Below, in pieces: positions 1 through 64,000 of a stretch of DNA of 64,000 bases (position 1 is the stretch's first letter; the number at the start of each line of letters is the position of its first letter). This stretch comes from Hydractinia symbiolongicarpus (lineage: Eukaryota > Cnidaria > Hydrozoa > Anthoathecata > Hydractiniidae). The notes beneath the pieces are model-generated. The model saw only the letters and a list, made by a program, of their open reading frames with translations, had not been told where the DNA came from and did not search any database. The stretch is from positions 34,664,501 through 34,728,500 of the forward strand of contig NC_079879.1 of assembly GCF_029227915.1 (NCBI RefSeq), given 5' to 3'. A program made the position numbers and the translations under genes.

Positions 1-120
1 CTTAAAGAAATGGAAGATGAAGAACTTTATGTCAGAAGTCAGTCGCCTTTAATGTATCAATTAACATTTACTAAGAGAGGGACGTTATTTATACCATTAA
101 TTCTTTTGTTTATAGAACAA
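1..120 (-). promoter_or_regulatory. 5' flank and TATA box of secreted-peptide gene copy A
   Basis: This sequence aligns closely with the DNA just upstream of the start codon of the peptide gene at 6,337. By that alignment the copy A start codon lies 2 bases before the window, so none of its coding sequence is present. A TATAAATA box reads on the minus strand at about 86-93, at the same distance from the start codon as the TATA-like boxes of copies B and C. Confidence 0.6.
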
Positions 121-2448
121 AGAGGACAACCATTGCAGTAATAAGGAAATTTGGCATCAATTAAGTTGACTTTTGCGATATTTAGGCACAGGAAACGAGC
201 AATTAGTCATTCTTTTACGAACTGAAATAACACTTGAAGTCATTGATTTGACAACGTATCCAATAACTAAACGTTATTATGACTGTTAAGCAATGCCGAT
301 TAAGAGTAAGCTCTATTTCGTGATTTCCTTAGCAAGAAATTTAACTTGTTTGGTTGAATTTTATTAATTTCACCAACCGTACTAAGCGAGGCATACTATT
401 TCAACAAGTTTAATGAAAGTGATTTATTAAACTAATTGCGACTAATTGCGAAATAATTATGAATAAACATGCATTTTCTGTTTGATAAAGAAAACAGTTT
501 CATTTTTTACAGAAACGAATTACTTGAAGTAAAAAAAGAAGTACAAAAAAAATTCTTTAGCAGGAAATATTAAAACGGCCTAAAACCAATAGTGTGACTG
601 CTTCAAACACAGAATGAAATGTGCAGTAGACTCTCCGAAATTCAACTAGCTTTTTGTTCATATAATTTTCGTGTTAAGGTAAAAATTCCATAAGAAGTCT
701 CATATGTACCTCCCCATAATTCAAATCCCAATTAATCGAACAAATCAATAATTTTGACGTTATTTTCTGTCGTTAGAGCATAACTGCGTCATGTGTAAAT
801 GGCTTAAGCAAATAGCATCTCACGAAAATTTCTAGCTACTGTTGATTTAGATGATTTCTGACTTTACCCCTTTTGACAATAAAGTCGAACTAAACTTCAT
901 CGATACACAGATATTTCAAAACATGTCAACTGTATATTGCGAACACATTTTCTGGTCACGTGGGTTTAAATTGTAGGCTACTGTAAAACGAAAAGTTAAT
1001 TTTTCTTAGAATTATAAAATGTGTGTTATATAAATCATGTCTGCCAATGCATGTCAAACAGCAGGTTTCGTTTTTACCTGCAAGTTATGAATAAATTAAA
1101 TCGAATAATTTTACTCCGCATAGCTAAGCTGTAAAGGGGAATTTAAAGAAGCTAACTAAACAAGCATTCTTTATAAAATTTTCATAAATGTTCCGTTTTG
1201 CCAAACGTAAAATGTCAGAAAATTTATTATTAATTTTGCTTAGAATGTGTTTTAGTTTTACTTCCATCATTCATAGGAAATTTATAATTACAAATAAAAG
1301 AAGGAGGAGATGCTAACATATGTAAAAACACCTTCAATTGCAACTTCATATACGGATATTAGTCAAAGATATACAAGATATTACATTTTCTACGCTTCGT
1401 GATCACTACGAAGGATGCATCTGAAGTAATTAAGAGCGATACACATGTTAGCGCTGCCGGCACTGGTTTCCCATTTTAATTATTGTTACTATGTGACGTA
1501 GTGTAGTGTACGTGTATTGTATATTTAGCGAACGACAAATCTGTGAATTTGTATTACTCTGCACTGATAGGAAACTCACGTTGACATATGCTCAATTATT
1601 TCTGTCGCACATTTATCGTCTTTGAGTCAGGAAAAGTGTCAATAACATAAAGAAGGTACCGTTTATAGCTAAGATACAGGTTCTACACAAAGATCACAAC
1701 TCTGCCAAAAGCTTGAACTCGAGCGACCCCCCGAAATGTCAATATTTTTAGAAGAAAACAGTTTAAATTAAAGATTTGTATACAAACGATTGGCTGGAAA
1801 TATCTTTCAGACTCATATATGCACCATAGCTAATACCATCTTAAATTCATCATAGTATCTTAAATTCTAGTCATAACGTACTATGTTATTTAAACTAAAC
1901 TTACACGTTTTCAGAAATACTCATTCGCGAAAATGTATCCACGGAACCCATCCTCTCTGTCCTTTTACAGAAATATGCACATGTAATTAAAAAAACAATT
2001 TCACCTTAGAAGTTATGTCCAAATCAAAACTATATTTTTACACTAAGCAATTTTTACTAATAAGACAGGCACAGGACAGGAGTTCCTCTTGATCCAGTAC
2101 AAAATCGCTTCTGCAGTTATATGCACACAAACTTTTGTAATACGCTGCTTTTTTATTGTTTTTTTTATTCTGTTTTAGAGATTTTGGATTTTGTGGTAAT
2201 AACAGTACTTCAACAACTTCTAACTTATTTTGAATTTGGTAAATATTAAATTGCAGGGGAAGAAAAAACTTGAGTTGCTTATAAAAAAATTGTCCAATTG
2301 ATTTGACATCTTCTACTGTCCTACGCGGTGTCGAAACTTATAACTCATAACATTTTCTGATCTTAGTCACAATTATACATGATGCAATTTGTTGAAGTTA
2401 GCAATAGCGTCACAGTGGTACACATTCATTGTTAATTAATAGTTGTGT

Positions 2449-2513
2449 TGCTCAGTTTGACCTTGATACAGTAGTTCACATCATCCACCTACATAAAGAG
2501 AACCACATATCAT
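2449..2513 (+). promoter_or_regulatory. Conserved element of block A (unknown function)
   Basis: About 65 bases around CAGTTTGACCTTGATA and TCATCCACCTACATAAAGAG are almost identical in all three blocks, while flanking DNA has drifted. It contains an ACATAAAG sequence that could serve as a plus-strand TATA-like box. No conserved ORF follows. It may be a promoter or enhancer; the role is inferred from conservation alone. Confidence 0.35.
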
Positions 2514-2752
2514 CATGAATATATCAATAACAACAAAATTCAACAAATACTTCCATCGATTGTTGTACTTGAAAATTATTTTTGAGAGAGAGCAGAACAA
2601 AATGTTTGTTAAAGGCGATGCTATTTATCTTATAACATTTCATAACTGCCATGGCGAACTGCTTGTATGTGGAAGAATCCATTCCATTCGTTTCTATTGA
2701 CATTGTTCTAAAACAAAATTTTGATATTAGTGATTGCGCTGAATGTGTTAAA

Positions 2753-3278
2753 CCTACTCGGACCGGTTTTTTTTTAACATATTATAAACAGGGGGCGGAT
2801 CCCCCTTCCTAATATTTTTTCATAGGTTTGCTTAATTGAAGCCAACTTGGCACAAATATACTACGTCAAAAGAGAAACAAAATGTCGGCAATTTTTTTCC
2901 TTGTGTCAGCACATTTTATATGACGTCATCAAAAGCTTCGAGTTTATTCAAAATGCCAACCTCTGCTTAAAATGAAATTAATTTAGTTTTAAGCGAATTT
3001 TTACATTTTGTTTGAAGTTTCTAAAATTTACAAAAAAGTTATTTAACATAGTTTCCAGTTTTTGCATAGGTCTTTTAAAAAATTGCTGAAAATTGCCTGA
3101 AAATCCGTTTTTTCAGATATTCGGGAAAAATCCGAAAAAATCGTGAAATTTGGTTTGCCGGTGTCAAATAGATTAATATTGAAACTCAGTAAGTATCATA
3201 GCCATGCAGCGTAAAGTTAAGGAGATATTAAGAAAAAACCGTCAGTGAGGTGAATCCGCCTGCCCCGGATCAAATAGG
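2753..3278. mobile_element. MITE-like insertion specific to block A
   Basis: Blocks B and C read straight through from GAATGT-TTAAAACT, whereas block A carries 526 extra bases here. The insertion is flanked by a direct GTTAAA repeat (2,747-2,752 and 3,279-3,284), a likely target-site duplication. Its ends are imperfect inverted repeats (CCTACTCGGACCGG left, CCTATTTGATCCGG read inward from the right). There is no ORF. The paralogous empty sites make the insertion call strong; the superfamily is unknown. Confidence 0.65.
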
Positions 3279-3846
3279 GTTAAAACTGAAATTTTTGGGA
3301 TGACAATAATGCACAAAAATTGACATGTAAAAGTCAAGTTTTGTTTTACAGCAGTAGCATTGTATGTATGAAATTAGTCATACGAGTCGTATGTTAATCA
3401 GCATAAAATTGATTGCGTGTCATTAAATCATATCACCCCTACCAACGACGACTGCATTATCTTACTTAAATTATGTTTGAAATAATTTTTCAGCAAGCGG
3501 TAATTACAGATATAAAATTGTCTTTAGGACGAATGAGCTTCAAAATACGCACGAGACCGTTTATTTTGCGTTAAAATTTTTAACACTTGAGCAAACGCAG
3601 CCTAATTAACGCCACTAGGGTAATTAAACTCCTTCGCAATCAATTAAGGTAATCTATTTGGTCGCTAAATTAATTGGAATTGAATTAAGAGAAAAAAGTT
3701 TTGTTTGTATCATCTTGCGGAAATAACTTGTTTTAAAATCTTGACCAAGTTTACTAGTCTTATTATCATTAAATGAAGTTTGTCAATACTTCGACTCAAG
3801 ATATATTGTGTAAAAACTTTGGTCATTTTAACTCCTTCTTAGGAAT

Positions 3847-3855
3847 TATATAAAG
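3847..3855 (+). promoter_or_regulatory. Plus-strand TATA element, block A
   Basis: TATATAAAG followed by CAGTTT and, about 25 bases later, CCAGTCC. The same arrangement is kept in blocks B (9,485) and C (27,464), suggesting a second transcription unit pointing away from the peptide gene. The downstream reading frame differs between copies by small indels, so no product is assigned. Confidence 0.35.
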
Positions 3856-4960
3856 CAGTTTATCATAATCCAGTCCCATGCAAGCATAATTTATTTGTCT
3901 CCGCTAAGTCAAAAAATATCCCTGCATCACGACAAAAGGTAAATGTGAAAACATCTTGCTTAATTTACAATGCAAAGAATGTTATATCAAAAGGCCAAGT
4001 TTCTCTTGCTACTCTTTGTGGATAATTAGAATCTGAGGTCAATATAGATTTTAAAAATGGGCAAAATTTAAAAAGTAACAATTTTGTCTCCCCTTTTTAA
4101 TCAATCTCTTGCAGCGATTGCTCTTTCTTCGCAAAGATACTAACGGTAGGTGAGTCAATGAAGCTGGTCTTTTCTGTTCTGGTGTAGCTGTCTATAAAAA
4201 ATGGCGGTGCATAGCAATAAAACGGAAATATTTCAGATATGCATTTAGATTTCGTTTAATATATACAATAAGTGTAAGGTATAACTATGTTTTTGTGAGA
4301 ATAATATAACGTTGTGACCTGCTAATCTCACCAAAAAGAAAAAGCTTTCCGAAGGATTCATTTTTAAATTTGTTTGGGTAATTGTTTTTTTTTGTTAAAA
4401 CATTAAGCGTTGCCTTTTTGTTGTAATTCTTTACCACGTCGTTCTTTCTCTTCGCCCATCTGATTTTAGATGTTTTTGTTTATGACAGAAAGAAAACGCC
4501 GATTATTAAGATGGAGATTGATTAAACTCTCGAGTATTACTTCTAAGAAAAAGAGGAGAGAATTTAGCACAGACTGTTACACAAACATGTCACATAAGGC
4601 TGCCATATAAAGCAATTCTTTATTATGTGGTTATAGGAGAAGTAATAAAGAAAATCTAATTGTGAAGTTATTCTTATTTAATGCATCTGGCATAATTAAA
4701 CGCCTTCGCAGTTAATTAAGTTAATCGATTGAATAAGTTAGTTGGATTTACAATCCAACCAATTACTTCTCAGTCTTCAAGGAAATTGGTAACTATAGCT
4801 ACAATAACAAGGACTTTAGGCAGCTTTTAGATAGCCAATACAACTAAATTCCGCCGCGTTAAAGGGTGAAATTATCGACGAAGGGACACGTTTGAAATTG
4901 ATTTAAACTTTTTCTTAGTAATTGTGACAGAACTGGCCTCTCAAATACATAAAACAATCT

Positions 4961-5560
4961 ATCAATAACTGTAATCGCACTAAATATTTTCCTATAGTCT
5001 ATCAAAGGAGATGTAACACACAGTTATTTCGCTGTGAACCTACTTTGTTTTCAAAAAAATAAATAGCTTATGATGGACAATTGTGTAATTATTGTCAAAA
5101 TATCAGCATGCGCGTGTGACCGCTCTCCGGAAACGCAATCTGAATTTTGTGCCACAGAGAAATTATTATTTTCATGAACACTGATTTTGGCCTCAAAATC
5201 GTATGTCGACACAAAATTAGGTCTTTATGTGGTCAAACATTTAATGAGCCATCAATAAAATGGTTTCCATCCACGAGGTCGAAAGGTTTTTAATGTGTAG
5301 CTAGATACCAAACAAGGATACCAATTACTTACTTGTAAACTTCACCATAGCACTTCATAACTAGAGCAACACAATCAGAAGTTATGATTTTGTTTTTATT
5401 CTACACTTGTGTTAATACAACCTTTGCTGCATAGAAATAATAAAACATTTTATTCATTATGAAACAAAAAGCAATTGAAAAATAATTAATGTTTATTATG
5501 GATGCAGTATATATGAAACATTTACAATTTAAAAGCAGAAGAATATTTAATTTTCCTTGT
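4961..5560. other. Spacer between blocks A and B
   Basis: About 600 bases with no ORF, RNA gene or repeat that I can support. It includes a slightly more GC-rich stretch near 5,105-5,150. Confidence 0.4.
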
Positions 5561-5769
5561 CGTTATTTGCTTTAGCAAAATCGCGGATAACGGGCCTTTA
5601 ATTCTGTCTATTCAGTGCCATAATGTCGTTCTAAGTTATGTATTCTGATTCTTAACGGACCGGGAATTCTTCTTTACGTTCTTTAGTTATCTTGTATTTC
5701 TTAACAACTTAAACATGTTAGGGAATGTTGCAGTAGATGTTAAAAAGCAAGCTTCTCTGTGATCATTAC

Positions 5770-6337
5770 CTACATAGGATCGAACTGATACTTGGTAACA
5801 CATCTCTTTTGATGCAACAATTTCATACATGCCAATACTTGCAAACATTTACAATCACAATCGTCTTTACATCGTCGAAACAACATTGGGCAGTGACGCA
5901 ATGAGTACTTTGTATTTTCTTTTGCCAAAACAATCTAAAATGAAAATAGGTATGCTAAACAGAAAAGTTTTTGTTAACGATAACCCAATTACGCCTCTTG
6001 TATCATGACAGTGTAATTAAACAGTTATAGATGGGCTATCAACGGTGATGTTTAATTGTACCTTTATGTCTATTTCCTACATAGCTTTTACGTTTTTACA
6101 AAGGGTCTATAAGATAACCAAGATTAAAATCAACGCTGCAAATATTATGTATCTAAAAACAATTTTGTTTAAGCAAAGTTTAATATTTTTACAACTTACA
6201 AAAAGTTTATTTTTTAACTGATCGACGCCATTTCCCACATCTTTCTTAATTTCTTTGGTTTGGCGTGCTGGATGTGTGGAGACATCTGCGATAGCCAGAA
6301 GCAAAAGAACTGCACAGATGCATGTCACCAATTGCAT
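5770..6337 (-). CDS. Secreted Cys-rich peptide precursor, copy B
   Basis: Two exons on the minus strand: 6,337-6,200 (46 codons) and 5,934-5,770 (54 codons plus TAG). They join in phase 0 across an intron with a GTAAGT donor and a TTTTAG acceptor. Residues 1-19 are a clear signal peptide (MQLVTCICAVLLLLAIADV). A lysine-rich stretch without Cys follows. Exon 2 carries seven cysteines spaced C-x6-C-x3-C-x-C-x-C-x5-C-x8-C. The product should be a 100-residue secreted precursor with a disulfide-stabilised C-terminal module. I do not recognise the family; antimicrobial, signalling and venom-type roles are all possible and none is shown. Copy C has the same exon lengths and splice sites, which supports the model. 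An unspliced ORF reads on into the intron and ends in a spurious hydrophobic tail. Confidence 0.75.
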
Positions 6338-6422
6338 TTTTAAAGAAATTGAAGATGAAGAACTTTATGTTAAGAGTCAGTCGCCCTTAATGTATCAATT
6401 AACATTTACTAAGAGAGGGACG

Positions 6423-6431
6423 TTATATATA
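6423..6431 (-). promoter_or_regulatory. TATA box of peptide gene copy B
   Basis: On the minus strand this reads GTATATATAAC, about 85-90 bases before the start codon at 6,337. The equivalent positions in copies A and C are also TATA-like. Confidence 0.5.
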
Positions 6432-8565
6432 CTATTAATTCTTTTGTTTACAGAACAAAGGGGACACCAATTGCAGTAATAAGGAAATTCGGTATCAATT
6501 AAGTTAATTTTTTGCGTTATCTAGACACAGGAAGCGAACAATTACTCATTCTATTATGAACTGAAATAACATTTGAAGTCATTGCTTTGAGAACGCATTT
6601 AAAAACTAAACATTATTAGGACTCTGGTAAACAATGCCGATTAGGGGCAAGATCTTTGTCGTCAGTTTCTTACCAAGAAATTTAAATTGTTTGGTTGGAT
6701 TTTTATAATTTCACGCGCCGTACTGAGCGATACATATTCTTTCGAAGCGTTTAATGAAAGTGAATCATTAAGCTAATTGCGACAAATTGCGAAATAATTA
6801 TGAACGAACATGAATTATCTGTTTGATAAAGAAAACAGTTTTATTTTTTAACAGACTTAAATTACTTGAAGTACAAAAAGAAGTACAAAATCACCCATGC
6901 AAATAAACTTTTCCTCTCACTGAGTTTTCTCTAGCAGGAATAGTTAAACCGGCGTAACGCTATTAGTGTGACTGCTTCAAAAACAAAATGAAATTAGCAG
7001 TAGACTCTCCGTAATCAAACTACCTCATTTTTATATAATTTTTTTGTTAAGGTGAAAATTGCATAAGAGGTCTTATATCTACCTGCCCATAATTCAAATC
7101 CCCATTATTCGCACAAATAAATAATTTTGACGTTAGAGCATAACTTCGGCATGTGTAAGTGGTTTAAGCAAATAGCATCGGACGAAGTTTTCTAACTACT
7201 GTTGATTTAGATGGTTTCCGACACTTCCCCTTTTTGACAATAAGGCCGAACAAACTGCATCGATACACAAATATTTTCACTAACTCTATATTTCGAAAAA
7301 TGTCAGAGAATTTATTATTGTTTCCCTATAGAATGCATTTTAGCTTTACTACCATCATTTATAGGAAATTTATAATTACAAACAGAAGAGGAGGTGCTAA
7401 CACATGTAAACGGCTTCCATTGCAACTTCATATACGGATATTAACGGAACATCAAAGAAATAAAGAGATTACGTTTTCCACCATTCACGATCACTACAAA
7501 GCATGTTTCTAAAGTAATTAAGATCGATATACATGTTAGTGTTGTCGGCACTTGTTTTCCACCATAATTATTACTACGCTGTGACGTAATCCAGTTGTAC
7601 GTGTGTTGTATATTTAGCGAACGACGTATCTGTGAATTTGTAATACTCTGCACTGATAGGAAACTCGCATTCACATAGGCGTTATTATTTCTGGCGCATA
7701 TTTAATGTCTCTGGGACAGGAAAATTACCACAACTCTGGAAAAAAATCGCAACATTGTGAAAAGTTTAAACTTGCTCGACCCGCCAAATATATCTTTTGC
7801 AAAATTTATAAAAGAAACCAGTTTTCTGTAATTTAATAGCCCAGTCCTTAAGTGTTTTTACTTTAACGACTGGACAATAAAGATTTGTATACAAAAAACG
7901 GGCTGTAAGTGTCTGTCATACCGATATAAGTTTATTCTCTTCTGGCTTATGCACTATACGTATTAATTAATATCTTTTATTGAAATTCGGTCATACCGTA
8001 CTCTCCTTTTTGAACCTAAATATTTTTAGAAACACTCATTCCCGAAAATGTTTTCACGCAAACTCCTCCTATCTCTCCCTGTGTGGAGATATGGACATGT
8101 AATTAAAAAAAACAGATTCATTCTTTAAGTTATATCTTTCAAGTCATGTCCACGTCAAAACTATTCTCTCACCATCAGCAATTTTCACTGAAATAACAGA
8201 AGCAGATACAAGAGGCGGAATCCAATAAAAAATTGCTTCTGCAGTTATATGCACACGTAGACTTCAACAACTTTCTAACTTTTTTTTGAATTTTTTAAAT
8301 ATAGATTGCGCCAGGAAAAAGAAATAATGTTCGTTGTAAAAAAATTGTCTAACTGGTTTGATATCTTGTACGTTTCCAAACTGTTTCGCGAGAGATTTTT
8401 TTGTCACTTCAATTCTTTGTAATAACTCCCGGACTTTAGGCGAAACTAGTGCAAACTCATAACTCATAACATTTGCTGATCTTAGTCAACATTATACATG
8501 ATGCAATTTGTTGAAGTTAACAATAGCATCAGAGTGATACACAGTCATTGTTAATTAATAGTTGT

Positions 8566-8636
8566 CTTGCTCAGTTTGACCTTGATAACGTAGTTCACAT
8601 CATCCACCTACATAAAGAGAACTGCATATCATCATG
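8566..8636 (+). promoter_or_regulatory. Conserved element of block B (unknown function)
   Basis: Counterpart of the 2,449-2,513 element: CAGTTTGACCTTGATAACG, then CATCCACCTACATAAAGAG, then CATATCATCATG. The ATG context is not followed by a frame shared with the other copies. Confidence 0.35.
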
Positions 8637-9484
8637 CATAAAGATCACTAACAACAAAATTTAACAAATACTTTCGTACTTTTTGTACCTAAATAAAATT
8701 GTTGATAGAGAGAGAGAGAGAAAAAAAAGCAAAATGTTTGCTAAAGACGATACTGTTCAACCTATAATATCTTATCACTGCTATGGTGAATTCCTCGTAT
8801 GGAACCTTGTTTCTTTTAAAATCTTTTGAAAAAAGGGTATCAGTTCAACATAAATGTGCAAGAATCCATACCATTCGTTTCTATTGACATTGTTCTATAA
8901 CAAAAAACTGGTATTAGTGATTGCGCTGAATGTTTTAAAACTGAAATTTTTGAGATGACAATAATTTAGGAAAAATTGACATGTAAAAGGCAAGTCTTGT
9001 TTTACAGCAGTAGCATGGTATTATGACGAGACGTAAATCTGCAATAAATTGACTGTATATAATCCAATTACATCTCTCCTGTGCCTACGCAAGCTAAAAT
9101 ACCTAACCTAAATTATGTTTAAACTGATTTTTCAGCAGACTGAAATTACAGATAAAACTGTCTTTAGCATGCACCAGCTTAAAATTATACAACGGACCAT
9201 TTAAAACATTTGTTTTTTTAACATTTGTGAAAACGCAGCCTAATTAACGCGACTGGGGTAATTAAACACCTTCGCAATAAATTAAGTTAATACATTTTGT
9301 CGCAAACTTAATTGAAATTGAACTGAAAAAAATAATTTCATTCGTATTATCTTACGGTAATAACTTGTTGTAAAGTCTTGAAAAAATTTACTGGTCTTAT
9401 TATCATTAGATAAATTTGGTCACTACTTTGACCCAAAAAAGTATTGTGTAAATTTTTTAGTCATTTTAACTCTTTTTTAGGAAG

Positions 9485-9493
9485 TATATAAAG
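9485..9493 (+). promoter_or_regulatory. Plus-strand TATA element, block B
   Basis: TATATAAAG followed by CAGTTT and CAGTCC, as in blocks A and C. The downstream region in B is shortened by a deletion, so any transcript it starts is likely altered. Confidence 0.3.
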
Positions 9494-10379
9494 CAGTTTG
9501 TAACAATTCAGTCCCTGCAAGCATAATTTATTTGTCTCTGTTAAGCCAAAATATTATCGCTGCGTAACGACAAGGAGGCAAATGTGATAACAAATTGGTT
9601 AATATGAAATGAAAAAGAGGTCTACATTTAGCTCAAAATGTTACACAAACATGTCACATAAGGCTGTCATATAAATGAATTACTTTTCATTCAGTTCTAG
9701 GCGAAATGCAAAAAATCTAATTGTGAAAAATATTCTCATTTAATGCATCTGGCATAATTAAACGCCTTCACAGTTAATTAAGTTAATCCAGCAATATAAT
9801 AACTAAGTTGGAATTGCAATCGAAGCAATTACTTCTTAGTCTTCATCATTTCACGGAAATAACACTTGGTTGTAGCTTTATTTAAGTAAATTTGTAAATA
9901 TAGCTACGATAATGAGGATTTTAACCAGCTTGTAGTTAGCCATATTAAATCTAAAATCTCATTTTAGGCTTCAATTTCATCTAGGATTGGATACCTGCTA
10001 AATACACAAATGAGAATTCACAAATAGAAAGCGTGAAAAATTTAATGGCAAATTTTATTTCCAACACTTCGAACACCTCTCTCTACCACGTCTTTAAGTG
10101 TCATCGAAAATGCAATAATGTTGATAGAAAATTAAGAACAATTTATATTTTGGTACCAATATGTCTGTTAGTTCCAATACTAGTCAATTTACTAACTGTA
10201 TCACTTTATTTGTGTTTCAACGTTTCCTCCAAAAAATCGTACCAGCATGCATTCAGCGATCTTTCACTGGGTTTCGCCTTGTTTAAGGGTGAAATGATCG
10301 ACGAATAGAACCGTTTGGAATGGAATTAAACATTATCTTAATAATTGTAATAAAGTTGACCTCTCGAAAAGAAGAATGA

Positions 10380-13300
10380 CATTTTTTCAACTCTACGGTC
10401 AGTTTACATTCTGTACTACCATTTTATTCAAAAGTTAAAAGAGATTGCGTCGTTTTCACTGTGGTACCAGTTAACACGAACAACGGAAAAAAACACCTCC
10501 GAAAACAACATTTCATTGACTATCTAGCTGTACCAGTTCAGTTGGGTTTCAAGGACTGCGTCACACATTCGTACTAACACGAATTTAGCGATAATTTTCC
10601 GATATTACAGTTTTTGTCTATTTCTCAGGTGAAACGATAGGCATATGGAGACCCGATTAAAACATTTTTGTACTTTGAAATGATAATTGAGATAAATGAT
10701 TTCGACTGAGGAAGAATAACTTTCCTTATCCCGTTGGCACGATTGCTTCAGCTCCGAGACGAGCGTACTCGCTGCGTTAACATATTGTGGGAACATTAAC
10801 TTGTTTTATTAATTTTCAATATGGTGTAGCATTATAACGAGCGCCCAAAAAACAGCAACAATTGCAAAAATTGCATTTATTGAATTCTTCGCAGTTCCAG
10901 TCCCTTTTTCTGCATCAATATCGTTACACATTGGATTAGTATGTAAAATAATTTTTAAATTTGGAGTCATAACTGCGACAAATAAAGCCTTTCGGCTGCG
11001 GAATATAACATTTAAAAACGAAAAAGTATTAGGCAGTTTTTACTCTCCCTCTACTCAGCGCCTGTAACACGCGCAGAAGAAGTGAAAGATTCGAAGACAA
11101 CATTTTCGTGACATTCCAGCGGTGCCATTTCTTTTTTGTGTCATGATGTGAACTGCAGAGCGATATTGATGATTGTGCTAGAGGTTTATTCAAAAATGAA
11201 GATAAATAAATCATATTTCACTGTGATACCAATCCTAGCCCTTAATGCATGTTAAAAAAGTGAAGACAGTTTCGAAAACTGCATTTCGTTGGCTTTTTAA
11301 CGGTACCGGTCGGTTTTTGTCAAAACAGTTACATCAAATATTAATACCAACATGAACTTAGCAATATCTTCCGATTTTACCAGAATTCTCCCCCTTTATT
11401 AGTGAAATAAGGGGAACGTGTGACGCAAGCGTATTGATTTTGAAACTTGGTGTGATAACTGCGAGAAATGAAACCCTTTAAACCTTTAAACTTAAACTGA
11501 CTACGTGAACTCTGCAGCGATTGTCATATCTACTACTCTGAAGATTACAATCATATCCTTTGCGATCCAAGGTCAACGCGCGCTCAATCTTGCTGCGAAG
11601 TTAAAGCTGTCATTCCAGGTTTAGGATAATGTTATTTCTCACAGTGAAAATGACTCACTTATCACATTTATTACGCCGAATTTTTTACGTCACACGGCCA
11701 ATCGTTTCACCATTTAAAGCGACTAAACCTAGTAATATCGAAAGATTGTCACTAAATTCGTGTTCGTACAAATAGATGGCGCAGTTGTTGCATCATAAAC
11801 GAACTGGTACTGTTTGAAAGCCAATGCAATCTAGTTTCCGAAACAATCTTAACTTCTTCAGCGTGTGTTAAAAGTTAGGATTAGTACCACAGTGGCAAAA
11901 TGGCTCATTTATCCTAATATTTGAATAAAGCGCTACTAACGCGCTCAATCTCGCTGCGTAGCGCAAGCAGTCATTACAAGTTTGGCAGCATGTTAGTTCA
12001 CGCAGTGGATAGGTCTCGTTTATCAAAGTCATTACACCGAAATTCAAAATCATTTTACTTGTCATTCACCATTAAAGGCGACGAAACCTGGTAATACCGG
12101 AAGAGTATTGTTAATATCATGTTAGTATGCATATGTGACGCAACTGTTCTAACATAAACCGTTAAAAGCCAATGAAATATTGTTATTTAAACTGTCTTCA
12201 CTTCCTTAGCCTATGCTAAAGGCTAGACTTGGTACCACAGAGAATAATTATGCATTCATTTTCATTTTTGAATAAAAAGCCAGCACAGTGCACAATCGCT
12301 CGGCATAGTCCACTCAGCCATTTTGAGCTTCAAAGAATGTTTTTTCTCGCAGTTGAATGTCTCATTTATTAGATTTACTACGCCAAAGATTACAATCATA
12401 TCGTTCGCATTCGACGGTTAATTGTTTCACTTTTAAAAGCAATAGAATCTAGTAATGTCGGAAGGGTTTTGCCACATTCATGTTGGTAGGAATAAGTGAT
12501 GCAACTGTTTGAACAGAAACGGACTGGTACTGTTTGAAAGCCAATGAAATGAAGTTTTTGAAATAGTCTCTTCTCTTCTTCAGCGTGGGTTAAAAGTTAG
12601 GATTAGTACCACAGTAGCAAAGTGAGTATTTATCTTAATATTTGAATAAAGGGCTATTAAAGCGCTCAATCTCGCTGCTTAGTTCAAGCAGTCATTCCAA
12701 ATTCGGCAGAATGTTATTTTACGCAGTGAAAATGCCTCGTTTAGGCAGGTCACTCGTTGATAACAGTGCAGATATATTATATTATACTAAAGATGTAAAC
12801 CTGTATAAATATGATTAATAATAATAATAATAATAATCACAGTTATTACGCCAAAGATCACAATCATATTATTCGCGTCCCACGGCCAATCAAGCAATAA
12901 AGTAATATGGAAGATGATGGCCAATTTTATGTTGGTAAGAATGTGTTACACAACTGTTTGAACACAAACTGACTGGTACCGTTAGAAACACAATTAAAAG
13001 TAATTTTCGCAACTGTCTTCACATCTGCGGCGAGCTCTAAAGACTAGGATTGGTACTGCAGTGACAAATGATTTAGTCATCATTATTTTTAATAAAAAAT
13101 AAAAAAATTATCTTTAAAGAAAAACCTAGTTATGTCGAATATGTGACGCAACTGGTTGAACACAATTGTACTGGTACCGTTGGAACGCCAATGAAATTTA
13201 GTTTTAGAAACAGTTTTCACTTTTTCATCGCGCTTTTGAATCTAGCATTAGCACCACAGTTAAAAATGGTCGGATGTTTTTAATACATGAATAAAATGCT

Positions 13301-13590
13301 AGCACAACGGCTAATCTTGTTGCAGAGTTCACGCAGCAATTCCACGTTTACTTCTCGTAGTTAAAAGCGTAATTTATTACAACTACTTAGCCAAAGATCA
13401 CAATCATATCCTCCTCGTCCCACGGTCGATCGTTTCACTAATAAAGCGATAAAAGCTAGTAATATCGAAAGATTTTTGCTAAGTTCATGTTGCTACGAGT
13501 ATGTGACGCAACTTTTTGGCACAAGCAGACTGGTACGGTTTAAAAGACAATTCAAAATTTTATGGCAAAGCTGGCCTCCGTTTTAAGGAT
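10380..13590. repeat. Degenerate repeats of about 370 bp in inverted arrangement
   Basis: From about 11,500 to 13,590 several units follow each other. Each holds an AATCTCGCTGC-type segment, a GTAATAT-CGGAAG segment, and TGTGACGCAACTGTT followed by CTGGTACTGTT. The TGTGACGCAACT motif recurs near 12,125, 12,497, 12,947, 13,145 and 13,502. From about 10,380 to 11,470 the same motifs appear as reverse complements (GCGTCACACATTCGTAC, TTCCGATATTAC). The two arms meet near 11,480-11,510. Related copies follow block C at 28,860-29,430. No coding potential is kept. Confidence 0.65.
12816..12837. repeat. (TAA)n microsatellite within a repeat unit
   Basis: About seven TAA units. They lie within roughly 80 bases (about 12,760-12,840) that interrupt the surrounding repeat unit, so they probably belong to a small insertion. 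Confidence 0.6.
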
Positions 13591-13708
13591 GGCAGCCTGT
13601 ACAGAGTTGATACAATGAGAATATGAATATATCTTTTTTACCTTTCACAATAAGAACGGCTGCGGGAATTAATTATTACAATTATGGTCCAATTTGTTGC
13701 GCAAGGGA

Positions 13709-13743
13709 GGTGAGGTTATTGTTATTTTAACAATAACCTCACC
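13709..13743. repeat. Perfect 16-bp hairpin
   Basis: GGTGAGGTTATTGTTA, a TTT loop, then the exact reverse complement. It is not followed by a T run in a gene context, so it is not a bacterial-type terminator. It may be a remnant of a palindromic element. Confidence 0.7.
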
Positions 13744-16115
13744 TTAATTAAAAGATAATTGCTCAGGAATAAAGTGATCAAATTTGAGCCGAATTTTAGT
13801 TTACCTAGCAATTTTTCTTACCGACATTTTTGTTGTTGTTGACTAAAACATTTTTTCACCCATCTTAGTTAACAAAGTTTAATACAGAATACGGACATCA
13901 ATTTATAATAAAAAATTTTCAGCTTGTTTTACCATAGATATATATACTTAGTTAAGGGTTTGTGATAAGAATTTTAATTAAGAAATTAATTTATTTAATA
14001 ATTTAGTATTAAAACCAACCCACAAAATTCTGCTTCCCAGGGTAATATTAATTCCCTTTCTGAAGCCCCTTTACTACAACAAATCACGAAACAAATTGAT
14101 GCAGAATCGGTCAGACAGTAAGTCATCTGTGGTAAAATTTGCATGCAAAGAATGTGTTCGGGAAAATATGCACACTAGATGTACCATGCATATGGAGGCT
14201 ATTTTGCTTAGTAATTACAATAAGTAAGTAACTTGAGGTCAAAAACAACTTTTTAAAATGATGACAGTAGAAACGGTGAAAGTTATTAGCGGTAATGAGT
14301 TTGTGTAGATAGATTTAGATGAAATTTTATATCGTCTTGTATAGGCAAACAGTGGTCATGATGAATATGTTTTTATGAAACTTTGCGCTTGCAGCTCTTT
14401 CAAGCGGACACTTACGTGACAAAAGATCTTATCAACTTTAAAAAGGTGTTCCCTTTGGAGGAAAGGAGAACGCAGCCAACTAACTACACTAATGGTATTA
14501 AAAGCTATACTAATGCTCATTTAGCACTAACCTTAATAAACAAATCAATAATGCAATGTTTGGTAGATGCAAGCTATTGCCTCATGTTGTTACCAAATGT
14601 TGATAATCAAATTGTATAAAAAAATTAATTTTGCCAATGCTGCAAGAAAACCCACCACATCTGTACTACTACACTTCAAACATAAAATTTTTCTCATAAG
14701 TTATCCTGTTTTCATGTTATTCTGCATTTTCTCATGTATATTTCGCGGGACGAAAACGATTATAAAAATGGGTCAATTGTTTAACTGATTGGTAATCATT
14801 AACATGTTGTACGTTTCGCATTTCTTAATTAACTTTCTCCTTATATTCGTTTAAAGCGGGATACACAATATTCAGAATATGAGCAACTTTTTCTTCTACC
14901 TTTACGAAGCTATAAATATGTTCCTCCAGCTCATGTATATTTAATAAACAAGGAAAGTTAAACGTACCCTAGATCTAAGTTGATGAAAACGTTTTTAGAA
15001 TGTTTTTTACTTTTCCTCGTTCTTCATCCAATGCAGGGCAAGATTTAAGAAAAGGATAATTTTGCAAAGTATATTGGCATATATCACCACTTGACATCTA
15101 AGATGGGTTATGTGTAGAAATGTCAGCACAATGTTAATAAAATAGCTCTGGAATATACGAATGATCTTACATTACATGAATAAAACAGAATAAAAGTTCA
15201 GAGACAAGCGATCAACAAATGATCCCTGTTTTGTTTGTGCGGTTTGCTAATACAGGCCACATAAAACCGATTTGCCGACAATTTTACGCTTGTCAACAGT
15301 CCGAAATCAACCCTATTCGATCGATCGTTAACTGGCAACTTATGATAAACACTAAAGATTCCTAAATTATATACTTTATGAGTAGCAATGAATACTCTCC
15401 GATACTATAATTTTATTGGGGGCGACGAGTCATTTTATAATTAGTTTAGCCCTGTCAATATACTTTATTTACCTACTATGTTGCTATCTAACATAATTAA
15501 CATAAACAAGAAATTATATCAATAATCAAAATGCCAGATCAACGTTATCTGTAGTTTAAAAGTTAACGTAACTGTACACTGTCAAAAATATTGAAAAATA
15601 CTATTGCAAAAATTGACCTATTGCAATATTTTTAGGCCACGATGGCTATGGTCTCGACACATTCTAGTCAATAAGTATAAAGCAAATAACTACCCTGCAT
15701 ACATAATACACCTTCGTAATTTCGCTGTAAAAATACCACATAACTATATTTATGGCGTTTAACGGCTTTTGGTAACACGCAAAGAATCGAATTTGTGCCA
15801 AGTTTTTAGTGAAAGCGTTTTTCTATTTTTAAATTAAGTTGGGGTTGTAAAATTAACACTACTATTCCAGCTTAGAAACGAGACAACCCCCTCCCCTCCA
15901 AAACAAAGAAAAGAAAAAAGAAGAAAAAAGTTGCTTAGACTTTTATAATTTTTGCGAGGTAATAACTTTGTCGTTTATTATATTACATTGAAATCCGTCC
16001 AATAGCAATTACAGGTTTCAAAACGAAACCTCTATTGTTACTAAGTCGCTGCTACACCACAATCGTGATCTACCTTTCCTTTTTCTGTTCAAATAATACG
16101 AAACAAACTAAATCC

Positions 16116-16165
16116 AGGGGCAGATTTAGACTTTGGTCACTTTGGCACTTGCCTAAGTATAATTT
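16116..16165. repeat. MITE-end-like sequence, relative of 62,811
   Basis: Contains CAGGGGCAGATTTAG, then GGCACTTGCCTAAG and TAATTTG. The sequence at 62,811-62,860 has the same order (CAGGGGTGGATCTAG, GGCAATTGCCTAAG, TAATTTTG). This pattern resembles the end of a dispersed DNA element. Boundaries are uncertain. Confidence 0.35.
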
Positions 16166-17307
16166 GCCAATGCGAAAATTCTGGACCCTCTTAAATCAGA
16201 AATATTGTGACGTAAAGAAAAATCTCACCAAAATCGTTAAAATTTAAGGAAGCAAAAAGGGTGGAGTTAGGGGATGGTGCATTGGAATAATACATTCTTT
16301 ATTCTGTTAATGCTTGGAGGTGGTAACCGGATTTTTTGATAAGTTAGGCTAACTTCGTCAAGCTGTAATTCAGAAGTGTTTCCGATTCAACATGTCTACA
16401 GAAAGGCGGGTGACGAAACGAAGAAAATAACTGTGTCATTTGTGATTGTAGAAAAAAACAGTCGTGGCATTGATTACTTAATAAAAAATTACTTATTGTG
16501 CAAATATCATCAGACAGGTCTAAAAATACTTCATAGTAAATTTTAAGTCAATATCTTACCATTTACCAGAGTTATTTAATTTTTTACTTCTGCGAAATAG
16601 ACCTGAGAAAGAGCATTTATGGCTAAATCCTTGATATTTTCCTTTTTTTTAAATGTTAGCTGTTAAATGAGATATTAAAAGTCTTCAAACACAAAACAAT
16701 AGCATTCAAAGTAGGAATAGCAATTATACTGAAAATTCAAGTACACTTGACAAAATCCCAGTAAGGGTTAAACGTGTACTGACTTGCTTTCTTTTAGCTC
16801 TGAGAGTATTTAGCTTTCATATAACTTGTGCTTTAAATGTCATTTTGATGTGTCTTTTTGGTACCTCCTTTAAATTGACGCTTTATTCAAGTATTTTAAG
16901 CACCAGTTTAAAGATTGTGCCGAAATGTTATTTTTACTTTTCTCTTTTTAGATCCGCTGAGATTAACGTAACCAGCCCTTTTTAAACAAGTGCAAGAGAA
17001 GTAGTTGGAAACCGTACATGCTGAAACATTCAAATGGTATCATTTATTATTGAGAAATTATTGACATGGTGAACTACTTCGTTTTTTATATTGATTGCTT
17101 TTAAACATTAATATATTCTCACAACATTTTCATCAAATTTGCGTAAAATATTTAGCATTGAGGAATTTACAAAATTTTGTGGATTGTTTTTAAAGTTGTT
17201 TCATCTTTTTTTTAGAATGCTATATAAATATAAAAATAAATGTAATTTTTACTAATTAATTACCTTGTAAGTATAGAATTACTATAGTAACTCGTCATAG
17301 AATAAAT

Positions 17308-17388
17308 GTGGTAAAAAGTAAAATATAAAGACAAGTTTAAAATAGCATAAGCTTTTCGGTAAAAACCATCCTCAGTGCATACATAGAT
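17308..17388. repeat. Left inverted repeat (pseudo-LTR) of the Penelope-like element
   Basis: Starts GTGGTAAAAAGTAAAATAT and includes AGCATAAGCTTTTCGG and CATCCTCAGTGCA. Its reverse complement occurs at the right end with only a few mismatches. Confidence 0.75.
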
Positions 17389-17403
17389 GTAATAAGTTTT
17401 AAT

Positions 17404-18540
17404 GTGAACCTATTTTTTTATTTTTTTAAAAAAAATCACACTAACACCGACATATTTACTAAAAACTGTTATGATAATAATTACAGTACCATCAAACGTT
17501 TAGTGAAAGATGACAAAATTGTAGTAGTCCAAGGTGATAAAGACTCTTACGTCGTAATAATGAAAAAATCTGATTATGTCAATAAATAACAAAAGATGGT
17601 TGACAAAGGCATTAGAGAAGATGTATATGCTGAGACAGAGGACTCCACGTTGCATGATTTAAAACGTTTTCAATATTTTCTTTACCGAAACTTCGAAAAT
17701 TATGAGCATTACAAAAAGATGAAGCCTAGCTTACATCAGCCAGCACAGCTGTACGGTACAGCAAAAACACATAAATTGTAAGTGAAATATCAGTGGGAAG
17801 TTTAAAGCTCCGACCAATTATAGCACAGACAGGTACGTTAACGTATACTACTGCCCAAGTGATTGGTGATTATATACAACATCTATGTGATGAAAGCAAC
17901 TACAACATAAAAAAACACCCAGGACTTTTCTAAAATGATTTAAGAACAGCCTCCTCTCGTTCAAAACGAAGAATACATATCATATGACGTAGAGTCTCTT
18001 TTTACAAACGTTCCTATTGCTGAAACCATTGAGTATATTTTGGACGAATTTTACGTTCACAAAACACTGGCCATCATTTGTAGCAGACTAAAATCAAGAT
18101 GCTCTTGTTGAAACTGACAACGGAGAGCACGTTCATTTTTGTACAATAGGAGGCCCTCTCTCTGTCACTTTCTTCAACATCTTCCTAACAAAATTGGAGA
18201 AGGAATGTGTTAAACCATCTAAACCACAGTAGATGACGTCATAAAGAGGCGAATAAAGAATCGGCCAGATGAATTACTTGATAAACTGAATGTTTATCAT
18301 CCAAAGATATCGTTCACTATTGACGTTAACCCTGAAAGGTTTTTGAACACCAAATTAGTAAACGAAAATGGTATTTATCATACACAAGTGTACAGAAAAC
18401 CATCCAAATATGGAAATGAAGAAGTTTCCAAATCATTCATTTTAAAGTTTCACAAGTTTACAAACAAATACAAAAAAGATACGCTGTTTTCACTAAAAGA
18501 TCGAAATCCATACCATTCTTGGCGAAACAAGACGAAATAC
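17404..18540 (+). pseudogene. Penelope-type reverse transcriptase, degenerate
   Basis: Conceptual translation gives motifs in the right order but in several frames: LYGTAKTHK near 17,750, LRPIIAQTGTLTYTTA near 17,810, YDVESLFTNVP near 17,980 (first catalytic Asp), GGPLSVTFFNIFLTKLE near 18,150, VDDVIKR near 18,230 (remnant of the catalytic DD box), and VYRKPSKYGNE near 18,390. At least four in-frame stops or frameshifts separate them. I see no GIY-YIG endonuclease domain before the right repeat, so the 3' part of the gene appears to be lost. Copying and integration would therefore need another element. Confidence 0.7.
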
Positions 18541-18938
18541 TGAGGTTCGCCGGAATGAGCATAATAATCCAACCAAGAATTCCGAACCAGCTAACCATAT
18601 TTTGATAATAATAATAATTTTGATAAAAGAAAATTTTGATAAAAGCACGTCTGAGAACGAGGTTGAGGAAAAAGTTAGAAGCTTGTTTTATCGCGTTGAA
18701 ACGTCCAAAATTAAATGAACAACTTGAATCTAAAAAACTTCTGCTTTTTAGAAATGAAGTGACGTGACAGAAATGCTTATGTCTACGTATGCGCGATAAC
18801 AAAATGTGATTACGATGTATGTAGTAAATGATAATTGCCTTCTTGAGGGTAGTTAAATTTTATTGTATATATGTAAATTACTTTTTTTAAAAGAAACTCA
18901 TACTTAAGTAAAAATACGTTCACAAAAAACCTTATGAA

Positions 18939-19018
18939 ATCTATGTGTGCACTGAGGATGGTTTTTACCGAAAAGCTTATGCTATTTTAAACTTGTTTTC
19001 ATATTTTACTTTTTACCA
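18939..19018. repeat. Right inverted repeat (pseudo-LTR) of the Penelope-like element
   Basis: Inverted copy of 17,308-17,388, ending TATTTTACTTTTTACCAC next to the direct repeat CTTGTAAGTA. Confidence 0.75.
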
Positions 19019-19029
19019 CCTTGTAAGTA

Positions 19030-20292
19030 ATTTAGCTATTGTTTAAAAATACAAGTTTTTTACAGTAGTAATTGTAAGATTAGTTTGAATTTGTTGATGT
19101 TTAAATTCCCCATATTCTTGAGTTTCAAGGTCTTCTTCAAATAATGAACTGAATTTTATTTTACATAGCTGCCTGTTTTTGACTTTTTTTCAATTGTTGT
19201 TAAAATTAGTGAGCATTAGCAATTTGATCAATTTGACTGTGAGCTTTAGTTTGTCCATGACGACTTCTAAGATTCCTAGTTGTTATTTTAATCCTCAATT
19301 TTTTTAAAAAAACATAAGAAAAAAAAGGTTGCTTGCTTATTAATGTAAGCCTCGATTTCAAATGTAGTACTTTGATTTTAATTCTGGATTTTAGAGGTTT
19401 TAATCTAATTTGACAAAAACATCTATTGTTTTACAGAATCGTGGTAACTGAATAAGGAATTTTTAGTGCATGAATAGGTAAATAGGTTTGGCTTCTCTTA
19501 AAATTTCGCCTAAAGAGAAGAAACATCCGGTTTCCACCCTTGTAAGGAGATTTCCTCAAATTAAATCTAACATTTTTGTCATTTTATCTAAACTTCCAAA
19601 CGTTCAATTATTAGTATAATTTAAATGATATAAAGAAAATCATCGACTTTTCTTTTTCTATTTTGTTTTCATGGCATTATTTAAAATGATATTTTAAAGT
19701 GAAAACAATTAAGATTTTTTATGTACATAACGTGTTTATCCTAAATTCCTCCATTAATTAGAAGAATAAAACGATTAATTTGTAATTACTATGGAATTCT
19801 TTTCTAACAGTTTTTCGTTCCTTTTTAGGACTACATACATGTATAACTTAAATTTCTTCCAACACTCTTTCCTAAGTAAAAAGTTGTTGAACTGAATAAA
19901 AGCCTCACTAATTCAAAAATGTTAAGAAACAAGGTTCTTATGAATAAAGATTTTTGTGCGTAGTGAATTAGTAAGTATTTACACTGGCAAATCTGACGGT
20001 TAAGCTGAGCTGGGCTATCCCAACGTGTGTTAACTGACCTTCTTACAAACTACCTTGAGTTGTACCATGTCATTCCAACAATTTTTACAAAAGAATGGAA
20101 TCTTACGAAGTCTGTGGACTTTCTGATATACGAAATGTGTCCGTGATTGCAAACTCCCTACCACTATATTTTTTATGGGAGAGCGTGGTGGTGGGGGCGA
20201 AAAACTAGTTATTTTGACTTGCTAAGTGTCTCTTAACATTAGTTTTTTGATAAAGTGTGTTTCTTTTGTGACAACAACGTTGCTTCTATGCC
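19030..20292. other. Intergenic DNA with nothing recognisable
   Basis: AT-rich sequence without ORFs of note, RNA genes or clear repeats. Confidence 0.4.
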
Positions 20293-20520
20293 ATGCCAAA
20301 AAGCATGTTAGATGCGTGCAGCCTTTTCAAAAGGAAATCTTTCTTGCATGAAGTTAAATCATATGTAAACAAAGCTTTACGAAAGGGAAAAACACGCAAG
20401 CAATCTTCCTTGCATAAAAATCTTTTACCTGTGAATAAAGCTTATACTTCTTTGCTTCTTAACGAAGGCTTCGATATTGATATTGATTTGAGATTAAAAT
20501 TTCTGAACGATTTTATTTAA
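20293..20520 (+). CDS. Possible small ORF or last exon, unknown
   Basis: A 75-residue frame with plausible protein composition: basic in the first half, acidic near the end (DIDIDLRLKFLNDFI), ending at TAA before an AT-rich 3' region. There is no in-frame sequence upstream, because a TGA lies seven codons before the ATG. No domain is recognised, and there is no promoter or splice signal that I would rely on. It may be chance. Confidence 0.15.
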   Translation: MPKSMLDACSLFKRKSFLHEVKSYVNKALRKGKTRKQSSLHKNLLPVNKAYTSLLLNEGFDIDIDLRLKFLNDFI

Positions 20521-22279
<1,759 letters not shown>

Positions 22280-22286
22280 TAACATT

Positions 22287-22646
22287 TTAGAACACACAAA
22301 AAATAATATTACGAAGACAAAACGGTTTTTGTAAAATAAGAGTGGATAGCACCATGAACACTTTTAAGGAATGAGAGTTTAATTTGGAATTACAATTATG
22401 GAAGTGTTTTAGCCAACACTTCAACACTTTTATGTACATTTTCCCAGCTTTACTGGTAGGGACGTTGAAAACTTTTCTTCGAAAACGCACAATTTGATTA
22501 TAGATGTTCTTTATCTTTTTTATAAATTCTGGATGATGTATATTTCCCCAAAAATCGTCATCGGACTCAAGTATGTTTTTTGGAATGATATCGATGGGTA
22601 AGCGCGCTTGGTTTCTGGATTCCTGGCCAACGGGTATTCTGCGATG
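22287..22646 (-). pseudogene. Relic of a LINE-type retroelement ORF
   Basis: An open minus-strand frame of 119 codons with segments such as IIPKNILESDDDFWGN, HHPEFIKKIKNIY, VRFRRKVFNVPTSKAGK and [16 protein letters not shown] remember very similar segments (including FNIP..RAGK and ALKAFMVLPALILQKP) in multicopy cnidarian and fish proteins that lie upstream of a non-LTR reverse transcriptase. There is no reverse transcriptase nearby: the frame runs into the (AT)n tract on one side and a stop on the other. The family assignment is from memory. Confidence 0.45.
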
Positions 22647-23270
22647 TCAGGGTCTTTGACCTTAACGCCCAGAGGTACAGGAACACAGAAATCAAACGTT
22701 GCTATGAAAGGAATAAGCAAGAAAAGAAAATGTCATACAACAAAAGGGATTTTTCTACACACGGGGACAATAGCAACATAGAACATTCTAGATGAACTGA
22801 TTTTTGTTGATTTGGACGCGCTCCTTAAAAACCGAACTGTTTTACATTTTGTGTAAACTTTTGTGAGGACGGACCATTACACTATGTTTTCCAAAAAAAA
22901 AATCTCTGTTGATTCAAATTTACGCCTTATTCTTTTTAACATTTACGTTTAAAACGGTTGGTAAAGGTCACTTCAGATCTATACAATGTAAATATTTGAG
23001 ATGTGTCATTTCTGACTTTATTATTATTGTTGGTGTCGTATTCTATACATTATTGTGATTAGCGTTTTAAGCTCTACACATCGGAAGCAATATGTCGATA
23101 TATTTTGGGAAAAAAGTATTTTGTTTTCGCGGGTCCTGGCACACGTCATCAAAATACAAGTCGCGATTCTCTATTCCATTGTACTTCTCCGTAAGTGAAT
23201 TTTACATTACAAATTTCTAACGAAAATTTTTTTGCAGGTGAATGTTTATTATAGCACATCCGTAGCACAT

Positions 23271-23440
23271 TGAAGAAGAACTACTTTGTTCATCACTACC
23301 ATACTGCCAAGGAGCGAGTGGGATTTTATCTGCGGTCCCCAGAACTGGGAGTCGCAGACCAACCGACACTACGTGCGGCAATATGTTAGTGATGAACTGA
23401 GATAGTTTATCCGGATGGTGTGTAAACATATAGGTGAATA
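23271..23440 (-). mobile_element. tRNA-derived SINE, diverged copy
   Basis: Matches the clearer copy at 48,474. On the plus strand it reads TGAAGAAGAACTACTTTGTTC, then CATACTGCC, a decayed tRNA-like part, CGGCAATATGTTAG and GATAGTTTATCCGGATGGTG. The RNA polymerase III promoter boxes are mutated. Confidence 0.6.
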
Positions 23441-23539
23441 TTTATCATAGCACATCCGTATATCATTCTCAACAGAGAATGGTTCACCCCGATCAGACCT
23501 TTGATCATGACGGGCGAGTATAATGCGTGTAAGTGATAT

Positions 23540-23615
23540 TGAAGAAGAACTACTTTGTTCATCACTAACATACTGCCAAGAAGCGAGCGGGTTTCGATCG
23601 GCGGTCCTCAGAAAC
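23540..23615 (-). mobile_element. tRNA-derived SINE, 3' fragment
   Basis: A second SINE piece with the same TTGAAGAAGAACTACTTTG start and CATACTGCCAAGAAGCGAG, truncated within the tRNA-like region. It is framed by short inverted sequences (AGTATAATGCGTGT before, ACACGCATTATAC after). Confidence 0.5.
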
Positions 23616-24151
23616 ACGCATTATACGCACTATACCAGTCATGATCAGATGCTTACACGTTAGCAAAACCTGCAAAACAACCTATAATCTTTGCCTGAGT
23701 GGAATTTTCCACGGGCTTTATCGATTAGTATTTGATAAAAATAACAAGAGCAAAAACAGTATACAGGTCTAATCGATATATACGGTTATAAGGCTATGTA
23801 CAGGTGGATAAATAATCCTAGCATAGCAACTATAGGCAGGGCTTATAGATAGCTAGTTATTAATATAATAAAAGCCATTGATAAAATAATTTCCATCCTC
23901 AAAGCCTAAACTAGCTACGTACGTACCTACGTACGAAGCGATCGTTATTTGCTTTCGCAAAATCGCGGATGACGGGCCTTTATTTCTGTCTATTCAGAGT
24001 CATAAGGCCTTTCCAAGTTATATATTCTGATTCTCAATGGACGTGGAATTCTTCTTTACGCCTTTTAGTTCCCATGTATTCCTTAACAACATAAACATGT
24101 ATGAGAATGTTCCGATGGATGTTGAAAAGTAAGCTCCTCTGAGCTCATTAG

Positions 24152-24717
24152 CTACATAGGCTCAAACTGATACTTGGTAACACATCTCCTTCGATGTAAC
24201 AATTTCATACACGCTAATACTTGCGAACATTTACAATCTGAATCTTCTTCACATTGTCGAAACAACATTGGACAGTGACGCAATGAGTACTTTGTATTTT
24301 CCTTTGCCAAAGCAATCTAAAACGAAATTAGGTAGATGTTAATCAGAAATGTGTTTGTCATCGATAACCCCATTACACCTCTCCATTATTATGACATTAT
24401 GATGAAACCACCTATAGACGAACTATCAACGCTGATATCTAATTGCACCTTAATGTCTATATTCCTACATAGCGTTTACGTTTTAAAAAATGTTACAAGA
24501 TTGGTAAGAATTAACACTGCAAATTTTATATCTCAAACGGCTTTTCCTTTAAGCAAAATTCAAAACCTTCACAACTTACAATAACTTTATCTTTAAACTC
24601 ATCGACGCCTTTTCCCACATCTTTTTTAAATTTGTTTGTTTTGCGTGCCGGCTGTGTGGAGACATCTGCGATAGCCAGAAGCAAGAACACTGCACAGATG
24701 CATGTTAACAATTGCAT
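24152..24717 (-). CDS. Secreted Cys-rich peptide precursor, copy C
   Basis: Exons 24,717-24,580 (46 codons) and 24,316-24,152 (54 codons plus TAG), phase 0, with a GTAAGT donor and a TTTTAG acceptor, exactly as in copy B. The signal peptide is residues 1-19 (MQLLTCICAVFLLLAIADV), followed by a Lys/Asp-rich spacer. Exon 2 has six cysteines, C-x6-C-x5-C-x-C-x5-C-x8-C. The third Cys of copy B is Ser here. An even number fits three disulfides, so this may be the ancestral pattern. Substitutions relative to B are mostly conservative and the frame is intact, which suggests selection on the protein. Function unknown. Confidence 0.75.
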
Positions 24718-24798
24718 GATTGAAGATATGGAAGATAAAAACTTTTACCTAAGTCAGTCGCCTATACTGTATCAATTGATAACATATACTGAGAGGGA

Positions 24799-24808
24799 CT
24801 TTTATATG
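24799..24808 (-). promoter_or_regulatory. TATA box of peptide gene copy C
   Basis: GCATATAAAA on the minus strand, about 85 bases before the start codon at 24,717. Confidence 0.5.
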
Positions 24809-26633
24809 CTATTAATTCTTTTGTTTATAGAACAAAGAGGAGACCAATTGAAGTAATAAGGAAATTTGGAATCAATTAAGTTGAGTTTTGCGTTATCAAG
24901 ACACAGGAAGCGAACGATTAGTCATTCCATCATGAACTGAAATAACACTTGAAGTCATTGCTTTGACAACGCATCTAATTAAATTAACGTTATTAGGACT
25001 GTCAAACAATGCCGATTAACAGTAAGCCCTTTTCGTGATTTCGTTAGCAAAAAGTTTAGCTTGTTTGGTTGAACTTTTTAATTTTACCAGCAGTACTAAA
25101 CGAGATATACTCTTTCGAGATGTTAAATGAAAGTGATGCATACTAATTGCAAAATGAATATAAATAAACATGCATTTTTGTTTGATAAAGAAAGCAGTTT
25201 TATTTTTTAACAGACATGAAATAATTAAAGTACAAATAAATAGTACAAAAAGAAGTACGAGAGTAACGTATTGAAATATATCAAGCAGTAGGTTTCGTTT
25301 TTACCTTCAAGTTATCAATAAATTAAACGGCCCTATTTTACTCCGCATAGCTAAGGTATAAAGAGCAAGCATTCGTCATAAAATGTTCATAAACCTTCCG
25401 TTTTTCTGAACGCAAAATGTCATAAAATGTTTTACTGCTCTCGCTTAGAATGTGTTTTAACTTTTCTTTCATCATTCAAAGGAAATTTATAATTACAAAC
25501 AGAAGAGGAGGTGCTAACATATGTAAACAGCTTCCATTGCAACTTAATTTACGGATATTAGCGGCACATCAGAAGAACGCAATAGATTAAGTTCTCTATG
25601 CTTCATGATCACTAGGAAGGATGCATCTGAAGTGATTAAGATCGATACACATGTTACCGTTGCCGGCACTTGTTTCCCAATTTAATTGATGCTACGTTGT
25701 GACGTAATGTAGTGTACGTGTCTTGTATATTTAGCAAACGACGTATCTGTGAATTTGTAATACTTTGCACTGATAGGAAACTCACATTCACATATGCTCA
25801 TTTATTTTTGTCACGCATATGATGTCTCTGGGACAGGAAAGTGACCACAACTCAGGAAAAAGTTTGCAACTCTGCGAAAGGTTTAAACTCGAACAACCCG
25901 CCAAATATATATTTGGCATAAGTTTTAAAAGAAACCAGTTTTCAATGATTTTAAGATTTGTATACCAACAATGAACTGGAAATATCTGTTATACTCATGT
26001 TAATTTATACTCTTCCTGCTTATGCACTATACGTATTAACATCTTTTATTAAATTCAAGTCATACCGTACTCTCCTATTTAAGCATTTTCAGGAATACTC
26101 ATTCGCGAAAATGTATCCACACGAACCCCTTCTCCCTCCCTGTGCGGAAAAATGCACATGTAATTAAAAACACACTTTCATCTTAGTAGTTATGTCCACG
26201 GCAAAACTAATCTCTTACCATCAACAATTTGCACTAAAACATACAAGCAGAGACAGAATCCAATACAAAGTCGCCTCTGCAGTTATATGCACACGAAGTT
26301 TTTGCAAGATGCAGCTTCTTTATTATTTCTTCTTTGATTTTAGATAATGCGTTAATAACAGACTTCAACAACTTTCAATATTTTTTTGAATTTATTAAAA
26401 TTAAATTGCACCGGGAAAGAAATAGTGTTGGTTATAAAAAAATGTCTAATTAATTTAACATCTTCTACACTCCTTAGCTGTATCGCGAGATACTCATTGA
26501 TTCATTGACATTAAACAAAACAAGCGCAAACTCATAACATTTGCTGATCTTAGTCAAAATAAAACATGACGCAAATTGTCGTAGTAAGCAATAGCGTCAC
26601 AGTGGTACACAGTCATTGTTAATTTATAGTTGT

Positions 26634-26703
26634 CTTGCTCAGTTTGACCTTGATACGGTAGTTCACATCATCCACCTACATAAAGAGAACCACATATCAT
26701 TCT
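26634..26703 (+). promoter_or_regulatory. Conserved element of block C (unknown function)
   Basis: CTTGCTCAGTTTGACCTTGA, then TCATCCACCTACATAAAGAG. Third copy of the element seen at 2,449 and 8,566. Confidence 0.35.
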
Positions 26704-27463
26704 GATTATATCTAATAACTGCCATGGTGAAGTCCTCGTATTCAACATTCTTTCTTCTGCAACCCTTTGTAAAAGCAGTATATTTAAAATTTATGAGGGG
26801 CAGCAGTTTAAACTGAAAGTGGAAGAATTCATAACATTCGTTTCTATTAACATAGTTCTAAAAAAAATTTTGGTATCAGTGATTGTGCTGAATGTCTTAA
26901 AACTCAAATTTTTGAGATAACAATAACGCATAAAAATTTGACATGTAAATTCCAAATCTGTTTTTACAGCAATGTAGAAGCATGTATGATATTAGTCATA
27001 CGAGTCGCATGTTAATCAGCAGTAAATTGACTTTATATCATCAAATCACATCTCTCCTGTCCCTACGTCGACTATAATACCTCACTTAAATTATGTTAGA
27101 AATGATTTTTCAGCAGACGGAAATTACAGATAAAACTGTCTTTAGCATGAATCAGCTTAAAAATATACAACAGACAGTTTATTTTGCTGAAAAATTTTTA
27201 CCACTTTTGAAAACGCACCCTAATTAACGCAACTAGTGTAATTAAACACCTTTGCAATCAATTAAGTTAATCCACTTGGTCGCTAAATTAATTGGAATTG
27301 AATTAAGAAAAAAAGCTTCATTTGTATCATCTTACAGAAATAACTCGTCGTAAAATCTTGATCACATTTACAGGTCTTATTACCATTAGATACTACTACT
27401 CAATACCTTGACTCAAGAAATACTGTGTTAAAACTTTTTTTATTTTATCTTTTTCTTATGAAT

Positions 27464-27472
27464 TATATAAAG
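27464..27472 (+). promoter_or_regulatory. Plus-strand TATA element, block C
   Basis: TATATAAAG followed by CAGTTTG and CCAGTCCC. Downstream is an open stretch to 27,721 that has no start codon leading into it after the expected transcription start. Confidence 0.35.
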
Positions 27473-28859
27473 CAGTTTGCCACAATCCAGTCCCTGCAAT
27501 GCAAGCATAATTTATTTGCCTCTGCAAAGTCAAAAATATCCCTGCATAACGACAAGAAGGTAAACGTGATAACATCTCGCTTAATTTGCAATACAAAGAA
27601 ACTTATATCAAAAGGCCAAGTTCCTCTTGCTCCTTTTAGTGGAGCATTAGAATCTGAGGTCAACATAGATTTTAAAGTTAGGCAAAATTATAAAAATAAC
27701 AATTTTGCCTCCCCTTTTTAATAAATCGATTGCAACGATTGTTCTGTCTTCGCCAAGATAGTAACGTCACTGGTTAGGTAAATCATTGAAACTGGACTTC
27801 TCTGTTCTGGTTTAGCTATCTATAAAATGGCGGGAGCACAGCAATAAAACGGAAATATTTTAGATGTGCATTCAGATTTTGTTTAATGAAAACAATAAAT
27901 GTAATGTATAACTAGATTTTTGTCAGAACATTATAAAGTTGTGCCCAGCTAATTTCAAAATCTAAGACAGGATTGGAAAAAGAAAAAATAAGCTTTCCGA
28001 ACGAATTTTAAATCTGTTTGGTAATTGGTTTATTCATTCTTTTTTATTATTTCCCACGTCGCCATTCCTTTTTGCTCATCGTATGCAATTAGTTTTTTCG
28101 CTCTTAGCATAATGTGATTTCAGAAGTTACTTGTTTATAACAGAAAAAATGCGCCAATTATTAAGATGGGGATTGACTAAACTCAGGAATATTACTTCTA
28201 AGAAAAAGAAGGGTGAATTTAGCTTCTGAAAATATCACACAAACATGTCAGATAAGGCTGTCATGTAAACCAATTGCTTATCATGTAGTTTTATAAGAAG
28301 TAATAAGAAAAATCTAATTGTGAAAATTTTTCTTATTTAAAGCATCTAGCATAATTAAACGCCTTTGCAGTTAATTAAGTTAATCGAGCGATTAAGTAAC
28401 TTAGTTGGATTTACAATCCAAGCAATTACTTCTTAGTCTTCATCATTTCACGGAAATAACTATTAGTTGTAGCTTTAATTAAGTTAATTGGTAACTATAG
28501 CTACGACAATAAGAATTTCAGGCAGGTTGTAGTCAGCGATACTATCTCAACCAAATATTTTAATAATACTGGAAGCAAATTAAGAACAATTGATATTTTA
28601 TTACTGATATGTCTGTTAGTCAAATTGGTGCCATTTCATTTGTGTTTTAACGTTTGCGCCATAAAATCGTACTAGCATGGATTCAGTGATAATCTTTCAA
28701 TATTACTGGGTTCGGCCGCGTTTAAGGGTGAAATTATTGACAAAGTGAACATTTGGAATGGAATCAAACCTAATAATTGTTATAAAAGTAACCTCTCGAA
28801 AACAAAAAATAATATTTTTTCAAACGTAGAACGAATTAGATAGTTATAACTTCCTTACC

Positions 28860-29430
28860 ACTTAGCGCTCGCAACACAAGCTGAAGAAGTGAAAGTAGCT
28901 TCAAAGACAACATTTCCAGAGGCACCATTTCGGTTGTGTGTCATGCTGTGAAGCGTTTTGTTCCACCATTAAGACGAATTAGGGGAATATTATTGGAGCA
29001 CAAGTCTACAACACTGCTGAAAAAGTAAACACAGTTTCACAAATTAAGACGAATCAGACAGTGTTTACTCTGGTACAAATCTGTGCCTCTAAACATGCAC
29101 AGGTTAAACCACAATGACTTACTAATATATCTTCATTTTTGAAAATTACTTAAACACAACTTAGAAAACTGAATTTTTTCACTAACTGAAACTATTGTAA
29201 GAAAGATAAAAGGAACATCGAAATTAGGCGCCTTTTTCACAATCATATTGTTCAAAACATAGTACGATTCCTTAAACGTGGCTTACTCGCCAGGCTAAAA
29301 TTTTGTTCAGAAATTAGAAACGAATTAGGCCATTTTTCCTGTTGTACAAATTAGCGATTTGAACAATCGCTGGGCCGATCAATGCAGCTTAGAAAGTCAC
29401 ATTTCATTAAATTTCTGACAACACCAGTCC
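28860..29430. repeat. Outlying copies of the 10.4-13.6 kb repeat family
   Basis: GCTGAAGAAGTGAAAG followed by TTCAAAGACAACATTTCC matches 11,070-11,110. Further fragments continue to the minisatellite. The orientation is that of the 10.4-11.4 kb arm. Confidence 0.5.
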
Positions 29431-30320
29431 GAAGAAAGTTGGATGTATAAAGTAGGTTGTACAAAGTTGGTTGTACAAAGTAGGTCGTACAAAGTTAGTT
29501 ATACAAAGTTGATTGTACAAAGTAGGTTGTACAAAGTTGGTTGTCAAAGCTGGTTGCACTACGTTGGTTGTATAATGTAGGCTGAAGAAAGTTGGTTGTA
29601 TAAAGTAGGTTGTACAAAGTTGGTTGTACAAAGTGGGTTGTACAAAGTGGGTTGTACAAAGTTCGTTGTACAAAGTTCGTTTTACAATGTAGACTAAAGA
29701 ATATTAGTTGTACTAAGTTGGTTGTAAAAAAATGGTTGTACAAAGTTGGTTGAACTAAATAGACTGAAGAATGAGGACTGAAGAAAGTTGGATGTATAAA
29801 GTAGGTTGTACAAAGTTGGTTGTACAAAGTAGGTCGTACAAAGTTAGTTATACAAAGTTGATTGTACAAAGTAGGTTGTACAAAGTTGGTTGTCAAAGCT
29901 GGTTGCACTACGTTGGTTGTATAATGTAGGCTGAAGAAAGTTGGTTGTATAAAGTAGGTTGTACAAAGTTGGTTGTACAAAGTGGGTTGTACAAAGTGGG
30001 TTGTACAAAGTTCGTTGTACAAAGTTCGTTTTACAATGTAGACTAAAGAATATTAGTTGTACTAAGTTGGTTGTAAAAAAATGGTTGTACAAAGTTAGTT
30101 GAACTAAATAGACTGAAGAAAGAGGACTGAAGAAATTTGGATGTATAAAGTAGGTTGTACAAAGTTGTACAATGTAGACTGAGGAAAGTTGGTTGTACAA
30201 AGTAGGTTGTACAAAGTAGACTGTACAAATTAAGGTGCACAAAGTAGGTTGTACGAAGGCGGTTGTACAATGTAGGTTGTACAAAGTGGTTTGTACAAAG
30301 TTGGTTGTACAATGTGAGTC
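29431..30320. repeat. 15-bp minisatellite with 349-bp higher-order repeat
   Basis: Variants of GTTGGTTGTACAAAG in tandem. A larger unit beginning GAAGAAAGTTGGATGTATAA starts near 29,431, 29,780 and 30,129 (period 349). Because the small unit is a multiple of three and rarely gives stops, the minus strand is open in several frames (up to 175 codons, with Thr/Tyr/Leu/Gln-rich pentads). These ORFs are most likely by-products. Confidence 0.9.
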
Positions 30321-30663
30321 AGAAAAGCTAGAATGACAAAAAAATATTATACTCTTGTTGTCTCCCCACAGCCAATACCCAGCGTTATCGTACTGACATA
30401 TTTTTCAGAAAATATGTGTCGCATTTCGGTGAAGATGCGTCGTATTTCGGAGAAGATATCTTGCTCTTGTCGGCCACCGTGCAAATGACTCTAACACCAG
30501 ATATTTCTGACGCCTGCCTAAGCTACCCATCTGAAATTTCCAAGGGGTTAGGCAGTCACTCCTAACTATAAATATGCAACAAATGTCTTGTTCAACTAGT
30601 GAAGAAAAATACATAGTGACTAATAGCTTCGTATATTGAAATATAAAACTTATTAGCTAACTA

Positions 30664-30987
<324 letters not shown>

Positions 30988-31048
30988 TGTAAGTAGGATA
31001 GGGTGACATGCTTTACCTTAAACACGCACATAAGGGGGACGTGAAATT

Positions 31049-31074
31049 AAAGGGGACATATTCGTGTCCCCTTT
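31049..31074. repeat. AAAGGGGACA hairpin next to the (AT)n tract
   Basis: AAAGGGGACA, six bases, then TGTCCCCTTT. A further inverted copy (TGTCCCCTTTTT) occurs near 31,555, so 31,049-31,565 may be a small element. Similar AAAGGGGACA and TGTCCCCTTA sequences lie beside the (AT)n tract at 62,287. Confidence 0.45.
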
Positions 31075-33734
31075 GATTTTCGGGCATATTTTGAACAAAG
31101 TAAGGACTATTTTGAACTGTTTATATATGAATAAAATATTCTCCATCTAGAATGCTTTAGAGTCCTGCAGTTAGTTTATTGATATATTTTTTTCTAACGG
31201 AATCATTGACCTTCAAAAATTTGGAGTATATATTTGTTGAGCGTGGTAAATTAAGTTTAAGGTGACATTTGATTTTTTTAAATAAATAGAAAATTTCAAT
31301 GAATTTTGAAAATGTCTTATATATTCTATGAATCCCTCATGTAAGTTCAGTGTTTGATGTGACATTGATATACCTGCTTTAACTTGGTATTCATTTAAAT
31401 CAATTTACATTTTATATATTAATTTTCAAGGTGATAAAGCTAGAATTCCTTCATTATTTGACTTGGACTATGTCATTTACCGATATAACGTTATAATATA
31501 TCGTTATAAATAATAAAAACAGGATCTGACATTGAGATCATTTTTTAAAATTTTTGTCCCCTTTTTATGCATATCTTACATATAAATCGTTTCCCTTAAT
31601 TGTGAAAAGCATTCATATAACACAAATATATCCATAAATTGAAATGCCAGAAAATTGATTATTTATAGTGCCATTGTGGTAAAAAATAACTTCACACATA
31701 CAAAAGAGCCCTACAGAAGTGTTATAGACGCAGCTACACATGGTAAACATCAAATCAAATGTGCTTATATGTAATTAAGCCAGTCAACGGACCAAGAATT
31801 GCGCCATATATGAATCAGTGAACAACTATGACAATAATGCTGAAAACAACAACTGGATGTATGGTCATAATGTAGGTGTTTTAAAAACTTTAGACGAAGA
31901 TTGCAGGTAGTTAACTAGTTACGTGAAATTCTCCTATTCATAGATTTCAAATACTGGTAAAAGATGTTGGTAACGACTTAGCGTGAATTTCTCATATTCA
32001 TAGATTTCAAATACTGGAAAAAGATGTTGTTAAGGACTTAGCGTCAAATCCTGACGTTAAAAACACATTCGTGAAGCCATAAAGGACACAGGTCGCAAAG
32101 AGAAAAATGCGTCGTGACTATGTGCAGTCACATTCGAGGTTGGGATTTCTGGTAAATGTCGGCGCATGTGAAACAAAATTTAAATAGTTTTCTTTACACT
32201 AGCCGCATATAATTTTTTTTAAATAGATGTTTCAGCAACTCTAAACATAAAGAATATGCAGATTATTGCACGGGATTGCGCATGGTGTTTGTAGCTAGCG
32301 ATGTTGATTTCATAGTGCGAACAAAAATGACTGTTTTTACTGAAACCACCTGTCATTTGTCAACGTTGTTATGGGTCGCTCACTATTTACACAATAGTAT
32401 ATAGTCAGCTACTAACATAACCACGGACCTTAGTGTATATAAACACCCCAGTATATAGAGTCTTATGAAGAGGCACATTTTGCTAGTTGATACTTGTTGT
32501 TATCTGTGTCTTTTAATTCTTCGAATATCTAGCAACATATAGCCGCTCGACCATAACTGGATATAACAAACTTCAGATACTCATATTGATATAAAAAACA
32601 TTAGAAAAGGTTTTTTCACCTGTACAAGCGATAACAGAAATTCTGTGTTCAGCAGGGTCGTCGTAAACTCTGTAAAACGTCCTGCTGGATCGCGATCCCC
32701 CTTACATGCTCATAACAGCTTAAAATTAAGTCATATCTAATCTGCTAAGTTGGTACATGGAAGCACCACCAAAAATTTAGCAATAAAATTTGTTTTTTTC
32801 TCAACATTTAGTATTCATTTTTTCACGGACAGTACACGTTTCCATTTTGTATTTGTTTTTGACCTGAGTCTCAATTTTCTTAGCAAAATGCCTGAATATA
32901 GGCTGAATTTTTCTTAATCATTTCTTAAATTTTATCACTCTATTTACTTTTTGTTGAGACTTTCATTATTAGCAGAACAAAAACGACTTATTTTGTTATT
33001 TTTAAGATAAAACTTTGTTTAGTATATGTGTATTTATTTACTGATAAAAAAAAACTTGGTTCTGTTTTGTTTTTTACAATTATGATGACTGTAAATTGCA
33101 GTTTAAAACGCTGAAGCTGGCGGTTTTCTCAAAATTTTATAAAGATTTTGAGGTTTTTGGGGATAGTTTCTTAAAAATACGTGAATATAACTAGTGACAG
33201 GAAATATATCACATCATATTTCAGTTTACGTTTTATTTTAGTTCTTATAATATATACATCTTTATCGTAAAAAAATCTTTCTCCAGTACTTTGATCGGCG
33301 GAGTTTCTTCAGTGTAGTCTTTAGAAGATATTAAAATCCAAATTTTTTTCGTTGTAATGGAGCTAAAAAGTATAAAAATCCTTCTTGAATATATACTGCA
33401 AATGTTGCAGAATTTTGTTAATATAGGTGTAAAATCAGAGATCAAAACAAGCACAGTTGTTTGTTAATTTAGTCACGGTTGATTCCTATGGTATTGGTTT
33501 TAAACCCACAAGCTTCATTTTTATAGAACTTAAACCAGTAAGGATAGCTTAAAGCAAAATTATTTTTAATAGGCATGGGATAGAAAAATAAAAAAACCGG
33601 AGCTTGGTGCTTATTTAAAATGGTAACATCCTTTATTGCTAAACAAATGTAAAAGATTTTGCATAAATGATATAGCGCAAGCTTTATCATTTATATCATA
33701 TACTTATAACAGAATTTTATAATGAAAATAACTT
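31075..33734. other. Intergenic DNA with no supported gene
   Basis: Contains only short ORFs without recognisable content and the 60-bp duplication at 31,923. Confidence 0.4.
31923..32042. repeat. 60-bp tandem duplication
   Basis: Two copies with a 60-base period, both containing ATTCATAGATTTCAAATACT and AAAGATGTTG. They differ by a handful of substitutions. Confidence 0.85.
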
Positions 33735-36360
33735 GTAACGTTGAAAATAAAATGTGTGCACTATTTCTGCAAAATAGAAATAAGTCAAAAAATAAATTGT
33801 GTGCCCCATTTCTATTAAATAGGAAAAAAAGATGCAACCCTATTCATAACAGAGTTGCGCAGAGATAAAAACCAGCAACGTTATCTAAGTCAAAAAATAA
33901 ATTGTGTGCCCCATTTCTGTTAAATAGAAAAAAAAGATGCAGCCCTATTCATAACAACAGAGTTGCACAGAGATATTAACCAGCAACGTTATATAAGTCA
34001 AAAAATAAATTGTGTGCCCCATTTCTGTTAAATAGAAAAAAAAAAGGTGCAGCCCTATTCATAACAGAGTTGCACAGAAATAATAACCAGCAACGTTTTA
34101 TAAGTCAAAGAATAAATTGCGTGCCCCATTTCTGTTAAATAGAAAAAAAGATGCAGCCCTATTCATAACAGAGTTGCACAAGTCAAAAAATAAATTGTGT
34201 GCCCCATTTCTGTTAAATAGAAAAAAAAAGATGCAGCCCTATTCATAACAGAGTTGCACAGAAATAATAACCAGTAACGTTTTATAAGTCAAAAAATAAA
34301 TTGTGTGCCCCATTTCTGTTAAATAGAAAAAAAAGATGCAGCCCTATTCATAAGAGAGTTGCACAGAGATAATAACCAGGAACGTTTTATAAGTCAAAGA
34401 ATAACTTGTGTGCCCCATTTCTGTTAAATAGAAAAAAAGATGCAGCCCTATTCATAACAGAGTTGCAGAGAAATAATAACCAGGAACGTTTTATCAGTCA
34501 AAGAATAAATTGTGTGCCCCATTTCTCTTAAATAGGAAAAAAAGATGCAGCCCTATTCATAACAGAGTTGCGCAGAGATAATAACCAGTAACGTTTTATA
34601 AGTCAAAAAATAAATTGTGTGCCCCATTTCTGTTAAATAGAAAAGAAAGATGCAGCCCTATTCATAACAGAGTTGCACAGAGATAATAACCAGCAACGTT
34701 TTATAAGTCAAAAAATAAATTGTGTGCCCCATTTCTGTTAAATAGGAAAAAAAGATGCAGCCCTTTCATAACAGAGTTGCACAGAAATAATAACCAGTAA
34801 CGTTTTATAAGTCAAAAAATAAATTGTGTGCCCCATTTCTGTTAATAGAAAAAAAAGATGCAGCCGTATTCATAACAGAGTTGCACAGAGATAATAACCA
34901 GCAACGTTATCTAAGTCAAAAAATAAATTGTGTGCCCCATTTCTGTTAAATAGAAAAAAAAGATGCAGCCCTATTCATAACAACAGAGTTGCACAGAGAT
35001 ATTAACCAGCAACGTTATATGAGTCAAAAAATAAATTGTGTGCCCCATTTCTGTTAAATAGAAAAAAAAAGGTGCAGCCCTATTCATAACAGAGTTGCAC
35101 AGAAATAATAACCAGCAACGTTTTATAAGTCAAAGAATAAATTGTGTGCCCCATTTCTGTTAAATAAGAAAAAAAGATGCAGCCCTATTCACAAACAGAG
35201 TTGCACAGAGATAATAACCAGCAACGTTTTATAAGTCAAAAAATAAATTGTGTGCCCCATTTCTGCTAAATAGGAAAAAAAGATGCAGCCCTATTCATAA
35301 CAGAGTTGCACAGAGATAATAACCAGCAACGTTTTATAAGTCAAAAAATAAATTGTGTGCCCCATTTCTGTTAAATAGAAAAAAAAGATGCAGCCCTATT
35401 CATAACAGAGTTGCACAGAGATAATAACCAGCAACGTTTTATAAGTCAAAAAATAAATTGTGTGCCCCATTTCTGTTAAATAGGAAAAAAAGATGCAGCC
35501 CTATTCATAACAGAGTTGCACAGAAATAATAACCAGTAACGTTTTATAAGTCAAAAAATAAATTGTGTGCCCCATTTCTGTTAAATAGAAAAGAAAGATG
35601 CAGCCCTATTCATAACAGAGTTGCACAGAGATATTAACCAGCGACGTTTTATAATTCAAAAAATAAATTGTGTGCCCCATTTCTGTTAAATAGGTAAAAA
35701 AGATGCAGCCCTATTCATAACAGAGTTGCGCAGAGATAATAACCAGCAACGTTTTATAAGTCAAAAAATAAATTGTGCAGCCCTATTCATAACAGAGTTG
35801 CACAGAGATAATAACCAGCAACGTTTTGTAAGTCAAAAAATAAATTGTGTGCCCCAATTCTGCTAAATAGGAAAAAAAGATGCAGCCCTATTCATAACAG
35901 AGTTGCACAGAGATAATAACCAGCAACGTTTTAAAGTCAAAAAATAAATTGTGTGCCCCATTTCTGTTAAATAGAAAAAAAAGATGCAGCCCTATTCATA
36001 ACAGAGTTGCACAGAGATAATAACCAGTAAAGTTTTATAAGTCAAAAAATAAATTGTGTGCACCATTTGTGCAAAATATAAAAATAGATGCAGCTTATTC
36101 ACAACAGGGTTGCACAAATCAAAATACCCTGTAACGTTTCAAGTCAAAAAATAAGTTGTGTGCCCTATTTCTGCAAAATAGAAAAATTGAATCAACCTTA
36201 TTTATAGCGCAGTTGCACAAATCAAAATAGCCTGCAATGCTTTAGGTCAAAATATAAACTGTGTGCCACATTTCTGTAAAAATAGAAAAATCAATGCAGT
36301 CTTATTTAACGCAGTGGAACAAATCAAAATAAACTGATGTTTCAAGTCAAAAAATAGAAT
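33735..36360. repeat. 105-bp satellite array
   Basis: About two dozen units with consensus pieces AAGTCAAAAAATAAATTGTG, TGCCCCATTTCTGTTAAATA, GATGCAGCCCTATTCATAAC, AGAGTTGCACAGAGATAATA and ACCAGCAACGTTTTAT. Units are near-identical in the centre and diverge at both ends. Distinctive variants recur with a shift of about 1,027 bases (see findings). A truncated unit occurs near 35,770. Confidence 0.95.
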
Positions 36361-36954
36361 GTATGCTCCATTTATGCAAAATAGAAAAATGGTGCATTTT
36401 TATCCTATTTATATAATATTTACTTATCTTACTTACTTAGTTATTACTTATTCTATTTTTATACTTTTATTTTTATATTTTTTATTTCATTCTATTTATA
36501 TAATTTTAGATATTTTAGCATCATCAACGAAGTCAATGCATCATCTAGAGACTCTTGAAGCTTTGATTATTAACGATATACGTCCTAAGTTAAACACATA
36601 GAATGAATACAAAAGCCATACTTTAGTAATAAATTTTTAATTATTTTGATTTATACGGATAGTGTCTCATGGGAGACTTGTCAATTGTTTAATTTTCTTT
36701 TCTCTTGTACATTTGAATTTTTACTCGGTTGTTGATAAAAATTTTTTACTGTAGAAAGGAGTGATACGCAATTTACATTTTTTTATATAACGGATTTTAA
36801 TCTTGTTTTTATATATTTTAAACCTGAAGATGATTTTAGAAGATCGAAATATATTGTCAATACAAAATTAAATTGCTCAATGTTGGTTCTATACTCGTAT
36901 AATTCTTATTGTAAACCCAGGTGCGCATTGAAATTAAGATGTATGTTTTAACAC

Positions 36955-38335
36955 AAAAAAGAATGTGTGCCCCATTTCTGAAAAAAATAGATATATTGAT
37001 ACAGCCTTTATTCATAACGCAGTTAAACAACTCAAAATAACCTGTAACATTTAAGTCAAAAAATATGTTGTGTGCCCCATTTCTACAAAATAGAAAAATG
37101 TTGTATTCTTATTCTTCATCCAGTTGCACATTGAAATTAATCTATAACGATTCAACACAAAAAATAGAATGTGTGCCCCATTTCTGTAAAAACAGAAAAA
37201 TTGATACTGCCTATTTATAACACATTTGCACAAATCAAAATAACCTGTAATGTTACAAGTCAAAAAATATGTTGTGTGCCCCGTTTCTACAAAAATAGAA
37301 AAAAAAAACAATATATTCTTGCACAAATCAAAACAAGCTGTAATGTTTTAAGTCAAAAAATAAATTGTGTGGCCCATTTCTACAAAATAGGAAAATCGAT
37401 ACAGCCTTATTTATAACACCGTTGTTCAAATCAAAATAACCTGTAACGTTTAAGTTAAAAAATACAATGTGTGCTCCATTTCTGCAAAATAGAAACATCG
37501 ATGCAATATGATTTGTAACACAGTTGATCAAATCAAAACAACCTCTAGCATTTTAAGTCAAAAAATAGAATACGTATGCTTCAGTAATGCAAAATAGAAA
37601 AATTGATACAGCCTTATTTATAATGCATCTGCAAAAGTCAAAATAACCAGTAACGTTTAAAGTCCAGTATCCACACACGCAAAACGTTCCGCAGACCGAA
37701 CCGGATAACGGTAAAAATCTGTTCTGTTTCGTTCCGTTCTGTTCCAGTACGTTAAAGACCGAATATTAATTTCTACGTTGCTACGACAATAATAACAACA
37801 TAATATGGATAAAAAACATGTGCTTGCTGCTGCCGGTCGTTTCTTGATGTCACTTGGCTATATTTTGTAGCTTGTTATTTGTCAAAAATGCTAGTCGCTC
37901 CGCGGACCAGAAAAAAAGTTAAAAACATTTCAACTGTCTTCTAGCTTCTTGGACTGCACAATTTTCCGTTTCGATTGCGTAATGAGCTAACAATGTGCAT
38001 GGGCAAAGCTTTGTTTTTGTTTGATCCGGTCCGGTCCGCGCAACGTTTTCCGTGTGTGAATCTTGGCCTTAAGTCCAAAAAATATGTGTGCCCCATTTCT
38101 GCAAAAATAGAAAAATCAATATAACAGCCCACAGTTGCACAAATCAAAATAACCTGTAATGTTTTAAGTCAAAAAATAAATTGTGTGCCCTGTTTCTACA
38201 AAGTAGAAAAATGGTGTATATATACTTATTCTAAATCCAATTGCACATTGAAATTAATCTGGACGTTTCAACACTACAAATAAATTGTGTGCCCTATTTC
38301 TGCAAAATAGAAATTTGATGCAGTCTCATTTATAA
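36955..38335. repeat. Degenerate outlying units of the 105-bp satellite
   Basis: Diverged units with GTGTGCCCCATTTCTG, ATAGAAAAAT and AAATCAAAATAACCTGTAA continue to about 38,335. They are interrupted by unrelated DNA (36,361-36,954) and by the MITE at 37,661. Minus-strand ORFs here arise from the repeat. Confidence 0.8.
37661..38068. mobile_element. MITE with TIRs of about 45 bp inserted in the satellite
   Basis: The left end holds TCCACACACGCAAAACGTTC then GCAGACCGAACCGGAT. The right end, reverse-complemented, holds TTCACACACGGAAAACGTTG then GCGGACCGGACCGGAT. The flanks are TTAA at 37,657-37,660 and 38,069-38,072, a possible target duplication of the piggyBac/Kolobok type. There is no ORF. 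The termini are GC-rich against an AT-rich background. Confidence 0.65.
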
Positions 38336-41252
38336 TTATACAACCTACATTTTTAAAGGTCGTACTACCTCGCCAGGCACGGATGTAGGCAATTTTTTTA
38401 CTATGTCAAAGCGTAAAAAAAAAAACAAAAAAAACACATAAAGTTTGTTTACAAAATTCAACTTGCTCAGTCCATAAGAAATTTAAAAAACATTAACAAA
38501 AATAACTGAACAAGTAAGACAACAAATTAAAATGATCTAATTACCCAAGATTATAAACCCCTTAACATACACAGGCGTAACTAGGAAATAAAATCTTAAA
38601 AATTTAAAGTATATAGATTCTCTGACCATCTCTTTTCGAGGGCAAAACTTGTAACCATATACCTTTTCATAATTTCTCCAGGCACCGCTGAATTTAGCGT
38701 AACTATGTTCGCCATTTTTATATGAAGGCAACCAAAAACTGTTGACCAATAGCATAGCAGTATTGAGCAACATTACGTCATATATTGGACGCGGGAAAGT
38801 TCTTCGCGCTTTGAGCTGCCAAAGTTTCTTGTGTTTTTATTTTCTGTTTCTTACTTTCTTTGTTTTCTTTTATTTTCTTGTGAATTTAACTAAAACTAAC
38901 TTCACTGTGATAGCTAGCTAGCATAGCTGAGTGTAAAAACAGTTTTTCTTATTTGACGCCTTATTATTCTCTTGGTCAAGGTCATAGCTTTCAATTTCAG
39001 TTTGCACACATCAACAGCTTTTACTACTGTATATTGTCATGGTTGAAATATGGTTGTTTGAATTGCACAAAATACTGGAATCTTGTGTGTGTGTTTTCTG
39101 GTCCAAATTTGAATTTTTGCACAGAATAATGCACATATTCTTGTGCACTTAATGCTCATCTGTCATTGCTTGTACAAACCAGCTTGATACAGCAAGCTTA
39201 CATTTATTGACTCACCACAAAAAAATATAACCTTCCCTTGAAGTGAGAATAGTATTACAATTTTAACTATATGTCTATTGATCAAATTAGATCAAATACA
39301 GCTTTTTCGAAAACAATATCATCAAACTATCTTGCTAATTTCCCAATGATATTGTTCTGCCCAATCTTGAAACGGCCCCCGTCTTAGCCAAATCTGGCCT
39401 GGTCAATTCAACAGTACTGGCAAATTCGTTTTTGATGTACATACCCCAAATATATTTTTTTAATGTGCCTGAGAATGTTTGTAGGGTCTTGCAAACAACA
39501 GAGCTTGTGTGTCACATCCATGGTCTCCTGCCTAATCTTTTGACGAACTGGGCATTTTTATGTCCAAATATTGGGCAGTCTCCTAAGATTGGGCAGAACA
39601 ATACTATCACAGTATATCTGAATTATGTTTTCCGTCGAATTTAAGCAAATCTTGTTTTGATTGATAAATTAATGTTGTCATAAATTATTCGATTTTCTGA
39701 CTTGGTTAATTGTGGGATGCTCAGCTATAGTAATGATGTTTTACTACAATAAAAAGGTATATGTTTTGCTTAATTTTTTAAACAAATGTATAGTCTTTTC
39801 CTTGCAAAATTTGGAGTTTCTTTAAATACAGTAAACTCTCCTGAATCTCTTTCGGTAAGTTGCACCCCGCTATGTATTCCTGACCCACTCACACATTTAA
39901 TTAATCATTTTGTAAATTATTGTGGTTGGTTCTATTCAGCTAAGACATGATTGCCGCAACTACAAACACCCTGAAATATCTATGTATATGTTAAAAAAAG
40001 TTGATTATGGTAATAGGTTTTCATGTGAAACAGAACAATATATTATGGTCCATGTTTAGCATATTTAAATCTTTGTTACTAGGTAAATTGACAATAAATA
40101 AAAGTTTGCATCAATGTCAAAAGTAAGTTTTTTTTCTTGTAGAAAAAAGTACTTGATCCTACTATGGGCTAAATTTCACCATGCAAATGATGGTGGTGAA
40201 GAATTCAATAGAATAATTATTCGATTATAATTAATAAATTATAAGTAATACTTAACAGGCTTAATATAAACGTACTATATTTTGACTTGTATTTGGCATA
40301 AAATCGCTTTGTCTTTATACTACCATATATTTACATATATATATTATATATTTAACGTGGCCATATTTCTTTTTAAAGTGATGAGAAAACGTCTCTATGA
40401 AGCTTGAAAGTTGTATTTCTTTTTAAAATGACGAGAAAATGTCTCTACAAAGCTTTAACGTGGCCATATTCCTTTTTTTAAGTGACAAGAAAACATTTTG
40501 TATCATGTTATAAAAAAGTTTGTATGGACTTCGTTTGTACTTTTTACTTTAAACAAAGCACTTAATATTGTTTTTGTTTAGCATAACGAAGTATATAATG
40601 TACTTTGTTTCGTTTGTTTTATGACACAAAAAAACATACAAACATTTTAAGACAAAACAAAAGAGGTAGCAATGATTTTTTGTGTGAAGGTAATTTTACA
40701 AAAACACACATTTAATACCCACAATGATTTAACTTTTCTAATATGTCAGGCCCTTTTTTGAATAAAACTATGCCAGAGCCAGAAAAAGCACCCGCTAAAA
40801 AATTACCAGTGCAATGTGAATATTTGCCAGTGTGAATCACACTTAACTATTTTTTTTTACCACAACGTTTCGTTATTTAAGATGTATAGAAATGATTTTG
40901 CAGACTGCCTCATATTAGGTGCGCGATCGCGCGCATGCACCTTGGCACGGTCCTAAAATGTGTTAGACAAGTGAATAATAACTCGCCTAAAATAGGAACT
41001 CATTCCTTATGTGCCTGAACAATCAAGCTCCTAAATAAAACTGTAGCGAGTAATATTATTCAAAGAAATCACATGGAAATAAAAACGCAAAAAATGGAGC
41101 GCTTCTTTGTAGACTGCGTAATTCTTCAATTACGCAGTCTACAAAGGAGGTAATGAATAAAAGATATTTATGTAGAAATGAGACATGAGATCCTAAAACT
41201 TGTGTACATTTAAGCGGTACTGTATATGTTATTACAATAATAAAACATTATT
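38336..41252. other. Intergenic or 5' region with no supported exon
   Basis: No exon that I can defend. It holds an imperfect tandem repeat near 40,355-40,490 (TTTCTTTTTAAA-TGA-GAGAAAA-GTCTCTA units), a CpG-rich palindrome near 40,921, and the hairpin at 41,105. The missing 5' exon or exons of the SET-recombinase gene may lie here. Confidence 0.35.
41105..41146. repeat. Perfect 19-bp hairpin
   Basis: CTTTGTAGACTGCGTAATT, loop CTTC, then the exact reverse complement AATTACGCAGTCTACAAAG. It lies about 100 bases before the TTAA element. Confidence 0.75.
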
Positions 41253-41256
41253 TTAA

Positions 41257-42075
41257 GGTGGCAGTAATCCTTTTAAAAATCGGATTTTTTTACATAATTG
41301 GTTACGTAAGGTTATTTTCAGACTATATATATCCAATTTTTTCTGTTATAACACACTTGTCACGATTTTATGGCTATAATACTATTATCTTTCACCAAAA
41401 ATATTTAGCCTTAAAAATTCCTCTTTAAAATAAAATTCATGAATAATTAATTAGTTTTGCCGAGTATAGTTTAAGTCTACCTGGTTGCGAAATTGTACAG
41501 AAAGAAATGATGTAATTATTAAAGAGAAACGTTAATAACAACAAAGATGGCGCATTATGTAGAAATTTAAGATGATCTTCATTATGCTACATTGCACAAG
41601 CTGTAACTTTCAATAGCATTTTCGTTTTACTTTAAAATTTATAGACATGCTTGGTGAATCATGCAGCCATGATACGGTGTGCGGAAATCTTTTTATTCAG
41701 GATATTTTTCTTTTAACAGCGTTTGATGCACCAGGGGATGCTAACAAAAAATCTTTTGAAAAAAGATTAAAGGCTATTGTTAAAAAAATAAGAATGAACA
41801 AAAAAAATCTGCACACTGTTTTAACAGGGTTAACCCGAGGTTCATTTAAAAACAGAAGCTGATGAAAAATAACAAGATTGTAAAAAGTTTTTCTTGTTTT
41901 TGATAATTTTTAAAAAGAAATTTCTGCTGACTCAGCAATTTTAGTGTTAAGTTAAAATCATTTTCTTATGTATTAAGACCTATATTTCTAGGAAATAGTA
42001 AAATAAAATGGTATAAATAAAACACTGAGTAAATAATTCAGCTATTTGGACAGCTAAAAAACGGTTACTGCCACC
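41257..42075. mobile_element. TTAA-flanked MITE-like element 1
   Basis: Inverted ends GGTGGCAGTAATCC (left) and GGTGGCAGTAACCG (right, reverse-complemented). The flanks are TTAA (41,253-41,256) and TCAA (42,076-42,079, probably a mutated TTAA). Inside is an ORF at 41,647-41,862 (71 residues, basic C-terminal half), which I do not recognise. It is probably a non-autonomous element of a TTAA-targeting superfamily. Confidence 0.5.
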
Positions 42076-42079
42076 TCAA

Positions 42080-42480
42080 GGGTTACCTCCCGCAAAAAAT
42101 TAAGTTAAGCTCATATGAAAGATCTTTGAAAGTTCTCTAGAAATCCTTTTATTTTTTTGAAAAATCTTTATCCGTTTCTGAGATATTTGTCTTAAAAGTT
42201 GTGCTAATTATGCAAAATTATGATGCCATGAGTATGAATTGAGCATAATTATGATAACTAAATGTTAAAATTTATGTAAAAATGTTCAAAACGCGTCAAA
42301 GTGAATGGCTAGGAAACATTTTTAACTCTCTATGGCTTGTCATCATGCATAATTAGTAAATCTTCTTAGTCCAAATTCTAAAGAACCAATCAAGAATTTT
42401 TAAAAAAATATTCAAATTCCTAGACAGCCTTTCAAGTACTTGTATATGCAGTTACCTTTATTTTTCGCGGGAGGTAACCT
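42080..42480. mobile_element. TTAA-flanked MITE-like element 2
   Basis: Inverted ends GGTTACCTCCCGCAAAAA (left) and GGTTACCTCCCGCGAAAAA (right, reverse-complemented). The flanks are TCAA (42,076-42,079, shared with element 1) and TTAA (42,481-42,484). No ORF. Confidence 0.55.
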
Positions 42481-42704
42481 TTAAAAAATTTTAGGTAACA
42501 TAAAAATTATTCAAATTTTTGTGAAATTTAAATTTAATTTAGTAAAATTATTTTTTACTATATGAAAGGAATTTTATTTGTGATTCTTTAAAGTACATCT
42601 ACGTTTCTTGAAAAAAATAAAAAAGTGACCTGGCTGCCAAAGGGTGAAATTCTACTTTTCATTTACTTCAATTTTTATTTGTTCATTTTTGTATTTATTT
42701 TTAG

Positions 42705-43505
42705 AGACGGCAGAATAAGCGTGAGACAGACCCACGTTCTATTTCAAAGTATTATTGCAAACAAAAAGCAGATCAAAGTGGTTTCCAGAAATTATTCATC
42801 AATGACAACATAGGTATACGTCTATTATGCTTCCAAATAGGGTGTGAACTGTTTTACATTATTATGATACAACTTTTTTTATAAGGTTTTGGAGTGTTTG
42901 CTACAAAAACATTTCAACATGGTGAATTTCTTCTTGAGTATGCTGGAAATTGTATTAGTAAAGTTGAGGGTGAAAAATTGCAATCTACATATCCTGATGA
43001 AGCTGGTTCCTTTTTTTTTTTTTATAATAACAGTTGGTAAGCAAATTGTACATATATGTTGTGATTATTTTAATATCCACAGCAGTTACTTGCGTAAAGA
43101 TTGTTGGAAAGAAACTTTATTTACGAATTTTGTAAAGAGCACAGGATAATTTTTGCAAATAAATGCCGGCAAAAAATATTTTCTTTTGAGAAAAATGGAA
43201 AATTTGATTTTCATAAAATATTCCGGAAAATTGTCACAAAAGTCAGTTGTGAAATTTGAAAAGTACTCTAGGTAATATACTGCAATTTTAAGATTATTTA
43301 TAATAGCATTGATGCAACTGAGAACACACAGTTTGGGAAATACGTTAATGACAGCAAAAATGCCAAAAACTGTTGCATGAAACCGATATATGATGATAAT
43401 GGGCATTTGCATCTTTGCCTGTTTGTTTTGTGTGACAAAGTCATATCTATTGGAGAAGAGTTGAGATATTCGTATGGAGATATGAAAGAACTTTTTTGGA
43501 GAAAA
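42705..43505 (+). CDS. SET-domain exons of the fusion gene
   Basis: Three exons. Residues 1-36 give a lead-in of the type GFQKLFINDNI. The SET domain follows: GFGVFATKTF with the GxG motif, GEFLLEYAGNCI, FFFFYNNSCIDATEN (the Cys codon is split by an intron), GKYVNDSKNAKNCCMKPI, HLHLCLFVLCDKVISIGEEL and RYSYGDMKELFWRK. The pattern is closest to KMT5A/SETD8-like enzymes, which methylate lysine using S-adenosylmethionine. The usual NHS triplet is NDS and the usual YDYG is YSYG, so activity should be tested rather than assumed. A 13-T run at 43,011-43,023 encodes four Phe and part of Tyr, and is a likely site for frameshift or sequencing errors. Confidence 0.75.
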
Positions 43506-43769
43506 GTGAGTATCTTTGTCACTTTTTTGTTATTTCTTTTTAGTTAGATTTTATAGTTGTGATGAATCAGGCTTCTCATTTTAAAAATAGGTGCTTATGT
43601 GATCAATCACATACGCCAGTTCACCAAGTTACGCGATGCAATTGTCCTCTAAAAAGGCATTCCTGGAATGCCTTTTAAAGGACATCAACTTCCATTAAGG
43701 ATACGGTAACCCCCTTAGACACATTCTCAGTATATTTAAAATATCTTCTCTGCTTGCTTTATTAACTGT

Positions 43770-43802
<33 letters not shown>

Positions 43803-46800
43803 TCTGAAAGCCAAATAAATTATCTCTAGAATGATGATAAAATATTTCCATAAAAAAATCCAAGAAGGAGAAAAAAAATTATTTACAAAAATTCACCTTT
43901 CTAGTATATTTTACCAAACACTCCCTTCAGTAAAATTTTTGTTCCTTGAAAAACATATGGTTGCAAAGATCTTATTCAGCTCTAAATAACTTTGCTTTTT
44001 TTACTCAAAACAAAACGTGGTTCAAAAAATATAGCATATTTTGTTTTACAACAGCTGTTTTATGACTGATTTATCAATTTTTAAGTATATGATGGATCAA
44101 TAGCTCGATATTTTCTCACTTTTGCGCTAAAAAAAGCAAAGTTTTGTAGCCAAATAAATTGTCGCAACAAACTTATTTTCGTAGAATTTCGACAAAATAG
44201 AGGGGAGTGTTCAACAAAACTATGTACTGTTACGTTGGAAAATTTTATTTCGAGAAAATGCAATTCAAAAATTTTGCACTGCAAAAATCATGCTAAAGGA
44301 ATGTTATGTTTGTGAATAATTAATAAGTCATGAATATTTTATTAAACACAGAGGTAAAGTGTTTTTGCAGAACCCCTAGTTATTACCCTAGTTACCCCTT
44401 AGTTATCATACAGGTTAAATATATTAGAGGAATTTTAAATTTTGAGCACACACAGATTTTTTCTCATTTTGTAACTTTTAGGCGACTTCAACTTCATTAG
44501 TTGTTCTACAGGCTCGACAGACTCTAATTTTCACGAAAACAAAAAAATAATATCGGCTAAAACGTTTTGTAACAGAAAATCTGTTACATATTCGTTTTTA
44601 GCGAAGAATTTTATTATTTCTGCAAGAAGAATGCAGTTATTTACATAATTTGATAGTTAAATTTCTTTAGAAATTGACAATGTCTTATAAACATGTGTGA
44701 CAATTTAAGCGATTTTAAAACAATTTGAACCGAAACGAATTTAACGTAGATGAAACGAATTAATTCTTATTTTTGTGAAAAACTAATGGGAAATGAATAC
44801 AAAATGATTTGGAAATGATTACGAAATGAATTTCAAATCAACCAAGCGAGTTGAAACGGTTACAAACGATTTTTTTGATTTTTTTTTTTTTTTAACCGCC
44901 GTTGTTAGTGTGTATTTCTTTATTTTTGTTGTTGTTCCAACCATACATTCTCAACAAAATTATTTTTATTTTGCCAACCGACCGTAAGTTACTATCGATT
45001 TCTCCCGTAGAACATTGGAGTCGCCTTAACAATAATTATTTTTGATTCTTTTTTGAAAAATATCAGAAAAATATTCGAAATTTTTTTTTGAGAACTTCAA
45101 CCGTTACTTCTATTATGTTTAGAACAAGGAGACTGCTTCACCATATTTTGCAAGTATTGATGTTGTTACCAAGCAGGGAGTAAGTTTTTTTGTAATATAT
45201 ACATTTTTCTTTTTTTCACTAGAGTAACTGCTATTTTTCTTTTCTTTCTTTTCAGTTTGTTTTATGCGATCCTGGGAATGTAATTGTGAGTATCCAATCA
45301 TAGATTTTGAACTTTTTGTTCAAAAAATTCTTGTGTTTATAATAAAACCTTTTTTGTGATTTTAGAATAACCAAAAAAAGAAAATTTATTCTGAACATGT
45401 AAGCCATCTACATTTTTAAGGCAAAATGTTTTTGTATCAATATTGTAATCTTTCATGATGTCCACGTTTTGGTTCCTGTTATTAGCCATACTAAAAAGTT
45501 AATTTTGAAGAAAAGCTTTCACGATATTAGCTCTAATTACTGTACAAGTCATTTTGGAATAATTTTAAGTTATAATCAGTTATATATCCACAATTTTCAT
45601 TTTCTCTTTTTCATTTAAATATTTTATGTTGTGTAGTTTTTAAGATTGGAATTTTGATATGTGTCAAAATGACTTAATTTTATCCAATTTTTGAAAATGA
45701 TTTGTTTCACCAATATGTTATCGATTTCAATTTTTTGTATTTAATAACAAGAGTTAAACTGTAGCACAATATTTATGTTTTTACCATACAACAAAAAATA
45801 TGTTGCTAATGAAGCAATCTTTTGCTCCTCCATATAGACGAAACATGCACAAAGATAATTTTTGAGAATCACTCCCATAAATAAAACAAAATTATTTCTA
45901 CTGTACAGTAATTTTTTGCTAATATTGCACTTAGGATGATGAATTCATTTCTGGTAGTGCAACAACAGAGGAAGATGTCAAGGAATGTCTGGACAAGGTA
46001 AGATATATACTTTAATTATGTTGTTTTTAACGTTACATGTATCTTAAAAATATTGAATTATTTTTATTAGATTCATGATTGCATTCTTCAAACAGAAGTG
46101 ATAGGTTTGTAATGTGTGAAAATTTCTCAATTACGTAACACCCTTTCCCATGCTATCTCTAAAAATGTGTTTGTTTCGGGTAAAATGGCTGGGTGAAATA
46201 TTATAAGTACAAAAAGTTTATGAATTATTTATAAATACACATTGTATGCCAAATCCATATAATTTGAAATAATCAGTGTAAATATTTTAATTGACACTCT
46301 TTATCTAATTAAATTCTGATTTGGTTTGTTTGTTATGTTATTAGGTTTATAGGTTGATTTATTGGGTTTGTGTATTTTCACGTGTCATGCAGATTTTCAC
46401 ATGCTTTACGCAGAATGTCAAAAATATGACAATATGATACTGATTATTTTTTATGTAAAAAATATTATCGCCTACCTAGCTGTTAAGATATTTTAATGTG
46501 TCGGTTACAGAAAACAGACATATTTTTATGGATGGTCTCACTTTAAGTGCCTAATTCCAGTAATTATAACATTATTTTCCTAATTTGCTTACACTTATCT
46601 ATTTTATGCTGTACTATAGGTTCTGGATTCTGTAGATACTGTTTTGACTGATTTAATTCAAATAGAACTTATGCAGGGTAAATTTATTTAGGAGGGTCCA
46701 TCTGGAAAATTAATCTCATTCTTCTTTGGGATGATATGAAAAAGGTTAAACAAAGATATTACAACTTGGTTAAAAAAGGAAAATCCAGAGGCAATATTGA

Positions 46801-49800
46801 ATTGTAACTAAATAGTTTAGAACCAGGAACTGAACAATATATAAGTTTCTGAATAATTTGAGTAGCATACACCCTGAACTGCAATAGATATGTATTATAC
46901 ACATGTTATTTACTTTTGAATACTCCTTACCTGATCTATTTGTTTTAGATTATGGGGAAAATGACGAAGAAAAATGTGATCAAGTAGTTGTTCGAAAAAA
47001 AGACGGGAGTATTGAACTAAAATCTGACACCTGTGTAAAAGATAAAGATGATGTGAATGCAAAGTTTATTGATGTTGTTGATGTATATGAACCCAAGAAT
47101 AACGATCCTGCTCGTTTATATAGTAAAAACATAGGCAAAGGAAAAGATTCAGTTGCTATCAATGGTCAGAATGTTGATTTGTGTGAAAAATTAGAGGAGG
47201 AAGTAGAGGAAAATATTAAATGCAAAGGTTTTAATGGTGGTTATCAGACAAATAGTGCTACTGTTTACATGCAATTAGAAAATATGGGAGGGCAGAAATA
47301 TTGTGTTCATAAACTCCAACTTAAAGAAAATGTTGAAAACACATCTATCATACAGGATATGGAAATAGTTGGTGAAAATAAAGAACAAGTTGCTGCTGAA
47401 ATCATTACAGATATTGTCAGTGTTATAGATAGAAGTGTCACTAATGACAAGGTTCTTGATTTTGTTGATGTATGTGAACCCAAGGGCAATAATTCTGATA
47501 GTTTACACAATCAAAGTGTAGGTGAAGGCAAAGATGCAGTTTTGGTCAATCGTGTTGCTGGTAGTGTGAGTTATAAGGTGGATAATCCTACTGTTTATAC
47601 ACAAGTAGAATCAAACGAAGGGGACAGATATTGTGGTGATGAACCTCTACATGGACAGAATGTTGAGGAAACGAATATTGCTGGTATACAGGATATGAAA
47701 ATAGGTTGTGAAAATAAAGAACAAGTTGCTGAGATCATTGCAGATGTTGTCAGTGTCCAAGGTCGAAATTACAAGAGTGCAGATGTGGTTGCATCAGGTG
47801 TAAATACGTACAAGAACAGTACTTACCAATCAAAAAAAAAGATTCAGGAAAATATTGGCAGTGGTGTAAATAAAAAGAATGTCATTGGTGGAGATAAATT
47901 TGCGGACTACTACAAGGACATAGATTTTGCCAAGCTGGATTGTAGTGACGATGATGTGAAAATTACTTATCCGGTATGTATGCAATTCATGATTCCGTTT
48001 AAAGTATAATTTTTAATTGTATTGATGATAAATATTTATGTTTCAGGAAATTGAAATTGTCCCTGATTTCAGCAGTTCTGACAGTGAAACAGTAAGTATT
48101 GAAGTTCCAGTAATTCCACTAATAATACTTAAAAATTTTAAACTTACTATTCATTTTTTAGTGTTCCACTTTGAATGGTAGTAATGAAGAAACAACTTTT
48201 CCATTAAAAATTAATTTTAGGTAATTATTGTTTTCAATTAATACAAAAAGTGATAAAATATTACAAACGAAACTATCAAAAATTGGTGTTTTTATGGTGT
48301 CATTCACATGAGATTTGCTGTAAACGACGTAAACAATGCTTTTTTAGTCGAAATTAAAGTAACTTATTTAGTTCTTTAAAGATAATTTTGTTGTAATATT
48401 TCTATGTTTATTTTTTAGAAATGACAAAACTGAAACACTGGTATGTTAGAATTCTCCCATATACATTTTTGTTATAATGAAGAAGAACTATTTTGTTCAT
48501 CACTAACATACTGCCAGGCAGCGAGTGGGATTCGAACTCCGGACCCTAGAGTTGGGAGCCAAAGACAAAACCACTACACCACACTACGGCAATATGTTAG
48601 ATAGTTTATCTGGATGGTGCATATACATAGGTGAATCTTTATTGCGATATAATAAAGATTCACCTATGTACATTTTTGTTTTTGAAGATTTTAAATTGTG
48701 AGGAGGAGATATAGATAGCACCTGATTTAATATAAGAAATGCTTAGACTATTACCGTTATAATTATGCTATAAAGACATTGCACATTTTTTTTTATTGAA
48801 ATACAGTGTAGTTGAAGTCCACTAGAAAGTTGTACGGTATGATAATTATAGTAATAAATTGATGCTATTTTATTTTTAGACAAAAGTATTGGAGAAGTTC
48901 GTATGTATTCCATCATTACTCATATATTTTTTACATTGCAGCATTTCTAATTTTAATTCAATACAAATGCCGGTATATTTTCAGCAAATGTTAGTTCAGG
49001 TTAATAAAATTTTCATGTTTTTTTTTGCTGCTAAAATATACTGTCATCGATTTACCTAAATGTTGAAAATTATGAATTGTTGAAGTGAAAAAATGAAAAA
49101 TTAACTTCATGGTAAAATTACCTGACAGTTAATTTTGGTTTACAAAGGTTACATTGTGATGCACTGGTTACAATTAGAGAAAATTATAGGAAATTCTTCA
49201 TTTATTCAGAAAATCATTAAATTTAAAAGATTAGATTTTATAAAACCAAATCTTTTTCTTGTGCTTAGTAACTTTTCCATTTAACGCCAATTGAATGGTT
49301 TATTGGTTGAAAACTTATTTTTGTAGAACTTTTGTTGAAAATCATGAAATATTGGCATTTTGTGAGAATTTAATTTCTCGTATTTGACCCAAACTTGCTT
49401 AATTTGCCTTGTGCATTGAAGGCATGTAATTTCAATTTTTTTGTTTTTATTTTTTTTAAAAATTTATTTTAAAAGTACTTGTTTTGTCAGTTGTCTGATG
49501 TTATGACTTGGTAATAAAGCATGCACCACCAAATGATTACTTAATTAAAGCAATATGTAGTGTAGTTCCAGCATTCATGCCAAAGTAAGAAGAATGTTAA
49601 TTCTGGGAGTCCAATTTTCTCATCTCCTGCATTTATAAGGTCAAAGTCCAAAATCAATTCCATTAGGTCCCACGGTCAATAGTATTAATTAAATACACCT
49701 AATAGTTACTCTTTATTAATGTTAGATGAAAGTTGATCTTGAAGAAATAGAAACTCTAGCATCGACAAAGGTATTGTATGTTTGTAATAACTTTTCATAC

Positions 49801-52800
49801 ATCCTTGCATAGCTTTTTTTATCTCTGGAAATTTTGCAGGTGTGTCAAGTTGCTGAACATACGCAGACCATTAGGGAAGTCAGCTGTTGTGAACAAGTGA
49901 GTTTTGTGATGATGCTTATTTAATTTACAATGATTTGTTCAGCCCTTTTGAACTACCAACAAGTTGCTTCCTAATTTATTATTTTTAATTATCAATAGTA
50001 TTATTTAACACAAACAGGTTTCAGTGAAAAATGATTCTGGTTTGGAGATTGATGAGGATTTAGACATTGTGAATACTGATAGTGAACAGGAAACAATTGA
50101 AGCCGAGTCTAAAAAACTGCAGGTACTATTATCGATGCATTTTAAGATTGTGTAAACTTATATACTACTGACTGATTAATACTTTTCAATGCTATTTTAT
50201 TTAAATTTAGGATTATTGATGCAAGGGTTTATGTTTTGTGTTATGTAGCAATTCTAGAATCATCTTATCTTTTTATTTCAGAAAAAAAGTCCTTACAAAA
50301 AACCGTATAGAATGTGCATTTATTGTTCTATAATGTCTTCAAAATTGAGCAGACACATTAAAAAATGTCATAAGGAAAATGAGAGAGTGAAAAATGCACT
50401 AAAGATGACTAAGGTGAAGCAAATTGAGGAATGGAAAAAAATTAAAAGGGAAGGAATTTTAATGTACAACAAGTTGCAAGCTACCACAGAAAATCCTATT
50501 TTCCAAGAAGAACGTCAAAGAAAGAAATACTTGGAATTGCAACGTTGTAATTTATGCTCTGCTTTTATCTCTAAGCGTTTCTTTGCCAGCCACAAAAGAA
50601 CGTGCATGAGAAGACAAGATGCTGTCCCAACAGGCTTGCCATTGTCACTGGACTTCCTTCCAATGTCACTCCAAATGTCGGATCAATTCAAGGAAGTCAT
50701 TTTGGCCAAGCTTAGAGATGATCCCGTAGGTAAGTTATCATTTTTATATTTACGTTACGAGCTTTTTTCCATACTTTGTTCATAGTTTAGCAATTGATTT
50801 GTAGGACAGCTTTATGGTGATAACATCCCTGTTCTTTACATTTGTTACCAATTCATGAAATTTTCATTGTTCTTTATTAAATTATTACGAATAACTACAG
50901 TAATCAAAAATAATAAAAAATTGCAAAAGAAACTTCTGGGATTTAAGGAGTTAAAAAATACTTGTACTATTCATTAAAAGTCCTTATGTATTTCATAGAA
51001 ATCCTTAATTCATTCAAATAATTATTTAATAAACATAATCATGTTACATCCTAGATATGATCAAGTGTAACATTTTTTTGTTGTTTTTTATGAGCAAAAT
51101 AGTAAAAAAAGTGTTCAATTAAAGTTGTAGTTTAATTTAAAAAAAATATATGAATTGATCTTTTAGATTATTGACCTAATTCATAAAATTATGTTTTTAA
51201 AAGGTTTTGGGTTTATTTCGTTAAAATAAATACTCACAAATGTTTGACAGAAAAAAAAAATGTAGGTTTATTTAATTTGTATTCACGCCCCCAAAGGTTT
51301 AAGAACATCTATTTCAATGTACAACCTTCCACTGTACATCAAAATTGATGCAAATAATGTTTTTTTCAATTTTCTAAACCTTTAAACACAAAATGAATAT
51401 TTGCAAATTTAATTTGCCTTGTTTAATAATAGGAAATATATGTCGCAAAGATGAAATGATATTACGAATTGGAATGAAGTTGTTTGCAAAGCTTGTAGTC
51501 AAAAAAGAAAAAGCAGCCACCGTGAATAAATCTGTTAGGGGTCATATGCGAGTGTTAGGTAGCCTGTACCAATCTTTTAAGAGGATGAATGGCGTTTGTC
51601 ATGATCATGGTAATTTGTTAGATATGTTTGTGCGAAAGAATTTTACGTGTTTTACTGATGCCATTGACGCTGTTACTTTGAATGTTGATCGTAGTCTTAA
51701 GCCAGGACTACGCCAGAATGTTTTTTACATCATCAACAAAAGTGTAAAAATATTGTATGCTCATCAATATATGTTAGCTAACGAAGAGGAGGCCAGTGAA
51801 ATTGAAAAATTTATGGTATGCTATAAAGCCAACGAGGATTGCATGGTTTCCTCTGCACGATACGAGCTTGAAAAAAAAAGGCTAGTTAAAATAAGAAAAC
51901 CATGTCAGTTGCCTTTGGAAAGCAACATTGAGAAAATACATCAACATATTCTCAAGAGAATGGGTGAACTACTGTGTGTTTTTGAGTTATGGACTGCTCA
52001 CTCTTTTGTTGAACTGAGGAACTTAGTACTCACACGACTAACATTATTGAATGGGCGCCGTGGTGGGGAAACAAGTCGCCTCCTAGTAAAAGATTGGTTA
52101 GAAGCAGAAAGCGATAATTGGATTGATCAACAACGTCTTCAGAGTTTGAATGAAGCTGACAAACTATTAGTGAGTTCACTAAAAATAACCTACATGACGG
52201 GTAAAGGAAATCATCATTTGGTGTCTGTTTTATTTCCAAACGACACTACTTCTGCTATGAAAAGGTTAGTTGATCCAAAATTTAGATGCAAGGCTGGTAT
52301 CGACAAAAATAATGATTTTGTGTTTGCCAGCACACAGCTGTCATCTTTAAATGTGTCTGGCTGGCATGCATTGAAAGAAGTCTGTAAGAAACTAGAACTT
52401 ACCAATGTGGAAATTATAAATGCAACCACTAATAGACACCGCGTCAGCACTTTATATGCTGCGTTGGACCTGCCACAACAGGAAAGACAACTGTTCTACG
52501 CCCATATGGGTCATTCTGAAAGCATGAATAAAGATATTTATCAAGACCCATTAGCTTTAATGGGAGTCACAAAGATTGGAAAACAATTAATAAATCTCCA
52601 TGCAAGCGGTATGTATTTATTTGTTAGGGAGGAGCCTTTCTGTATGGAATAAAATTGTGGAAGTGGCACGCATTCTAGGTAACAACTTTATCATAGATCA
52701 TGAGTGGTAAATTTAATTTTTTTCTTGTTTATTGAGATTTAGGAAACCAGGATATAATGGAAGACTTGCCGGGTTATGTTTTAGTAAACCTTTTTTTATA

Positions 52801-55206
52801 AATTTTTGTCGTTTTAACCACTGTTTTTCATTTATTTGTTTAATTTTTTCTTATAATGTATTTAACAAATGTTCAAATCAGCTAATGTTATTTCACGATT
52901 ATTATGATCGAAATAATACGTGTTCCAAATTTGATTTCATTAAAAAATTATTAAAAGATTGCAGATGAGCAAAATGTAGAATGACTTTTCATGATTAGCA
53001 AGTCTTTCAGTGTTTATAACTTGATTGTTTATAGATAACGGTCATATTGAAGAAACTGATAAAAGTTTAAAAACATTTAAAGACAAAACTCATACAGGTA
53101 TGTTTGCTTTTTCTAATGTTGTCTGGTGCAAATAGAGAAAATTTCTGTTAGTTACAAAACTCGTTATTTTGTTCTTTTTATTAGTCATTGTTTTTGATGA
53201 AATTTTTTCAAATCAATGTGTGATCCAAAACCTAAAGATCTTCCCCATCATTGTTTTATATTGTTTGGAAAATTACCTTGAAGCTGCTCAATGGACTACA
53301 TAGCAGACTAATACTTTCTTTCTTTAGAAGACAAGAAATTGGCAACTAACTATGCAGTGACAAGTACTCCCGTAAGAACATCAGCTAAAGGTTAATACTT
53401 CACTGTAGTTTATTGATTCAATCTTTTGGGCCTCAGTGACTTGCAAAGTGTTTGTTTTTTTTGGTTTTTATTCAGCGACAAAGACAAAAAGATCAGTGGG
53501 GAAAAGAGTGATGATGCTGTCGAACAGTTCATCTGATGAAGAAGCTATTGAATCAAAAAATGGTTAGTTTTAAATTTAATTTAAAACAACGTCTGATTTA
53601 TAATACCAACCATGACCTTGTTTTAGATATACGATGGTTTTTTTGTTTTTGTTTTTAGTACCAGTTGAAGCTAGGAAGTATCCTTTGCGTGGTGAGTGGT
53701 TTGATTTTTGATTTTTTTTGTCAAACAATATTTATTCAACCTGTCCTACTCTGCGTTGTGGGAAATGTTTATTTATAGAACATTGAATTTGAAAACCAGA
53801 CCTTATTTGTTTTAAATCTCACATAGGTCAATTAAAAATCATATATATAAGTTGTTTTTATAGTACTCTATGCAAAATATATTACTTACCGTTTTTGCGG
53901 AAAATTGTTTAGTATCACTAATATTAAACGTAATATTTTTACAAATTACATGTACTTAACTTTTTTTCACTTACTTAAAAGTAATTGCGAGTTCACCGAA
54001 ATAAAAATGTATTTTTTGTTGACCATTTGATTGTACATTTGACTTTGAATTATAGGCAGATCAAAAAAAGAAAAAAGTACGTTAAAATTACTGGTGAGTA
54101 TCCTTTCAAGAGTCTTTCTGTTTTAATTAGTTATTTTAGTTTTCTCAATAACACTTAGACAGTTATGAAAATTATTTATATACCGAGAAATATCAACCTG
54201 GATTGTTTAAAATTTATGGGATGTACAAGTATTTTTTGCAAAAGATGTATTTCATGTTTATGAATATCCATTTCTATCTAGATGCCCAAATTAGTGATGA
54301 TTCATGTGATCCTACTTCCTATGAAGGTAAGTGATGTAAAAAATTAAGTTTAAAGAAACCTTTGTAGGTTGCTTCGTGTGCAAATTAGATTTTAAAGAAT
54401 TTGGCGTCTTCCCCAATCTTAAATTCTCTCAGAAATTCAACTTTCCAATGATCCTGGAGATTAAATATGTTGAAAAATGCTTAGATCTTTCAGGTGTCAT
54501 TAACTTTACTGATTTTTGAGTTGCCATAGTATAAAAACGCTGCTATATATAAGTTATAAAGGACAATATTTTTTCTGTTAAAGCAATAATAGTTTGAATG
54601 GTCGTCTTGCTAACCAGGAGTTATAATTTCCAGGAATTTTCTAGTTTAAAAAAACAACAAGATTTTATTCCAATAGATAAAGAAGAGAATGAGAGATTGA
54701 AATGCAAACGTAAGTTGCACACTTTTAGCGCTTCTTCATACGGTTTAGTTAAACCACTTTTTTAGGTTTGATATTAACAAAACTTATCTTATTGTTGCTT
54801 TTATACTTAGCTGTCAAATCCAGTGTCAAGTGGACTCCGGAATTAAATAAAGTGTTCTTCGAAAAATTTGGTTGTTACGTGCGTCGCACCAATGATCGAC
54901 CATTTCCAGGTATCAAATAATTTAGCTTTTGTTCGATGGTTTTTAAGTATAGGTAAATAGATTGTTTTGAACAATCACTTGCAAATGAGGCATAGTTGCT
55001 TAAAGCAACTATTTTGTGTCTTTTGTGCGAGTATACTCAATCATTCTTGCATTATTTTAGGTCGACTGGAAATGGAAAATTTTGCAAAAAGTTACTTTGG
55101 ATCAGCCAATTTTGCCTTCGCTGTGCGAACAAAAATAAACAACGAGCGGAAAAAGTTCGATGACATAAAGAATAAAAGGTTGAAAGAAATTGGACTAACT
55201 AGTTAA
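42705..55206 (+). CDS. SET methyltransferase / zinc finger / tyrosine recombinase fusion protein (5' end not found)
   Basis: Twenty-eight exons join in frame to 1,435 residues plus TAA: 42705-42813, 42886-43036, 43307-43505, 45123-45179, 45256-45285, 45366-45398, 45935-45997, 46620-46677, 46949-47973, 48047-48091, 48162-48220, 48419-48440, 48880-48900, 48985-48999, 49726-49770, 49840-49896, 50018-50122, 50282-50729, 51433-52608, 53035-53097, 53328-53390, 53476-53562, 53659-53691, 54056-54076, 54282-54326, 54677-54709, 54811-54909, 55061-55206. All introns are GT-AG and phases match at every join. Order: SET (about 37-150), acidic linker (170-700), C2H2/C2HC fingers (710-806), tyrosine recombinase (about 848-1,235), Myb-like end. 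The initiator Met is upstream and unidentified. I remember fish and cnidarian multicopy relatives of each part. The likely site of action is the nucleus. It is either a domesticated Crypton-like gene or the gene of a large intron-bearing element. The smallest exons (48,985; 54,056) are the least certain. Confidence 0.75.
43506..45122 (+). other. Intron of the fusion gene
   Basis: A 1.6-kb intron between the SET exons and the linker exons (donor GTGAGT, acceptor TTTAG). It holds an imperfect hairpin of about 19 bp at 43,644-43,683 (AAAAGGCATTCC, T, GGAATGCCTTTT) and a short (AT)n run at 43,775-43,802. No exon is seen inside it. Confidence 0.5.
45123..50122 (+). CDS. Acidic linker exons of the fusion gene
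   Basis: Fourteen mostly tiny exons around one 1,025-bp exon (46,949-47,973). The encoded stretch is rich in Glu, Asp, Asn and Val with no recognisable fold. The large exon contains an internal duplication: VDVYEPKNND and VDVCEPKGNN, GKGKDSVAINGQ and GEGKDAVLVNR, QDMEIVGENKEQVA and QDMKIGCENKEQVA, spaced about 125-130 residues. Later exons carry short acidic Ser-rich patches (PDFSSSDSET, DEDLDIVNTDSEQE) that resemble casein kinase 2 sites. The region is probably a flexible spacer. Confidence 0.6.
48474..48670 (-). mobile_element. tRNA-derived SINE in an intron
   Basis: Read on the minus strand, it has an A box TGGTGTAGTGGT (48,570-48,581) and a B box GGAGTTCGAATCCC (48,527-48,540). A non-tRNA tail follows, ending in TTCTTCTTCA. 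It sits antisense in the intron between exons at 48,419-48,440 and 48,880-48,900. Two more copies lie at 23.3-23.6 kb. Both promoter boxes are intact here, so this is the best-preserved copy. Confidence 0.8.
48624..48670. repeat. Perfect 20-bp hairpin at the SINE head
   Basis: TACATAGGTGAATCTTTATT, loop GCGATAT, then its exact reverse complement. The other SINE copies show only one arm of it. Confidence 0.8.
50282..50729 (+). CDS. Zinc-finger exon of the fusion gene
   Basis: The first finger is CIYCSIMSSKLSRHIKKCH (C-x2-C-x9-H-x4-H). About 60 basic residues follow, then a second finger with CNLC and HKRTC (C-x2-C-x11-H-x3-C). The exon ends at DDPVG, where the downstream recombinase exon continues in frame. 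This finger pair immediately before a tyrosine recombinase domain is an arrangement I remember from multicopy fish and cnidarian proteins. It likely gives DNA targeting. An upstream intron ends in TTTATTTCAG. The frame starting at 50,312 is only part of the exon. Confidence 0.75.
51433..52608 (+). CDS. Crypton-like tyrosine recombinase exon of the fusion gene
   Basis: One 392-codon exon. An N-terminal helical part (the arm-binding or core-binding region of such enzymes) is followed by the catalytic part. It holds LLNGRRGGETSRL with the first Arg (residue 1,057), MTGKGNHH with the strand Lys (1,105), NRHRVSTLYA with the second Arg (1,182), AHMGHSE with the His (1,208), and KDIYQDP with the nucleophilic Tyr (1,217) nine residues after that His, the usual spacing. 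The first His of the HxxR box is Thr. Such enzymes cut and join DNA through a 3'-phosphotyrosine link. Crypton transposons use this chemistry without terminal inverted repeats. No stop or frameshift interrupts the domain. Confidence 0.8.
53035..55206 (+). CDS. C-terminal exons with Myb-like domain of the fusion gene
   Basis: Nine small phase-1 exons encode a Lys/Ser-rich tail (RSVGKRVMMLSNSSSDEE, ISDDSCDPTSYE). The final two exons give VKWTPELNKVFFEKF, CYVRRTNDRPFP and VRTKINNERKKF. The Trp plus helix pattern resembles a Myb/SANT-type DNA-binding module found at the end of related recombinase proteins. The frame ends at TAA 55,204-55,206, followed by AT-rich 3' DNA. Exon uniformity (phase 1 at every join) supports the model. 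The exact donor of the 54,056 exon could also be 17 bases further on, which would break the phase. Confidence 0.6.
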
Positions 55207-56371
55207 TCATGCAGTTATTTTTGCTTTACTAATTTTTTGTTTGGATATACTGACTTTAGCTAACTTGTGAAGTTGTCGCTTTGAATTACCTAATTTCTAG
55301 TCATTTTGGTGTCTATTTACATTCCTGCGTTCTGTACATGTATTACGCACAAATGAGTTAGTGTGGATTTTTTTCCTTTTTTTTTAAGTTATGAATCGAT
55401 CCATTTATTCTTTGCAATTTATTTGTAATTTTATGTTCAGAAAAAAAAATTAGTCCACATTTTGCTTTCTTTATTTCTCCTTGGTTCAAACCTGTGAAAT
55501 GACTATGTGTCATCCTATAGGAAATGTTTTGCGCCAATACACTAATAATTACCGTCGGGTAGACCTTTTGTACCTTCTCACGATCACGTTATACGCAAGT
55601 GATTTTGCTGTATCACCAATCTTCGGAGTAACAGGTGTCTCAAGTGTAAATCCACTTCCGAACAAACTGGACAGAAATTAATAAATTGATTAAACGTAGA
55701 TTGGTCAACTTTTACATTATTTGCTCAAAAATATGAAGTGAAAATACATAATAGTTTTAGAAACAGCGAAAAGCTCACATTTAAAACGACTGCTTCAAGA
55801 ATATTTTTTTCCGACATGAACGGAACAGGTAATTAGGCATGATTGGGTATAAATCATAAGCCATTATTTTCGTTTACCGAAATTTTATGATCCTGCAAGT
55901 GGAAAATTGTCTTAGAGTAAAGAGTTGTTATAATGTCTTTTCCGTTTCTTGAGATCGATCAAAGAAGGGTAAACTTCGTTAGTTCGCACAAATATTGACA
56001 TCTGGTTAGAGTAAACAAACAAAAAACCAATCAAAAATATGCCTCGCCGGTCGTTATACCACAAATAAGGCACTTCTTATTTCCATCATTTTATTAGAGA
56101 AGTACTATTTCAGAATTTTTTCTTAACATCTTCTAAAATGACCTAGTTAGCATTTCTAGTCAGTTTATTTTCAGTTCTTCTCAGTTTTAAGAAGATAAAA
56201 TATAATTTGTATTGTAGCTGTATTGTAGAAAAATAATTTACCAAAGTCAAGGTGAAAACCCTGCATTTTCCTTATCTTAACCAGAAATTTTATGATTTCA
56301 TTCTTTTAATTTCTTCAGATTCTAAGATTACGGAGTTTAATACCGCGCAGGTCTGCCCACTAGAAAAGCGC
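55207..56371 (+). other. 3' flank of the fusion gene
   Basis: Contains the presumed 3' untranslated region. I see no further gene or repeat before the transposon boundary. Confidence 0.4.
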
Positions 56372-56376
56372 TTGTA
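56372..56376. other. Left target-site duplication (TTGTA)
   Basis: TTGTA lies directly outside the left inverted repeat. The identical five bases lie directly outside the right one (61,388-61,392). Confidence 0.6.
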
Positions 56377-56392
56377 GTAGGCTGTTCAGTCA
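56377..56392 (+). repeat. Left terminal inverted repeat
   Basis: GTAGGCTGTTCAGTCA. A subterminal hairpin with GCCGTGT and ACACGGC arms follows within 70 bases. Confidence 0.65.
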
Positions 56393-57449
56393 CGTGACTT
56401 TTTGCCGTGTTCGGAAATTCAGCTTAAAACAAGCTCGCACACGGCAACGCGTATTTTGTTATTGCGCGTGATGGCACTTATTTTAAATCGTCGAATTCGG
56501 CACCTATTTCGCTTAAGACAGATGGTGTATGGGCAGATAGTGATTGTTAAGTACCTTAAATTTGTTTTTTTGAATGAGACTTGTTTAAACGACCAACAGT
56601 GTATTCAGATTTCGACGAGGGAAATGTAAACTTGGCGCAAACAGAGGAAAGTGCATGACGTATCAGGTAGTCTCACTTGAAATTAGTTTATATTAAAAAT
56701 ATACTTTCAATTTCTATTCTTATTCCTAACTTTCCTGCATGACAAATCTGGAGAAAAAGCATTTTTTGTTTATATCGAACCCCCGTCTTAAAGTTCTATG
56801 TGACTTGCTGCAGTGCAACAACGAATTTCGACTTTTTATTTATTTTATTTTATTATATAATTTATAGTCTTGGAATGATGGCTATTAATCATGGCTATGT
56901 GCTAGATATTCCAGTTAACATTAGACACAGCTACTAAACTAAAGCACCAAAGCTAGCTAGCTACCTAGCTATATATATATTAGCCGAAGTAGTGGACCAG
57001 AAGATGGAGTGTGTGATGTTGTGTTTAATTATTCCATACCACTGTGTGGTTAATAGATAAAGGTATATTTTGCTTACTACTAGTGTGATTTGGTTTTTAA
57101 ACACTTAAAGTATTAGGCTTGGAAATTTGTTGATTCCAGATACCAATTTGTTACCCACTCAGTTCTTGCAAACTGTTTACTGTTTACCATTATTCTTTTT
57201 TACAAAAACGTCTCTCTTCCAACTTTCCAGGCCTAAAGTTAGCTAAGAGTCAGAGTAGGTTACTTTATAGCTAGCTTATACTGTTTTAAAAAGCAAGATT
57301 TAGATAATAATTGAAGAGATAATGATTATATAATGTTATTTTTGTAAATATTCCATTGTTTAGTATGTATAGCTATATCATAATTGCTGACGTAAACTAG
57401 AAAGGCAGATAATACACAGTCTAGGTAGGAATGGTATTTTAAAAATAAT

Positions 57450-58130
57450 ATGCATTGGTGGAAAGTTTTGCAGCTTATGTTAGACAATAAAATTATTAGT
57501 GCAGTTTCGCTTGATATATTTTCAGCTTTAAAAATGAGTATTAAAAATAAACAAGTTTATGATCTTTTTTCTTCATTGAATAAAAAAAGCATTAAAGAAG
57601 TAAGTGATGGATTTGTTTTACTTGGTGTTGAAATAACATGTCCAGAAAAAGCGTTATATACAAAAGTTAAAAGACTAGTAGAGAAAGTAAATGGTCTGAA
57701 AAAAAGGAAAGCTAATTCTGCTTTGTTGGAAGCTGAGTTTAGTGTTCCAGTGCAAATTACCCCACATCAGCGATCTATTGATGCGGCTAGTTCTAGAAAT
57801 GAAGTTTTGTTTAAAGAGAAAATGAAACAATTAAAGGAGGAAAACAAAAGTTTAAAAAGAAAGTGCGAAAATTTTCAAGAATTAGAAATTCAATACAACA
57901 CACAAGTCGAAGAGGTTAAGAAACTTAGTAACGAGCTATTTGTAGCAATGAAGGATGAAAATAAGTTGACAGCAGAATATCGTCGTATAAAGAACAATTA
58001 TCTTGAAGTAGAGGAAAAACTTAGAAATGTGGAATTGAAATTTAAAGATAATAGCAAAGCGAGGGCAGATAAATCAAATCTACAATGTCGGATCTTGGCC
58101 CTAATAATCCTTTATTTAACTCACAACTGA
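57450..58130 (+). CDS. Coiled-coil ORF, N-terminal piece of a broken element protein
   Basis: 226 codons. Residues 1-100 are a mixed helical region (FVLLGVEITCPEKAL). Residues 120-200 are a strong Lys/Glu coiled coil (KMKQLKEENKSLKRKCENF). The last residues, from about NQ at 210, are out of frame relative to the next ORF. The ORF overlaps the 628-codon ORF by 46 bases, one frame back. The overlap looks like the scar of an internal deletion rather than a designed gene pair. The first in-frame ATG is at 57,450, with a TAG eight codons before it. Confidence 0.55.
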   Translation: MHWWKVLQLMLDNKIISAVSLDIFSALKMSIKNKQVYDLFSSLNKKSIKEVSDGFVLLGVEITCPEKALYTKVKRLVEKVNGLKKRKANSALLEAEFSVPVQITPHQRSIDAASSRNEVLFKEKMKQLKEENKSLKRKCENFQELEIQYNTQVEEVKKLSNELFVAMKDENKLTAEYRRIKNNYLEVEEKLRNVELKFKDNSKARADKSNLQCRILALIILYLTHN

Positions 58131-59971
58131 AATCTTTAAGGGAAAAATTATTACCAAATGTTGTAGAAAACTGGAATTATTTAAGCGAAACACAAAAAAC
58201 GGACATGACCGATATGGGAAATTTCTTTTGCAAATTACATCTTCTGGCAAATTTTGCCTCAGAGGCAGATAAAGTTCTGCATTCATTTGAGAGAATGGTC
58301 CTCTGTGATGACTATGAAACAGTATTTGCCTTCAATAGTGCAAAAGAATCTTCTGCTTCTAGATTAGTGCGTACAGCTTGTAAAGCTTTTCATGTGCGTG
58401 GAAGTGACGAATGTGGAGTAGCATCGTATTTTAACTCGTTTTTAGCTGGTCGCAATCAGAAATCTTACTTTGTACCATTTATTGGAAATCGTTTTAACAT
58501 ATTGTTTTATAACGCTGCTGCATTATATTACCATCGTGATGCAGTCGTATCTTTTCTTTCATCATGGCCTGATCCTAATAATTTACTGAAAGCTGTAAAT
58601 GAAGACGTATCAAATAAGTTGTTTCTTAGTGAAGTCAGAGCACTTGGCATTATTGATAAGTTATTGACTGGTCCATTGTGGCGATTAATAGAGTCTTGTG
58701 AAAGTATCCTCGAAATAAATCCATACCTGTTACAACTTAAAGTCAAACTATCTGCACTCTGCAACAATTGTTCATCACTTTTATCTGGCAGTCATATTTT
58801 CCAAGAGGATGGTATTATTGTGCACAACAAAGATGAATTATTTATCAAGCTATTTGAGGATACAGGTGATGATGAATTGGATATTCTAACACAGCAAGCC
58901 CTTGAAATTATTTGCCATACAATTCTCATCATCTTAGAGCGTCAATGTAAGGATCAACTGCCTGGAGGAAAGTACTGGAGCCCCAGTCAGATAATAAAGG
59001 AGACGTCATCAATTGTACCAGTAACCAATAAGGGTTCTGAAAGTGACTTTGCAATTTTGGATTTGTTAGTGAAAACGAAGCCAAGTGCCAATGTTGAAAC
59101 ATTGCAGGCTTTAACCATGTGGTCGCGTAACAAAACACTTGATAGGTTTGAACAGAAGTCTTATGATGAGAAAAAAAGTATGATGGAATCAGCCAGACAT
59201 AATGTGGAAAAAATGAAGGCGAAGTATAAATCAAGGAGAAAAGAACTGTTGGAGGAGAGGAAAAGGAAATTGCTTGCTAAACAAGATATGAAAAAGAAAG
59301 CTGAAGAGAAAATAGCATTGAAGAAAGTTGAAGCTTTTAACAAATTGCTTGAGCTAAATGTCCAGGCTTGGATATTTGATGAACTGAAAAAAAACATCAT
59401 GGATATATCATCACAAAAACGTGCAGAAGTTTTGCTAGCGCAAATGAATTTTTACAGGCATGTTATGCCTTTCAAATGCAATTCCAAATTGTTTAACAAA
59501 ACAAAACAGAGTGGAAACAAAAGAGTTGATTTGTCTTGGGAAGAGCTTCTTGAAAACTTTGTTAAAATCATGCATGTAACATTTTCATCATCTGCAGAAA
59601 AGGTAACAAAGGATAACCTGAAGTCGAAGGAAGATAGAGATGAAGTAGTTGCAACCCAAAAAAAGGAACTGATGGAAAAGATCAAGAAAGAAAGGATGAA
59701 AAAACTGTCTGAACAACAAAAAAGCAACAAACTCCCTTCCTTCATCAAAGACCCTGATTGTTTAGTTGGTTTACACATACGGCATCATTTAAAGGAAGAA
59801 GATGAAGAGGATGCATATTGGTGTAAAGGGGAAATTCTAAGTGTAGCAAAACGACATTCCAATCCTAAACGCACGTTGTTTAATGTAGTATATGAGTCAG
59901 AACCTGAGACAGTTTGGAGTTTTCCAATAATTTTAGATTTTGAGAAGGGAGACGTTATTATGTTATCTTAG
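58085..59971 (+). CDS. 628-residue protein of a multicopy cnidarian/fish family with Tudor-like C-terminus
   Basis: Intact frame from an ATG that I doubt is the natural start: the five preceding codons also read as family-like sequence (IKST before MSDLGPNNPLF) until a stop at 58,070. Landmarks: MGNFFCKLHLLANFASEADK (45-63), ASRLVRTACKAFHVRGSDE (91-109), FIGNRFNILFYNAAALYY (132-149), LGIIDKLLTGPLWRLIES (187-204), DQLPGGKYW (290-298), SESDFAILD (318-326), NVETLQALTMWSRNKT (336-351), a long basic helix (370-420), and a final module from about 568 (LVGLHIRHHL, YWCKGEILSV, FNVVYES, FPIILDFEKGDVI) that resembles a Tudor/Agenet fold. I remember many relatives in corals, lancelets and fish, with a longer N-terminal region. 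The molecular function is not established. Its position inside the TIR element suggests it is, or derives from, the transposase. Confidence 0.65.
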   Translation: MSDLGPNNPLFNSQLKSLREKLLPNVVENWNYLSETQKTDMTDMGNFFCKLHLLANFASEADKVLHSFERMVLCDDYETVFAFNSAKESSASRLVRTACKAFHVRGSDECGVASYFNSFLAGRNQKSYFVPFIGNRFNILFYNAAALYYHRDAVVSFLSSWPDPNNLLKAVNEDVSNKLFLSEVRALGIIDKLLTGPLWRLIESCESILEINPYLLQLKVKLSALCNNCSSLLSGSHIFQEDGIIVHNKDELFIKLFEDTGDDELDILTQQALEIICHTILIILERQCKDQLPGGKYWSPSQIIKETSSIVPVTNKGSESDFAILDLLVKTKPSANVETLQALTMWSRNKTLDRFEQKSYDEKKSMMESARHNVEKMKAKYKSRRKELLEERKRKLLAKQDMKKKAEEKIALKKVEAFNKLLELNVQAWIFDELKKNIMDISSQKRAEVLLAQMNFYRHVMPFKCNSKLFNKTKQSGNKRVDLSWEELLENFVKIMHVTFSSSAEKVTKDNLKSKEDRDEVVATQKKELMEKIKKERMKKLSEQQKSNKLPSFIKDPDCLVGLHIRHHLKEEDEEDAYWCKGEILSVAKRHSNPKRTLFNVVYESEPETVWSFPIILDFEKGDVIMLS

Positions 59972-60229
59972 AATATAGTTAGTTATAGTATAGTTATATA
60001 TTTGAGGGAAGAAATTTTTGTGGTAATGTAACTCGTTCAAACCGTGGAACTTTTTTATGGCAAAAACTTCTTCCTTTGAGGATCATTGTTTTGTCAACTT
60101 GTGACATGTGGTATATATTGTTCTATTAAAACATTTAGCACTTATGGTAGCTTAATATTTTGCGTTCTTTTTTTTATTTAGGTGCTAAAAGGTGCAGTTG
60201 TTCCATTTTCATCTGATCTGCATATTTAT

Positions 60230-61020
60230 ACTCTGTCAAATATTTTGCAAGCTTTAAGAGTGTTTGTCAAAGTTTTATAGTTACCAACTTAGTGTTTTAC
60301 AGTGGTTCCTGTGGACTTTCTTTTTACATTTCCTTAAATTTGAAATATCTTTTCAGCTATTACGTTATTTTCTCTGGCTGGTCTGCAAATATAAATTTCG
60401 TACATTTCTATGAAGTCTCTCAATGTTAAGATTACAGTTTATAAACATTTTTGCCGGTTATTGTATAATTGTTTTGCTTTTATACATTGATTTTATGTTA
60501 TTTTTGAGCTACAGCATCATTTTTACTATCTGGTCTGCAAATTACACTCTTGTCAAATATTTTGTACTCTTCAAGAGTGTTTGTAAAATTTTTGAATAGT
60601 TACTAATTTGTGGTGTTTTATTATGTTCCTGTGAATTTTTTTCGCATTTTCATCAATTTGGAAAGATTTTTTCAACTATGACGTCATTTTTTCTATCTGG
60701 TCTGCAAATTACACTCTTGTCAGATATTTGTACTCCTTAAGAGTGTTTGTATAATTTTTGAATAGTTACTAATTTGTGGTGTTTTACTATGTTCCTGTGA
60801 ACTTTTTTTGCATTTTCATCAATTTGGAAAGATTTTTTCAACTATGACGTCATTTTTTCTATCTGGTCTGCAATTTACACCCTTGTCCGAAATTTCGTAC
60901 ACTCTAATGAACTTTGTTTAACGTTAAGATTACAGTTTATAAAATTGTTTACTGGTTGTTGTATACTTTCTTGCGCTTTTAGAGCAATTTGTAGTAATAT
61001 TTGAGCTATGACGTCATCAT
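60230..61020. repeat. Tandem repeat of about 167 bp downstream of the 628-codon ORF
   Basis: TCTGGTCTGCAAATTACACT-type units start near 60,376, 60,529, 60,696 and 60,862. The inner two are nearly identical. The outer pair share a different continuation (GTTAAGATTACAGTTTATAA). It lies between the ORF and the right terminal repeat, so it is part of the element. Confidence 0.8.
60679..61016. promoter_or_regulatory. Three TGACGTCA palindromes
   Basis: Perfect CRE-type octamers at 60,679-60,686, 60,845-60,852 and 61,009-61,016, spaced about 165 bases because they lie in the tandem repeat. CREB/ATF-family factors bind this octamer in animals. Whether it functions here is unknown. Confidence 0.35.
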
Positions 61021-61371
61021 TACGTCATTTCTAAAAATAAACCATCAAAAATTAATATATTTTTTCTTTTACAAATATACTATCTACTGTAAAAATTTTA
61101 AGTTCTTACCATGTCTCAATCTGGAGTTATTGATTTTTAAAGATAGAAATTGTGAAAAAAAACCTATACATGACCCCCGTCTTTGTGCCGTGTTTTGTTG
61201 CAAAATTGGCCGAAAAACGCAACAAAAAAGGGCTATACTATCTATCATAAAAATAACAATAACTAGAGAATGGCTTGGAGTTAGGAGTTGCGCGACCCCT
61301 CGTTGAAACCGTATAGAAATGTAGAAAACGTTGCATACGGCTAGAAGGTCGAGCGGCGCATAGAAAAATTT

Positions 61372-61387
61372 GACCTGAACAGCCTAC
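61372..61387 (-). repeat. Right terminal inverted repeat
   Basis: Read inward from 61,387 on the minus strand: GTAGGCTGTTCAGGTCA. The left repeat is the same for 13 bases. Confidence 0.65.
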
Positions 61388-61392
61388 TTGTA
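61388..61392. other. Right target-site duplication (TTGTA)
   Basis: Matches 56,372-56,376. Confidence 0.6.
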
Positions 61393-62103
61393 GGAAAAAA
61401 AAATTAAAACCCCGGCAGAGCGTAAGGCATAAGGAAAACATAAATTAGTGACCTTTTGCTTTGTATTTATTCTCTTTAAATTACTGCGATAAATTGATTT
61501 ATTAATTATTTAAAATACTCAGTACTCACATAAGAGCTTGTCCAGAAGAAACAAGGTTCAAGACCGAAACATGCTAAAATTGCTTCAAGCTGTAGCTGCA
61601 CCAATGTTATAAATTAAAAACTTTATTTATGACAGCTAGTTACATCACAAGTTTTCATTATTGTCTTAAAAATACCGCAATGCGTAAAAAGGAAAAGTAA
61701 CAACAATTGTCAAGTCTTACCTAGCTATCTTGCTATAATGGGTTAGGAGATGAAACGCAATAATAAGAAACAAGTTGGAATGATTTTTTATTGTTATAGC
61801 ATAGCTAGCACGAGAGATTTATTTAGCACTTTGCATTTCAAAAGTAATGTACACATAATTGTGCAAAAAGGATTTATTAGATATTCAATGCTGAAGCTTA
61901 AAATATATATATATATTTGTAAATCATGTCCGTAAAGGAGAATAAAGGTACGTAAAACATGTTATAGTGTTCCCTAATTCCCGGATGTGTATAAATAACT
62001 TTTTAATTATTTGTGCACTCAAAAAATTTTTTATATATATTTGTCCTAAAGGAAGATTGGGGAGACACGTCCCCCGAATCTCACTATTGTACTTTGAAAA
62101 ATT

Positions 62104-62243
62104 AAAGGGGACACAAAAAATGTTGCTATCGCCGAAACCCCATAAAACATACCCTAGCTGTGTCAGTATCCCAAATAGGTCTCGAATATTAAAATTGTTT
62201 TGAGCAAAAAAGCTTTGTTCATGAAATATGAGGTGTCCCCTTA
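62104..62243. repeat. Inverted AAAGGGGACA sequences beside the (AT)n tract
   Basis: AAAGGGGACA near 62,104 and TGTCCCCTTA near 62,234. The same motif pair occurs at 31,049-31,074 beside another (AT)n tract, suggesting that both tracts belong to copies of one dispersed element in opposite orientation. Confidence 0.35.
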
Positions 62244-62285
62244 TTATACATTTCGAGCGGGGTCCCCCTAACGTGGAATAAAGAA

Positions 62286-62568
<283 letters not shown>

Positions 62569-62810
62569 TTTAATTTATGCTGAATAGTGCAAAAACAAGA
62601 AGTCTGAGACCACGCTTTCGGAAAGAGAAGCCGTTTTAAAACGTACGGTGAAAAAAAAAATGGTTTGTGTTTAATTCATTATATTTTCTTTTTGGAAAAT
62701 TAACATCTCACGAAAAAAATAACACCATCAAAAAAGTCTTTCATCAAACATTCAGAAACAAAAAAAATAAAAAAAAAATATAAAAGTATTGATAAGTTAT
62801 GAGGGCAGGG

Positions 62811-62860
62811 GTGGATCTAGGGTTAGGCAGCCTAGGCAATTGCCTAAGCCTAATTTTGTG
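62811..62860. repeat. MITE-end-like sequence, relative of 16,116
   Basis: CAGGGGTGGATCTAG, GGCAATTGCCTAAG, TAATTTTG. Downstream DNA to about 63,120 has repeated GTCCGCGGATTTTAAAG-type pieces and an ORF (62,933-63,244) that runs through them and is probably not a gene. Confidence 0.35.
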
Positions 62861-63249
62861 ACCCACTGGAGAAAAAAATTCTATAGATAGAATTATCTAT
62901 AAAAAAACTAAATTATTTTTATAAATTTAATTTTGGCATCCGCGGATTTCGACTTCATGACGATGCGGCGTTTTATCGATTTTTTATATTTTACTCAAAT
63001 AAGCAAATCCGGGGCGATCTTAGGCAAAGTGTCGATTTGCCTAAAACGTCCGCGGATTTTAAAGTTCCGAATGAATGAAAATCACAGATGGAAGAAAAAA
63101 CGCCTAAAACGTCCGTGGGTTAAAAAGTTTAAACAGGCAATTTATGTAAACACTGTCTTGGCGGTCAAAAGATTTTTTGGTGTGTATGTTAAATTTGGTA
63201 TAGAGTGTATTACTAGCTATCTACCTGTATGTGTATTAGTCTGAATTTT

Positions 63250-64000
63250 GTTAGTTTTTTTGTTTAACGTCTTAAGGTCACAGACTTCGTGTAGGCTTCA
63301 TGTAGACGTTTATGCAACTGTGTGTCTTTGTTGCTGTTTGGGAGAGAAAACATTCTTGTAAGATAATTAAGAGACAGCTCTTTCATGAACGCAAAAGTCC
63401 CAGCTAAATGTTAATAGATCTGCAGATCCCTCTCCCTTCCCTAAACATCAAAATCAGAAAAGGTAATACTTGAATGTTGTCAGTCCTTGAAATCATAAGC
63501 ACTCGGCCATGTGTCCCTGTTAAGCAGATACACATTACAAGTTCAAAAAACTTGCTGTTCTCTAAGAAATTGATGTATATTTATATTTATTTATTTGATA
63601 TATATTTAAACGTCAAAGGATTCTACTTCGTCCCACCACCAAATTTATACGTTTAGCATACACTTTTTTATTGTGATTGTCCCTAAGAACTTTGACTTTG
63701 TGGGAACGTTTAAACAGTGCATTTTATATACAACATTCCCCTGCTCATTTCAAAACATTTAAGAACATGAGAAGATCTCTTTAACTTTCCCATGTTACTT
63801 TTAATTGCAATAAAATTGCTAAAAACAAAAGAATGAAGCAATACCTAATCTAAGAATAGTCCAAGTTTGTTTTATAATATTTCTTTTTTTCATCTTGTTG
63901 AGCAATACAACGTATACAATTTTATTTTAGGATAAGATATTTTGATGTCACCCCACTACCTATGATGAATATTCTTCTGACAACAAAATCACCATCAATT
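63250..64000. other. Intergenic DNA to the window end
   Basis: No gene, RNA or repeat that I can support. Confidence 0.4.

Follow-up and report, generated by a model that had tools for sequence, protein, structure and literature searches.

A Hydractinia gene predicted to join a KMT5A-type SET domain and a tyrosine recombinase in one polypeptide

Architecture of the gene

The window, by which we mean the whole stretch of 64,000 nucleotides that was analyzed, contains a chain of 28 exons between 42,705 and 55,206, which we re-derived by hand with their AG/GT borders and joined by script to give 1,439 codons and a terminal stop. A sequence-only reading had proposed that these exons join without phase conflict and form one gene in one reading frame. 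The scripted join, with no internal stops and no phase conflicts, bears out the former, and the single open chain together with the annotated protein P0088 supports the latter at the level of gene prediction. By predicted splicing, the SET domain and the tyrosine recombinase are thus encoded as one polypeptide. The features are listed below, with the evidence for each in brackets.

40114..40122, + strand: likely start exon, MSK, with donor GTAAGTTT (candidate list; P0088 N-terminus MSKRRQNKRE)
42705..43505, + strand: SET domain of KMT5A type in three exons, 42705-42813, 42886-43036 and 43307-43505 (PF00856, KMT5A structures)
45123..50122, + strand: linker, fourteen exons (exon join, repeat search, P0088 alignment)
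50282..50729, + strand: two CxxC...H...C/H zinc-finger-like motifs in one exon (translation by eye, script, consensus, P0089 model)
51433..52608, + strand: tyrosine recombinase exon with core-binding and catalytic domains (predicted fold, active-site motifs)
52059..52541, + strand: recombinase active site (alignment positions 209, 257, 331, 334, 360 and 369 of window:51435-52607)
53035..54709, + strand: hydrophilic linker, seven small exons (exon join, P0088 alignment)
54811..55206, + strand: conserved C-terminal module in two exons, three predicted helices, then the stop (alignment, P0089 model)

Ten candidate start exons were listed, one of which, ATG-TCA-AAA followed by GTAAGTTT, encodes MSK, identical to residues 1-3 of P0088; ATGTCAAAA and then GTAAGTTT are present at 40,114-40,122 of the window. 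Because the MSK start of P0088 matches this position, the gene likely begins about 2.6 kb upstream of the first exon of the earlier reading, and the full model comprises 29 exons and 1,442 residues. Within the largest linker exon (46949-47973), the segments 47033-47166 and 47420-47553 repeat each other at 70% identity. ARAGORN predicted no tRNA genes in 36-62 kb.

P0088 is isoform X1 of LOC130649644 of Hydractinia symbiolongicarpus, 1,431 residues long, and is 99% identical to the model over the part searched, in a protein search whose scoring was confined to the 7,982 candidates with most words in common. The 1,442-residue model and P0088 differ by 24 substitutions over 1,425 aligned positions and by two splice gaps, and 19 of the 28 exons start with a stretch letter-identical to P0088. 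A few of the substitutions adjoin the splice gaps. The exon at 46,620-46,677 is missing from P0088, and exon 24 (54056-54076) is shorter in the window than the form in P0088. A donor for exon 24 at 54,094 was rejected, as it breaks the frame in the window DNA, while the donor GTACGT at 54,077 preserves it. Since P0088 reads the longer exon 24, the window DNA differs from the P0088 reference by a frame-changing length in an A-rich run. Judged by the substitutions and splice differences, the window is either another haplotype or DNA of a very closely related species.

The SET domain and the recombinase

The SET domain proposed from the letters was recovered by profile search: Pfam PF00856 matches residues 37-144 of the first 242 residues of the model with an E-value of 3.5e-12, and the domain is complete (residues 40-147 of 1,431 in P0088). 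Its closest solved structures are of KMT5A/SETD8, chains of which make up the best 14 of 94 matches (E 3.7e-17 to 3e-15); the next family among the structure matches listed (60 of 94) is EZH2 at 1.3e-10. Of the fused SET domains described below, all eight retain the YxY motif, and the GxG cofactor motif is present in each of the seven that extend to it.

Where human KMT5A has the pair NH, the window and seven of the eight fused SET domains have ND. The histidine of this pair matters in KMT5A, and with ND in its place methyltransferase activity cannot be assumed. The passages of PMC5034662 that were searched do not mention the NH motif of KMT5A. Could the domain be a dead or non-histone adaptor, in which ND abolishes methylation and the domain only binds nucleosomes or a cofactor? 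The exchange in seven of eight domains speaks for this, whereas the retention of GxG and YxY speaks against it; we regard an adaptor role, which is compatible with a mobile origin, as possible but the less probable state of the domain.

Downstream, the earlier reading had placed a Crypton-like tyrosine recombinase. The assignment to the tyrosine recombinases holds on the predicted structure, which contains the core-binding and catalytic fold of the superfamily, and on the active-site motifs, though no Pfam profile matches above its cut-off; the fold comparison carries the realigner's caution on helical folds. In alignment A1, two of 63 members matched Phage_integrase at E 0.05, with a best value of 0.0088. 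We assigned the active-site codons by motif spacing, motif order and helix position rather than by superposition, as Arg I at 52059, Lys at 52203, Thr in the His-II position at 52425, Arg II at 52434, His III at 52512 and Tyr at 52539, so that the window recombinase appears to retain five of the six usual residues. Arg I, Lys, Arg II, His/Trp III and Tyr are all found in 88 of the 95 relatives covering these sites, including all eight SET-bearing relatives above the cut-off. Their preservation in distant relatives argues, at the level of sequence, for selection on DNA cutting and joining.

The Crypton label, on the other hand, was not upheld. The DUF3504 profile matched none of the 63 members of A1 at E 0.05. 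In Cryptons the tetrad is R-H-R-Y with His as the second catalytic residue (PMC3212892). At this position, assigned by motif spacing and helix position, the window has Thr, as do 99 of the 105 relatives that have a residue there.

A profile of the recombinase found nothing at E 0.1 or better among the sequences of solved structures, and the single sequence found one match there, which we took as chance. A viral structure library gave 146 matches at E 10, one of them below 0.001 with 10% identity. Several recombinase or integrase entries are among the library matches listed. A prokaryotic, phage or viral origin was considered and rejected: 8 pattern matches in viral_contigs, 29 in genome_contigs and 0 in phage records yielded no confirmed relative.

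The recombinase is flanked by smaller modules. Zinc fingers had been read upstream of it, and this region indeed carries two CxxC...H...C/H motifs. The first, CIYC...H...CH, was read by eye in the translation and recurs in the family consensus; the second, CxxC...H...C, was located by script. In the predicted structure of the Hydractinia paralogue P0089 both of these regions take an ordered form made up of strands and a helix. The annotated isoform of P0089 has no SET domain. Of the C-terminal end, which had been called Myb-like, the shape stands and the membership is putative: the P0089 model has three helices in blocks of pLDDT 84-98, fitting the description, but neither of two sequences gave a Pfam match at E 10. 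Four residues of this module, W, P, K and N, are invariant in 15 aligned sequences, and four more (F twice, E and K) are almost invariant. Its comparison with PDB sequences returned four weak matches, none convincing, a Pfam comparison gave nothing convincing either, and in a fold search with the whole P0089 model the matches were filled by the recombinase part.

Distribution of the fusion in animals

Eight of the 26 proteins of fitting length carry a SET domain above the Pfam cut-off, at full length in P0088, P0090, P0096, P0097, P0099, P0104 and P0107 and without its first third in P0092. A profile built from these eight found further partial matches in P0101 and P0110, and in the other 16, six of which are annotated animal proteins, no SET domain was detected. 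The SET-recombinase proteins come from Hydractinia, the feather star Anneissia, the urchins Strongylocentrotus and Diadema, the abalone Haliotis and a JGI-sourced entry, and the same domain order is annotated in Cnidaria, Echinodermata and Mollusca. Other N-terminal arrangements occur: a protein kinase lies between SET and the fingers in P0090, a kinase accompanies the recombinase in P0091, and in P0105 a BRCT domain occupies the place of SET. A query with residues 1-240 of P0088 matched only P0088 itself (one among 175 candidates) and therefore gives no independent count of fusions.

Alignment A1 comprises the window and 62 relatives out of 113, alignment A2 35 and the recombinase tree 30 rows, picked for coverage or annotation. 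In this tree a branch with support 95/91 has all seven rows named as cnidarian on one side and all 11 named as bilaterian on the other, and SET occurs on both sides of it, with five SET changes among the rows counted (two partial SETs scored as SET; P0031, P0047 and non-SET rows without a taxon name left out). In a small SET tree of weak support the four Hydractinia rows cluster (81/85). The simplest reading of these sequence data is an old fusion whose N-terminal part was repeatedly lost or exchanged; alternatively, SET may have been gained repeatedly and independently.

Genes of this kind may already be in print. A 2023 study of the Hydractinia embryo (PMC10368294) describes up to 65 KMT5A-like genes, most with an N-terminal SET, 22 of which, as predicted H4K20 methyltransferases, are activated early in the embryo; it counts 24 KMT5A-like genes in Hydra, one in Nematostella and 61 in S. 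purpuratus, and notes that the long Hydractinia and urchin genes resemble each other at both ends. Three kmt5a paralogues are given for Capitella in PMC12153100. The shared design suggests that LOC130649644 and its relatives are the long KMT5A-like genes of PMC10368294, in which case the unexplained C-terminal end of those genes would be a recombinase. The sequence-only reading had known of no characterized protein of this design. That stands in so far as the main text of PMC10368294 contains neither "recombinase" nor "integrase"; it does not stand in so far as the genes appear there as a methyltransferase expansion. No SET-tyrosine recombinase fusion was named in the titles or abstract beginnings of the literature matches listed, which does not imply absence from print.

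The join itself rests on splice sites and annotation, and two neighboring genes, one KMT5A-like and one for a recombinase, could have been wrongly merged by gene prediction. Against this, the same order is annotated in three phyla, the long Hydractinia and urchin genes are alike at both ends, and P0110, a JGI-sourced protein of 1,330 residues whose contig is no longer than 9,960 bases, covers the last part of SET through to the recombinase. Metagenome gene callers usually do not splice, and P0110 is therefore likely one open frame in the DNA. An annotation slip is thus unlikely for the fusion as a whole, and at this locus we consider two merged genes highly improbable and rejected that model.

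Mobile DNA or host regulator

We hypothesize, with a slight preference over the other readings together, that the gene is a member of an ancient animal family that arose from mobile DNA and in which a recombinase predicted to work is joined to a KMT5A-type SET domain. In such a protein, binding to a specific DNA site would fall to the fingers and the C-terminal module, the recombinase would, like known tyrosine recombinases, cut and rejoin DNA through a 3'-phosphotyrosine intermediate, and the SET domain would contact nucleosomes in the KMT5A manner and may methylate histones at the bound site. A chromatin-modifying domain would in this way be brought to the working site of the recombinase, where its mark might either maintain expression of the copy and access to it or silence the site once joining is complete. 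The family would have spread as mobile elements; the copy in the window need not be mobile today.

High and patchy copy number, near-identical urchin copies (three such genes in PMC10368294) and expression of such genes at genome activation resemble mobile elements. Counting against mobility are the many introns, the divergent copies and the termini, of which none were seen. In 36-62 kb there are 27 inverted-repeat pairs, the longest (137 nt, 72%) in the first intron at 42078-42214 and 42346-42482; the other pairs listed are at most 32 nt long, and we therefore claim no terminal repeats for this region.

A host chromatin regulator derived from old mobile DNA, in which the recombinase part binds DNA and aims SET at particular sites in the early embryo, much as the transposase part does in SETMAR, would account for an intron-rich, multi-copy family, for a recombinase tree that follows the hosts and for the early activity of 22 predicted H4K20 methyltransferase genes, which may include LOC130649644 (PMC10368294), and it has the SETMAR precedent (PMC6326780). 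DNA binding alone, however, leaves the cleavage residues kept in 88 of 95 relatives unexplained, and we consider such a regulator the less likely reading.

The mobile-origin reading has a bolder form, which we put forward only tentatively: animals would harbor an old class of mobile DNA in which the recombinase carries its own histone methyltransferase, and in Hydractinia also a kinase, so that a single protein would locate its site, alter the chromatin there and move the DNA. The KMT5A-like burst at genome activation in Hydractinia, and the sea urchin expansion, would then be expression of elements rather than an expansion of host enzymes. If the mobile-origin reading is right, many published H4K20 methyltransferases of Hydractinia genome activation, and of the urchin set, would have to be reinterpreted as recombinase genes.

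Relation to known SET and recombinase proteins

XerH, the integron integrase and Cre show 12-15% identity. The window protein differs from them in having Thr for His II and large extra domains on both sides.

Crypton elements and the DUF3504 genes (KCTD1, ZMYM2/3/4, QRICH1 and WOC) likewise represent animal genes with a tyrosine recombinase-type domain, but the DUF3504 genes have lost Tyr and the second Arg (PMC3212892), both retained by the SET-recombinase family. Animal Cryptons lack a C-terminal domain, which the family has; Cryptons were compared by profile (DUF3504, 0/63) and description rather than by protein. If our reading is right, the family also adds a new group to the tyrosine recombinases of animals.

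KMT5A itself is a short protein with a C-terminal SET (PMC10368294), whereas in P0088 it is N-terminal in a long one. The KMT5A-like expansion of that study shares the species, the N-terminal KMT5A-type SET, the length, the divergence and the multiple copies; its genes are taken there as chromatin enzymes, with no recombinase named in the main text.

SETMAR (Metnase) likewise joins SET to a DNA-moving enzyme and pairs a chromatin mark with sequence-specific binding. It is found in anthropoid primates. Its partners are the Hsmar1 transposase and an H3K36-methylating SET, and it dates back about 50 million years (PMC6326780); the Hydractinia gene combines a tyrosine recombinase with a KMT5A-type SET, and its family spans three phyla. 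By fold and motifs the joined enzyme here is a tyrosine recombinase and not a mariner (DDE) transposase. If our reading is true, this would be a second case of the SETMAR design, older and wider, with the cutting residues still present, and it could be tested whether a recombinase with a chromatin-writing domain acts at its own integration sites.

Domain architecture and exon structure

In the Hydractinia relative P0090 (LOC130629325), SET is followed by a protein kinase domain (Pkinase, E 2.8e-28) and then by the fingers, and in a second relative, P0091, a protein kinase domain lies ahead of the recombinase (Pkinase, E 4.5e-16). The relative from Amphiura filiformis, P0105, whose sequence record is flagged as low quality, carries an N-terminal BRCT domain in the position that SET takes in others (PF16589, E 1.4e-6). 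Within the gene itself, the A-rich exon at 54056-54093 differs in length from that of the annotated reference (P0088), and when the reference donor is applied to it, the reading frame is lost ahead of the C-terminal module.

Repeats and neighboring frames

Several further features lie within and around the gene:

36018-38322, diverged repeat array upstream of the gene, period of about 102 bases, 45-nt core present 13 times
42078-42482, inverted repeat in the first intron, two 137-nt arms (72%)
46949-47973, internal repeat within the linker, 134 nt (70%)
57429-58130, + strand, stop-free frame of 233 aa downstream of the gene
58073-59971, + strand, stop-free frame of 632 aa downstream of the gene
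about 21830-22290, very long TA-type microsatellite
about 30657-31000, very long TA-type microsatellite
about 62220-62590, very long TA-type microsatellite

All three microsatellites were recognized by an IY-repeat frame. The inverted repeat resembles a small inverted-repeat element. The two downstream frames overlap each other and may represent an intron-poor inserted or mobile-element gene; no Pfam family scored above the cut-off in either of them (57429-59971). As for the repeated linker, that of the sea urchin relative P0099 is far longer than its counterpart in the gene described here.
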